Source of the DNA: an uncultured Cetobacterium sp.
Lineage (GTDB): Bacteria > Fusobacteriota > Fusobacteriia > Fusobacteriales > Fusobacteriaceae
Reading direction: 5' to 3'
Assembly (NCBI RefSeq): GCF_945952365.1
Contig: NZ_CAMFHX010000018.1
Coordinates: 1-49,144 of the forward strand
Length of the DNA stretch: 49,144 nt
Part shown: positions 1 through 49,144 of the stretch, piece by piece
How positions within the stretch are numbered: position 1 is the first letter of the stretch
Layout of the letters: each line of letters begins with the position of its first letter
The notes under the pieces: generated by a model
The model's input: only the letters and a program-made list of their open reading frames with translations
Database searches by the model: none
Told to the model about the DNA's origin: nothing
Program-made: the position numbers and the translations under genes

Positions 1-3000
1 AGTCAGTTCCATCTATTATTGTTTTAGTGAATTCTAAAACTCCTTTTTCTGGATCCACTTCTGGTGTCTCTTTTTGATCTTGTCCAACTGTTACTATATT
101 TTTAGGTATAATTCCTACTGCTTTTGAATTTATTTTAGCTGTAACTGTTATTACAATCTTTTCACCTTTATCTATATCCGCAATTAAATTTATATCCGTA
201 TCTTTTAATACTGCCGATGGCTGTATTAATGTTGTCGGTTTTAATTTTGTTATAACAGTGCTCCATGTTTCAAATGCAGGTCCTGTTGTTCCACCAGCTA
301 ATTCTGTAGCCATAGTTGAAATTGAATCAATTATACTTACATCTTTCGCCATTCCTCCACCATTATTTTGAACAGTTATCTCATATACTAACTCATCTCC
401 AGAATTATACTTTTGATTTTCAAAAGTATTTCCAGCTAATGATTTAATAACTTTAGTTGTCAATAATAAAGGTTCTCCCGGCGTTGTTTTAGCCGTATCA
501 AAAATTTCTTTTTCCTCATAAGTTACAATAGCCTTATTTTCTATCATCCCTGTTGGAACTCCAGTTTGCTCATCTCCTAAAGCAACTATCGCCTCAATTT
601 TTATAGCTATTGTTTCATTTGCTTTTATGTTTGTTTTTATCTCTATATCAGTTGTTCCATCTATCCCTATTGCTGGTAATATACTTATTGGCGTTGTCAA
701 CGGCAATGTCGATGAACTAGGTGTTATGCTTACAATTTTCCAAGATGTAAATGGATTTATTTCTGTCCCTAAGTTTGTAACTACCTTTATGCTATTTAAA
801 GCATCTTTTATAATTACATCTCTTGCAAGTATATTCGCACTATTTTTAACCTCTAAAATATAAGTTAGTTTTTCTCCCACAACATAAACAGATTCTTCTA
901 CACTCTTTGTTATAGAGATTGTTCCATCAGTCGGTTCCGCAATAACTTCTGGACTTGGCTCTTTTGGTGAATCAGGTGTTTTTTGCATATAAGCAGTATT
1001 TCTTATTATTGAGCTTACATTCGGTTTTAATTTTGCTGTTATTTCAAATCCAACCTGACTTATTGGTGCTATATCTACAAGTACATTTAAATCTTTATTG
1101 TCTGGTGTTGGTGGATCTGTCGATTCTGGATTTGTTGTAACTGAAGATAACTCTGATGATTTTGTAACTTTTATAGTCCAAGACTCAAACGCTGGACCTA
1201 TAATAGTATCTAAAATTTCACTAATTTTATCCTCAACTACGATATTATTACCCCATCCTAATCCAGCATTTTGAAGCAATACTGTAAACACTAATGTATC
1301 TTCATCTTCATAAACATTTTTATTTATTGTTTTTCTTATGAATAATTCTGATGATTTTCCAGTTGTTTCAGCGTTAGCTTCTAATTTTTTCTCTGTATTT
1401 TGTCCGTCTCTATAAGTTAGTAATACTAAGTTATCTATTTTACCGTAAGCTCTTTCATCTAAAACTCCTCTTAAAGTGATTATAATCTTATCTGATGGAG
1501 CTATATCTAGCTTTGCTTTATAAGTATCACCATCTGTAATTTCTGATACTACTGATGAAGTTACTGGTACAGATGTCAACTCTCTTGTCCATGAAGTAAA
1601 AGCTAATCCAGTTCCTGGAGCTGCTATTCCTACTAAAGTTGTTTCTAAAGCTCCTATTGCATCTTCTAATTCAACTCCTATTGCAGCTCCTATTCCTGTA
1701 TTTTGTATTTCAATTGTATAAACAATTTCATCCTGTGGTCCATACTCTGGTGTATTTACATTTTTTACTAATGTTAATACAGGATCCTTTGGTTTTATTA
1801 CTGCAGTAACTTCTTTATTCTCATTAGTATCAGGATATTCATAGCTTGCAGTATTTATTATATCTCCATATATTCTATCTGCTGCTGTCCCTCTAATTTG
1901 AATTATAATTTTTGTATTTTTTCCAATATCAAGATTTACTGCATCTATATCCCCCGTCGCTGGAATTAATGTTGCATCTGTATTCACAGTATCCCCTACA
2001 ACCTGATAAGTTATTGTCCAATTAGGAGGATCAGATTTAAATACTGGTACTGGATTTGGTTCTCCAATTTTACTTGCTTTTATTTTACTTATTAAATCTG
2101 TTAATTTTAAATCATTTATTAACTCTGTTGAAATATTTTCTATTACAATATCAAATCCTATAACTCCACCAGGAGAATAAAAATCTTCAAATGGTGATTT
2201 CGTTATTTTTGCTAAACCTATTTTTGAATCTGATTCCACACTTACTGGTTCTAATGGAGGTGTCTCTGTTTTATTTTTCTTATATGTCCCAGTAGTTGTA
2301 TTTATTATTTTTCCAACTATATTCTCATTTATAGTTGCAGTAATTTTAAACTTAACTACATCTCCTGGAGCTAAATCCATAGTTTCATTTAAATTCACAT
2401 TATTTTTAGGATAAGTTCCACTAAATATAGTTTCTGCTTTTAAGTTAGACATCTCTATTTTCCAATTTGGTTTAAATGCTGCAACTTCAACTCCTGCTAG
2501 ATTTAAAGCTTTTACATCACTTATTAAATCCACTACATTTACATCATTAAGCCAAATCTTATCATTTAAATTAGAAACTGTAACTTCGTAAACTATTGTA
2601 TCTCCTGCACTATATTCAGATTTATCTAATCTAGAGTCTTCCACAACTATTTTTTTAGTTAAACTCGGTGCTGTTCCTGCTTTCGGTGGAATAGGCGGAG
2701 TAACTTTATCCTCTCCATTTATTATTGCAATATTTGGAGAAATCGTTCCAATTGCATTAGTTGCAACTGTCGCCTCTATTATAAAGTTTACATATTTATC
2801 AGGTCCTAAATCAACGATATCATCTATCACTGCTGGACTTGATAATGGATATGTTCCATCAACTTTAGCTGCTGGTGATTTATCTAAGGTTACTGTCCAA
2901 GTACTAAATGCTGACCCTACTGCTCCTCCTGCTAACTCTGTAACTACAGATGCTATATCATCTTTTACTGTTATATTATCTGCAACTCCATTCCCAGTAT

Positions 3001-6000
3001 TTCTTAGACCTATTGTATAAACAACTTTATCTCCAGGAGAATAAGTCATTCCAGGTGTATAATCTACCCCTCCAATGCTAGTTATTGTTTTTGATCTCTC
3101 CAGTACTGGTGGATAAGGAGTAAAGATAACTTCATTCGAGTTTTCTGTTACTGTATTTTCATCTGCTACTTCAACAACTATTGAAGCTGTATTTTTTATA
3201 ACTGATTGTGGAAAATTCAGATTAGTTTCATCTCCCTTTGTTATTTGAGCTCTAATCGTAACAGTTACTTTTTCTCCCGCTTTCAAGCTTGTTTTAACTG
3301 AAATATTTTCTCCTGATGGTTGTGTTGCTATTCCCGATGGCTGGGCACTTATTGGCCCTGCTGTTCCATCAGAATAAACAATACTATCTATTGACCACTG
3401 AGAATATGCAGGAATATTACTTCCTCCACTTCCTCCAACTAAAATTTGTTGTATATTATCAACTATCTCAAAATTATTTATTGCATTTTCACCATTTTGA
3501 ACAACAATTTGATATAAAATAACGTCATCTAACCAATATTGAACCGGGTTTGCTGTAAACCCAGATCTTTCTCTTAGATTATTCTGTAATTTAGTTATTG
3601 TTAACTCTGTTACCTTTGGAGTTGTTATAACCTCGTTACTTAATTTTGGATCCGTCGTTGGATTACTCGGATTATTTGGATCATACTGATATTTTGCAAT
3701 ATTTTTTATATCTGTTGTTGTATTAGCTTTTAATTTTGCTACTATTGTAAATTCTATTGCAGAAAGAGGTGCTAATGAAACTTTCGCATCTAAATTACTG
3801 TTTGATGTTAATGTTGCAGTATTTGTTAGCTCTAAATTATCTAGTACAACCTTATCACTTCCAGCAACTTTATTTGCTGCTATTGTCCATGACTCAAATG
3901 CACCAACAGATGCTCCACCTATATCTGCTAAAATTCCAGATATATCATCTGTAACTTTTATTCCATTTGCCCAACCTGTTCCTGTATTTTCAACAACAAC
4001 TTTATAAGTTAAAGTATCCCCTGAAATATATGTTGCTTTATCAACTGTCTTTAATATTTGTACAATTGCTGGTAAGGGATTTACTGTTGTAGTATTGTTT
4101 GTTTTATCTTCACTAAATTCATTTCCTGATGAATCTAAAACTTTAGCTATGTTTGTTATCTTCCCTGCTGCTAGAGGATTTAGTGTTGCTTCTATTACTA
4201 TAGTAACAGTATCTCCTGGATAAATATCCCCAGTTGCCTTAAATCCATTAGCATATGTAGTATCTCTAGTTATAATTGTAGCTGCATTTGTTTTTGTTAG
4301 AGTTACCACATTAAAGCTATCTATAGCTTTTCCAACTCCCGTAGTTGCTAATTCTGTTTCAATTAGTTTTAAATCATCTATTATCGTAACATCATTTAAA
4401 TAACCTGTTCCTGTATTTTTCACAACAATTGTATAGATTAATTTTCCACCTACTGTATACGATTCTTTATTTACAACTTTGCTTAAATCTGCAATTCCTG
4501 GGGCTGGTGTCAACGTAACTGTTTTTGGTCCTAAATCAATCCCATTATATATTGCATTTCCTGTGTTTACAATGTTCCCGATTGCTGTATTCACTGCTTT
4601 TCCTTTTATTCTAACAACTACAACTTCACCTGGTCCTAAAGTAACTTTTCCTGTATTTATATCTGCTCCATTCATAATTCCTGAAGTTGCAAATTTAGTC
4701 GTATCTCCACTAACACTTACAATCTCATATATCCACCCAGGTTCAAAAGCTTCTACTTGTCCACCAGTTGATGAGTCGACTTTTATACTGCTTACTAAAT
4801 CAATTAAATCAATATCTTTTGCAATTGCATTCATACTCGTATTACTAAGAATTAATCTAAATCCAATATCTCCACCTGGAGTATATGTAGTATTTCCTGT
4901 TATTAAAGGAACTTTATTAAATTCAACAACTGCTGTTCTCGGATTAATTTTATCGCTTGACTTCTCCACGTTATCTATTTTTGCAATATTTACAATCTCA
5001 CCCGCTGCTAAACTAGATGTTGTTGCTTTTATTGTAATTTCAACTTTTCCGCTTGGTGCTATATCCACTTCTGTATTGATATTCGTATTATCCGCCAAAG
5101 CATTTTGTAAAATTGTCTGACCGTTAAAAGCCGTATTACTATGAGTTATAAGGCTTGTTATTGTCCAGTTTGCAAAAGCTTGTCCTTGGCTACCATTTAA
5201 AAGAGTCGTCTTAATATCACTTATCAAATCAACTATTTTTATATCATTACCAAAACCTTCACCAGTATTTTCTATTGTAATTTTATACTCTACAACTTCG
5301 TTTGGCCCATAAATTTTATTCGCTGGGGCTATTAACTCTTTTTTAGAAGATATTATTGGTACCTTTGGGTTTATTGGATTACTTGGATAACTTACTAAAT
5401 TTATTATCGCAATATTTGCTGGTATACTTCCAATTGCTGATTTTACTATATTTCCTGTTATTTTATAAACAATCTTATCTTTTGGTGCAAAATCAACTTC
5501 AACAGCTAAGTTTGTAGATGTATTTGAAGCTAGCGATTTTATATCTGTTAAAACTGGCTTTGAAAGTGTATTAGTCACAACTGGAGCTGATATCACTATA
5601 TTTTCAAGAGCCTTTCCTGTATTATCCCCAGTTAAGCTAGTAACTATTGCATCAAGATTATCTCCAATAGATAAGTTATTGAAGAAGCTACTTCCAATAT
5701 TTTCAATTTCAACCTTATACTCCACAGAATCTCCTGGAGCATATGTCATTCCTGCTACAAAATCTACTCCATTTAACTTCGTTAGAGTTTTCTTAGCTGT
5801 TATTACTGGTGGTACTGGATTTAGACTTACATCTTGGTTATTTCCGTCATAAGTTGATCTATTTGTAAATCTACCTATAATTGTATCCTTTAATGTTCCA
5901 TCTATTCTAAACTCAATCCATCCTCCCGGAGCTATTGTAACCGAATTTGGAAGATTAATTGTTTGATTTAAACCAGCAGATCCTATAGTTGTAACATTCC

Positions 6001-9000
6001 CACCAGATGTTGTAAAACTAGCTGTATAACTAGCAAATACATTCGCTGTTGGAATTGCTGGTGATCCTGCAGTTTCAGCAATCTCTCCTACTATATTAGC
6101 AACTATATCAGTATAAGTTTTTGAAGCACTCGTACCTAAACCAGTATTTTCAATTCTCATTTTATAAACAACTTTATCACCTGGTAAAAAAGTTGTTTTA
6201 ACTGTTGTTCCATTTTCTTCAAATACTTTTTTAGTGTGAACAATCGTTGGATTTTGCATAAGTGAAGTTACACTTGATTTTAATCCATTTAAACTAGCTA
6301 TATTTGTAATGTTTCCAACTACATTTTCATTTATTTTAGCTTTTATTATATAAACAATCTCTCCACCTGGATGAATATCCATCAGCCCTTCTATTTTAGG
6401 CTTTGCTGCAGAATTTAAAACTTCTGTTCCTAAAGGGATTGTATTATTTATATCCGCCACTGTTGAAGCTCCTGATTCACTTAACTTTGTTATTGTCCAA
6501 CTATCAAAAGCTGGTCCTGTTACTCCTGTTGTTGCGTAGTTTGCCGTAATTGCACCTATCTCATCTAGGAAAGTTCCATTATTTAAGATTCCTTTTCCTG
6601 TATTTTTTAGAGTTACTTTATACTCTATAAAACCACCCGGCATATATCTATTTGTTATAACTGTTGTTCCATCTGGTTTATAGAATTTTAAAACTTCTTT
6701 TTTAATTTCAGGTTTATCTATCGATGGTCCTACTTGGTTTGATACTGCATCTCCATCTACAATAGCTGTATTTGTAATAAAACCAACAGCTTTATCTGTT
6801 ACTTTAGCTTTAATTTTATAAACTATAACTCCACCTATCGGTATATCTGGAGTTGCAGTTAATACTCCTGCAGTTATAGTAGGATTTCCTAAATCTGCTT
6901 TAAATCCTGTTGCAGTACTGTTAGCTAAATCAACAGTTATATCTGATAAAGCTGACACAAGTGCTCCTGTTGAATCTGTAACTTTAATTACATTGAAGTC
7001 ATCACTTACAGGTATATTTTGAGCATTACCATTACTATTATTCTTTATAGTTATTGTATATGTTATATATCCCCCAGGCTCATATTTACTAGGTAATACA
7101 CTCTTTGTATTTTGCAAGTTCCATCTAAAAGGAACTGTTACTAGACCGTTATTATTAATAGTTCCAATTGCATCTTTCCGAACTAAACCTTCTATTACGT
7201 ATTGAACTTTTTCCCCAGGTTTAACATCCACTAAACCAATTAGATTTTCATTATTTGCTGGTCCAACTGTAAAAACAGTTTCTGTTCCATCTGTTTCGTT
7301 TGTTACAATTTTTGTAACTGTAAATACTCCATTAAATGGATTTCCAACTGTTCCATCTATAAGTGGTACTGTTAAGTCTTTTACAAGCTCATTTATACTC
7401 AAATTATTTTGATATCCAGGACCTGTAGAAGTTGCTGTTATTGTATATTTTATAGTATCTACTCCTGGAATATATGTTGACTTATTAACTTCTCTAGTAA
7501 CTCCTCCACCTGGTGGAACTATGTTATGTTGCACAGAACTTGTTCCGATTAAAGTTGTGCCCTCTAATACAGTTGCTATATTTGTTAGCTGAGTTGTAAC
7601 AACTCTAGGATTAACTGTCGCAACTATTTTATACGTCATAGTTGAATTACCTGGTATTGTTATAGTATCATTTAAATCTGTCTTTGGACTTCCCAAAACA
7701 GATGTTGGATTTGAATTATTTAAATCTCTAAATATATTCCATGTATCAAATGCTGGCTGATTAGGCATATCTGTTACATTTTCAAGTGCTAAATCATTTG
7801 CATAAGTTGCTTTTATATTGCTAAGAACATCTTTTACTGTAACTACTTTTTCTGAACCTAATCTATTTATAACATCTATAAAGTAAGTTATTGTTCCTCC
7901 TGGTTCGAATATGGTGTTGTTACTTCTTTTCACAAAATCAAGAAGATTTCCTGAGCCTCCATTTTTTGTTATTGTTGCTGATGTCGTTGTTGTTAAATTA
8001 TTTTGAGTATCTGTTACTTCTACTGTGTTTGAAACTGTATTTCCTAAGTAACTAGCTTTTACTTTAGCTGTAATTGTATACTCAACTTTTCCTCCAGGTG
8101 CTATATCTACAACTGCATTTAAATCAGTATTTATAGGATTACTTATCCCTGTTGTCGTTCCTAACCCTGTTGGTGTTCCATTTATCTCTATATTTTCAAA
8201 ATATGTTGAGTTTAAAATATCTTTAATTAAAGCATCGTTTGCATATCCCTGTCCATTGTTACTTACAACAACTTTAAATGATACAGTTCCACCAGGTATA
8301 AACGTTCCCGATATTGCTGTTTTAGATACATTTAAATTTGGTAATTTAGGTGTTGATGTAGCAGAAGCAATTAAACCATCGGCTTTTGCTGTATTAGTTA
8401 TTGGACCGTATAAAATATTAGTTGATGTTGGTGTTTTTAATGTTGCTGTTATTGTATATTTTACAGATCCAGCTGGTGAAATATTAACTGTGTCAACTAA
8501 ATCAACATTACTAATACCGGTAGTTAGTGTTGATTTTGTTTCACTTCCTGTTAGTACAGGAGCCGATATCGTCCAGCTACTAAAAGCTGTTGTTGTTGTA
8601 CCATTGCTTAAAAGAGCTGCAATAGCTTCTGATACTTTATCTTCAACTTTTACTCCTATAGCAACCCCTGCAGTAGCATCATTTTTTACAACTACATCAT
8701 ATGTTATAGTTGTTGTTCCTCCTGCAACATATGTTGATATTGGTGTCGTTTTTTCTATACTTATTTTTGAAACTTTTGTCTGTGATCCTTTATCAGAATA
8801 AACAGCTCCATTTACTGTTGCTAAGTTTTTAATAGCACCTTTTGCTTTAGGATTTAAAACCGCTTCTATTGTATAAGTTATTCTTCTGTTTGGTCCTAAA
8901 ATTGCATTTGTTATATTTATATCTGCTGTTGGTGAATATGTTCCTGCACTTGTTGGATCTAAAACACTATTTACAAGTACTGGTGTGCTTCCAGATATAT

Positions 9001-11386
9001 CATATATTTTCGAAGTTATATTCCAAGAATTAAATGCAGGTCCTGTTGTTCCATCTATTAACTGAGCTGTTACCAAGCTTAGCTTATCTGTAATCATTAC
9101 ATTAGTAGCATATCCATCTCCTGGATTATCAACATCTATTGTGTAAATTAGTGTTCCTCCTGGAACATATTCTGTAGTATTAACATTTTTAGCTACTTCT
9201 AAAATTGGAGTAGACATTTTTACTCCAGGTCCTGTTTCTACAACATTGTCCCCTGATATTGTTGTATTATCTTGTATTAAGCCAACAGTTGTAAGTTTTG
9301 TTTTTGCTTTTATTTCATAAACTATACTTCCATTTGGTCCAATATCTGCTGTTAAAATCAAATCTCCTGTATTATTTGTTGTATTTACTGTTCCAGATGC
9401 TGTTCCTACTCCTGATGTAGATAAGACAGATAAATCCCAACTATCAAATGCTGGAGCTAACGATCCATCTATTTGTGTTGCCTTTATTGAATTTATCAAA
9501 TCTGTTATAGTAATATCATTCATAAAATTGTTATTTGGATTAGTTACTGTTAAGTTATAAGTTATAACATCTCCTGGTTTATATTCTATCTGTGTTGGAA
9601 CTTTTGTTATAACAACAGTACTATTATTTGCCAAAGCAACAGGTGTTGTTGTAACCGTTGCTGTTTTTTGTAAAACATTATCTTTCTTCAAATTAGCAAC
9701 ATTTACTATATTACTAATTGCAGAATCTTTTGCTACTGTTGTTATTGTATAAATTATACTTTCTCCAGGGAAGACTGATACTATATCCAATAAATTTGTA
9801 TTAGATGTAGTTCCTCCATTACTAATTATATCTGACAAAGATTTTGTTGATCCTGCAGCTAAAGCGGCATTTACAGTCCAAGTATTAAGTAATCCTGAAG
9901 ATGCTACATCTGTCGCTGACGAAGTTCCATTATTCCCAAGTCTTCCTGTTATTCCAGCCAATAAATCTTCTACTAAATAGTTAGAAGCTATTCCTGTTCC
10001 TGTATTTCTAACAGTTACTGTATAAGTAACTGTTTGTCCAGGTCTATAACTCGTTGGGTTTTGCGTTTTAGTCAAGTTCATCACTGGGGCTACTGATGTT
10101 GTAGTTATTGTCGATACTTTTTCAACATTATTTCTATCGGTTGCTTTTGCTGTATTTTCAAATACACCAACAATATCATCGTTTACTTTTCCTGTTATTG
10201 TATACTCTATAAAAGAGTTTGTGGCTATACTTACATCTGTAGCTGATAAATTGCCTGTTGGTGAGAATAATCCTGCACTACTACCTCCTGATGCAGTCGC
10301 TGTTGTTGTTATTGTTCCTGGTACAAAAACTGATTTTACAGAACCATTCGCCGCAGTTCCTGTAATCGTTGAAAGAATATCCTCAATTTTCATTTTTGTA
10401 ATTCCTACAGTACTTGAGTTATTCTGAACTCTTACTTTATATGTTAAGTTTTGACCTGGTGTATAATTTGTTGTTGTCGTTGTCTTTATAATTGAATAGT
10501 CGTAAGTTGCTAAATTTAAAGTCAAAGGTAGTGAGCTCTCTGTTTGACCTCTCACTGTAGTTGTTGCAGTATTAACTATTGGAGTAGTTACCCCTGCTTT
10601 TACATTTGCAGTTATTGTATATTCTACTTTTCCTAAAGGACTAATCTCTATTCCTGTCGCAATTAAATTTCCAGAAGGTGAAAAACTTCCTGCTGTACTT
10701 GATCCTGTACTAGTCGCAGTTATAGTTGCCCCTGTTAAATCAGATGGTAAAATATCCTCTACTTTAAAATCTTTTATTGTAGTTGTTGAACTTGTATTTG
10801 TTATTGTTACCTTATAAGTTACAACTCCCTCTTTTTCGTAATAAGCTATTGGTGATGTCTTTCCTATTGTGTATGTGTAAGGAACTCTTGTTAAAGTAAT
10901 ATTTCCAGTTCCAATAGATGTATTGTTAGTTTCTTTTACAGTTACAACTGGAGTTAATTGACCATTTACCAAATTATTTACAGTTCCTCTCACGAAATAC
11001 TCTACAAATCCTCCTACTGGTATATCTACACCATTAACTGAAAAATCACCATTTAATGGTACGCTACCCGCTATAGCGCCTAAACTACTATCACTAACTT
11101 GGTTTACTAAATTAGAAAAAGCCGCTCCCGCACCTCCTCCATCTAATGTTGAAGTTATTCCACTCAGCGGCGCTTCTATTTTTATATTTGTTAATGCTGT
11201 TGGTCCTGGATTAGCAATCCGTACCTTAAATCTTAATGTTTCTCCTGTGTCATACTCATTTGATTGTACAACTCCCGATGTATTAACTTTCTGAATTGTT
11301 ACTACTGGAGCCGCCAATAAAAATATAGAATTTAATAAGAAAATAAATAGTGCTGAAAACCGTTTATATGTCCCCGTTGTCCCCAT
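1..11386 (-). CDS. Giant secreted DUF11-repeat surface protein (3' end beyond window)
   Basis: The frame stays open from the ATG at 11386 to the left edge, giving at least 3,795 residues; I checked the codon phase of the repeat motif near 58, 2173, 4879, 7078 and 9577 and it is the same each time. The start has a strong site (GGAGG, 5 bases upstream). Residues 1 to about 26 form a signal peptide (hydrophobic FSALFIFLLNSIFLLA). The rest is about 26 copies of a roughly 145-residue domain of the DUF11 kind, each with a Y-x-PG-x-x-[IV]-x-Y-x-[IV] motif, then N-[TN]-G-x-G, then V-x-D. DUF11 proteins are usually large, Ig-like cell-surface stalks; adhesion is my inference. The C-terminal anchor is not visible. 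No frameshift was seen. The 208-base divergent gap upstream has no clear promoter that I can defend. A regulator with a c-di-GMP riboswitch lies one gene away. Confidence 0.93.
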   Translation of the reverse strand, partial: MGTTGTYKRFSALFIFLLNSIFLLAAPVVTIQKVNTSGVVQSNEYDTGETLRFKVRIANPGPTALTNIKIEAPLSGITSTLDGGGAGAAFSNLVNQVSDSSLGAIAGSVPLNGDFSVNGVDIPVGGFVEYFVRGTVNNLVNGQLTPVVTVKETNNTSIGTGNITLTRVPYTYTIGKTSPIAYYEKEGVVTYKVTITNTSSTTTIKDFKVEDILPSDLTGATITATSTGSSTAGSFSPSGNLIATGIEISPLGKVEYTITANVKAGVTTPIVNTATTTVRGQTESSLPLTLNLATYDYSIIKTTTTTNYTPGQNLTYKVRVQNNSSTVGITKMKIEDILSTITGTAANGSVKSVFVPGTITTTATASGGSSAGLFSPTGNLSATDVSIATNSFIEYTITGKVNDDIVGVFENTAKATDRNNVEKVSTITTTSVAPVMNLTKTQNPTSYRPGQTVTYTVTVRNTGTGIASNYLVEDLLAGITGRLGNNGTSSATDVASSGLLNTWTVNAALAAGSTKSLSDIISNGGTTSNTNLLDIVSVFPGESIIYTITTVAKDSAISNIVNVANLKKDNVLQKTATVTTTPVALANNSTVVITKVPTQIEYKPGDVITYNLTVTNPNNNFMNDITITDLINSIKATQIDGSLAPAFDSWDLSVLSTSGVGTASGTVNTTNNTGDLILTADIGPNGSIVYEIKAKTKLTTVGLIQDNTTISGDNVVETGPGVKMSTPILEVAKNVNTTEYVPGGTLIYTIDVDNPGDGYATNVMITDKLSLVTAQLIDGTTGPAFNSWNITSKIYDISGSTPVLVNSVLDPTSAGTYSPTADINITNAILGPNRRITYTIEAVLNPKAKGAIKNLATVNGAVYSDKGSQTKVSKISIEKTTPISTYVAGGTTTITYDVVVKNDATAGVAIGVKVEDKVSEAIAALLSNGTTTTAFSSWTISAPVLTGSETKSTLTTGISNVDLVDTVNISPAGSVKYTITATLKTPTSTNILYGPITNTAKADGLIASATSTPKLPNLNVSKTAISGTFIPGGTVSFKVVVSNNGQGYANDALIKDILNSTYFENIEINGTPTGLGTTTGISNPINTDLNAVVDIAPGGKVEYTITAKVKASYLGNTVSNTVEVTDTQNNLTTTTSATITKNGGSGNLLDFVKRSNNTIFEPGGTITYFIDVINRLGSEKVVTVKDVLSNIKATYANDLALENVTDMPNQPAFDTWNIFRDLNNSNPTSVLGSPKTDLNDTITIPGNSTMTYKIVATVNPRVVTTQLTNIATVLEGTTLIGTSSVQHNIVPPGGGVTREVNKSTYIPGVDTIKYTITATSTGPGYQNNLSINELVKDLTVPLIDGTVGNPFNGVFTVTKIVTNETDGTETVFTVGPANNENLIGLVDVKPGEKVQYVIEGLVRKDAIGTINNNGLVTVPFRWNLQNTKSVLPSKYEPGGYITYTITIKNNSNGNAQNIPVSDDFNVIKVTDSTGALVSALSDITVDLANSTATGFKADLGNPTITAGVLTATPDIPIGGVIVYKIKAKVTDKAVGFITNTAIVDGDAVSNQVGPSIDKPEIKKEVLKFYKPDGTTVITNRYMPGGFIEYKVTLKNTGKGILNNGTFLDEIGAITANYATTGVTGPAFDSWTITKLSESGASTVADINNTIPLGTEVLNSAAKPKIEGLMDIHPGGEIVYIIKAKINENVVGNITNIASLNGLKSSVTSLMQNPTIVHTKKVFEENGTTVKTTFLPGDKVVYKMRIENTGLGTSASKTYTDIVANIVGEIAETAGSPAIPTANVFASYTASFTTSGGNVTTIGSAGLNQTINLPNSVTIAPGGWIEFRIDGTLKDTIIGRFTNRSTYDGNNQDVSLNPVPPVITAKKTLTKLNGVDFVAGMTYAPGDSVEYKVEIENIGSSFFNNLSIGDNLDAIVTSLTGDNTGKALENIVISAPVVTNTLSKPVLTDIKSLASNTSTNLAVEVDFAPKDKIVYKITGNIVKSAIGSIPANIAIINLVSYPSNPINPKVPIISSKKELIAPANKIYGPNEVVEYKITIENTGEGFGNDIKIVDLISDIKTTLLNGSQGQAFANWTITSLITHSNTAFNGQTILQNALADNTNINTEVDIAPSGKVEITIKATTSSLAAGEIVNIAKIDNVEKSSDKINPRTAVVEFNKVPLITGNTTYTPGGDIGFRLILSNTSMNAIAKDIDLIDLVSSIKVDSSTGGQVEAFEPGWIYEIVSVSGDTTKFATSGIMNGADINTGKVTLGPGEVVVVRIKGKAVNTAIGNIVNTGNAIYNGIDLGPKTVTLTPAPGIADLSKVVNKESYTVGGKLIYTIVVKNTGTGYLNDVTIIDDLKLIETELATTGVGKAIDSFNVVTLTKTNAATIITRDTTYANGFKATGDIYPGDTVTIVIEATLNPLAAGKITNIAKVLDSSGNEFSEDKTNNTTTVNPLPAIVQILKTVDKATYISGDTLTYKVVVENTGTGWANGIKVTDDISGILADIGGASVGAFESWTIAANKVAGSDKVVLDNLELTNTATLTSNSNLDAKVSLAPLSAIEFTIVAKLKANTTTDIKNIAKYQYDPNNPSNPTTDPKLSNEVITTPKVTELTITKLQNNLRERSGFTANPVQYWLDDVILYQIVVQNGENAINNFEIVDNIQQILVGGSGGSNIPAYSQWSIDSIVYSDGTAGPISAQPSGIATQPSGENISVKTSLKAGEKVTVTIRAQITKGDETNLNFPQSVIKNTASIVVEVADENTVTENSNEVIFTPYPPVLERSKTITSIGGVDYTPGMTYSPGDKVVYTIGLRNTGNGVADNITVKDDIASVVTELAGGAVGSAFSTWTVTLDKSPAAKVDGTYPLSSPAVIDDIVDLGPDKYVNFIIEATVATNAIGTISPNIAIINGEDKVTPPIPPKAGTAPSLTKKIVVEDSRLDKSEYSAGDTIVYEVTVSNLNDKIWLNDVNVVDLISDVKALNLAGVEVAAFKPNWKIEMSNLKAETIFSGTYPKNNVNLNETMDLAPGDVVKFKITATINENIVGKIINTTTGTYKKNKTETPPLEPVSVESDSKIGLAKITKSPFEDFYSPGGVIGFDIVIENISTELINDLKLTDLISKIKASKIGEPNPVPVFKSDPPNWTITYQVVGDTVNTDATLIPATGDIDAVNLDIGKNTKIIIQIRGTAADRIYGDIINTASYEYPDTNENKEVTAVIKPKDPVLTLVKNVNTPEYGPQDEIVYTIEIQNTGIGAAIGVELEDAIGALETTLVGIAAPGTGLAFTSWTRELTSVPVTSSVVSEITDGDTYKAKLDIAPSDKIIITLRGVLDERAYGKIDNLVLLTYRDGQNTEKKLEANAETTGKSSELFIRKTINKNVYEDEDTLVFTVLLQNAGLGWGNNIVVEDKISEILDTIIGPAFESWTIKVTKSSELSSVTTNPESTDPPTPDNKDLNVLVDIAPISQVGFEITAKLKPNVSSIIRNTAYMQKTPDSPKEPSPEVIAEPTDGTISITKSVEESVYVVGEKLTYILEVKNSANILARDVIIKDALNSIKVVTNLGTEINPFTSWKIVSITPSSSTLPLTTPISILPAIGIDGTTDIEIKTNIKANETIAIKIEAIVALGDEQTGVPTGMIENKAIVTYEEKEIFDTAKTTPGEPLLLTTKVIKSLAGNTFENQKYNSGDELVYEITVQNNGGGMAKDVSIIDSISTMATELAGGTTGPAFETWSTVITKLKPTTLIQPSAVLKDTDINLIADIDKGEKIVITVTAKINSKAVGIIPKNIVTVGQDQKETPEVDPEKGVLEFTKTIIDGTD
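330..11300 (-). repeat. About 26 DUF11-like domain repeats, period near 434 bp
   Basis: The repeat motif (aromatic-x-PG, then N-T-G-x-G) recurs near positions 410, 880, 1310, 1735, 2170, 2610, 3040, 3530, 4020, 4450, 4880, 5310, 5740, 6190, 6640, 7080, 7470, 7900, 8290, 8720, 9160, 9570, 10040, 10460, 10830 and 11260. Spacing averages about 434 bases. Copies are diverged at protein level (for example YTPGGDIGF, SYRPGQTVTY, TYISGDTLTY) and are not near-identical DNA repeats, so the array looks old rather than recently amplified. Confidence 0.85.
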
Positions 11387-11594
11387 AGTTCCTCCTTAAT
11401 ATTTTTATACGTTTCAAAATATATTCTTTATGTTCTCTTTCATTCCTTTTTTATATTTCATTATTTTGGAAATAGTTATCAAAAATAAAAAAACACTACA
11501 TATTTTTTATTTCAGAAAAAAGGAAACAGAAGTTCTATTTTGTAAAAAAATTTCGATATCAAAAATATTGTACTATTTAAGATAGGGAGAAACT

Positions 11595-11819
11595 ATGGAT
11601 AAAAATATAAAAACATCGAAGCAATTTATTAAAGTTTCAGATGAGCGTATCCTACAAATATATCGTGCATTAAAGCCTTACAAATCAACTAAAGATGAAC
11701 TCTTAAGCTTAGCTCATGAGCTCGATTTTTTGTATGGTGCTTCAGAAAATGCTAACTTTATTCGCTCTCTAATTCAAACGTATGAAAAAAAAGGATTTTT
11801 TAAAAAAGATTCTGAATAA
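11595..11819 (+). CDS. Small protein of unknown function (74 aa)
   Basis: I do not recognise this protein. It has a good ribosome binding site (GGGAG, 6 bases before ATG) and is followed directly by a strong terminator, so it is likely a real single-gene unit. It is charged and soluble, with no signal peptide or membrane segment. It looks mostly helical (ERILQIYRALKPYKS, then LLSLAHELDFLY, then FIRSLIQTYEKKGFF). It is transcribed away from the giant repeat-protein gene, whose start is 209 bases away, so the two share an upstream region. A small regulator or adaptor is possible, but nothing in the sequence shows it. Confidence 0.7.
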   Translation: MDKNIKTSKQFIKVSDERILQIYRALKPYKSTKDELLSLAHELDFLYGASENANFIRSLIQTYEKKGFFKKDSE

Positions 11820-11821
11820 AA

Positions 11822-11861
11822 AAAGATTCCTAATCTTCAAAATAAACGATTAGGAATCTTT
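11822..11861. terminator. Bidirectional terminator, 14-bp stem
   Basis: AAAGATTCCTAATC at 11822-11835 pairs perfectly with 11848-11861 across a 12-base loop, with A- and T-rich flanks. It sits between two convergent genes and can serve both. Confidence 0.85.
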
Positions 11862-11868
11862 ATAGCAA

Positions 11869-13206
11869 CTATAAGTTTTTTATATTTTTAATGTTCTTTA
11901 AAAGAAAAAATTTCAAATCTATAAAATTACTCTCTAAAGGAAAGCTACTAATTTTATAAACAGGCGTTTCCAAAGTTTCATTAATATTTCCACTAGTTAT
12001 AATTAAATCATACTCATCATCTACACCAAAAATTTCAAATATATGAGATGATATTTTATCAATTTTTTTAAATTCAAATATATCTTTTAATTTTGTCTGT
12101 ATGAGGTCTTTTATAAATTCCAATTCATCACATATAAAAAGTACCTTAAACTCTTTAAAATCAGAATATTTTTTTAAAGATAGCTGATTATATAATAAAT
12201 AAAATATACTTCGAATATCTTTTTCAATTAAAATATCACTTTTTATTTTATCTGAAAAATCTTTATAAAAACTTGTTTCACACATCTTCTCAGGAATCGG
12301 TAATGCTTCTCTTATATCTCCAAGTTCATTTAATAATTTTTCTAAAACTTCGTCATCTGCCTCTATTTCTAAGGTATCAATAATTTCTTTTAAAATACCT
12401 TTTACCTCTTCTAAACTGCCATTCTTAGATATTTTTCTATCTTGCAAAGAATTTTTTAATATAAATTCTTCACCTTGAGAAGATAATATAAAATTATTAA
12501 TCTCTTCCATATTATATCCTGTTTTATTTTTCTCTAATTTATCTCTTGTATTTAAAGCCGCTAACTTACAAAATACTTTATTGTATTCTATTAAACTATA
12601 ATTGTCACCTAAAACCTCTTTCATTCTTGTTTTTAAAACTGCTGGAGTTATATCACCCACAATTTTTCCTATTAAATCTTTTAAAACGTTTGGTAAGTTT
12701 ACAAACTGCTTATCAATCACTTTATGAATCTCCTTTTCTAAAGCGTCCACAATATTTTGTACTTCTCCTATTACAGAGACTCCTTTTGATGCAAATTTAT
12801 GAATAAAAACATCCTTAACTTCCAACTCACTTTTTATTATTAACATATCTTTTTTCAAAGTTGTTCTTGAGACATTTAAAAATTCAGCTTCTTTAGTTAA
12901 GTTTACCATTTGCTTAGATAAAATTTTTAACTTTAAATAACTTTTCCTATTTTCTGAAAACATCCCACCAAAATCAGAAATAATTTTATTCAAATCATTA
13001 CTTTTCAAATTTACCTGTAAACCTCCACCATCCGTTTTCTTTATTTGATCCAATTTATAACTTTTTAAAATGTAATTAATATTATCAATATCATACCTTA
13101 TCGTTCTTATATGTACGTTAAAGTTTTCAGATAATTTTTTTAATGTAAATCCATTTGCTTCATTTAAAACAGATAAAATATTAATACACCTTTCATTGAT
13201 AACCAT
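11869..13206 (-). CDS. BglG/Mga-like transcription regulator under a c-di-GMP riboswitch
   Basis: The 445-residue protein has an N-terminal winged helix (about 5-60, FTLKKLSENFNVHIRTIRYDI) and a second HTH (about 96-130, EAEFLNVSRTTLKKDM). A central helical region resembling a PRD domain follows (about 170-290), then a C-terminal EIIB-like fold (about 350-430, FKVLFICDELEF then EYDLIITSG). This is the layout of BglG/MtlR/Mga-type regulators. The PRD-like part lacks an obvious phospho-histidine (KLAALNTRDKL), so PTS phosphorylation may not control it; an EIIB-type Cys is present in LFICDE. The start is supported by GGAGG 9-10 bases upstream. The 5' leader holds a c-di-GMP riboswitch and terminator, so expression should depend on c-di-GMP. 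Its target is unknown; the flanking pilus operon and giant surface gene are candidates. Confidence 0.85.
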   Translation of the reverse strand: MVINERCINILSVLNEANGFTLKKLSENFNVHIRTIRYDIDNINYILKSYKLDQIKKTDGGGLQVNLKSNDLNKIISDFGGMFSENRKSYLKLKILSKQMVNLTKEAEFLNVSRTTLKKDMLIIKSELEVKDVFIHKFASKGVSVIGEVQNIVDALEKEIHKVIDKQFVNLPNVLKDLIGKIVGDITPAVLKTRMKEVLGDNYSLIEYNKVFCKLAALNTRDKLEKNKTGYNMEEINNFILSSQGEEFILKNSLQDRKISKNGSLEEVKGILKEIIDTLEIEADDEVLEKLLNELGDIREALPIPEKMCETSFYKDFSDKIKSDILIEKDIRSIFYLLYNQLSLKKYSDFKEFKVLFICDELEFIKDLIQTKLKDIFEFKKIDKISSHIFEIFGVDDEYDLIITSGNINETLETPVYKISSFPLESNFIDLKFFLLKNIKNIKNL

Positions 13207-13322
13207 CTTTTTTTACCTCCACCCCATATAATTTATTTTAACTATCTTAATTATACTACCTTTCATAACACTATTCTCTATGAAGGTTTTTTTATTTTTA
13301 TAAACAAAAGAACATTTAGGTG

Positions 13323-13358
13323 AAAAAAAATACACCCCGGATTTATATATCCAACGTG
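13323..13358 (-). terminator. Terminator of riboswitch 1 (expression platform)
   Basis: On the minus strand CACGTTGGAT pairs with ATCCGGGGTG (nine pairs including two G-U, one G-G mismatch), followed by TATTTTTTTT. It starts where the 3' strand of the aptamer ends, so the two structures probably compete. Confidence 0.8.
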
Positions 13359-13425
13359 CAACTGGCTACCATTTTAAAGGCCCTATAGCTTTGCGTCCTA
13401 CAGTTTCCCGTAGTTTGCCAAAATA
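13355..13425 (-). ncRNA. Cyclic-di-GMP-I (GEMM-I) riboswitch 1
   Basis: The minus strand reads GGCAAAC, then CUACGG-GAAA-CUGUAG (a six-pair stem capped by a GAAA tetraloop), then GACGCAAAGC, then a second stem with its GGGCCU receptor-side segment and GGUAGCCAG-UUGC. These are the hallmark blocks of the GEMM-I c-di-GMP aptamer in the right order. It lies 149-219 bases upstream of the BglG/Mga-like gene and 53 bases after the last gene of the pilus operon. No pilus-operon terminator is visible, so read-through transcripts would also pass through it. Overlap of the closing strand with the terminator suggests c-di-GMP turns the gene on, but this is inference. Specificity for c-di-GMP over cGAMP (GEMM-Ib) cannot be settled by eye. 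Confidence 0.92.
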
Positions 13426-13477
13426 TACTCAAAATATTATTACACTATTCCTTTATTCTAATACACTTAAATATTTC

Positions 13478-13996
13478 CTACTTTTTAAAAAATTTTATAT
13501 TTTTATATCCCGATTCAACATTTACATCTTCAAGAACACCCTCTTCATTTATTAGAAATGTTGTTGGAATATTTATAATTCCAAACTGCTTATAAAGCTC
13601 CATCTCTTGACCGTCATAGTAAGGCTGGAAACTGAAGCTATTCTTTTTCATATACTCTTTTACTTTCTCTTTATTATCACTTCTATATGGACCAAAAACT
13701 ATTATAAATACAATATCATCTCTATCTTTATATCTCTCTTCATACTCTTTATTAAATACTAATTTTTCCTCTATGCAATCTGGACACCAAGTTGTTGTAA
13801 AGTTTAAAAATACCTTTTTTCCTTTCAACTCCTCTAAAGTTATTGTTTTATCTCCATCTAAAGTTTTCACTTCAAAGTTGTCCACTCTCTCTCCTAAAAG
13901 ATACGTCAATTTCTGCTCTCTAGGATCCCTCTCCTCACCAAATGAAAAACTAAATGTAAAAAATATCATCATAAATATTTTAAATAACATCTTCAC
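13478..13996 (-). CDS. TlpA-like periplasmic thiol oxidoreductase
   Basis: The 172-residue protein has a signal peptide (LFKIFMMIFFTFSFSFG) and a thioredoxin fold of the TlpA/AhpC-TSA group. The redox motif is TTTWCPDC (Cys71 and Cys74), and a cis-Pro segment is seen in INIPTTFLINEEG. It probably reduces or forms disulfides of secreted proteins. The GTG start at 13996 is chosen because GGAGG lies 9 bases upstream; an ATG at 13990 is the alternative. Its start overlaps the usher-like gene by 17 bases, so translation is likely coupled. As last gene of the pilus-like operon it probably acts on pilus parts; the major pilin has three cysteines. That link is inference. Confidence 0.88.
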   Translation of the reverse strand: MKMLFKIFMMIFFTFSFSFGEERDPREQKLTYLLGERVDNFEVKTLDGDKTITLEELKGKKVFLNFTTTWCPDCIEEKLVFNKEYEERYKDRDDIVFIIVFGPYRSDNKEKVKEYMKKNSFSFQPYYDGQEMELYKQFGIINIPTTFLINEEGVLEDVNVESGYKNIKFFKK

Positions 13997-16571
13997 TCTT
14001 TAACCCCTCCTCTTTTTCTACTACATCTTCTAAAATTTCATCCTCTATAAGCTCTATTGATTTTACCAAGAAATTATTATCTTCATAATAATCCCCCTCA
14101 CGACCAGATTTTACTTTTACTTTTAAATCTTTTTTATCAAACTCCCCCTTATATCTTCTACTATTAGGAATAATCTCTACAATATATTCACCCGGTAAGA
14201 TATCCTCAAAGAAATAGTATCCATCAATTTCAGTTACTGATCTTTTTATCTCTTCATCACCTTTTTTTAAAACTACATCTAAGTTTGCAATTAATCCATC
14301 ATATCTTCTCTCTTCTACTGTCATATCACTGTGAATATAACCACTTATCATAGAAACCGGAACTAATGGAATATCGACTTTTACTCCTGAAGATACAGCT
14401 CCCTTATATTTTATCATCTCTTTCCCTTGGATAAGCATAGGGTCAATCGACTCTCTGTTAATATCTATTGTATGTAATTCTCCTGCACCTATATTTCCAA
14501 TTATATATTTACCAGTCTCTTTTGCTGTCCCTGTTCCTCCTGATGTAGTTACCTCTGCCCCTTCATACACAGTTTCATTTTCATCCATAACTCCATTTGC
14601 ATTTTCATCTACAAATACCTTTCCTTCTACCCAGCCATCTGTTACATTATTGTTATTTATAGGCAGTAATGGATTTCCTAAGTAAACTGTTTTTTCTACT
14701 CTTGCCCCTATTATTGTTTCTTTATTATCCGTTTTTATATCTGGGAACTCTATGTAGATATTATTATCAAATAGATATGTAAATCTTATTTCAAAGAAGC
14801 CACCCTTTTCTCTTGAGTGTCCAACTTCAAGTGTAGTATCAACATTTTTAAAGAAGCCACTTTCTGATGGAGATTTTACTAAACTCAGTTTTATCTCATC
14901 ATCTGCTACTTTGTCCTCTTGATAATTTATCTTTCCTTCTAAAATTGCTGCAACTCCTCTTATCCCATTATAGTTTAGTTTTATCTGTGTTCCGTATCCA
15001 TTTGAACTTATCTCATCTGTAGATGAATATTCATAATACTCGTTTGATAAACTCATTCTAAAGTTCCTACTTATATTATAATCTAAATTTAAATATATCT
15101 GATAAAGATTCTCATCTTCATAGGTGTTATTAAAGTAACCTATACTACTTGTGAAGCGCCTAAAGCTTTTACTTAAATCTATATTATACGAGTAATCTTT
15201 TCTTAATCTATCCGATATCTCTTTATTGTAATCTTCATATCTTACAATCAGATTGCTATCCCAAGGTAACTTTTGCTCTAAAACCCCTTTAAAACCTTGA
15301 CTCTCAGAGTTGAGTTCCTCTAAGAGAGTTCCTGAAATTAGGGTTGGATACTTCTCCAATCCAAATCTATAAGCCAATCCACCTTCTAAAACTTCGTATT
15401 TAATACTATCTCTATTTTCTAAAAATGATGTTCCTATTGTTGTTGTTAAATTTTCAGTTAAACCATACTTATACTTTGCTAAATACTGATTTTTCTTCTC
15501 ATCGTTTCCTCTTCCACCTTGAATTACAAAGTCATTCTCACCTTTGTTCAATATATTTTGATTTCCTAGAACATAGATATCTTTTACCTCTACTCGACCA
15601 TCTCTATAGTAAATCTTTATTGTATAGCTATCTAAAGATGACATATTTAATGGAATAAATCTAAACCTATTTCCTGTAGGAATCTCAAAATCATCTAAGC
15701 TACCATTTCTATACAGTTCAACCAAGCTTGCATTTTGAGCTTCTCCCTCGATTACCGTTCTATTGTCGACTCTTATTCCATAGTATTCATTTTTAGAAAA
15801 ACTAACACCTCTAAGGTTTCTCTCTGCATCAAATATAGAATCACTTTCTAAGTAAAAATCTCCAAAAGTCAAATAATACTCTCCAAAAACTTCCTTATAT
15901 CTCAACCTAATATAGTCTAATTCACTTTTTGGATATATTTTTTGAGTCACTTCAAACTCTCCATATAAGAGCTCTGTTCCATAGTCTATATCAAAAGAGT
16001 AATCGTTCTTTTCTATATCTGTATTACTATATATAAACTTTACCATTCCTGGAGATAAAAGTTGTTTTTTATTAAAAATATACTCTCCCCCCTCCTCTAA
16101 TGCCTCCTCTTTTTTGGCCACTGCAAGTCTTGTTCTTTGATTATTCAATTCTAAAGAATACTCTCTAGGGGTTTTAAAGTCTGGAAAAAGAGTTAATATA
16201 TACCTTTCATCATCCCATTGATAATTAGGTATATAAAAATATTGTTGTAAATCTTTTAATTTTATAAATATATCATCATCTAACTCTATTGATGTACTTT
16301 GAGGTATCCTTATATCAACCTCTTTCTCTGCATCTAAGACTCCTTTAATCCTTCTTCTTTTCCGATCAAAACGAAGTCCATCTATTTTAGTAAAATCTAT
16401 AAACTCTGCCACTCCTATATAAATCTCCTCTGTTTCATCATCTATTAGGACTCTATAAAATTCATTCTTCTGCCCCTTCATCTCCAGTTCAATAAATGCT
16501 TCCTCTGGAGCAGAAAAAAGAGAGGCTTTTAAAATACAAAATATCAAAATTGTTTTTTGTAGTCGTGTCAT
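13980..16571 (-). CDS. Outer-membrane usher-like protein of a chaperone-usher pilus
   Basis: From the ATG at 16571 the protein has 863 residues: a signal peptide (about 1-21), an N-terminal periplasmic domain (about 25-140) and a long stretch of alternating beta strands typical of a barrel. A usher-like plug segment (about 290-340) reads ASLVELYRNGSLDD, then PTGNRFRFIPLN, then IKIYYRDGRVEV. The C-terminal part has two Ig-like or carboxypeptidase-regulatory-like repeats (GKVFVDENANGVMDENE, DGYYFFEDILPGEY). This matches FimD/CooC-type ushers in size and order, with weak sequence identity. The longer reading frame to 16628 is rejected because GGGGGAG lies just before 16571 and the long form would overlap the upstream gene. 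Ushers thread chaperone-bound pilins through the outer membrane. The C-terminal repeats are unusual. Confidence 0.78.
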   Translation of the reverse strand: MTRLQKTILIFCILKASLFSAPEEAFIELEMKGQKNEFYRVLIDDETEEIYIGVAEFIDFTKIDGLRFDRKRRRIKGVLDAEKEVDIRIPQSTSIELDDDIFIKLKDLQQYFYIPNYQWDDERYILTLFPDFKTPREYSLELNNQRTRLAVAKKEEALEEGGEYIFNKKQLLSPGMVKFIYSNTDIEKNDYSFDIDYGTELLYGEFEVTQKIYPKSELDYIRLRYKEVFGEYYLTFGDFYLESDSIFDAERNLRGVSFSKNEYYGIRVDNRTVIEGEAQNASLVELYRNGSLDDFEIPTGNRFRFIPLNMSSLDSYTIKIYYRDGRVEVKDIYVLGNQNILNKGENDFVIQGGRGNDEKKNQYLAKYKYGLTENLTTTIGTSFLENRDSIKYEVLEGGLAYRFGLEKYPTLISGTLLEELNSESQGFKGVLEQKLPWDSNLIVRYEDYNKEISDRLRKDYSYNIDLSKSFRRFTSSIGYFNNTYEDENLYQIYLNLDYNISRNFRMSLSNEYYEYSSTDEISSNGYGTQIKLNYNGIRGVAAILEGKINYQEDKVADDEIKLSLVKSPSESGFFKNVDTTLEVGHSREKGGFFEIRFTYLFDNNIYIEFPDIKTDNKETIIGARVEKTVYLGNPLLPINNNNVTDGWVEGKVFVDENANGVMDENETVYEGAEVTTSGGTGTAKETGKYIIGNIGAGELHTIDINRESIDPMLIQGKEMIKYKGAVSSGVKVDIPLVPVSMISGYIHSDMTVEERRYDGLIANLDVVLKKGDEEIKRSVTEIDGYYFFEDILPGEYIVEIIPNSRRYKGEFDKKDLKVKVKSGREGDYYEDNNFLVKSIELIEDEILEDVVEKEEGLKSEDVI

Positions 16572-16596
16572 TTTCTCCCCCTTTTTCATTCCTATT

Positions 16597-16941
16597 TCAC
16601 CATTTTGAGTTATCACAACTAGCAACAACTTTTTTTACTTTTTCTTCTTTTAGTTTTAAAGAGGTATTTTCCGCTGCACTACCTTCAATTTTAACTAATT
16701 TTTCTAAGTGGTTGTTCTCTAAATATATCTCATCAATTGCAGCTCTCTTATTTACAATAATATTTAAAGATTCAACTATTTTTACATCAATTTGTAAGTT
16801 ATTATTTAAATACTCTTTTCCAATATTTTCTTTAATTATCTCTTCGTATAAATTTATATTATTTTTATATTCACCTTCAAAACCCAGACTTCCATAACAT
16901 AATATTGAAGATAAAATATAGATACCCACTGTTTTTTGCAT
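16597..16941 (-). CDS. Small secreted protein in pilus operon (114 aa)
   Basis: The protein has a signal peptide (KTVGIYILSSILCYGSLG) and about 90 mature residues rich in Lys, Glu and Asn. The segment QIDVKIVESLNIIVNKRAAIDEIYL resembles the N-terminal strands of the major pilin (VSVKVPEQLVIKVDDINF), so it could be a minor subunit, pilus adaptor or terminator subunit, or a truncated pilin. It lies 11 bases after the second subunit gene and 25 bases before the usher. One Cys remains near the C-terminus (VVASCDNSKW). I do not recognise a named family. Confidence 0.65.
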   Translation of the reverse strand: MQKTVGIYILSSILCYGSLGFEGEYKNNINLYEEIIKENIGKEYLNNNLQIDVKIVESLNIIVNKRAAIDEIYLENNHLEKLVKIEGSAAENTSLKLKEEKVKKVVASCDNSKW

Positions 16942-16952
16942 ATTATCCTCCC

Positions 16953-17789
16953 CTATCTTCTTATTATCACTTTTCTATTAGGGTCATTTTTTTCTATTGA
17001 ATAATCTAAATATTCGTAAAAAGCTTTTACTGTAACTGTTTCTTTATAATCACCAGGCCTAACACTATTTACAGTTGAGTAAACCCTTCCATCTAAAATT
17101 ATTCTCTCTTTTACTTTATCTTTTTTTGGGAAAAAACCTAACACATTAACTTTTTCACCTCTATCAGTTTTTTCACTCTTAAAATCGACTTTATTTTTGC
17201 TATCTAGTTTAACAATCAGTTGCCCATCTGCCATAACTACCTGTTTTGGATATTGAAAATATAACTTTGTGTTTCCAATATCTTTTTTATCAATTCCCAA
17301 ATCCACTGTAATCTCAGGACTTTTTTTACTGCTTACTCCATTTTTAGGAACCCTTGATGGGATTAATCCAAACTCCATAGCTCCTTTTACTTTCAAAGAT
17401 AAATCTCCTTTTTTTCTAAACTCTACAGCTACCTCTCCAAATAAAACCTCTGTTTTGGATACTTCATCCAAGTATTCAATTCGTCCTATCACTATTTTTT
17501 CCTCAACTGAGTTTATCTTCGATTTATAAATAAATTCTACATTCAAATTTCCATCCTCAACTCTGTAGACATTGTTTTCTTTTTTAATTCCATTTACTCT
17601 TAAAATCTCAATGTTTCTTTCAGGAATAAATTTTATATTGAAATTTTTCTTATAATTAAATACACGAGCATCAACTCTTCCTCTATAACTAGTTCCACTT
17701 TTTTCTAGATTATATATCTGGCCAACTACATCAGAGGTAAATATATAGTTTGATACCAACAAAAATATCGCAAATAATAGTTTTTTCAT
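16953..17789 (-). CDS. Putative second pilus subunit or tip adhesin
   Basis: The 278-residue product starts at ATG 17789 (GAGG 9 bases upstream; the in-frame GTG at 17798 is less likely). It has a signal peptide (KKLLFAIFLLVSNYIFTS) and an all-beta mature part. Its C-terminal segment (VRPGDYKETVTVKAFYEYL) has the G-x-Y-x-x-x-V-x-V pattern that closes pilin domains, like the end of the neighbouring major pilin. It is larger than the pilin and follows it in the operon, a position often held by a minor subunit or tip adhesin in CS1-type loci. It has no Cys in the mature protein. The role is inferred from order and fold hints, not from a recognised family. Confidence 0.65.
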   Translation of the reverse strand: MKKLLFAIFLLVSNYIFTSDVVGQIYNLEKSGTSYRGRVDARVFNYKKNFNIKFIPERNIEILRVNGIKKENNVYRVEDGNLNVEFIYKSKINSVEEKIVIGRIEYLDEVSKTEVLFGEVAVEFRKKGDLSLKVKGAMEFGLIPSRVPKNGVSSKKSPEITVDLGIDKKDIGNTKLYFQYPKQVVMADGQLIVKLDSKNKVDFKSEKTDRGEKVNVLGFFPKKDKVKERIILDGRVYSTVNSVRPGDYKETVTVKAFYEYLDYSIEKNDPNRKVIIRR

Positions 17790-17814
17790 TTTCACCACCC
17801 TCTATATGAAAAGA

Positions 17815-17836
17815 GGCATAGCGTTCGAACTATGCC
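17815..17836 (-). terminator. Hairpin after major pilin gene (attenuator or mRNA stabiliser)
   Basis: GGCATAG at 17815-17821 pairs with CTATGCC at 17830-17836 across an 8-base loop. The flanking T tract is short. It lies between the pilin and second-subunit genes, where partial termination or protection of the upstream message would give excess major pilin. Confidence 0.6.
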
Positions 17837-17861
17837 CTAATCTATCTTTTTCTAAAACTTA

Positions 17862-18368
17862 CTAGAATCCGTCGTAAGATCCAACAACTGTTGCTGAAGC
17901 CGTATAAGTTTTTCCTGCAGTTAACAATCCAGTTACTCCTGGTTTATTTACAGTTACTTTTAATCCTGTTTGAGCAGCTCCACCTGTCAATGTTACTGTC
18001 TCTTCAGCTCCACCAGCAAATGCTACTTTACCTGTAAACTTAGTCACAAATCCATCTTTGAAAGTTAATGTTCCATTATTTTTAAATCCTAATTTTACAT
18101 CTTGATCCACTTCACCTGTTACTTTAACTGTATTACTAAAGTCTTTTGTTACAGTTTTTGTACCACACCATAATCCAAAATTGATATCATCCACTTTAAT
18201 CACTAATTGCTCAGGTACTTTAACGCTTACATTAAATGTATCCTCAGCACTACAAGGGTTTGAAAAACAGAACGCAGGGTCTACATCTGTAGGAAGAGTT
18301 GATACACTTTCATTTGCTAAAGCTGCTACTGAACCTAAAATAAATAAAACTGATAATAATTTTTTCAT
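17862..18368 (-). CDS. Putative major pilin (chaperone-usher type)
   Basis: The 168-residue product starts at ATG 18368 (GGAGG 7 bases upstream). It has a clear signal peptide (MKKLLSVLFILGSVAALA) and a Thr/Val/Gly-rich all-beta mature domain of about 150 residues, the size of a pilin. The C-terminal strand (LLTAGKTYTASATVVGSYD) resembles the closing strand of CS1-type and DUF4402 pilins. Three cysteines (34, 39, 68) could form one disulfide plus a free or intermolecular thiol. It follows the chaperone gene and is followed by a stable hairpin, as expected for the most abundant subunit. Confidence 0.75.
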   Translation of the reverse strand: MKKLLSVLFILGSVAALANESVSTLPTDVDPAFCFSNPCSAEDTFNVSVKVPEQLVIKVDDINFGLWCGTKTVTKDFSNTVKVTGEVDQDVKLGFKNNGTLTFKDGFVTKFTGKVAFAGGAEETVTLTGGAAQTGLKVTVNKPGVTGLLTAGKTYTASATVVGSYDGF

Positions 18369-18421
18369 TTTAATACCTCCACTGTTTTTTGTTTTTATAC
18401 TCAATTTTGTTGAGTTACTAG

Positions 18422-19192
18422 TTATAGGGGTAGTTCCTTACTACCAAGTCTAATTCCACTTTTATCTTTAAAATCTACCTTTATGAATCTGCTTCCATTT
18501 GGTATATTTGCTAACTCTGATTCTATTTTTGTCTTAGCTTCTCTTGTTGTTATTCCAAGTTTAACCTCTTCTTTTTTAATTCTCTTTCTACTGCTATCTA
18601 AATACTCTATATCTCCAAGCACAGCTAGTGCACTATTTCCACTTAAATTAAAGTTTGCAACTAATTTTCTATTTCCATTGCCCTCTTTTTTTATCTCTGT
18701 ATTAGTTAACTGCGCTCCAATTTTTCTTTCACCTTTCAATCCATAAGCTGCTATATGAATCTCTGTTAATAATTCAAACTCTATTCCTATCTCTTCTCCT
18801 GTATCTGTTTGAACTTTTTCAACGTTTCCTTTAGATGTTCCTGATAGCTCTCTAAAAATTAATTTAGCTTTGTATTCACCCTCAGGTAAATCCTTTGTTC
18901 CTCTCACAGCGAACCGTACACTTCTACTTCCATTTGGCTTTAAAGTTAAATTTTTAGGATATATTCTCATCATATCTCCCATATCATATTTTTCCCAGCC
19001 TGGATCTTTTTCTATATCAATCTCTATTCTCATTGGATATACCGTATTATTTGTAACCATAATTTCATGAGTTTCATTTTTATCTAACGATGTATAAAAC
19101 CCTGTGGGTGCTATCCCTATATTAAAAGCAAATGTACTTGTAAAAAGTAAGCTAAACATCAATCCATAAAATATTTTTTTCAATATCTTCAT
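18422..19192 (-). CDS. PapD-like periplasmic pilus chaperone
   Basis: The 256-residue product starts at ATG 19192 (GGAGGGG, 3 bases upstream). It has a signal peptide (KKIFYGLMFSLLFTSTFA) and two beta domains. The first (about 20-130) shows the pilus-chaperone pattern: a G1-like strand segment (MRIYPKNLTLKPNGSRSVRFAVR) followed by LPEGEYKAKLIFREL. The second spans about 130-255. Such chaperones hold pilin subunits in the periplasm by donor-strand complementation and deliver them to the usher. It is first in the operon; the divergent HD-GYP gene starts 278 bases away. Confidence 0.8.
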   Translation of the reverse strand: MKILKKIFYGLMFSLLFTSTFAFNIGIAPTGFYTSLDKNETHEIMVTNNTVYPMRIEIDIEKDPGWEKYDMGDMMRIYPKNLTLKPNGSRSVRFAVRGTKDLPEGEYKAKLIFRELSGTSKGNVEKVQTDTGEEIGIEFELLTEIHIAAYGLKGERKIGAQLTNTEIKKEGNGNRKLVANFNLSGNSALAVLGDIEYLDSSRKRIKKEEVKLGITTREAKTKIESELANIPNGSRFIKVDFKDKSGIRLGSKELPL

Positions 19193-19343
19193 GTTCCCCT
19201 CCAAATATTTTTTAGTCACTCTGTCTTTCATGCCATTTTATTCTGAGATAATTTTGTAACTCTTTTTTTTCATTAGTGAAGTGTTTTTCATTTTTTTGGA
19301 AAATATTTTTCATTTTTTAAATTTTATACAAATAAAATAACTA

Positions 19344-19383
19344 GACTATCTCCAATTTATATTGCAACAAGATAGCCTTTTTT
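19344..19383 (+). terminator. Terminator-like hairpin in the divergent pilus/HD-GYP region
   Basis: GACTATCT (19344-19351) pairs with AGATAGCC (19370-19377; seven of eight positions), followed by six T. It reads on the plus strand with no gene before it, so it may be a leader attenuator of the HD-GYP gene or the end of a short transcript. The stem is short; support is moderate. Confidence 0.4.
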
Positions 19384-19469
19384 AGGCCCTCTTCTCCAAA
19401 AAGTATTATAAGATTTCAATTTTTTCTGATATAATGAGAAAAAGGTCTTCAATTCCAGGGGAGGGGTTT

Positions 19470-21611
19470 ATGCTTTTAAAATTACTTATTAGCTTTTTAA
19501 TCATATATATCAATATTTTCTCCATAAATTTCTCTACAGAAGAGATTGATTGGATTAAAGATAATCAAAAGACTACTTTCACTATAAACGCTTACAATCC
19601 TAAGCACATCTATTTATACGAAAATGAAGCTGGTGTATTAAGTGGTGTTTATATAAATTTTTTCGAAAAAATTTCAAAAGAAACTGGACTTAACTTTAAA
19701 TTTCAAACTTTAAAACGAGATGATATGTTAAATCTATTAAATAAAGGGGAAGGGGACATTATATTTAATGTCAGCAAATCAATCAATCGAAAAAAAAATT
19801 ACAATTTTTTGCCCACATTAAATTCATATACTTTAGGAGTTTACTCTAAAAATGAAACCTTAATTGATATTAAATATCTTGAAAAATATAAAGTTGGAAT
19901 GATACCAACATCATCCGATTCTTTACTAATAAACCAATTTTATCCTCATTTAAATAACGTCATCTCTATCGCTGATAATGGAAATTTTGGATTTTGGGCA
20001 TTAAAAAATAACACTATTGATGCTCTCATTGGTAAGAGTAGCAATGATATTTTAAAAACATATAAATTTACACCTTTTGAGAATGTTCCGCCTTCACAAC
20101 TTTGGATGGCAGTAAATAAAAATCATCCTACATTGGAGAAAATTATTACTAAATTTAAACTTGAATTTAGTACAAAAGAAGTTGCTGATATTTTAAAAAA
20201 TGAACGACCCTATTTTTATAGGCAACTACTGAGTAATCAACAGCTATTAGCACGTATTAAAAGACGCTACTCAAATATTAAAGTTCTTATTCCTGATATA
20301 GATGATATGCTACCTATTTTTTATAGATCAAAAAATAAATATAGTGGGTATATTATCGACCGTTTAGAAGAGTTGTCTAAGCTAACTGGCCTACCTATAA
20401 TTTTTACATCGGATTCAGAGAATTATGATATAAAAGCTATCGACTCTAAAATGTTTCAAAGTAACCAAAATAAAAATAAACAAAACTTATATTATATTCC
20501 ATATTATAAGATTCAAATTGGAATATTTTCTAAACATGATGCAAACTTTATAGATTCGTTTCAAGGCTTTGAAAATAAAAGAGTTGGAATAATCTCTTTT
20601 GAAGATATCGATACCAACTTACTAAACTTTTTACACAATTTTGATTTTTATAAAATATACCCAGATACTACAGAGGCTTTAAATGCTATATTAAGAAATG
20701 AAGTAGATTATATAATTGGTGATTTTAAAATAATCTCTATGGGGGTTGCAAATAAATATTTAGAAAATAAAATAAAAGTTGCTGGTTTTTTAGGCGGAAA
20801 TAATACGATTGGCTTTGGAATAAAAAAAGATGCCGATTTAGCTCAGTTAGTCGATAAACTTTTCCCAAATCATCTAGCTGAAAGTAGAATATTACAAAGT
20901 GAGCTTTCAGTATCTAAAAAATTATCTCCTAACTATAAATATTTACTCTTAATGCTCTCAACATTTTTTATAATAATAGCTACACTTTTCTATCTTTTAA
21001 GAAAAGCTACTATCGCTTCAAAAAAAGAGAAGCGTATTACAAAAGCTCTTGTTGAAAGCTTCGAGGCTGCAAATGAACTCAATGATGAGGATACAGGTAA
21101 TCATATTTTAAGAGTCAATCTGTATTCAAAGTTTTTAGCTGAAAAGCTAAAATGTTCTAGTAAATTTATAAAAGAGATTGGAGAATATGCTTCCTTACAT
21201 GATGTCGGAAAAATAGCTATCTCTGATATGATTCTTAAAAAACCAGGTAAACTTACCTCTGAAGAGTTCGAAGAGATGAAAAAACATGTTATTTTTGGAA
21301 AAGAACTCATTAAAAAGATGCAACTTGGATCAATTGCTGAAAATATAGCTCTTTACCACCATGAAAAATGGAATGGAAAAGGTTACTGGTTTGGTTTATC
21401 TACTGATGCTATCCCTTTAGAAGCTAGAATTGTTGCTTTAGCTGATGTGTATGATGCCCTGCGTCAAAAGAGAGTTTATAAAGATGGATTTACTCATGAG
21501 GTCGCTGTTGAGATAATAAAAAAAGAACGTGGTGAACATTTCGACCCCGCTCTTGTAGATATATTCTTAATTCATCATAAAGAGTTTGATAAAATTTTTA
21601 TCTCTCATTAA
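19470..21611 (+). CDS. Membrane sensor HD-GYP c-di-GMP phosphodiesterase
   Basis: The 713-residue product starts at ATG 19470 (GGGGAGGGG just upstream; an in-frame ATG at 19434 lacks a site). Order: signal peptide, two periplasmic bacterial solute-binding domains of the amino-acid type (about 25-255 and 265-490), one membrane helix (about 491-513), and an HD-GYP domain (about 545-710). The catalytic signature is present: HDVGKIA (His577, Asp578) and HHEKWNGKGYWFGL (His630, His631). The usual GYP reads GYW. HD-GYP enzymes hydrolyse c-di-GMP, so a periplasmic ligand probably sets c-di-GMP breakdown. It diverges from the pilus operon; a TATAAT lies at 19430. The sensor layout matches the GGDEF-EAL protein at 25361-28127. 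Confidence 0.92.
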   Translation: MLLKLLISFLIIYINIFSINFSTEEIDWIKDNQKTTFTINAYNPKHIYLYENEAGVLSGVYINFFEKISKETGLNFKFQTLKRDDMLNLLNKGEGDIIFNVSKSINRKKNYNFLPTLNSYTLGVYSKNETLIDIKYLEKYKVGMIPTSSDSLLINQFYPHLNNVISIADNGNFGFWALKNNTIDALIGKSSNDILKTYKFTPFENVPPSQLWMAVNKNHPTLEKIITKFKLEFSTKEVADILKNERPYFYRQLLSNQQLLARIKRRYSNIKVLIPDIDDMLPIFYRSKNKYSGYIIDRLEELSKLTGLPIIFTSDSENYDIKAIDSKMFQSNQNKNKQNLYYIPYYKIQIGIFSKHDANFIDSFQGFENKRVGIISFEDIDTNLLNFLHNFDFYKIYPDTTEALNAILRNEVDYIIGDFKIISMGVANKYLENKIKVAGFLGGNNTIGFGIKKDADLAQLVDKLFPNHLAESRILQSELSVSKKLSPNYKYLLLMLSTFFIIIATLFYLLRKATIASKKEKRITKALVESFEAANELNDEDTGNHILRVNLYSKFLAEKLKCSSKFIKEIGEYASLHDVGKIAISDMILKKPGKLTSEEFEEMKKHVIFGKELIKKMQLGSIAENIALYHHEKWNGKGYWFGLSTDAIPLEARIVALADVYDALRQKRVYKDGFTHEVAVEIIKKERGEHFDPALVDIFLIHHKEFDKIFISH

Positions 21612-21646
21612 ATTTTTCAAAAACAATATTATAACCCCAATAAAAA

Positions 21647-21681
21647 AAGCGTATCAGATTATATTAGTTTCTGATACGCTT
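21647..21681. terminator. Bidirectional terminator, 12-bp stem
   Basis: AAGCGTATCAGA (21647-21658) pairs perfectly with 21670-21681 across an 11-base loop, between the converging HD-GYP and NRAMP-like genes. Confidence 0.88.
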
Positions 21682-21687
21682 CATTTT

Positions 21688-22887
21688 TTAAAGAATTGAG
21701 AATATACTATCTAGTGATGATATTCCTTCATATCCCATAACTAAAACAACAATCACACCGAATATAGTTAAAATTGTTGAGTGTCTATAGTTACCTACTA
21801 TCTCCTTTTTTCTAGAAGCAAGCAGGGTTATTCCTAAAGTTATTGGTAAAATAAGACCATTCAATGCACCCGCTAAAACTAGAAGTGATACTGGTTTTCC
21901 AATTCCTGCCATAACAATTGTTGAAAGTAAAATAAATCCTATTATGAATCTTTTCTCATATTTTAATACAAATGGGAAAAGAGTTTTCAAAAATGAGATA
22001 GATGTATACGCAGCGCCTATTATCGTTCCTAACGATGATGCTAGTATTACAACTCCAAATATTTTATAACCTATATATCCCGCTCCCTGCATAAAAGCTG
22101 AAGCTGGTGGGTTATCTGGATTAAGTTTTGCTCCAGAAGATACAACCCCTAAAACCGCTAAGAAAAGAGCTATTCTTATAACCGAAGCTATACTCACACC
22201 TATAAGTAAACTTCTATTTATATTTTGTAGATTTTCCTCACCTTTAATATTCGCATCTAAAAGTCTATGTCCTCCTGCAAATATTATATAGCCTCCTATT
22301 GTTCCACCAAGTAGTGTCAGCAGTGAAAAACTTAAATCACTATAACTCTCTGGAAAAATAGCACTATATGCCGCTTCTGCTATCGGTGGTTTACTCTCTA
22401 AAGCCACATACGATATAACCAAAATCATTAAAACCCCAAGCACTCTTGTAAACTTATCAATAAACTTTCCTGCATCTTTCGAGATAAAAATCAAAGCTCC
22501 TATCCCTCCAGCTATCAGTGCTGAATAAGTTAAATCAATTCCAAAAAGTACGTTTAATCCAAGTGCAGCTCCTCCAACATTTCCTATATTAAAAGCAAAT
22601 CCACCAAGAGCAACCAAAATAGCAATCAAATATCCTAAACCTGGAACAATTTTATTTGCCAAATCCTGCCCTCTCATCCCAGAAACACCGATGACCCTTG
22701 AGATATTAAGTTGAACTATCAATGTTATAACTATTGATAGTAAGATTGAGAATGCAAAATTTGCTTTAAACTGCTCTGTAAAAATCGATGCTTGAGTCAA
22801 AAAGCCCGGTCCTACTGCTGACGTCGCCATTAAAAAAGCGGCACCTAAGACAGCACCACCACTCTTTGAACCCATATTTTTTTTCAT
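21688..22887 (-). CDS. NRAMP-superfamily transporter, YcsG-like, with altered metal site
   Basis: The 399-residue protein has about eleven membrane helices and the NRAMP fold. In the first helix the classical metal motif DPGN is replaced by AVGPGFLTQ, and the TM6 MPH motif is replaced by FAGGHRLLD. These are features I associate with the YcsG-like branch, so Mn/Fe transport should not be assumed; Mg-type NRAMP relatives also lack DPGN. GGAGGG lies before the ATG. No partner gene of a 5-oxoproline cluster is seen nearby, so the substrate is open. Confidence 0.8.
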   Translation of the reverse strand: MKKNMGSKSGGAVLGAAFLMATSAVGPGFLTQASIFTEQFKANFAFSILLSIVITLIVQLNISRVIGVSGMRGQDLANKIVPGLGYLIAILVALGGFAFNIGNVGGAALGLNVLFGIDLTYSALIAGGIGALIFISKDAGKFIDKFTRVLGVLMILVISYVALESKPPIAEAAYSAIFPESYSDLSFSLLTLLGGTIGGYIIFAGGHRLLDANIKGEENLQNINRSLLIGVSIASVIRIALFLAVLGVVSSGAKLNPDNPPASAFMQGAGYIGYKIFGVVILASSLGTIIGAAYTSISFLKTLFPFVLKYEKRFIIGFILLSTIVMAGIGKPVSLLVLAGALNGLILPITLGITLLASRKKEIVGNYRHSTILTIFGVIVVLVMGYEGISSLDSIFSIL

Positions 22888-22920
22888 AAAAAAAATCCCT
22901 CCGTTATACTAACATGTTAA

Positions 22921-22939
22921 ATAATGCTCAGACATTATA
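22921..22939 (-). promoter_or_regulatory. Probable -10 box and inverted repeat upstream of the NRAMP-like gene
   Basis: The minus strand has TATAAT at 22934-22939 overlapping an inverted repeat, ATAATG-6-CATTAT (22921-22938), 34 bases before the gene. It could be an operator. No convincing -35 box was found. Confidence 0.4.
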
Positions 22940-22994
22940 TACCTTTATTAGTACTTTTACTAGAGGGAATTTTATTTTTTTATTACAAATAAGT

Positions 22995-24272
22995 TTATAG
23001 ATATCTAAGCTTTAGATAGATACCAGCAATCACAAGAGTTTGTATAGCTATTAGTGCTCCAAACTTTAAGAATTGTACGAAATCTATTTTACAACCAGAT
23101 TTTCCTGCTACTCCTACAGCTACAACATTTGTTGCCGAACCTAGTATTGAGATATTTCCACCTAAACATGATCCAAATGATAATGCCCACCAAAGAGCAT
23201 CTGTATGAACCCCATTAAATGTTGGTGCCATAACATCTATAATCTTAGAAACTGTTGCTGCATTCGCAACATTTCCAATAACCGATGTAAATAGAGCTGA
23301 GATTGTCATTATAGAGTAAGTTGCTAATCCAAAGTTTCCTTTTGTCAGCTTTATCATCTGTTCACCAATAACATCTATAACGTGGATTTTCTCAATTCCA
23401 AGAACCATCATAAACAGACCTATGAAGAAGAATAGAGTGTCCCACTCAACATGCTTAAATATGTCTGCTGGCTTTCTTTTAGCTAGTGTTACTAGAAGTA
23501 TCGCTCCACTTAAAGATATTATTGCAAGTCCTTTATTGATGAAGTTATTCAATATAAATCCAAGAATAACAAGTGAGAATATAATTCCAGCTTCTTTTAA
23601 TAACTTTTTATCTTTTAAAGTTCTAGAAGGGTTCATTTCCATAATTCTAGCTTTTAACTCTGTTGAAACATGGAAATCTTTTCCGTAGATAAAGTACACA
23701 TTCACAAGTAAAACTACCATCGATATTATAGCTACTGGTGATGTATTGAATAGAAACTCATTGAATCCAAGACCACTTTCATGCCCTATGATAAGTTGAG
23801 TAGGGTCTCCAATTAGTGTTGCATTTCCACCTATATTTGCAGCCATTATCTCTGTTATTACAAATGGGAATGGATTTAACTTTAACTCTCCCGCAAGTAA
23901 AATTGATATTGGCGCCATCAGTAAGATAGTTGTAACATTATCTAAAAACGCCGAACATATAGCAGTTACTATCGCTAAAAATACTATCAGAAGGAATGGT
24001 TCCCCTCTAACAAATTTTGCTAACGTAATTGCAAACCATTGGAAAACACCAGTTTCTGATATCAAATGAACCATTATCATCATACCAATTAGTAGGAATA
24101 AAATCTCTAATCTACTTGCCACTGCGTGCAGTGCTTCCTCTTCATTAAATAAACCAACCATAGACATAGCTAAACCACCAATCATAGTAGCCCACGCCCC
24201 AGGCACCTTCTCTGTTATTATACAGTAGAACACTGCAATAAATATAGAGAGTCCTAATACTAAGCTTAACAT
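22995..24272 (-). CDS. ArsB/NhaD-superfamily ion permease
   Basis: The 425-residue protein has eleven to twelve membrane helices of the ArsB/NhaD/CitMHS ion-transporter superfamily. It carries AFLDNVTTILLMAPI and ANIGGNATLIGDP in the first half and SVIGNVANAATVSKI with GGNISILGSATNVV in the second; these repeated hairpin motifs line the substrate site in this superfamily. Substrate could be Na+/H+, arsenite or an organic or inorganic anion; sequence alone does not decide. It lies 14 bases after the PTS-EIIA/CBS gene, so the two are an operon and the partner may control transport. Confidence 0.85.
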   Translation of the reverse strand: MLSLVLGLSIFIAVFYCIITEKVPGAWATMIGGLAMSMVGLFNEEEALHAVASRLEILFLLIGMMIMVHLISETGVFQWFAITLAKFVRGEPFLLIVFLAIVTAICSAFLDNVTTILLMAPISILLAGELKLNPFPFVITEIMAANIGGNATLIGDPTQLIIGHESGLGFNEFLFNTSPVAIISMVVLLVNVYFIYGKDFHVSTELKARIMEMNPSRTLKDKKLLKEAGIIFSLVILGFILNNFINKGLAIISLSGAILLVTLAKRKPADIFKHVEWDTLFFFIGLFMMVLGIEKIHVIDVIGEQMIKLTKGNFGLATYSIMTISALFTSVIGNVANAATVSKIIDVMAPTFNGVHTDALWWALSFGSCLGGNISILGSATNVVAVGVAGKSGCKIDFVQFLKFGALIAIQTLVIAGIYLKLRYL

Positions 24273-24286
24273 AAACTCACTTCCTT

Positions 24287-25210
24287 TTATATATGTAATA
24301 TTTTTCTTATAATATCCGATCTTAGAATAATTCCAAGATACCTTCCATTTTCAATAACATATATTCTAGTAACTCCACGATTCATAAATAGATATGAAAC
24401 CTCCATTAAAGAAGCTTCTTTATCCACAGTCACAACTCCATCTTGTCTATAAAGTTCTGCTATCGTAGTTGTTTTCTCATTTATTAGGTAGTTCTCAAAA
24501 GGCTCTCCAACAGTCATAAAGTTTAAGTCATTTAAAATTGTTGTATACTTTGGCATTCCAAAGGCGATTAACTCTCTTTCAGTTATCTCTCCTAAGAACT
24601 TATTATTTTTATCCACAACAGGAATTCCACTTACCTTTTCCATAATTATTCTCTTTGCTATATCTTCAAGTGTGTTGCCAACACTTGCTGGTGCAGGTAG
24701 GTTTGTCATTAAATCTTCAGCTGTTATGTTGTGATCTATCTCTATATTTGCAGCTTGTAAAGTTTTCATTGTTATAATAGGATCTTTTCCTGCTATTATT
24801 TTATCTAAAACATCTCTATTTTTCATAGCTAACTTAGAGATTCCTGACATTATTTTCAATATTTTTTTACTTTTTAATACATCAGCAAGCACAAGAATAA
24901 CGATTTTTAAATCCTCTTCTTTATTATCTAAAGTTTTTACTTTAATAGGCTTTTCTGGGAAACCAATTGCCACTAATATATCATCGTAGTGCTCTAACCT
25001 CGCGTGTGGGATAGCTACTCCATAACCTAAGTATGTTGATGCTTCTTCCTCTCTCTTTAAAACAGCCTTTTTCATAATCTCTTTTTCTAGTTTTAAAACC
25101 TTATTGTTTTCAACTAATTGATTCAACATATTCTCTACCAACTCGTTTATATTACTCCCTTTAATGTTTGGAATAATTACCTTTTCCGATAGATAGCTAG
25201 ACAGCTTCAT
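24287..25210 (-). CDS. PTS EIIA domain fused to a CBS pair
   Basis: The 307-residue protein has an N-terminal fructose/mannitol-type EIIA domain (about 1-150) with the phospho-histidine in GVAIPHARLE (His69). A pair of CBS domains follows (about 165-225 and 245-305; VSGIPVVDKNNKFLG and RIYVIENGRYLG). CBS pairs bind adenine nucleotides. With no EIIB or EIIC partner here and an ion permease directly downstream, it probably senses PTS phosphorylation and energy state to regulate that permease (inference). The start has GGAGGTG about 5 bases upstream. Confidence 0.87.
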   Translation of the reverse strand: MKLSSYLSEKVIIPNIKGSNINELVENMLNQLVENNKVLKLEKEIMKKAVLKREEEASTYLGYGVAIPHARLEHYDDILVAIGFPEKPIKVKTLDNKEEDLKIVILVLADVLKSKKILKIMSGISKLAMKNRDVLDKIIAGKDPIITMKTLQAANIEIDHNITAEDLMTNLPAPASVGNTLEDIAKRIIMEKVSGIPVVDKNNKFLGEITERELIAFGMPKYTTILNDLNFMTVGEPFENYLINEKTTTIAELYRQDGVVTVDKEASLMEVSYLFMNRGVTRIYVIENGRYLGIILRSDIIRKILHI

Positions 25211-25258
25211 GTGAACACCTCCGTTATTTTTACACTACTTTGTTTTTTGTTCATTTTT

Positions 25259-25286
25259 AGTATAGCACATTTTTCCAAAAAGTAAA
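25259..25286 (-). promoter_or_regulatory. Promoter of the EIIA-CBS/permease operon
   Basis: TTTACT (25281-25286) and TATACT (25259-25264) are 16 bases apart, 49 bases upstream of the gene. Confidence 0.55.
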
Positions 25287-25321
25287 GCCCAGTTGAACCA
25301 AGAGTCAAATAAAAATATTAG

Positions 25322-25350
25322 AAAAAGGTTATAACTACTATAACCTTTTT
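25322..25350 (-). terminator. Terminator of the GGDEF-EAL gene
   Basis: A perfect 12-bp stem (25322-25333 with 25339-25350), 5-base loop and T tract directly follow the stop codon. Confidence 0.88.
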
Positions 25351-25360
25351 CTAAAAAATA

Positions 25361-27862
25361 TTATAATTTCTTTTCAAATTCATCTTTTGTTATTGGTTTA
25401 CTAAAAATATATCCCTGCCCTATTCTTACATTTGAATTATGTAAAAATAGAAGTTGCTCTTCAGTTTCTATTCCTTCTGCTACTATAACCACATTTAAAT
25501 CTTTTACAAGACCTATAAGTGCACTATAGATATTTGAAGCTACCAAATTATCTTTTGTTCCAATCGCATCTAATATACCCTTATCAAATTTCACAACTTC
25601 TAAAGGTAGCAGCGGTAGCAAACTCACTGTTGAATGCCCTGCTGTAAAATCATCCATAGCTAAAGATAATCCCAATCTTTTTAACTCATCTATCTTTAAA
25701 AGAGTAGTTTTTAAATTTTTAGAAAAAATAGACTCTGTTATCTCTACCTCTAACCATTTCCCTGGAACATCATTTTTTTCCAAAAGTTCTTTTATATTTT
25801 GAACTACATCATCTTTCTCTAAACTTTTCATTGAAAGATTGAAAGAAAGCTTGAAATTATCATCAACTAAGTTATTCTCTTTTAGATACTTAACATACTT
25901 TATTGTTTCATCAGCTATTTTATAATCTACTAAATGAATCAAATTTATATTCTCAGCTATAGGAATAAACTCAGCTGGAGAGATGAATCCTAAATTGTCA
26001 CTTACCCATCTAGCTAAACTTTCTCCACCAATAATTTTTTTAGTTTTTATATCAAATTTTGGCTGATAAACTGCATAAAGTCCCGCTAAATTTTTGGTTC
26101 TTAAAAGTGATTTTATCGAATACTCTCTTTTCTTTCTTTTTAAAATCTCCTCTGTAGCCTCTAAATAGTAAGTTCCATTTTTCTTTTTAGCTTCTTCCAT
26201 AGCCATATAAGCATATTTAAAAGCCTCTTCTAACTCCTCTAGAGTATCCTTTTTGTAGTAACCTATACTCAAATCAAGCTGATAAGCTAGCTTTAAAGCT
26301 TTCAATTCATCTTTTAATAAATTTAATCTTTCGATTATAAACTCCTCTTGGATAAAGAGATCAAACTCATCTCCTGAAAGTCTAAATATATCTTGATTTG
26401 GAAATATCTTTTTTAAACATCCAGCAACAGATTTTAAAAGATAATCTCCTGAAGCCTGACCATATTTATCATTTATCTCTTTAAAGTTATCAATATCCAT
26501 TGTTATTGCATAACCTTTCAGATTTTTTTTCTTTGAAATAAAGTTTAAAAACTCTGTTCTATTTGGTAATCCTGTTGTTAAATCCTTTTTCAACTCTCTT
26601 GTTACCTTATAATTTGAAAGAATCTTATAAATAGAAGCCATTCCCAATAAACTTGAAACTCCTAATAAAATATATAAAATTTTATTTGTAACTTGGAACT
26701 TTTGATACTCATTAAAAGCTTCTTGCTTTTTTATTATATCAGCTTCCTCTTCTACTTTTTTCAAACTAAGTCCATTTTTAATTCCTTTATTTATAATATC
26801 TCTTAAAATAGCATCCTCTTTATGAAGAGCTAAAGATATTGGAATTCTAATAAATTCATCCACTCTAAATTTACTGGTATCCATTTTATTTATATCAAAT
26901 TGTAAAGCTGTATTAATCTCGTGTCGATTTAAAGCTTTTTCCAACTGGTCATAATCACCATATAATTTTATATCCTCATCCATATAAAACTCTCTCACAA
27001 AACTTTCCTCAACTGATCCTTTAACAACTCCAACTTTCGTGTTATGAGTATAAAAACTAGATATTTTATATAGTATTGGAGTGTATATAGGTTTTGTAAA
27101 AATCAGTTCATCGTTCCAATCTTTATTCTCAGCAAGAGGAACAATTCTTATTTTTCTAGATAAAAAATCGGTATATACATGATCCCAGTTATTATTCCTA
27201 TCATTGACTACTTTAAACTTAATTCCAGTTCTCGATGATAAACTGTTTACAAAAAATGGGATTACACCAACAACCCTATTTAAATTTTTAGAGTAATAAC
27301 TCAATGTATAATTCGGGTCTAAAGCTATCGACACCTGTGGTAAAATTTGTAAATATTTTTTTTCATCTTCACTCAAAGAGTTTAAAAATTTATTTTTATA
27401 CGTTATATGATTTCTTTTTTCTAAAAATCTATTTATTTCTCCCTGATACTTTTCTAAAAGTGCATTATTTATAATCTCTGTTAAATCTGCTAAATCTTTT
27501 CTCAATGCTATTGATGTATCGGGTAAATATCCTACCTTTAGTCCATTTTCCCATCCAACAAGATTATATTTAGATGTTAAAAATATCTCATCCTTCATTT
27601 CATAACTATCTTTTACTTCTACTATTTTTGCATCTATATCATTATATCTTAAAAACTTCTCTAAATATACTTTATAAATTGAATTCTCAGTTACATATAT
27701 CTCTTTTCCATTTAAAGATTCAATTCTATTTGAATCTACTTTCCCTTCAACTGAAGAGGATATATATATCAAATCATCATAAATTGGTAAGCTAAAAGAC
27801 GTATTTCTCTTTCTTTCTTCACTTTGTGACATCATTCCAATAATATCAATTTTTCGCATCAT
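25361..27862 (-). CDS. GGDEF-EAL c-di-GMP enzyme, main part of a frameshifted gene
   Basis: This frame (833 residues) lacks a signal peptide and continues the protein begun in the fragment 27846-28127. A one-base change in a run of five A at 27850-27854 would join them into about 921 residues: signal peptide, two periplasmic solute-binding domains, a membrane helix (here about 398-417), GGDEF (about 430-575) and EAL (about 600-830). The GGDEF motif is RLSGDEF (Ser496 for the first Gly) and has no RxxD inhibitory site. The EAL domain keeps ESLAR, NLSMKSL, EITES, DDFTAG, KFDKG and AEGIET, so phosphodiesterase activity is plausible. The start given here (MMRKID) has no good binding site and is probably not native. 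Confidence 0.85.
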   Translation of the reverse strand: MMRKIDIIGMMSQSEERKRNTSFSLPIYDDLIYISSSVEGKVDSNRIESLNGKEIYVTENSIYKVYLEKFLRYNDIDAKIVEVKDSYEMKDEIFLTSKYNLVGWENGLKVGYLPDTSIALRKDLADLTEIINNALLEKYQGEINRFLEKRNHITYKNKFLNSLSEDEKKYLQILPQVSIALDPNYTLSYYSKNLNRVVGVIPFFVNSLSSRTGIKFKVVNDRNNNWDHVYTDFLSRKIRIVPLAENKDWNDELIFTKPIYTPILYKISSFYTHNTKVGVVKGSVEESFVREFYMDEDIKLYGDYDQLEKALNRHEINTALQFDINKMDTSKFRVDEFIRIPISLALHKEDAILRDIINKGIKNGLSLKKVEEEADIIKKQEAFNEYQKFQVTNKILYILLGVSSLLGMASIYKILSNYKVTRELKKDLTTGLPNRTEFLNFISKKKNLKGYAITMDIDNFKEINDKYGQASGDYLLKSVAGCLKKIFPNQDIFRLSGDEFDLFIQEEFIIERLNLLKDELKALKLAYQLDLSIGYYKKDTLEELEEAFKYAYMAMEEAKKKNGTYYLEATEEILKRKKREYSIKSLLRTKNLAGLYAVYQPKFDIKTKKIIGGESLARWVSDNLGFISPAEFIPIAENINLIHLVDYKIADETIKYVKYLKENNLVDDNFKLSFNLSMKSLEKDDVVQNIKELLEKNDVPGKWLEVEITESIFSKNLKTTLLKIDELKRLGLSLAMDDFTAGHSTVSLLPLLPLEVVKFDKGILDAIGTKDNLVASNIYSALIGLVKDLNVVIVAEGIETEEQLLFLHNSNVRIGQGYIFSKPITKDEFEKKL

Positions 27863-28127
27863 AAAGTGTTAAGATTTCATTCCAATCAGCTTTTACAATC
27901 TCTATATTCAGATTAAGATAACTCTTTAGCATCTCCTCTATTAAAATATTCAATGATTCCCCATCAACTATAGAGCTTTCAAACTCTGATGACTTCAATC
28001 CCAAAACCAACCGACGTCCTTTATAACTCTCTAATATCTTCTCTTCCTTTGTATTTTTAGGTATATACGTAGCTGAAAATATAACTTGAGTTAATAAAAG
28101 AAAACAAAATACAAAAACCTTTCGCAT
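27846..28127 (-). CDS. N-terminal fragment of the GGDEF-EAL protein (frameshift)
   Basis: The 93 residues comprise a signal peptide (VFVFCFLLLTQVIFS) and the first lobe of a solute-binding domain, ending at NEILTLYDAKN-stop. The next frame continues with IDIIGMMSQSEERKRNTSF. In the paralogous HD-GYP protein the equivalent stretch is continuous (MLNLLNKGEGDIIFNVSKSINRKK broken here to its parts NLLNKGEGDI and SKSINRKK), which supports a lost frame. GGGAGG lies just before the ATG. The cause may be a sequencing error, a true mutation or a phase-variable A tract. Confidence 0.75.
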   Translation of the reverse strand: MRKVFVFCFLLLTQVIFSATYIPKNTKEEKILESYKGRRLVLGLKSSEFESSIVDGESLNILIEEMLKSYLNLNIEIVKADWNEILTLYDAKN

Positions 28128-28157
28128 CCATCCTCCCGTTTCTTTTTAATGAACTAT

Positions 28158-28186
28158 ATTATATCAAATTTTATAGAACCGGTCAA
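28158..28186 (-). promoter_or_regulatory. Promoter of the GGDEF-EAL gene
   Basis: TTGACC (28181-28186), 17 bases, TATAAT (28158-28163), about 30 bases before the start codon. It is close to consensus. Confidence 0.8.
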
Positions 28187-28226
28187 ATTATTACCACTGT
28201 TTTTGTATAATTACTTCGTTTTTAGG

Positions 28227-29921
28227 CTACCAGCTTCCGCCTCCGCCTCCACCAGCTCCGCCTCCAGAAGAACCGCCACCCATAGATGACCCTCCCCCTC
28301 CAAAGTTAGTCGGTGCTTTCGGTGATGAAAGCATACTATCATTCAATGCTCCCATGGAGTTATTTATGCCTCTCATGAACGAAGCCATCATAAAGGCGTT
28401 ACCTATATTACTTCCTCCATACCACTGCGGTGGTGGAATCTGAAGGTCTTTAAACTTATCAGCCCAAACCTGACTCACACCTAAAACTATTGTATAAGGA
28501 AGTACATTATAGAAATATCCTGGGTTTTCGTGTATTAACATCTCTAACTTTCTCTTTTCAGCAGTTTCTAAAAATCTTTTAAACCCTTCTACACGCCCAA
28601 GAATCTCTCGACCATAATCAGTTCGACTTTTTATCTTTCCACTGATACCTATTGTTATCAAAATCGATACAAACGCTAAAATTATAGTTAATCCTAACTC
28701 TACTAGGTTCTGAATTTTAAAATAGTTTAAATATACAATAGTAGCAAAAATCACCACAAATATTAAAGCTCTTACGCTGTTTCCTATTCTTAAAGATTTT
28801 GAATCATAAAGAGTTTTCTTACTCATAATTAAATCTATCTCTAAAACTTCTGCAGCTTTTTCTATATGTTTATAAAATCTATTTTTCAAGCTAGATATCC
28901 TTACTTTTCCATCACTATTTTTAAAGCTCATCAAAGCTCTAAACATATAGTTTTCAAACTCTTTTGAAATATCATTGCTAGATTTTAAAAACTCTATCTC
29001 AAAATCATCTTTTGAGAAAAGTCCACTACCTTTTATCTCGTTCAATTTCAGATATCCCTTATCAGCCCAATAGAAAATTAAACTTGTCATATCTTTACTA
29101 TGAATAACTCCATCTATATAATAGCCTACCTCTGTTGGTGTTAGATTATCTGGTGGATAAAACTCTACAGTTTGAATAACCTGCTTTTCATCTCTAAACT
29201 TTTTCCAAACTACAAAAGCTATTGTTGGAACAGCTATATAGATTATATACAGTAAAGTTTTCAAAATGTAAAACATAGTTTTCTCTGCACTAAAATCAAA
29301 ATACCCTTCAGGAAGCGACAGAGCTATCGTTACACTCTCTTTAGGTCCTAAAGGTTCTAATGTATATCCAGAAATTGTATTGCCTGAAACACTCCATTTC
29401 ACACCTTTATTGTTCCTACTACCACGTACTCCTGAAGTAAAATTAATTTTGCTAGCATTAAACTCTTTTGGAAGAGTTATGTTAAACTCCAACTTTTTTA
29501 TAGCTGTATCCCAATCATTTCCAATTAAGTTGTAATAGACCTCATCAAAATTTGATTCTCTATCCCATCCTAAGTTCTGGTTAAACTTTATAAGATAATT
29601 TTTTGCTCCAGTTACATAAAGATTTGGGTTTCCCATTCTCAAATAGATATAATCACCCTCATCTTTAGCATGAGTCTGAACATTCGTTTTTATATCATTA
29701 ACTTTTATCTCACGTCCATTAAACACCTCAGGAATGACTCTGTATATACCTCTTCTTGGCTCTTTAAAATCTACATTTATATCTTCTTCTATTTTATATA
29801 TATTTTTCTCATCTATAGTTATATCCACTCGATAGTTATCTATAACATACCCAGAATCTGCAAACAGATTACTTGTTAAAGTAACTAGAAGTAGAAATAA
29901 GCTAAAACTGTACCTTAACAT
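28227..29921 (-). CDS. DUF2207 family membrane protein
   Basis: The 564-residue product starts at ATG 29921 (AGAGGAAA upstream). It has a signal peptide (FSLFLLLVTLTSNLFA), an extracytoplasmic DUF2207 domain (about 25-230), a helix near 240-260, a pair of helices near 380-430, and a Gly/Ser-rich tail ending GGGGGGSW. The function of DUF2207 proteins is not established; they commonly sit beside lemA, as here, where the start overlaps lemA by 20 bases. A role at the envelope is likely. Confidence 0.85.
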   Translation of the reverse strand: MLRYSFSLFLLLVTLTSNLFADSGYVIDNYRVDITIDEKNIYKIEEDINVDFKEPRRGIYRVIPEVFNGREIKVNDIKTNVQTHAKDEGDYIYLRMGNPNLYVTGAKNYLIKFNQNLGWDRESNFDEVYYNLIGNDWDTAIKKLEFNITLPKEFNASKINFTSGVRGSRNNKGVKWSVSGNTISGYTLEPLGPKESVTIALSLPEGYFDFSAEKTMFYILKTLLYIIYIAVPTIAFVVWKKFRDEKQVIQTVEFYPPDNLTPTEVGYYIDGVIHSKDMTSLIFYWADKGYLKLNEIKGSGLFSKDDFEIEFLKSSNDISKEFENYMFRALMSFKNSDGKVRISSLKNRFYKHIEKAAEVLEIDLIMSKKTLYDSKSLRIGNSVRALIFVVIFATIVYLNYFKIQNLVELGLTIILAFVSILITIGISGKIKSRTDYGREILGRVEGFKRFLETAEKRKLEMLIHENPGYFYNVLPYTIVLGVSQVWADKFKDLQIPPPQWYGGSNIGNAFMMASFMRGINNSMGALNDSMLSSPKAPTNFGGGGSSMGGGSSGGGAGGGGGGSW

Positions 29922-30450
29922 TTTGTCTTTCCTCTTCTTCAACTTTAAAGAACGGATACTTTTTAAATCCAAAGTTGTTTGCAACTATTAAGCTAGGGAA
30001 AGTCTCACACATAGTATTGTAAACTCTTACACTTCCATTGTAATATTTTCTAGCCTGTAAAATGTCCTCTTCTATTTTAACTAGCTCATCTTGAAGCTTC
30101 ATAAAGTTTTGATTGGCTTTTAACTCTGGATAAGCCTCTGTTATAGAGAACAATCTTCCTAGTGCACCTGTTATCATATTTTCATTCTCTATCTTTTCCT
30201 CTGTTGTTGTAGCACTCATATATCTGTTTCTAGCAGCTATTATTCTCTCTAGTGCTCCGCCTTCATAATCTTTATAACCTTTTACTGTCTCAACTAAATT
30301 TGGAATCAAATCATATCTTTTCTTTAAATAAGCATCAATTGTTGAAAATGCCTCTTCCACAAAGTTTCTCTCTTTTACAAGCTTATTGTAAATCCCTACT
30401 CCATAAGCTACTAATAATGCTAACAACACTAAAACAACTATTAAAATCAT
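29902..30450 (-). CDS. lemA: LemA family protein
   Basis: The 182-residue protein has one N-terminal membrane helix (LIVVLVLLALLVAYGVGIY) and the LemA helical domain, with the family signatures YDLIPNLVETVKGY, ITEAYPELKANQNF and YNTMCETFP. The function of LemA is unknown; it forms a helical bundle at the membrane. GGAGG lies before the ATG and a TATAAT at 30489-30494 may drive the lemA-DUF2207 pair. Confidence 0.93.
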   Translation of the reverse strand: MILIVVLVLLALLVAYGVGIYNKLVKERNFVEEAFSTIDAYLKKRYDLIPNLVETVKGYKDYEGGALERIIAARNRYMSATTTEEKIENENMITGALGRLFSITEAYPELKANQNFMKLQDELVKIEEDILQARKYYNGSVRVYNTMCETFPSLIVANNFGFKKYPFFKVEEEERQNVKVQF

Positions 30451-30516
30451 ATAAATTCCTCCTATAAATCTTGATTACTTCTTTGTCTATTATACAATAT
30501 ATTGGCTAAAAATCCT

Positions 30517-30551
30517 CAAAAAAAGAGATGAAAGATTCTACCTTCACCTCT
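30517..30551 (-). terminator. Terminator of speD-speE
   Basis: An 11-bp stem (30524-30534 with 30541-30551, two G-U pairs) is followed on the minus strand by a run of seven T. Confidence 0.8.
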
Positions 30552-30573
30552 ATTAAATATATATAAATTTTAT

Positions 30574-31425
30574 TTATTTTTCTAACTGCTTTTTTACATA
30601 ATTTGGCAGTGCAAAAGCTGCCCTTTGAATATCTGTGTTGTAGTAGTTTGTTTCTAATCCTAAAGTGTTCCATGCACTCTCATTACAATCTAAAGTTGGA
30701 TCATACTTTTTAGAAGCAAATCCAAATAACCAATGCCCCGAAGCGTAAGTCGGTTGATGGAACTGATATACCTTTGCAATTGGGAAGATATTTTTTATCT
30801 TCTCATGAGCTTTTTTCATCTCGTTTGCATATCTCTCATAATAAGGTGACTCATGTTGATTTACTAAAATCCCATCCTCTTTTAAGACTCTGAAACAGTT
30901 CTTATAGAACTCAGTTGTAAACAGTCCCTCTCCAACAGATATTGGGTCTGTTGAATCAACTAGAATAAGGTCGTAAGCTTCACTTTCACACTCTTCAACA
31001 AACTTTAATCCATCGTCGAAAATCAAAGTAACTCTTTCATCCTCTAACTTATCTGAAGTGAACGGCAGATACTTTTGAGACAATCTTACAACTCTCTCAT
31101 CTATCTCAACCATATCGATTTTTTCAATAGAGTTATATCTTGTAAGCTCTCTTACAGTTCCTCCATCCCCTCCACCGATAACTAAAACTTTTTTTATATT
31201 AAGGTTTGTACACATAGGTACATGAGTTATCATCTCATGATATATAAACTCATCTTTCTCTGTTATCATAACCATTCCATCTAATGTGAAAAATCTTCCA
31301 TACTCATCCGATGTAAAGAAATCTATCTTTTGAAAAGGTGTCTCCTCTGAATATAGATGCTCTTTAACTTTTATAGAAAACTTTGTGTTCTCTGACCATT
31401 TTTCTGTAAACCATAAATCTAGCAT
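30574..31425 (-). CDS. speE: Spermidine synthase
   Basis: The 283-residue protein transfers the aminopropyl group of decarboxylated S-adenosylmethionine to putrescine. It shows the nucleotide-binding VLVIGGGDGGTVREL, the catalytic-site DLILVDSTDP, and HESPYY typical of SpeE. Length is normal (about 280). It begins three bases after speD, so the two are co-translated. A divergent XRE-cupin regulator lies upstream. Confidence 0.96.
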   Translation of the reverse strand: MLDLWFTEKWSENTKFSIKVKEHLYSEETPFQKIDFFTSDEYGRFFTLDGMVMITEKDEFIYHEMITHVPMCTNLNIKKVLVIGGGDGGTVRELTRYNSIEKIDMVEIDERVVRLSQKYLPFTSDKLEDERVTLIFDDGLKFVEECESEAYDLILVDSTDPISVGEGLFTTEFYKNCFRVLKEDGILVNQHESPYYERYANEMKKAHEKIKNIFPIAKVYQFHQPTYASGHWLFGFASKKYDPTLDCNESAWNTLGLETNYYNTDIQRAAFALPNYVKKQLEK

Positions 31426-31428
31426 ATT

Positions 31429-31845
31429 TTACTCCTCCTCTGGTTTGAAGGTAATCTTTCCTAACTCTTTACTAGAATAGTTTCTAATTTTTTCAACCAT
31501 TCCTCTAGGTACCTCTATCGATTCACTTCTATCTGACTTAAATACATCCTCTAAGAATTTAAAGGCTGTCCATGGATTTATTTTATCTCCACAAGTAAAC
31601 ACATCTACAGCTGCATATCCATATTCTGGCCATGTGTGTATAGCAAGGTGTGATTCAGATATAATTACAGCTCCCGATACTCCGTATGGATTAAAGTGAT
31701 GAAATACCGATTCTACTATCGTAGCATTAGCTATTCTAGCTGCCTCATTCATATGTTTATCAACAAGAACAGGATCCTTTAGTATCTCCTCATCACAGTT
31801 GTAAAATTCAATTAAAATGTGTCTTCCAAGTGTTTCTAATTTCAA
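31429..31845 (-). CDS. speD: S-adenosylmethionine decarboxylase proenzyme
   Basis: The 138-residue proenzyme is cut between Glu64 and Ser65 in ISESHLAIHTWPE, giving the pyruvoyl cofactor on the new alpha chain. The proton-donor Cys lies in DVFTCGD. It makes decarboxylated AdoMet for SpeE. The start is the TTG at 31845 because GGGGAGG lies 6 bases upstream; an earlier in-frame TTG at 31860 contains that site and is rejected. The resulting start, KLETLGRHILIE, matches the family. Confidence 0.95.
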   Translation of the reverse strand: MKLETLGRHILIEFYNCDEEILKDPVLVDKHMNEAARIANATIVESVFHHFNPYGVSGAVIISESHLAIHTWPEYGYAAVDVFTCGDKINPWTAFKFLEDVFKSDRSESIEVPRGMVEKIRNYSSKELGKITFKPEEE

Positions 31846-31917
31846 TTTTTTCCTCCCCAATTCAGTTTCTTAACAAATTTTTTACATTATTTTAACAAAA
31901 AATTAAATTAAATTCTT

Positions 31918-31966
31918 AAAATATTAAACTTTTGTTTAAAAAAATATATTTAAAGTTTAATATTTT
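31918..31966. promoter_or_regulatory. 15-bp perfect inverted repeat, possible operator of speD/XRE-cupin
   Basis: AAAATATTAAACTTT (31918-31932) pairs perfectly with 31952-31966 across 19 bases, in the gap between speD and the divergent regulator gene. It may be the regulator's binding site. Confidence 0.5.
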
Positions 31967-32008
31967 TAACTTTTACAATATGATATTAAATTTTAATGTT
32001 TTTGTCAA

Positions 32009-32037
32009 TTGCTTTTTTTTAAAAAAGAGAATATACT
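32009..32037 (+). promoter_or_regulatory. Promoter of the XRE-cupin gene
   Basis: TTGCTT (32009-32014), 17 bases, TATACT (32032-32037), then AAGGAGAG before the ATG. Confidence 0.55.
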
Positions 32038-32068
32038 GTAATTATCGATAATTTAAGGAGAGATTTGA

Positions 32069-32608
32069 ATGGAAATCGGAAAAAAAATAAAAAGACTGAG
32101 ACAAGAGAAATATCTTACTCAAGATGAGTTAGCTAGTCGTTGCGAGCTTTCAAAGGGCTTTATATCTCAGGTAGAAAGAGATTTAACATCTCCATCTATT
32201 GCAAATCTAGGAGATATTCTTGAGGGTCTTGGAACAAATTTAAAAGATTTCTTTAGTGATGATGGCGAAGAGAAAATCGTCTTTGATGAGGATGATGCAT
32301 TTGAAGTTATTGACTCAAAGTTAAAGTATAAAGTTGAATGGATTATTCCAAATGCTCAAAAAAATCAGATGGAACCTATTCTTCTAACTATAGAAGAGGG
32401 TGGAAGATACAAAGAGGAGATAGCTCACGATGGTCAAGAGTTTGGATATATTCTAGAGGGAGAGATCAATATCCACTTAGGAGACAAAATTTTTAAAGCT
32501 AAAAAAGGAGAATCTTTTTACTATAGTTCTGGAAAAAATCACTATCTTTCTAATTGTGGAAAGGGTATTGCTAAAGTTTTATGGGTTTCAAATCCCCCAT
32601 CATTCTAA
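32069..32608 (+). CDS. XRE-cupin regulator, probably of polyamine synthesis (PuuR-like)
   Basis: The 179-residue protein has a lambda-repressor-type HTH (about 5-60, LTQDELASRCELSKGFISQVERD) and a C-terminal cupin (about 105-175, HDGQEFGYILEGEINIHLG). This is the PuuR layout, where the cupin senses a small ligand. It is transcribed away from speD-speE, so it likely controls polyamine synthesis (inference from position). Confidence 0.88.
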   Translation: MEIGKKIKRLRQEKYLTQDELASRCELSKGFISQVERDLTSPSIANLGDILEGLGTNLKDFFSDDGEEKIVFDEDDAFEVIDSKLKYKVEWIIPNAQKNQMEPILLTIEEGGRYKEEIAHDGQEFGYILEGEINIHLGDKIFKAKKGESFYYSSGKNHYLSNCGKGIAKVLWVSNPPSF

Positions 32609-32634
32609 AAGGTATAGGTCATTCTATACCTTTT
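32607..32634 (+). terminator. Terminator of the XRE-cupin gene
   Basis: AAAAGGTATAG (32607-32617) pairs with 32624-32634, with a T tract; it overlaps the stop codon. Confidence 0.85.
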
Positions 32635-32762
32635 TTATTTATTTAATATGAACTTTTTTACCCATTTTTCTTCATTTTTTATGAAATTCTTCATATTTTC
32701 CTGTTGCATTTTATATGCTACTATGTAACGGTGCTAGTATTACTAAAAAAGGGGGGAATACT

Positions 32763-34154
32763 ATGAATTCTACAAATGTAAATATTTTAAAACTTTTATC
32801 GCAAGGAGATTTTTCATCAGACTCACTTGCTCTTTATGTAAATGTTGAAAAGAACTCTATTCAAAAGAATATAATTCAAATAAATGAGTTCTTAAAAGAC
32901 AACTCTTTTAACACTATTCAAGTGGAAAAGGGGAAATTCTCTTTAAATTTAACTAGAAAACAATGGGAAAATATATTTTCTCAGAAAGATTTTATCACAT
33001 CTAATGAAATTTCAGATTATCTTTTTATAAAGTTTATACACAATCGATTTATCAACTTAGAAGTAGAAAAAGAAATTCTAAATCTTTCTAGAAGCTCTAT
33101 TGTCAGATACTTTAAAGAGATAAAAATAATCTTAGATAATACAGATACAACTTATACATATCAAAGTGGAAAAGGGATCAGAGTGACATTTATCTCTGAT
33201 GAATGTAAATATATATTTTGTAAAAAACTTGTCAAATTTTTTATCAATGGGGATTTTACTTTAAAAAAAGATTCTCTTTTAACAACAGTTTTAGCAGAGT
33301 ATGATTTTATGAAACTTTTTGAAAAGTTATACCTAGTTTTAAAAAAGGGAGGTGTCTCGAGCACAAACTTTATTATCTCTTTTTTATCAACTCTATTTGT
33401 TTTAAATAAAACTCTTGGAGGATTTGACTTAAAAGTTTCTACTCTAAATTATAATGATTATAATGATTTGAGATCGTTTATAAGCAAAACTATGAACGAC
33501 TATGATGAAGATTACCAAAATCAGCTTTTCACCTTCGTTGTAAATATTAAAAATAACCTTTCATTTTTTGAAAAAAATATTGGCAATAAAGGGAATTTGC
33601 TTGTATCAAAAATCAAAAAACGATTAAATATCACTAATTTAAACTCTAATTTAGAAACAATTCTTTTAAGAAAAATATGCATATCTTTCTTTAAATATGA
33701 GAATCAAATATTAAAAGTTAAAAATATACCTATTGGAGAATCTGATGAAAAGCTATTATCTCTTTTAGATAATATTTTGAAAGAGTTAGACTTTAAACTT
33801 TTCTTTCACGATAAAATCTCAATTGTAAGTATTTTAAAGAAAATTATGATTGAACATAATAAAGATATGGTAAAAGATGTTCTTCTGCTCTTCAATGAAG
33901 TTACAATATCTGACGACTATTACTTAAAAAATAATTTAAAAGTTAAAGCTCCTGATATAAATTTCCACATTGAACCTGGATTTCTTTATAAATTGAATAC
34001 AACCATATATAACCGTAAATATAATCTAATTTTAAGTGATGAAAGTTATATCTATCAAAATGTAAAACTTTTAAACTCATATAATTATTTAAATATCTTA
34101 AACCTTGTTGATAATCATATTTTAGAAGAGGTTTTAAAGAGTCTTAACTTATAG
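32763..34154 (+). CDS. BglG/Mga-like regulator, paralog 1
   Basis: The 463-residue product starts at ATG 32763 (GGGGGG 6 bases upstream; earlier in-frame start rejected). Two HTH segments are seen: residues about 5-50 (LYVNVEKNSIQKNIIQINEFL) and about 98-125 (VEKEILNLSRSSIVRYFKEIKI). A helical middle and a C-terminal EIIB-like part (VLLLFNEVTIS, then YNLILSDES) follow. No phospho-Cys or PRD His is evident. It is about half identical at the N-terminus to the gene at 44493 and more distantly related to its neighbour at 34235 and to 11869-13206. Target unknown. Confidence 0.78.
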   Translation: MNSTNVNILKLLSQGDFSSDSLALYVNVEKNSIQKNIIQINEFLKDNSFNTIQVEKGKFSLNLTRKQWENIFSQKDFITSNEISDYLFIKFIHNRFINLEVEKEILNLSRSSIVRYFKEIKIILDNTDTTYTYQSGKGIRVTFISDECKYIFCKKLVKFFINGDFTLKKDSLLTTVLAEYDFMKLFEKLYLVLKKGGVSSTNFIISFLSTLFVLNKTLGGFDLKVSTLNYNDYNDLRSFISKTMNDYDEDYQNQLFTFVVNIKNNLSFFEKNIGNKGNLLVSKIKKRLNITNLNSNLETILLRKICISFFKYENQILKVKNIPIGESDEKLLSLLDNILKELDFKLFFHDKISIVSILKKIMIEHNKDMVKDVLLLFNEVTISDDYYLKNNLKVKAPDINFHIEPGFLYKLNTTIYNRKYNLILSDESYIYQNVKLLNSYNYLNILNLVDNHILEEVLKSLNL

Positions 34155-34168
34155 TTAAGACTTTTTTT
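34140..34168 (+). terminator. Terminator after paralog 1
   Basis: AGTCTTAACT (34140-34149) pairs with 34153-34162 around a 3-base loop, followed by six T. The stop codon lies in the hairpin. Confidence 0.85.
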
Positions 34169-34195
34169 GATTTGATACTTTTTTCGTGGTATAAT
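34167..34195 (+). promoter_or_regulatory. Promoter of paralog 2
   Basis: TTGATT (34167-34172), 17 bases, TATAAT (34190-34195), directly after the previous terminator. Confidence 0.65.
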
Positions 34196-34234
34196 ATTCC
34201 CCGATGAAATAATAATTTTAAGGAGCGATTCAAT

Positions 34235-35626
34235 ATGAAAATAAATATCAATACAACGCATATAAGAATCTGTAAATTATTAGGATATACCACATATAAA
34301 ACAACAGATTTTATAGCCGAATTTTTAAAAATGAACAAGCAAAATGTTAATCTTTATATAAAACAAATTTACTCATTTATAAACTCAGAAGACTCGAAGC
34401 TCTCGATACAAAGTATGATTGATTGTATCAATAAAGATAAAAATATTTTGTCTCTATTAAAAAAAGAGCAATGTTTTACAAAAGAAAATCGAGTTCTTTA
34501 TTTGATATTGATTCTTTTAAGAGATAGATATGCTAATCTAAATAACTTAGCTAATCTACTTCAAATCTCTAGAAGGGTTATTGGATGTGACTTAATTTTA
34601 GTTAAAGAAGCTTTAGCTATATATAATGTTGAAGTTAATAGTTCAAATGCAAAAGGAATATCTGTATCAGGAAGTGAGAAAAATTTAAAATTAGCTAGTT
34701 TATCATACCTTTATAAACTATTTGTTGAGTTTGATGATCTTCCTAGTCTAATCACAAAAGATTATCTAGAGTTCTTTGATAATAAATTTCACCAAAAATT
34801 AAACACTGATATCGATACCTTTATAATAGAATATAGTTTTGATCATTTCTCTCAAAACAAAGATCTTCTAAAGGCATTTTTTATAATATATGGAAATTTA
34901 GCTGATTCTGAAAAACCTACAATAGATTCTTTAAGTTTTGAAGAGTTTAAAGTTCATTTCGGAGAAATTATTGCTACATCTAAATTAAAATCGTGCTATA
35001 ACTTTTTAAAAATATCCTTTATTGGTAAGATACTCTTAAAGAATTTAAATATATTTTTAGATACTTTAAAGTTTTGTGATGGAATTTTATATCCCGAGCA
35101 TGAATTTCTCTCAAAAGAGGTAAATAAAATTAAAGCTATGGTTTTTAAAAATCTTTCTCTTACAATAACTAAAACAAATTTTTTAGAAAAATTTGTCAAT
35201 AAAGTACGTTTAGCTCATCAGAAAAGTATTCTTTTAAAAGTTTGTGATTTAGAGTTCCTTCAGTTTAATCTGCCTGAAAAAGATAGATTGAATTGTGTTC
35301 AACTTTTCTTTACTCTAAGAAAAATCTATCAAAATATACAGTTTTCAAATGTTATCTTTTTATATATCTGGAGTTTTCATGAAGAGAGTTTAAGCAGTGT
35401 CAAAAATACCCTTGTGGTCTTTGATCGTATTCCTACATTTCTTTTTCCTATTATAAAAAATAGATTGCTTTTAAAAGAAAATATGAATATTCTTGATTTT
35501 ATAAAGCCTTATGAGTTAGAAACTCATCTTTCAAACTCAGATATTAATTGTGTTATAACTTTTGAAAAGTTATATTCAGATTCTAAATACCCTTTTATAA
35601 AAATTTGTAAACTACCAGTATCATAA
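34235..35626 (+). CDS. BglG/Mga-like regulator, paralog 2
   Basis: The 463-residue protein has an AAGGAG site before the ATG. Its HTH segments are about 10-50 (TDFIAEFLKMNKQNVNLYIKQI) and about 105-130 (LNNLANLLQISRRVIGCDLILV). An all-helical middle and a C-terminal EIIB-like part with no obvious phospho-Cys at the loop (NTLVVFDRIPT) follow. It has its own promoter and terminator, so it is a separate unit, adjacent to paralog 1 in tandem. Target unknown. Confidence 0.75.
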   Translation: MKININTTHIRICKLLGYTTYKTTDFIAEFLKMNKQNVNLYIKQIYSFINSEDSKLSIQSMIDCINKDKNILSLLKKEQCFTKENRVLYLILILLRDRYANLNNLANLLQISRRVIGCDLILVKEALAIYNVEVNSSNAKGISVSGSEKNLKLASLSYLYKLFVEFDDLPSLITKDYLEFFDNKFHQKLNTDIDTFIIEYSFDHFSQNKDLLKAFFIIYGNLADSEKPTIDSLSFEEFKVHFGEIIATSKLKSCYNFLKISFIGKILLKNLNIFLDTLKFCDGILYPEHEFLSKEVNKIKAMVFKNLSLTITKTNFLEKFVNKVRLAHQKSILLKVCDLEFLQFNLPEKDRLNCVQLFFTLRKIYQNIQFSNVIFLYIWSFHEESLSSVKNTLVVFDRIPTFLFPIIKNRLLLKENMNILDFIKPYELETHLSNSDINCVITFEKLYSDSKYPFIKICKLPVS

Positions 35627-35655
35627 AAAACTCCTTCATAAGAAAGGAGTTTTTT
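35625..35655. terminator. Terminator, 12-bp stem
   Basis: AAAAAACTCCTT (35625-35636) pairs with 35644-35655 between convergent genes. Confidence 0.85.
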
Positions 35656-35702
35656 TATCTTTATAATTTTTTATCTTTATAATTTTATATCTTTATAATT
35701 TT
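35655..35702. repeat. Three tandem 16-bp repeats over the marR-like stop codon
   Basis: TTATCTTTATAATTTT occurs at 35655-35670 and 35671-35686, and with one change at 35687-35702. The third unit encodes the C-terminus of the MarR-type protein and the stop codon lies at the unit border. Confidence 0.85.
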
Positions 35703-35978
35703 AATAAATTTAATTTTATTATATAAATCTTTTCCAATTTTTGTTGGATGAATTTTAAAAATTCTTTTGTCATCAAAAGTTTCAAACTTTTGAATAAGCT
35801 TTTCCTCTTCTAACTTTTTTAAACATAAAGAAACCGCTCCTTTTGATAAATGCATTAATTTTGTCAATTGACATAATGTTATCCCTGGAGTTTCATTTAT
35901 CGTAAATAATATCTCTTCTTGAGTATAATTAATATGATACTTCTTTAATTCATTTTTTATTTCCATCTTTTTACACAT
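35685..35978 (-). CDS. Small MarR-type regulator under a c-di-GMP riboswitch
   Basis: The 97-residue protein is a winged helix of the MarR type: recognition region LTKLMHLSKGAVSLCLKKLEEE (within residues 37-60) and wing KFETFDDKRIFKIHPT. Usual MarR proteins have about 140 residues with helices for dimerisation at both ends; here the C-terminal helix is nearly absent (ends NKIKFIKIIKI), perhaps because of the tandem repeat at its end. The ATG has AGGGGTG 5 bases upstream. The leader holds a c-di-GMP riboswitch with a terminator, so it is the second regulator in the window placed under this RNA switch. Confidence 0.85.
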   Translation of the reverse strand: MCKKMEIKNELKKYHINYTQEEILFTINETPGITLCQLTKLMHLSKGAVSLCLKKLEEEKLIQKFETFDDKRIFKIHPTKIGKDLYNKIKFIKIIKI

Positions 35979-36037
35979 AGTAACACCCCTAATATTAAAA
36001 GTTTTTCACTCTATAAAACAGATGTATTTTTATGAAT

Positions 36038-36077
36038 AAAAAAAACACCCACATTATGAGTTTTTCATAACTAAGTG
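36038..36077 (-). terminator. Terminator of riboswitch 2 (expression platform)
   Basis: On the minus strand CACTTAGTTATGA pairs with TCATAATGTGGGTG (13 pairs, one bulged G), followed by eight T. It begins at the 3' end of the aptamer. Confidence 0.85.
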
Positions 36078-36142
36078 CAACTGGCTGCCATTTTAAAGGC
36101 CCTTTAGCTTTGCGTCATAGAGTTTCCTCTACTTTGCCTATT
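36074..36142 (-). ncRNA. Cyclic-di-GMP-I (GEMM-I) riboswitch 2
   Basis: The minus strand reads GGCAAAG, GUAGAG-GAAA-CUCUAU (stem with GAAA tetraloop), GACGCAAAGC, then GGGCCUUUAAAAUGGCAGCCAG and UUGC, the GEMM-I blocks in order. The aptamer core is almost identical to riboswitch 1 (13355-13425). It begins about 15 bases after a promoter -10 box and is followed by a terminator, then the MarR-type gene. c-di-GMP binding probably changes read-through; the direction of control is not proved. Confidence 0.92.
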
Positions 36143-36156
36143 TATCTTTCGGTATT

Positions 36157-36185
36157 ATTATAACTCATTTAGCATATTTTTGCAA
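36157..36185 (-). promoter_or_regulatory. Promoter of riboswitch 2 and marR-like gene
   Basis: TTGCAA (36180-36185), 17 bases, TATAAT (36157-36162). The predicted start falls just before the aptamer. Confidence 0.7.
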
Positions 36186-36206
36186 CAATATTTAGCCTTA
36201 AATAGA

Positions 36207-36233
36207 GACAAGGTGGTTTAAATCCACCTTGTC
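36207..36233. other. Orphan 10-bp hairpin
   Basis: GACAAGGTGG (36207-36216) pairs perfectly with 36224-36233 around 7 bases. No T tract follows on either strand, and no gene ends here. It lies just upstream of the riboswitch 2 promoter. The AT-rich stretch to 36431 holds no gene. Confidence 0.6.
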
Positions 36234-36295
36234 AATTGTATATATTATTAGGATTAGGCAACTTATTTACAAATCTCTTTATAAATATAAAAAAT

Positions 36296-36315
36296 TAATT
36301 CTAATATTAGAATTA
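36296..36315. promoter_or_regulatory. 20-bp perfect palindrome, possible operator
   Basis: The core AATTCTAATATTAGAATT plus one flanking pair is a perfect palindrome in noncoding DNA upstream of the MarR-type gene. MarR proteins bind AT-rich palindromes of this size; the link is a guess. Confidence 0.4.
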
Positions 36316-36431
36316 GTTATTTATATTAATTTATAATAACATATTTGTATTTTTAATTATATAACCCATTTTTTATTTTTCTACTTGCAAATTTGATATG
36401 TATTTCGTCTTTTATTCTTCAATAAAAGTAC

Positions 36432-36466
36432 AAAAAAGACGATTCCAAATCGGATCGCCTTTAGTC
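36432..36466 (-). terminator. Terminator of the hexuronate operon
   Basis: On the minus strand AAAGGCGAT-CC pairs with GG-(A)ATCGTCTTT, followed by a T run, 13-20 bases after the TRAP permease stop. Confidence 0.8.
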
Positions 36467-36478
36467 TTTAAATCTATC

Positions 36479-37783
36479 TTATTTTATTAATCCCATTAAT
36501 CTTGGTAATGCTGTTGAAAGCTCTGGAACATAAACTACTAATAGTAACACAAATATTATTACTGCATAGTACTTTATCATCTCTTTCATAACATCTTCCA
36601 TCTTTAATTTCGCTACCTTTACACCTACGAATAGCGTGTTTCCTACTGGTGGTGTTATATTTCCTATACAAAGGTTAAATACGATTATAATACCAAATTG
36701 AACTGGTGTCATTCCGAATGTTTTAACTATTGGAAGGAATATAGGTGTAAATATTAATATTGCTGGAGTTACATCCATAAAAGTTCCTACGAACAGCAGT
36801 AAAATATTCATAAGTAGAAGAATTATATATTTATTGTCTGTAATTCCTAAAATCAAGTTAGAGATTGCTTGAGGTACACCTGTGAAGGCCATTACCCACG
36901 ACATAATTGTAGATACTCCAATTAGGAAAACAATTATTCCTGTCATTTTTGCACTCTCTTCAAATATAGTCACTAACTGCTTTAAATTGATACTTCTATA
37001 GAAAAGCATAGAAAGCAATAAACTATATACAACTGCAACTATCGACCCCTCTGTAGGAGTAAATATCCCTTGAATAATTCCACCTATAACAATAACTATT
37101 AAAGCTAATGATGGAATTGCATCTACAAACGTCGCTAAAACTACTGCTAGCTTTGTTGATGATTTACCTTTCATTCCTCTTCCTTTAGCTAAGAAGAACG
37201 TTAAAATCATACAACCAAGTCCCCATAATACACCTGGAATATATCCAGCCATAAATAGAGCTGCAACCGACGTTCCTCCACTTACTAAAGAGTAAACTAT
37301 CAGTGAGTTTGAAGGAGGAATTAATAGTCCTGTTGGTGCTGTGGCTATATTTACTGTAGCACCTAATTTAGGGTCATATCCCTCTTCCTCTTCCATAGGT
37401 AGCAATATTCCACCCATAGCTGCACATGCTGCAACCGAAGACCCTGATATAGCTCCAAACATCATATTTGCAAGTATATTTGTTTGCATAAGTGATCCTG
37501 GAACTCTTCCAGTTAAAGACTGTGCAAACGCAACTAGTTTCTTAGCTATTCCACCTTGATTCATAATGTTTCCAGCTAAGATGAAGAAAGGAATCGCTAT
37601 CAATGTAAAGTTAGATATTCCAGAAAATATTCTCTGAGCTCCTGTGATAAGTGTATTATCAAAAGCCAGTGATGGTAAAATAGCAAGTATAGATGAGATA
37701 CCTATACTTATAGCTATTGGGAATCCTAAAATTAGTGTAACTATCAGAACACTAAACATAATTAGAGCTGTTGTTAAAACCAT
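36479..37783 (-). CDS. TRAP transporter large permease (DctM type)
   Basis: The 434-residue protein has about twelve membrane helices of the DctM/SiaM family (FFILAGNIMNQGGIAKKL, GAISGSSVAACAAMGG, IATAPTGLLIPPSN). It is the ion-coupled subunit of a TRAP transporter. It lies one base after the small permease gene and ends the hexuronate operon, so the likely substrate is glucuronate, galacturonate or a related acid (inference from context). Confidence 0.95.
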   Translation of the reverse strand: MVLTTALIMFSVLIVTLILGFPIAISIGISSILAILPSLAFDNTLITGAQRIFSGISNFTLIAIPFFILAGNIMNQGGIAKKLVAFAQSLTGRVPGSLMQTNILANMMFGAISGSSVAACAAMGGILLPMEEEEGYDPKLGATVNIATAPTGLLIPPSNSLIVYSLVSGGTSVAALFMAGYIPGVLWGLGCMILTFFLAKGRGMKGKSSTKLAVVLATFVDAIPSLALIVIVIGGIIQGIFTPTEGSIVAVVYSLLLSMLFYRSINLKQLVTIFEESAKMTGIIVFLIGVSTIMSWVMAFTGVPQAISNLILGITDNKYIILLLMNILLLFVGTFMDVTPAILIFTPIFLPIVKTFGMTPVQFGIIIVFNLCIGNITPPVGNTLFVGVKVAKLKMEDVMKEMIKYYAVIIFVLLLVVYVPELSTALPRLMGLIK

Positions 37784-37784
37784 T

Positions 37785-38264
37785 CTACTTTTCCTCCTTT
37801 AAATGTTCTAAGATATCTTTTATATTTAGCAGAGAATACATACAGATGATTACTCCACAAATTGGAAGAACAGCGTATATATATCCCATAGATATTCTTA
37901 GAGCTGGAGTTGTTTGAGTCATAGTTAAAGTTGTTATTGAAGACCCTCCTCTTACTAAAACTCCTAATGAGAATAGAAATATTGCAGCTTCACTGAAAAC
38001 TCCAAGTAACCCTTGAGCTTTGTGAGTTAATCTATCTATAAAGAAAACCATTCTCATATGATCTCTTTTTCCAAAGATGTACGACGCTGCTAGCATTGCC
38101 ATCCATGCGAAAGAGTACGATATAAGCTCCTCTGAAACTGTACTTGGTGATTTAAAAATATATCTTGATGAGATTTGATAAGTTCCTATCACTGTCATAA
38201 ACATAAATAGTGCTACACAAGCTCCTAAGATAACTCTATCTAAAACTTTTCTAGTATTACTCAT
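37785..38264 (-). CDS. TRAP transporter small permease (DctQ type)
   Basis: The 159-residue protein has four membrane helices of the DctQ family (VIGTYQISSRYIFKSPSTVSEELISYSFAWM broken across the motif RYIFKSPSTVSEEL). It supports the large subunit. Its start overlaps the binding-protein gene by 8 bases, showing translational coupling. Confidence 0.94.
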   Translation of the reverse strand: MSNTRKVLDRVILGACVALFMFMTVIGTYQISSRYIFKSPSTVSEELISYSFAWMAMLAASYIFGKRDHMRMVFFIDRLTHKAQGLLGVFSEAAIFLFSLGVLVRGGSSITTLTMTQTTPALRISMGYIYAVLPICGVIICMYSLLNIKDILEHLKEEK

Positions 38265-39282
38265 TCTCTTTTCCTCCTATCATAGACTTTCCAATCTCTT
38301 GAATCTGATTGTATATAGGTTCTAATTTAGGACTAGCTACTAACACCTCTTGATGAAGTGGTAAAACTCTCTCTTGGAATGCCAACACATCAGGATGGAA
38401 GAACTGTACGTTCATCTCCTTTGCTCCTTTGATAGACTTCTCTACATATGCTCCCCAAGCTTCTCTTTGAACTTGAGATATGATTTGGAATCCTTTATCA
38501 AAAATCTCTCTCTCCTCTTTTGAAAGAGAACTTAAAAACTTTTCATTTCCTATAACAATATCTGGTACCATTTGGTGCATGTTATAAGAGTAATATTTTG
38601 CTACCTCTCCATGCTTATTACTTGTTAATGCTGGTTCATTATTTTCTGCTCCATCAATAACACTTTGCTGAAGGGCTGTATAAACCTCTCCAAACCCCAT
38701 TGGAGTTGCTGATCCACCAAATAGTTGCATCATTCTAATATTAGAAGCACTTTGTTGAACTCTAATTTTCATACCTTTTAAATCATCAGGTGTAAGAATA
38801 GGTTTCTTCACTGTGTAGAAGTTTCTTGTTCCTGCATCTAGCCAAGCTACTGCCTCAAATCCTGATTTCTTTGTAGATTTAAATATAGGTTCTATAATAT
38901 CTTTATTGTCCATAACAGCATGATAATGCTCTGTACTTGTAAAAAGATATGGTAAGTTAAAGATTTGATATATATTATCAAAACTCTCTAATATTGCATT
39001 ACTTGCAACTGTAAAATTAATAGCCCCTGTCTGAGTTAACTCAACTGTATTTACCTGTGAACCCAATAGCTCATTTGGAAATATCTGAACGTCATACTTA
39101 TCACCTAAGTGTTCTTCGATATATTTTTCGAAGGCAAGTAGTCCTGTATTTGTTGGATAATCTGCAGCTTGGTTATGGGAAATTCTTATGATCTCTTTTG
39201 CATCTCCTTTATTGCAAGATGTGAAAAGAGCTGCCATAGCAAGTACCATAGTCCCCGTTAAAACCTTTTTCATTACTTTCAT
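38257..39282 (-). CDS. TRAP substrate-binding lipoprotein (DctP type)
   Basis: The 341-residue protein has a lipoprotein signal (LAMAALFTSC, lipidated Cys near 23) and the DctP fold. The family's carboxylate-binding Arg lies in GMKIRVQQS, and downstream is FGEVYTALQQSVIDGAENN. It delivers an acidic sugar to the two membrane subunits. A GGGAG site lies 9 bases before the ATG. Lipid anchoring of a DctP protein is less common than a free form. Confidence 0.94.
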   Translation of the reverse strand: MKVMKKVLTGTMVLAMAALFTSCNKGDAKEIIRISHNQAADYPTNTGLLAFEKYIEEHLGDKYDVQIFPNELLGSQVNTVELTQTGAINFTVASNAILESFDNIYQIFNLPYLFTSTEHYHAVMDNKDIIEPIFKSTKKSGFEAVAWLDAGTRNFYTVKKPILTPDDLKGMKIRVQQSASNIRMMQLFGGSATPMGFGEVYTALQQSVIDGAENNEPALTSNKHGEVAKYYSYNMHQMVPDIVIGNEKFLSSLSKEEREIFDKGFQIISQVQREAWGAYVEKSIKGAKEMNVQFFHPDVLAFQERVLPLHQEVLVASPKLEPIYNQIQEIGKSMIGGKENE

Positions 39283-39307
39283 CTTTCTAAACTCCCTTTA
39301 ATTTAAA

Positions 39308-40912
39308 TTACTTTGATTCTAGATACTTGTGTAAAGTGTTTCTAACAGCATCCTCCCCAGATAACATTTCCACAAAGTAATTCTCTATTAATTCTGAAAG
39401 ACCAACCTCTTCTAAATTTACTCCAAATATTCTTTCATTTGTAAGTACATTCTTCAGTTGTCCAGTATAAGTTTCTGGTTTCCCAAACTCGATTCCACTT
39501 AATTCGTTCTTAAGCATCTCTAACATTGGATCGCTACTAATTGATCTTTCTAATCCTTTATCATCTACCCCTAAAAGATATCTAAACCATCCAGCTAAAA
39601 CTAGCGGAATATATTTTAATGATTTAACATCTAAAGTTTCATCAGCCATATATGACTTTATAGTCTCTCCAAATCTGATAGCTATCTTTTGAGAAGTATC
39701 TGTAGCTATTCTTTCTGGTTGATCTGGAATATATGGATTTAAGAATCTTTCATTTATAACCTCATCTATGAAGGCTTTTGGATCAATTATCCCTGGGCTT
39801 TCAACAACTGGTAAAGCTTCGTTATAACCAACCTCTTTTATTAATCTATTTAAATCTTCATCACTTGCAGTATCATAGATTGATTTCTTATTTAGAATAC
39901 ATCCAAATATTGCTAGTGTTGTATGCAATGGATTTAAACAAGTTGTAACTTTCATTTTCTCTGTCTTTTCAACAGTTTCTCTATCTGTTAAAAATACTCC
40001 TGCTTCTTCTAACTTTGGTCTTCCGTTAGGGAATTTATCCTCAACTATGAAGTACTCAGGAATCTCTGCATTAACAAAAGGAGCTACGAAACTATTTCTA
40101 TTTGTGATAACTGGTGACATATCTTCAAACCCTAAGTTCTCAAGAGCTACTTTTACCTCTTCAGCTGGTCTTGGAGTTATCTTATCTATCATCGTTACAG
40201 GATAAGCAACTTTAGATTCATCTTTTAAGTAAGTTAAGAACTCAGTCTCAACTCCACCGTTAGTGTTCCAAGCTGAAGCTATCTCTAAAACAGCCGCTCT
40301 TATCTTGTCCCCATTTCCAGAACAGTTATCCATACTAACTAAACTTATTGGAGCTCCATTAGTTTTGAATCTTGAATAAAGTAATCTTGTAATTAAAGTC
40401 ATCACATGTTTTGGAGAGTGGTACCCATTTTTGAAATCTTCTAAAATAACACCGAAGTAGTTTCCAGCTGGATCCTTTAAGTTATATCCTTTTTCAGTTA
40501 TTGTGAAACTTACCATTTGTAATGATGGATTGCTTACAATAGCCTCTAAAGCTGAGAAGTTTTCAGTTGTAGCTTCTATTGACTCTACTATACTTCCTAA
40601 AATCTCATTTTTGAAATCTCCATTTTTATTTAACGTCGTTAAGATAGTTAAGTTATCAAATGGTGTATAAGCTTTTTCAATAATCTCAGTATCAAAGCTT
40701 TCTGCTACAATAATCCCTGTGTTCTCTAGATTTTTCTCAATTAAAACTTGTGCTACTTTCCCCATGTATGCTCTAAAGATATTTCCAGCACCAAAGTGTA
40801 ACCACTTTGGCGTTTTTAATGTTGCTTCTTTTACTTTTTCAATATCATATTTTGGTACGATTACCCCTAATGAACCATCTATGTTTTTTATATCCTTTAA
40901 GTTTAATTTCAT
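39308..40912 (-). CDS. uxuB: D-mannonate oxidoreductase (fructuronate reductase)
   Basis: The 534-residue protein belongs to the mannitol dehydrogenase family: an NAD-binding N-terminal domain (WLHFGAGNIFRAYMG) and a catalytic C-terminal domain with DKITPRP and CLNPLHTTLAIFG. It converts D-fructuronate to D-mannonate. It is longer than the roughly 485 residues of E. coli UxuB. Position between uxuA and the TRAP genes fixes its role over other polyol dehydrogenases. Confidence 0.9.
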   Translation of the reverse strand: MKLNLKDIKNIDGSLGVIVPKYDIEKVKEATLKTPKWLHFGAGNIFRAYMGKVAQVLIEKNLENTGIIVAESFDTEIIEKAYTPFDNLTILTTLNKNGDFKNEILGSIVESIEATTENFSALEAIVSNPSLQMVSFTITEKGYNLKDPAGNYFGVILEDFKNGYHSPKHVMTLITRLLYSRFKTNGAPISLVSMDNCSGNGDKIRAAVLEIASAWNTNGGVETEFLTYLKDESKVAYPVTMIDKITPRPAEEVKVALENLGFEDMSPVITNRNSFVAPFVNAEIPEYFIVEDKFPNGRPKLEEAGVFLTDRETVEKTEKMKVTTCLNPLHTTLAIFGCILNKKSIYDTASDEDLNRLIKEVGYNEALPVVESPGIIDPKAFIDEVINERFLNPYIPDQPERIATDTSQKIAIRFGETIKSYMADETLDVKSLKYIPLVLAGWFRYLLGVDDKGLERSISSDPMLEMLKNELSGIEFGKPETYTGQLKNVLTNERIFGVNLEEVGLSELIENYFVEMLSGEDAVRNTLHKYLESK

Positions 40913-40938
40913 GTCCTATCTCCTTTTGTTAATAAATG

Positions 40939-41985
40939 TTACTTTAACTTAGAAAGAGTTTCCCAGATTCCAGTGATATAACTTGCTCCAAGAGCTCTGT
41001 CATATAATCCGTATCCTGGTTTCCCTGTTTCTCCCCAAATCATTCTTCCGTGATCTGGTCTTAAATATCCTGTAAAGTTATTCTTATGAAGTGCTGCTAT
41101 AATATCAACGATATCTAACGATCCACATCCTGAGTAGTGAGCTGACTCTTCAAAACTTACACCATCTTCAAGAAGCTTTACGTTTCTTACGTGAATAAAG
41201 TGGATTCTTCCCATTGCACTGTACTTATCTACTAATTTCTCCATATTGTTGAAGTTAGCACATCCTAAAGACCCTGTACAAAGAGTTAATCCGTTGTTTT
41301 TACTATCTACGATATTTAATAATCTATCGATACTTTCCTCAGAAGTTATGATTCTTGGAAGACCGAAGATTGGCCAAGGTGGATCATCCGGGTGAATACC
41401 CATATCTACATCCGCTTCCTCAGCAACTGGAATAATCTCTTTTAAGAAGTACTCTAAATTAGCCCATAACCCCTCTGCTCCAATACTCTTATATCCAGCA
41501 AATAGCTCAGCTAACTGCTCTTTTGTGTAACTTGAATCCCATCCTGGTAAAGATAGGTTACTGTTTAATGGATCTAATGCATCAACTTGGTCCTTGTAAT
41601 AAACAAGAGTTGTTGATCCATCCTCTAACTCTTTATCTAACTGTGATCTAGTCCAGTCAAACACTGGCATGAAGTTGTAGCATATAACTTTAACTCCAGC
41701 AGCTCCTAAATTTCTTATGTTTTGCTTGTAGTTTTCGATTAACTCATCTCTTCTTCCGATACCTAATTTGATATCCTCATGAACAGGCACACTCTCTATA
41801 ACATCAAACTTTAATCCAGCTTTCTCAACTGTTTCCTTTAAAGCTAATATTTTCTCCATTGGCCAAACCTCTCCAACTGGAACGTCGTATATAGCTGTTA
41901 CGATGCTATCCATTGTAGGGATTTGCTTTATGTATTCCAGTTTAACTGGATCGTTTTCTCCATACCATCTAAATGATAATTTCAC
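40939..41985 (-). CDS. uxuA: Mannonate dehydratase
   Basis: The 348-residue TIM-barrel protein starts [14 protein letters not shown] and has [30 protein letters not shown] and [11 protein letters not shown], all typical of UxuA. It dehydrates D-mannonate to 2-keto-3-deoxygluconate. Spacing to uxaC (30 bases) and uxuB (26 bases) shows an operon. The KDG kinase and aldolase are not in the window. Confidence 0.96.
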
Positions 41986-42015
41986 TTTTGCCTCCTTAAA
42001 ATATCTATATATTAA

Positions 42016-43419
42016 TTAAATTTCTAACTTAAAATAGTTCTTTGCATTGATGAAGCATATCTCTTCAATCATAGCTTTTAAAATCTCCTCATCATATGGA
42101 ACCTCTCCATCCTCTACCCAAGTTCCTACAAGGTTACAAAGTATTCTTCTGAAGTACTCATGTCTTGTATAAGATAGGAAGCTTCTTGAGTCTGTTAACA
42201 TCCCTACGAATCTTCTTAAAAGTCCAAGTTGAGATAGAGCTGTCATTTGACGAATCATTCCATCCTTTTGATCATTAAACCACCATCCAGATCCAAATTG
42301 AATCTTTCCTGGAGTATCACTGTTTTGGAAGTTTCCAATCATCGTTCCAAGAACTTCATTGTCCTTTGGATTTAAACAGTAAAGGATTGTTTTTGGAAGT
42401 TCTCCATTTACATCTAAGCTATTTAATAACTTTGATAGTACCTCTCCGTAGTTATTATCCGCTATTGAGTCAAAACCAACGTCTGCTCCTAATCTCTTAA
42501 ACATTCTTTCGTTGTTGTTTCTAAGAGCACCCATATGTAGTTGCATTCCTAAATCATTTTTGTAGTAGATCTTTCCAAGAGCTAGGAATATCTCTGTTTT
42601 ATAGATATCTGCTTCCTCTTTAGTCAGCTTTTCATCTGCTAATCTCTTCTTGAAAATCTCTTCAATTTTATTTTCACTATCTCTAGTGAAGAATGGTGCT
42701 TCTAAGCTGTGGTCTGTAACTAGACATCCGTTAGCTTTGAAATACTCTACTCTAGTTTCTAGTACTGCTACTAACTTCTCAAAAGTTTCTATCTTCTCTT
42801 CTGATACTTTTTCTAAGTTCTTAAGCCAGATTAGGTAATCCTCTTTCTCTAAGTAGATAGCCTTATCAGGTCTAAACGTTGGAAGAACTTTAACTTTGAA
42901 GTTCTCATCTTTTAAAATCTCTTGGTGGTACTCTAATGTATCGATTGGATCATCAGTTGTACAAAGAGCTTTTACATTTGATCTTTCAATAAGTTTTTTA
43001 GCTCTGAAATCCTCTGTTTTTAAAAGTTCGTTTGCTTTATTCCAGATAACCTCTGCTGTCTTTCTATTTAAAACTTCCTCTATTCCGAAGTATCTTTTTA
43101 ACTCTAAATGTGACCAGTGGAAAAGTGGATTTCCGTAAGCATACTCCATCGTCTCTGCAAAAGCTAAGAACTTCTCAAAGTCAGTTGCATCTCCTGTTAT
43201 ATACTTTTCATCGATTCCGTTACTTCTCATAGCTCTCCACTTATAGTGGTCTCCGTATAACCAGATTTGAGTTATATTTTCATAGCTTTTATTCTCTGCT
43301 ATCTCCTTTGGATTAAGGTGACAGTGATAATCGAATATTGGCATTTTTTCTGCATATTCATATAACTTTTTACTAACATCGCTTTTTAATAAAAAGTCTG
43401 AGTCCATAAATTTTCTCAT
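42016..43419 (-). CDS. uxaC: Glucuronate/uronate isomerase
   Basis: The 467-residue protein has the amidohydrolase-like metal motif FDYHCHLNP (His32, His34), CTTDDP, LPTFRPDK and LTDSRSFLSYTRHEYFRRI of UxaC. It isomerises D-glucuronate to D-fructuronate and D-galacturonate to D-tagaturonate. The start at 43419 is chosen because GGAG lies 6 bases upstream; the 13-codon extension covers the promoter region. It is first in the operon. Confidence 0.96.
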   Translation of the reverse strand: MRKFMDSDFLLKSDVSKKLYEYAEKMPIFDYHCHLNPKEIAENKSYENITQIWLYGDHYKWRAMRSNGIDEKYITGDATDFEKFLAFAETMEYAYGNPLFHWSHLELKRYFGIEEVLNRKTAEVIWNKANELLKTEDFRAKKLIERSNVKALCTTDDPIDTLEYHQEILKDENFKVKVLPTFRPDKAIYLEKEDYLIWLKNLEKVSEEKIETFEKLVAVLETRVEYFKANGCLVTDHSLEAPFFTRDSENKIEEIFKKRLADEKLTKEEADIYKTEIFLALGKIYYKNDLGMQLHMGALRNNNERMFKRLGADVGFDSIADNNYGEVLSKLLNSLDVNGELPKTILYCLNPKDNEVLGTMIGNFQNSDTPGKIQFGSGWWFNDQKDGMIRQMTALSQLGLLRRFVGMLTDSRSFLSYTRHEYFRRILCNLVGTWVEDGEVPYDEEILKAMIEEICFINAKNYFKLEI

Positions 43420-43448
43420 AGGAAACTCCTTCAAACATTTTGTATTAG

Positions 43449-43489
43449 TTGTATGCAAGTATGATAACTAGTTTTTTTTATTTTGTCAA
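43449..43489 (-). promoter_or_regulatory. uxaC promoter with putative GntR operator
   Basis: TTGACA (43484-43489), 17 bases, TATCAT (43461-43466), close to consensus. TTGCATACAA (43449-43458), a near-palindrome of the FadR/UxuR kind, covers the predicted start of transcription, so the GntR protein encoded next door could block it. Confidence 0.75.
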
Positions 43490-43540
43490 CAAAAATTTTC
43501 GTTCTATTTTAGAACTTTAGCGTTCGTTTTAAAATAAAAA

Positions 43541-43580
43541 ACACCTGAAAACTCAGATTTTTCAATCGAATTTCAGGTGT
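43541..43580 (-). terminator. Terminator of the GntR gene
   Basis: ACACCTGAAA (43541-43550) pairs with 43571-43580, followed on the minus strand by TTTTTATTTT. Confidence 0.85.
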
Positions 43581-43606
43581 CTTTAATTATTTATTTTTTT
43601 AAATTT

Positions 43607-44311
43607 TTATTTATCACAGAAATATTCTGGATATTTCTGCTCATATTTTTTTATCATATCTTTATAGTTTAAAAGATGCTTTTCAACTGAGCTCTCTATT
43701 TTCTCTATATTTTTTGATTTTATTAATTCTACTAACTCTATATGCTGATCTAAAGTTGCTTTAATATTTGTTTTTTCTAAAGCATCTAAAAGTCTAAGTC
43801 TATCGTAGTGTGTCGAAAGTCTTTTTATAGCTTTCCAGCTATTCTTTTTATTGTAGTGATCGAAAAGAATGTAGTGAAACTCATTATCTAAAGTAAAGAA
43901 CTCATGTAAATCCTCATTAAAATTTAAAACTATCTTTTGATACTCTATGTTTTTCTCTAACTTACTAATCAATTCATCAACATTATCCTCATTTTCATCT
44001 TGGCAAGCCATCTTCAAAATTCTGCTCTCACATGTCTCTCTTACAAATATCGCCTCACCAACTAAGTTCAAATTAATTTTTGATACAAACGAACCTTTTT
44101 GTGGAAAAACTTCTAAAAGCTTCTCCTCTATCAATTGAACTATCGCTTCTCTAAGTGGTGTTCTACTTACATTTAAAACCTTACTTAACTCTATCTCTCC
44201 TATAGACTCTCCAGGTTTTAAGTTTAAAGTCATTATGTTTTCTCTAAGGACTCTATATATATACTGCCTAGTGTTCTCCTTTGATTTTTTTATAACTCCT
44301 TCTAATGCCAT
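43607..44311 (-). CDS. GntR/FadR-family regulator, probably of the uronate operon (UxuR-like)
   Basis: The 234-residue protein has a GntR winged helix (about 15-80, IGEIELSKVLNVSRTPLREAIVQL) and an FCD ligand domain (about 90-220) with metal or acid-binding positions in TLDNEFHYILFDHY. FCD regulators sense small carboxylic acids. It is directly upstream of uxaC in the same direction, has its own terminator, and an operator-like site lies in the uxaC promoter. Confidence 0.88.
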   Translation of the reverse strand: MALEGVIKKSKENTRQYIYRVLRENIMTLNLKPGESIGEIELSKVLNVSRTPLREAIVQLIEEKLLEVFPQKGSFVSKINLNLVGEAIFVRETCESRILKMACQDENEDNVDELISKLEKNIEYQKIVLNFNEDLHEFFTLDNEFHYILFDHYNKKNSWKAIKRLSTHYDRLRLLDALEKTNIKATLDQHIELVELIKSKNIEKIESSVEKHLLNYKDMIKKYEQKYPEYFCDK

Positions 44312-44431
44312 TTTTCTTTCTCCCGTTATCTATATATTTTCCTAATATTATAACAGGAATCCGTGATGTATGCTAGTCATATAATAAATTAATTAACCTT
44401 GTGAATAATTCCACAGATGAAATAAATTTTT

Positions 44432-44460
44432 TTGACTTACCGAGATTCTAAAGTTATAAT
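44432..44460 (+). promoter_or_regulatory. Promoter of paralog 3
   Basis: TTGACT (44432-44437), 17 bases, TATAAT (44455-44460), then GGGGGG before the ATG. Confidence 0.8.
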
Positions 44461-44492
44461 GTTAGAAGAAGTATATTAAGGGGGGATGCTGA

Positions 44493-45908
44493 ATGAATAA
44501 CACAGCTGCTAATATTTTAAAGATTCTATCTCAAAGTGAGATGTCAATAGAAGATATGCACCTGTATTTAAAAGTAGAAAAGAGTTCAATTTTAAAAACC
44601 ATTACTCAAATCAATGACTTTTTAGCTTCACTTAACTTACCAACTATAGTAAAGATAGATGACGCTTTTAATCTCGTCTTATCTAAAGATGAGTGGAAAA
44701 CTTTATTTAAAAACTTCAATGTTTTAACATCCGAAGAAAAAATTGATTATCTTTATATAAAGTTTATTTCACATGGTTTCTTAAATTTAGAGAAAGAAAC
44801 AGAAATTTTAGATATTTCTAGAAGCACTATCCTTAGATGTTTTCAAAGTGTTAAAGATACATTTGCTAAAAATGGTTCTAAATATGAATATCTACATGGG
44901 AAAGGTTTATCTATAACTGAATTGAGTGAACTTGATAAACATCTATTTTATAAAAAAGTTATGAAACTTTTTATTGAAGAGGATATTCTTGTTCCACCAC
45001 TTAAAGCTCTGTTGAAAAGTATTAAGAAATTCGATACTAAAGTTAGGCTAAGTCAACTATATCCTATATTAAGGTTCTCTAAGATTTCTATAAACTATTT
45101 CCTATTATCATTTATATGTTCTTTAGAGGTCTGTACAGACCTATTTGATGGTTTAAATTTTCAAAAGGAAAAGTATCGAGATACATCTGAGTTCAAAAAT
45201 CTTATGTCTCTTATAAACAAATATGGTAAAGATTTTACACCTAAATATAAAGAGGAGTTAGCATTTTTTCTAAGTGCTTTAAATAGTAATGACAATATTT
45301 TAGAGGATAGCCTAAGAGATAAAACACTAAACTTTATGAAAGATTTAAAAGAGCAGTTTGGAATTAAATTCTTAAATCCTGATTTGGAAAAAATGCTCTT
45401 TAGCAAGCTTTATCTTTCTTTCTTTAAATTTGAAAATAAAATCTTAAAACTAAAAAGTGTGAAATTTGATAAAACACAAAAAATTATTTTACATAAATTA
45501 GAAACTATACTTTCTGATCACTCTTGTGATTTATATCTAATAGATAAGTTTTCTATTATTTTTGTTCTTCGAAGAGCATTGATAGAGGAAAATTTTACAA
45601 ATATAAAAAATGTACTGCTTCTTTTTAATGAAGTGAGTGCAAGTGACCACAATGTATTCAAAAAAACATTAACAAAATTAGTTCCACATGTAAATTTCGA
45701 ACTTGAAGCAACTTTTTTCCATAAAAAAAATATTATAACAAAGTATGAGAAGTATGACCTTATTATAAGTGATGAAAAGATTAACTCTGATGTTATAGTT
45801 ATTGACTTTTACAACAGTTCTAAGGTTCATGACATTATAGAAAAAAGAGCTTTCGAAATCGGAGCCAATAAACTTAACACTATTAATACAACTACAAAAT
45901 ATTTATAA
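44493..45908 (+). CDS. BglG/Mga-like regulator, paralog 3
   Basis: The 471-residue protein closely follows paralog 1 (32763-34154): N-terminal HTH (LYLKVEKSSILKTITQINDFL), second HTH (EKETEILDISRSTILRCFQSV), helical middle, and EIIB-like end (VLLLFNEVSAS, then YDLIISDEK). Both begin with NILK-x-LSQ. It lies divergently from the GntR gene of the uronate operon, so it might regulate that operon, but nothing shows it. It has its own promoter and terminator. Confidence 0.78.
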   Translation: MNNTAANILKILSQSEMSIEDMHLYLKVEKSSILKTITQINDFLASLNLPTIVKIDDAFNLVLSKDEWKTLFKNFNVLTSEEKIDYLYIKFISHGFLNLEKETEILDISRSTILRCFQSVKDTFAKNGSKYEYLHGKGLSITELSELDKHLFYKKVMKLFIEEDILVPPLKALLKSIKKFDTKVRLSQLYPILRFSKISINYFLLSFICSLEVCTDLFDGLNFQKEKYRDTSEFKNLMSLINKYGKDFTPKYKEELAFFLSALNSNDNILEDSLRDKTLNFMKDLKEQFGIKFLNPDLEKMLFSKLYLSFFKFENKILKLKSVKFDKTQKIILHKLETILSDHSCDLYLIDKFSIIFVLRRALIEENFTNIKNVLLLFNEVSASDHNVFKKTLTKLVPHVNFELEATFFHKKNIITKYEKYDLIISDEKINSDVIVIDFYNSSKVHDIIEKRAFEIGANKLNTINTTTKYL

Positions 45909-45910
45909 AA

Positions 45911-45940
45911 AAAAACTCCTTAAAAATCTAAGGAGTTTTT
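45911..45940. terminator. Terminator, 12-bp stem
   Basis: AAAAACTCCTTA (45911-45922) pairs perfectly with 45929-45940, with a T tract, between convergent genes. Confidence 0.88.
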
Positions 45941-45968
45941 TTATTTAGCTTTTTTAGTCTACAACTTT

Positions 45969-46214
45969 TTACTTCAGTAACTCTATCTCTTCTATACTTA
46001 ATCCTGTTATACCTGATATTATTTCAGAGCTCAATCCATTTTGAAGAGCATTTTTAGCTATCTCTAATTTCGCCAGTTTTTCACCCTTTGCTACACCTTT
46101 ATCCTCAGCTTCTAAAAGAGCATTCATTCTTTCACTCATAGCGTTTTGACGTAATCTATAGTACTCTGCTTCTTTCGGGTCTCTACTCATCAATTTGAAT
46201 AAAACTGTACACAT
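45969..46214 (-). CDS. Orphan C-terminal domain of an Rpn-family nuclease (81 aa)
   Basis: The product matches the C-terminal part of Rpn/PD-(D/E)XK transposase-like proteins: MSRDPKEAEYYRLRQNAM, a Lys/Glu/Gly linker, AKNALQNGLSSEIIS and GITGLSIEEIELLK. The nuclease domain is missing and no upstream remnant is visible before 46215. It has its own plausible site (GGATG, 7-8 bases before the ATG). It may be a decayed remnant, or a functional short form: in known rpn genes an internal start makes a C-terminal protein that blocks the full-length toxin. Confidence 0.65.
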   Translation of the reverse strand: MCTVLFKLMSRDPKEAEYYRLRQNAMSERMNALLEAEDKGVAKGEKLAKLEIAKNALQNGLSSEIISGITGLSIEEIELLK

Positions 46215-46267
46215 ACTATCACATCCTTTTTTTATATATTATATCATATTCTAAAAATCTCATCAAA

Positions 46268-46298
46268 AAAATGAGAGTCATTATCTGGCTCTCATTTT
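46268..46298 (-). terminator. Terminator of the two binding-protein genes
   Basis: AAAATGAGAG (46268-46277) pairs with 46289-46298, followed by a T run on the minus strand. Confidence 0.85.
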
Positions 46299-46310
46299 TC
46301 ATACTTCAAT

Positions 46311-47063
46311 CTAGTTTACATTATATTTCTTTTTTAACTCTTCAATCTTCCCATCTTTTATAAGCTCTAATAGAGCTGTATTTATCTTATCGTAATCCTT
46401 ATCATTTTTAGATAAAGCAATAGCTTTTGGCTCTCCCTCCAAAACACCAACTAAAGATAGTTCCGAGTTATTATTTACATATTCATAAGCCACACTTTCA
46501 TCTAAAACAATCCCATCTATCTGACCATTTTTTAAGGCCAATAGTGCTGAAGTATTATTTTGATATGGAACTACTGTTGTTCCTGCTATCGATTTTGCTG
46601 TCGCTTCTTTTGTTGTTCCTAGTTCTGCTCCATACTTTTTATTTTCCAAATCGTCCATACCCTTAATTGGAGCTACTGTATTTGTTATAATTGCTACATT
46701 TGATGTCAAATACGGTGCTGTGAATTGAACCATCTTAGCTCTTTCAGGAGTTATACTCAGCCCAGCTATAACAATATCTATCTTTCCTGTTTGAAGTGCA
46801 GATATAAGCCCTCCAAACTCCATGTTTGCCCATTTATACTGATAACCTAACTTTTGAAATATAGCCTCAATTATATCTGGATCCAATCCTGATATTTTTC
46901 CATTTTCAAGATATTCAAATGGTGGATATTCTGCATTCGTTCCTATTACAAAAACTCTATCACTCTTTGCAGATTCCTTCTTGCTTCCACAACTAAACAT
47001 AATAATTCCAATCAATAATAAAAAAATCCCCTTCATAACCTTTTTCATTTTTAAAATTTTCAT
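46311..47063 (-). CDS. Amino-acid-type ABC transporter binding lipoprotein
   Basis: The 250-residue protein is a family 3 solute-binding protein. A lipoprotein signal ends at IMFSC, followed by IGTNAEYPPFEYLENGKISGLDPDI, then DIVIAGLSITPERA-KMVQFTAPYL and LGTTKEATAKS. It binds a polar amino acid. No ATPase or permease gene is in the window. It follows the MetQ-like gene by 18 bases and shares its Fur-type promoter. Confidence 0.9.
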   Translation of the reverse strand: MKILKMKKVMKGIFLLLIGIIMFSCGSKKESAKSDRVFVIGTNAEYPPFEYLENGKISGLDPDIIEAIFQKLGYQYKWANMEFGGLISALQTGKIDIVIAGLSITPERAKMVQFTAPYLTSNVAIITNTVAPIKGMDDLENKKYGAELGTTKEATAKSIAGTTVVPYQNNTSALLALKNGQIDGIVLDESVAYEYVNNNSELSLVGVLEGEPKAIALSKNDKDYDKINTALLELIKDGKIEELKKKYNVN

Positions 47064-47081
47064 AACGACCTCCCAAAGAAT

Positions 47082-47852
47082 TTAAAATAGTGGTATAATT
47101 CCACCTTGATACTTTTCTAATATGAATGTTCTTACCCTATCACTCCTTAGAACTTTCATTAGAATTGCTATCTCCTCTTTAGTTTCGTCACCTCTTCTAA
47201 CTGCTACCACATTCCCGTAAGCACTCTCTGTTCCCTCTACGATTAGAGAGTCCTCTTGAGGCGAAAGCCCTGCATCTAAAGCATAGTTGCAATTGATAAT
47301 AGCTAAATCTACATCATCTAGAGCTCTTGGTAGCTGTGCTGCTCCAAGTGAAACAACCTTCAATTTTTTTGGATTTTCTACAATATCAAACTCTGTAGCC
47401 ATCAAATCATTTGGATCAGATAACTTAATCACTTCGTTGTTATGAAGTAAAATTAAGGCTCTTCCACCATTTGTAGGATCATTTGGTATAGCTACGGTGT
47501 CCCCTGTTTTCAGCTCTTCTATTGATTTGTACTTTTTAGAATATCCCCCTAATGGTGGTACATAGATATCCTCTAAAGGTACTAAATCCAAGTTTTTCTC
47601 TTTCACAAAGTTAGCTAAATAGGGTTTGTGTTGAAAAAAATTAGCGTCTAAAGATTTATCAGCCAAGGCTAAATTTGGCATTATGTAATCCGTAAACTCT
47701 ACAATCTCTATATTCAATCCCTCTTTTGCTAAATCCCCCTTTATTTCATTCAGTATCTCCCCCGCTGGTATTGGAGTAGCTCCAATTTTAAACACATCTT
47801 TTCCAAAAGCTAAATTTGAAACTAAACATAACAGTAATAGTGCTCTTTTCAC
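47082..47852 (-). CDS. MetQ/NlpA-family binding protein without lipid anchor
   Basis: The 256-residue protein has the NlpA fold (FKIGATPIPAGEILNEI, LDANFFQHKPYLANF, IPNDPTNGGRALILL, LVIEGTESAYGNVVAVR-like segment near the end). MetQ members usually bind methionine, some other ligands. The signal peptide (RALLLLCLVSNLAFG) has no lipobox Cys at the cleavage point, so the protein is probably free in the periplasm. No metN or metI is next to it. A Fur box overlaps its promoter, so it is likely induced by low iron. Confidence 0.88.
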   Translation of the reverse strand: MKRALLLLCLVSNLAFGKDVFKIGATPIPAGEILNEIKGDLAKEGLNIEIVEFTDYIMPNLALADKSLDANFFQHKPYLANFVKEKNLDLVPLEDIYVPPLGGYSKKYKSIEELKTGDTVAIPNDPTNGGRALILLHNNEVIKLSDPNDLMATEFDIVENPKKLKVVSLGAAQLPRALDDVDLAIINCNYALDAGLSPQEDSLIVEGTESAYGNVVAVRRGDETKEEIAILMKVLRSDRVRTFILEKYQGGIIPLF

Positions 47853-47878
47853 GAAACCGCCCCCTCAACAAATGTTTA

Positions 47879-47911
47879 GAAAATGATAATCATTTTCTGC
47901 AATTTTGTCAA
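47879..47911 (-). promoter_or_regulatory. Fur box overlapping promoter of the binding-protein operon
   Basis: A perfect 9-1-9 palindrome, GAAAATGATAATCATTTTC (47879-47897), matches the Fur consensus. It overlaps the -10 box TATCAT (47883-47888), which is 17 bases from TTGACA (47906-47911). Fur with iron bound should block this promoter. Confidence 0.88.
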
Positions 47912-47959
47912 TCTTTTTTTCATTTTTATTTTTTAAAAAAATATTTTTTTAATTTTTCT

Positions 47960-47988
47960 TTTACATATGCTTCGTTTTATGATATAAC
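47960..47988 (+). promoter_or_regulatory. Promoter of the GldA-like gene
   Basis: TTTACA (47960-47965), 17 bases, TATAAC (47983-47988), 40 bases before the ATG. Confidence 0.65.
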
Positions 47989-48028
47989 TATTTAAATTTT
48001 AATTTTATTTTTTGGGGAGGTAAGATTC

Positions 48029-49063
48029 ATGATTTTAACAGATGTGTATATGGAAACTTCTATTTGGAAGAGCCTTAGTGAAGAGATTGAAAATTATAAA
48101 AATATTTTAATTGTCCATGGTGACAAATCTTTACTCGCGATTAAAGATGATTTTTTCAAAGTTTTAGAAAATAAAAATTTTCACTTTGTTCACTACGGAG
48201 ATGAGTGTTGTCATGACATTATAGACTCCATCTTAAACAATCTAAAAGAGAACACCTACGATCTTATCATCGGAGTTGGTGGTGGAAAATCCATCGATGC
48301 CTCAAAAGTTTTAATGGATAAGTTAAACATCCCACTTTTCACGGTTCCAACTATAGCATCTACTTGTGCTGCGGTTTCATATATCTCTGTTATGTATAAT
48401 GAAAAACATGTATTCGAAGAGCTATACTTCTTGAAAAGACCCCCACATAAGACATTTATAAATCTTGAAACCATATTAACAGCTCCTAAAAGATATCTTT
48501 GGGCTGGTATTGGCGACACTCTTGCTAAGTACTACGAGATGAATATGAAAGCCGAAGGTGAAAGACTTAACTTCAATACAACTATGGGAGAAAAGCTATC
48601 TCACCTTTGCAAAGAATCTATGATTAACTACGGTTCCTCAGCTCTTTTAGCCACAGAGGTCACTGAAGATTTTAAAGAGGTAGCAGGAGTTATCTTAGTA
48701 ACTACAGGGATGGTTTCAAATCTTATCGATTTTAAATATAATGGAGCTTTAGCTCACTCAATCTTTGATTCTCTAACTCAGATTAAAAGAGTTGAAAAAG
48801 AGCATCTTCACGGCGAAGTCGTAGCTTTTGGAATTTTAGTTCAACTAGAGCTTGAGAAAAAATTTGAAGAGTTGGAAAAACTAAAAGCTTTCTACGAAAA
48901 AATTAAACTTCCAACTAAGTTAAATGAGATAGTTATAAAAGAGGAGTATCTAAAGAAAAAAGATGCTGTTATAGATAAAATTTTAGATTCAGCTGCGTAC
49001 TCTGATATACCTTTAAATTTCACTAGAGATGAGTTTCTAGCAGTTTTAGAAAAAAATATATAG
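48029..49063 (+). CDS. Iron-type alcohol dehydrogenase, GldA/HcxA-like
   Basis: The 344-residue protein has an NAD-binding N-terminal domain (GVGGGKSIDASK, 82-93) and a helical metal domain. Metal ligands are Asp163 (GIGDTLAKY), His243 (LAHS) and His261 (HLHGEVVAFG). This is the glycerol dehydrogenase branch, which includes the hydroxycarboxylate dehydrogenase HcxA (YbdH). The substrate is not evident. GGGGAGG lies 8 bases before the ATG. It diverges from the Fur-regulated operon. Confidence 0.88.
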   Translation: MILTDVYMETSIWKSLSEEIENYKNILIVHGDKSLLAIKDDFFKVLENKNFHFVHYGDECCHDIIDSILNNLKENTYDLIIGVGGGKSIDASKVLMDKLNIPLFTVPTIASTCAAVSYISVMYNEKHVFEELYFLKRPPHKTFINLETILTAPKRYLWAGIGDTLAKYYEMNMKAEGERLNFNTTMGEKLSHLCKESMINYGSSALLATEVTEDFKEVAGVILVTTGMVSNLIDFKYNGALAHSIFDSLTQIKRVEKEHLHGEVVAFGILVQLELEKKFEELEKLKAFYEKIKLPTKLNEIVIKEEYLKKKDAVIDKILDSAAYSDIPLNFTRDEFLAVLEKNI

Positions 49064-49084
49064 GGGGCTTTTAACAGTTGAAAT

Positions 49085-49127
49085 AAATCTATAAAATTCA
49101 AAAATAAGTTTTGACTTTTATAGATTT
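49085..49127 (+). terminator. Terminator of the GldA-like gene
   Basis: AAATCTATAAAA (49085-49096) pairs perfectly with 49116-49127 across 19 bases; the T run is short. Confidence 0.65.
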
Positions 49128-49144
49128 TACTATTAAACTAAGTT

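Follow-up and report, generated by a model that had tools for sequence, protein, structure and literature searches.

The window, the whole stretch of 49,144 nucleotides from an uncultured Cetobacterium sp. that was analysed, carries six tightly spaced genes on the minus strand between positions 13478 and 19192, in the order chaperone, major pilin, larger subunit, small secreted protein, usher and TlpA-like oxidoreductase. This layout agrees with the preliminary description of the same DNA: all six open reading frames lie where it had placed them, neighbours are closely packed (tlpA overlaps the end of the usher gene by 17 bp), and every product begins with a hydrophobic, signal-like segment, as judged by inspection. 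The genes and associated features, in the order of their coordinates, are as follows.

2..11386: giant DUF11-repeat surface protein, at least 3795 aa
11869..13206, minus strand: EbpR/MafR/Mga-like transcription regulator, 445 aa, behind tlpA
13331..13360, minus strand: predicted intrinsic terminator, a −12.5 kcal/mol stem followed by T8
13354..13429, minus strand: predicted c-di-GMP-I riboswitch aptamer (RF01051) in the leader of the regulator gene
13478..13996, minus strand: tlpA, putative TlpA/ResA-like thiol-disulfide oxidoreductase
13980..16589, minus strand: usher gene, product of about 870 aa
16597..16941, minus strand: gene of a 114-aa secreted accessory protein
16953..17798, minus strand: gene of a 281-aa subunit, a probable tip/initiator pilin
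17814..17837, minus strand: intergenic hairpin GGGCATAG...CTATGCCT with a short T-run, between the pilin and tip genes
17862..18368, minus strand: major pilin gene, 180-aa product
18422..19192, minus strand: chaperone gene, 256 aa, ATG at 19192 preceded by a ribosome-binding site
19434..21611, plus strand: divergent SBP_bac_3 - HD-GYP-type putative c-di-GMP phosphodiesterase (HD_5, 8e-29; SBP_bac_3, 2e-13)

Four further genomes of the genus (loci L031/L035, L036, L037 and L038) have these genes in the same arrangement, with ushers that are 62-66% identical, and the operon is thus not a product of chance.

The product of the first gene is a PapD-like periplasmic chaperone with two Ig domains and a conserved proline (Pro79, which is invariant). 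The comparison with PapD profiles that the preliminary description had proposed gave a PapD_N match in 28 of 35 aligned relatives (Pfam, best 1.4e-7), with the window protein by itself falling below the cut-off. The family profile aligned with a profile of EcpB, EcpE and FimC in hhalign (93%, E 3.5e-7). An AF2 model of the protein contains both Ig domains (pLDDT 63.7), and the chaperones Caf1M, EcpB, SafB and DraB were among its best Foldseek matches, at about 1e-7.

The usher is more remote. The Pfam usher model PF00577 matches nothing in this genome, the window usher included, which bears out the earlier suspicion that the locus would escape routine annotation, and a search with the usher alone against Pfam, NCBIfam and PDB sequences returned no usher. 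The usher family also had no significant hhalign match to a FimD/EcpC profile built from only two sequences. After this direct comparison had failed, the connection to FimD was made by a bridge through gammaproteobacterial ushers: the family profile matches the PF00577 proteins L119 (4.6e-7) and L116, a relative of the usher (L065) matches PF00577 at 3.5e-11, and around the plug the family profile aligns in register with FimD (E 0.0018 on a 1000-sequence scale). By way of the family profile and these relatives, the protein is remotely homologous to FimD and the PF00577 proteins, and a barrel with a plug and two C-terminal domains is expected for it. An AF2 model computed from three sequences was unusable (pLDDT 33, exceeding 60 in no more than some stretches of the plug and the C-terminal regions), and the barrel and plug were therefore not seen structurally. 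The usher C-terminus matches SdrD_B. The extra C-terminal repeats that had been ascribed to this protein were rejected on the basis of its length and its collinearity with FimD; at about 870 aa it has the size of FimD, with two predicted C-terminal beta domains as in other ushers. A comparison of the usher with plasmids gave no match.

Orthologs of the major pilin at the same operon position are 35-53% identical and share a C-x4-C...C pattern in 5/5 cases, two of the three cysteines lying in an N-terminal extension upstream of the presumed donor strand. The pilin itself has no convincing Pfam match, and its profile link to DUF4402 subunits is weak and stems mostly from the signal region. The subunits of its relatives match DUF4402, so that the DUF4402 half of the CS1/DUF4402 assignment proposed earlier is firm for the relatives and weaker for the window pilin; the CS1 half found no match with PF04449 above cut-off. 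The 281-aa protein aligned in hhalign with the product of the pre-usher gene of other chaperone-usher (CU) operons (E 6e-9 over 229 columns), one of which, in L034, matches DUF4402 at its C-terminus. It is probably a two-part tip or initiator pilin with an N-terminal domain followed by a C-terminal pilin domain. The 114-aa protein, present in the window, L036 and L031 and absent from L037 and L038, is a dispensable accessory; it has a conserved Cys near its C-terminus and no profile match, and as a truncated pilin it scored only about 5% in hhalign. The hairpin between the pilin and tip genes is found in 5/5 orthologous operons with a conserved stem and a variable loop, and is probably a partial terminator.

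Among the closest known systems are DUF4402-type CU loci of gammaproteobacteria (L032 of Pseudoalteromonas, L110 and L112), which have a chaperone, DUF4402 pilins and an usher with SdrD_B/CarboxypepD-like C-terminal domains that PF00577 likewise misses. The L032 usher is about 23% identical to that of the window, and, unlike in the window, no TlpA or EbpR-like regulator was seen in these operons. The resemblance to CS1-type loci noted earlier holds for the chaperone-pilin-usher order, which is that of the alternative (alpha) class (CS1/CFA/I and the E. coli common pilus), and the chaperone model aligns with CfaA and EcpB of this class, EcpB also being the nearest, albeit weak, PDB sequence to the chaperone profile (E 0.64). 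It does not extend further: the window's tip-like gene stands before the usher, not after it, its subunits group with DUF4402, and none of the alternative-class models (Fimbrial_CS1 PF04449, alpha-usher PF16967, PF15976, TcfC, CooC_C) scored above cut-off. As to the archaic (sigma) class, domain 1 of the chaperone aligns with CsuC (Z 10.6, 3.0 Å, 104 residues) and some related pilins have weak, sub-threshold SCPU scores, whereas the SCPU subunit model PF05229 has no match in the window and none above cut-off in the relatives, and the window usher escapes PF00577.

Not mentioned in the preliminary description were the regulator with its riboswitch, the adjacent HD-GYP gene, the hairpin and the broader c-di-GMP regulon. 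The predicted aptamer scores 55.9 bits against RF01051 (gathering score 35, E 2.4e-8), and the 5′ arm of the terminator overlaps the 3′ strand of the aptamer helix at 13358-13363, which would correspond to the layout of an ON switch; the same overlap is found in 18 of 22 riboswitches. The regulator has an HTH_11 match and hits NF053736 with an E of 4.2e-10, below that model's cut-off, and orthologs that are 61-86% identical adjoin the operon in L031, L037 and L038. Many other CU operons begin with a gene for a homolog of the HD-GYP protein, which has orthologs in L037 and L058. Clostridioides difficile offers a parallel, as its c-di-GMP riboswitches control a regulon of colonization and surface genes (PMC6200980); the Fusobacteriaceae riboswitches, by comparison, neighbour CU pilus operons, lone DUF4402 pilins and the CU-linked regulator. 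In the literature library that was searched, we found no paper on DUF4402 or Cetobacterium CU pili, and none joining c-di-GMP riboswitches and CU pili in this group.

TlpA (Redoxin, 1.1e-16) is predicted to be a thioredoxin-type, TlpA/ResA-like oxidoreductase, with the CxxC motif WCPDC and the cis-Pro motif IPTTF present in 5/5 operons. No DsbB, VKOR or DsbD_TM that might serve it was found.

Whether this enzyme and the riboswitch belong functionally to the operon is the point at which other readings have to be weighed. ResA/StoA-like enzymes frequently have a general role, and TlpA could be such a periplasmic enzyme that merely hitchhikes in the operon, the more so because the clade-1 orthologs form one lineage and its correlation with pilin cysteines may reflect a single event. 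Three cysteines are common to the five pilins with a cognate tlpA and occur in 0/23 pilin-like proteins from loci lacking it, and conserved cysteines in the mature part are confined, among the operon proteins, to the pilin and the small 114-aa protein. The gene is as private to the operon as had been claimed: all five clade-1 operons have it, in 4/5 it overlaps the usher gene, none of the other CU loci examined carries it, and a search with it as query brought up no second copy elsewhere in the genome. We consider the hitchhiker reading unlikely. The riboswitch, in turn, might have nothing to do with the operon, with the regulator acting elsewhere and the proximity to CU loci reflecting shared genomic islands; no riboswitch stands at the regulator in L031, L036 or L037, and the targeting of the operon by the regulator is itself inferred. 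Against this, a riboswitch lies directly before the CU operon in 16 other usher loci, and 17 of the 23 c-di-GMP-I riboswitches in four genomes precede CU operons, the CU regulator or stand-alone pilin genes, compared with an expectation of about 3e-4 per copy for five 300-bp targets, which makes an unrelated riboswitch unlikely.

Two further readings would deny that the locus makes a pilus. The top Foldseek matches of the chaperone model are Enterococcus WxLIP proteins, and eight relatives have weak WxLIP_PGBD matches, so the two-Ig protein might be imagined as a WxLIP-like surface scaffold. This is most improbable, as PapD_N is the commonest and best Pfam match of the family, the gene adjoins those of the usher and pilins, and the CU chaperones rank close behind WxLIP in Foldseek; the structural Z, which is middling among Ig folds, does not separate WxLIP from CU chaperones. 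It is also very unlikely that the usher-like protein is only the outer-membrane pore of an export system for other cargo such as the giant DUF11-repeat protein: although this protein is encoded next in line after the locus and several relatives have large secreted proteins downstream of the usher, it is much too big for the chaperone to handle as one incomplete Ig subunit, and several DUF4402-type subunits, whose C-terminal strands are pilin-like, stand in tandem beside the same chaperone and usher family. Taken as a whole, the locus is very probably that of a CU pilus with the assembly and c-di-GMP regulation predicted here. The CU identity proposed earlier is borne out by the chaperone and the usher, both remote homologs of CU proteins. 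To judge by the sequences, this is a genuine if remote CU locus; it would belong to a c-di-GMP-linked CU pilus family and may, as suggested earlier, form a branch of its own.

We propose the following model for the assembly and control of this pilus. The subunits would enter the periplasm by Sec, where each pilin, presumed to be incomplete, would borrow a strand from the chaperone. The usher would receive the chaperone-subunit complexes, the two-part 281-aa subunit coming first, as the tip, and would then extrude a shaft made of the three-cysteine pilin, whose excess over the other subunits could be ensured by the hairpin 3′ of its gene stopping many transcripts. TlpA may act on the pilin thiols by reduction, shuffling or pairing. 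At high c-di-GMP, a strand that the terminator needs would be tied up in the aptamer, and the regulator would be made and would activate the operon; in sister operons, the riboswitch is placed straight upstream of the CU genes. The HD-GYP enzyme, with its periplasmic ligand-sensing part, could lower c-di-GMP and close the loop. More tentatively, the Fusobacteriaceae may possess a c-di-GMP ON-riboswitch regulon of several CU operons and scattered stand-alone pilins that use the same ushers, c-di-GMP setting the make-up of a mixed pilus coat with interchangeable components; in the branch of the window, the dedicated TlpA might, through the three pilin cysteines, lock the shaft, possibly by inter-subunit disulfides, or keep it assembly-competent.

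To our knowledge, CU pili have been studied almost solely in Proteobacteria. The present analysis assigns to Fusobacteriota a large CU family that lacks annotation, and points to RNA switches that tie it to c-di-GMP, a signal of the sessile lifestyle, which bears on how gut Cetobacterium, a bacterium typical of the fish gut, decides to attach. The family occurs in 21 of the 61 Fusobacteriota genomes sampled.

All six genes of the preliminary description are present on the minus strand at 13478–19192, closely spaced, with the end of the usher gene overlapped by tlpA by 17 bp. An orthologous operon occurs in four same-genus genomes, where identity to the window amounts to 62–66% for the usher, 64–78% for the chaperone, 35–53% for the pilin, 55–63% for the 281-aa subunit and 64–85% for TlpA. 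A genome search detected usher-family proteins in 21 of 61 related genomes, and these 21 genomes all fall in the same taxonomic family; none of 24 sampled genomes from other families of the order had one.

Searched alone, the window usher matched no usher model, and a PF00577 search of its genome returned nothing; the curated models are thus blind to it, in line with the proposal that the locus escapes routine annotation. PF00577 was matched by 3 of 37 usher relatives (locus L065 at 3.5e-11). The usher family profile picks up ushers in Gammaproteobacteria and, at a search size of 1000, PF00577 proteins at loci L119 (4.6e-7) and L116 (7.7e-4) as well as E. coli FimD (0.0018), the FimD alignment starting at 236 versus 259 and extending through the plug region. 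Because EcpC gave no match to this profile and a two-sequence hhalign test of the family failed, we rate the relationship to known ushers, as judged from sequence, as remote but consistent. Ordinary ushers (FimD/PapC) carry two C-terminal domains, to which the SdrD_B-like region at the C-terminus of the window usher corresponds. As its length (about 870 aa) is also that of FimD, the extra C-terminal repeat domains formerly attributed to it are not supported.

The assignment of the chaperone withstood profile searches: PapD_N matched 28 of the 35 relatives, at best with 1.4e-7, and the chaperone profile matched an EcpB/EcpE/FimC profile (93%, E 3.5e-7). A proline at position 79 is invariant and matches the invariant proline described for pilus chaperones (PMC4654587). 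A fold search with a structure model built from five sequences (pLDDT 63.7) returned WxLIP proteins first, followed by Caf1M, EcpB, SafB, DraB and CupB2 at about 1e-7; in VIA-align, the model superimposed on CsuC domain 1 (Z 10.6, 3.0 Å, 104 residues) and EcpB (Z 9.6, 5.9 Å, 154 residues). The predicted fold supports a PapD-like assignment but is insufficient as proof by itself because unrelated Ig folds reach similar VIA-align scores.

DUF4402 is matched by pilins and tip-like genes of the relatives (L032 9.4e-14, L112 2.5e-19, L110 8e-31). Pfam gives no convincing match to the window pilin, whose profile link rests mainly on the signal region and whose identity is assigned by position and pattern. 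The 281-aa protein aligns with the pre-usher gene of other loci (hhalign E 6e-9, 229 columns), which in L034, the second chaperone-usher (CU) operon of the same genome, matches DUF4402 within its C-terminal half. We infer that the 281-aa protein is probably a two-part tip or initiator subunit.

Three pilin cysteines are conserved across all five orthologous operons (one pilin has a fourth), TlpA retains WCPDC and a cis-Pro motif, the chaperone has no cysteines, and the few in the usher and 281-aa subunit all lie in the signal region. At loci lacking tlpA, a simple sequence filter yielded 23 pilin-like proteins, of which 20 have no cysteine, two have one and one has two. Since the five operons are one lineage, the TlpA–cysteine pairing may be a single event. 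As candidate electron partners of TlpA, DsbD_TM, DsbB and VKOR were not found in the window's own genome.

That genome contains five c-di-GMP-I riboswitches:

13354–13429, minus strand: riboswitch (55.9 bits) in the leader of the EbpR/MafR-like regulator (11869–13206, minus strand, profile match below cut-off) behind tlpA
36073–36148, minus strand: riboswitch with an overlapping terminator, ahead of a small MarR-type regulator gene (35685–35978, minus strand)
L034: riboswitch before the second CU operon
L123: riboswitch before two stand-alone pilins that score against DUF4402 at 9.9e-5 (slightly short of the cut-off) and 7e-8
L124: riboswitch before a pilin-like gene with no Pfam match

The terminator at 13331–13360 overlaps the 3′ strand of the aptamer (13358–13363) by three bases, a layout that resembles an ON switch, and a terminator extends into the aptamer helix strand in 18 of 22 riboswitch copies. 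Riboswitch and regulator are arranged as in the window at L038, and at 16 other usher loci the riboswitch lies immediately before the operon. Across four genomes (the window's own G000 together with G005, G006 and G010), 17 of 23 riboswitches precede CU operons, the EbpR/MafR-like regulator or pilin-like genes, the last checked against Pfam only in part; the others precede MarR genes (three), GGDEF/EAL enzymes (two) and a giant surface protein (one). Many riboswitch-led CU operons, the genome's own second one included, open with a homolog (about 32–34%) of the divergent SBP-HD-GYP gene at 19434–21611 (orthologs at 59–60% in L037 and L058), which suggests feedback on c-di-GMP. The pair of riboswitch and MarR-type gene recurs in two other genomes (L129, L133). 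Three more window proteins (32715–34154, 34235–35626 and 44493–45908) look Mga/EbpR-like by eye.

A hairpin (GGGCATAG/CTATGCC) with a variable loop and a short T-run lies between the pilin and 281-aa genes in all five operons and is plausibly a partial terminator. The segment AAAAAAGAGTTACAAA..TTATCTCAGAATAAAA ahead of the chaperone gene is conserved (window 19193–19270; L038 11996–12200, in two copies) and may serve as a promoter or as a site for a regulator.

The individual parts of the locus are of known kinds. A literature search, with most subscription journals outside its reach, found no description of this branch or of the failure of curated models to recognise it, nor of the TlpA–cysteine pairing or the riboswitch link.

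The second CU operon (L034, G000:C32), on another contig and with a usher 30% identical to that of the window, comprises a riboswitch, an SBP-HD-GYP phosphodiesterase, an SBP_bac_5 protein, a tip subunit, the usher, a MORN_2 protein and a chaperone, a layout conserved across several genomes. A further CU branch (L054, L055, L057, L058, L127) has the pilin between two chaperones and, at several of these loci, a secreted protein of 1400–1830 aa 3′ of the usher that might be a giant tip adhesin. In two genomes (L037 1217–5056 and L058 536–4583), the same chromosomal neighbours together with the HD-GYP gene border CU operons of two different types, as if CU cassettes swapped at one site. Directly behind the regulator, a DUF11-repeat giant surface protein of at least 3795 aa (2–11386, minus strand) continues past the window edge; several other CU loci are also trailed by giant secreted proteins.
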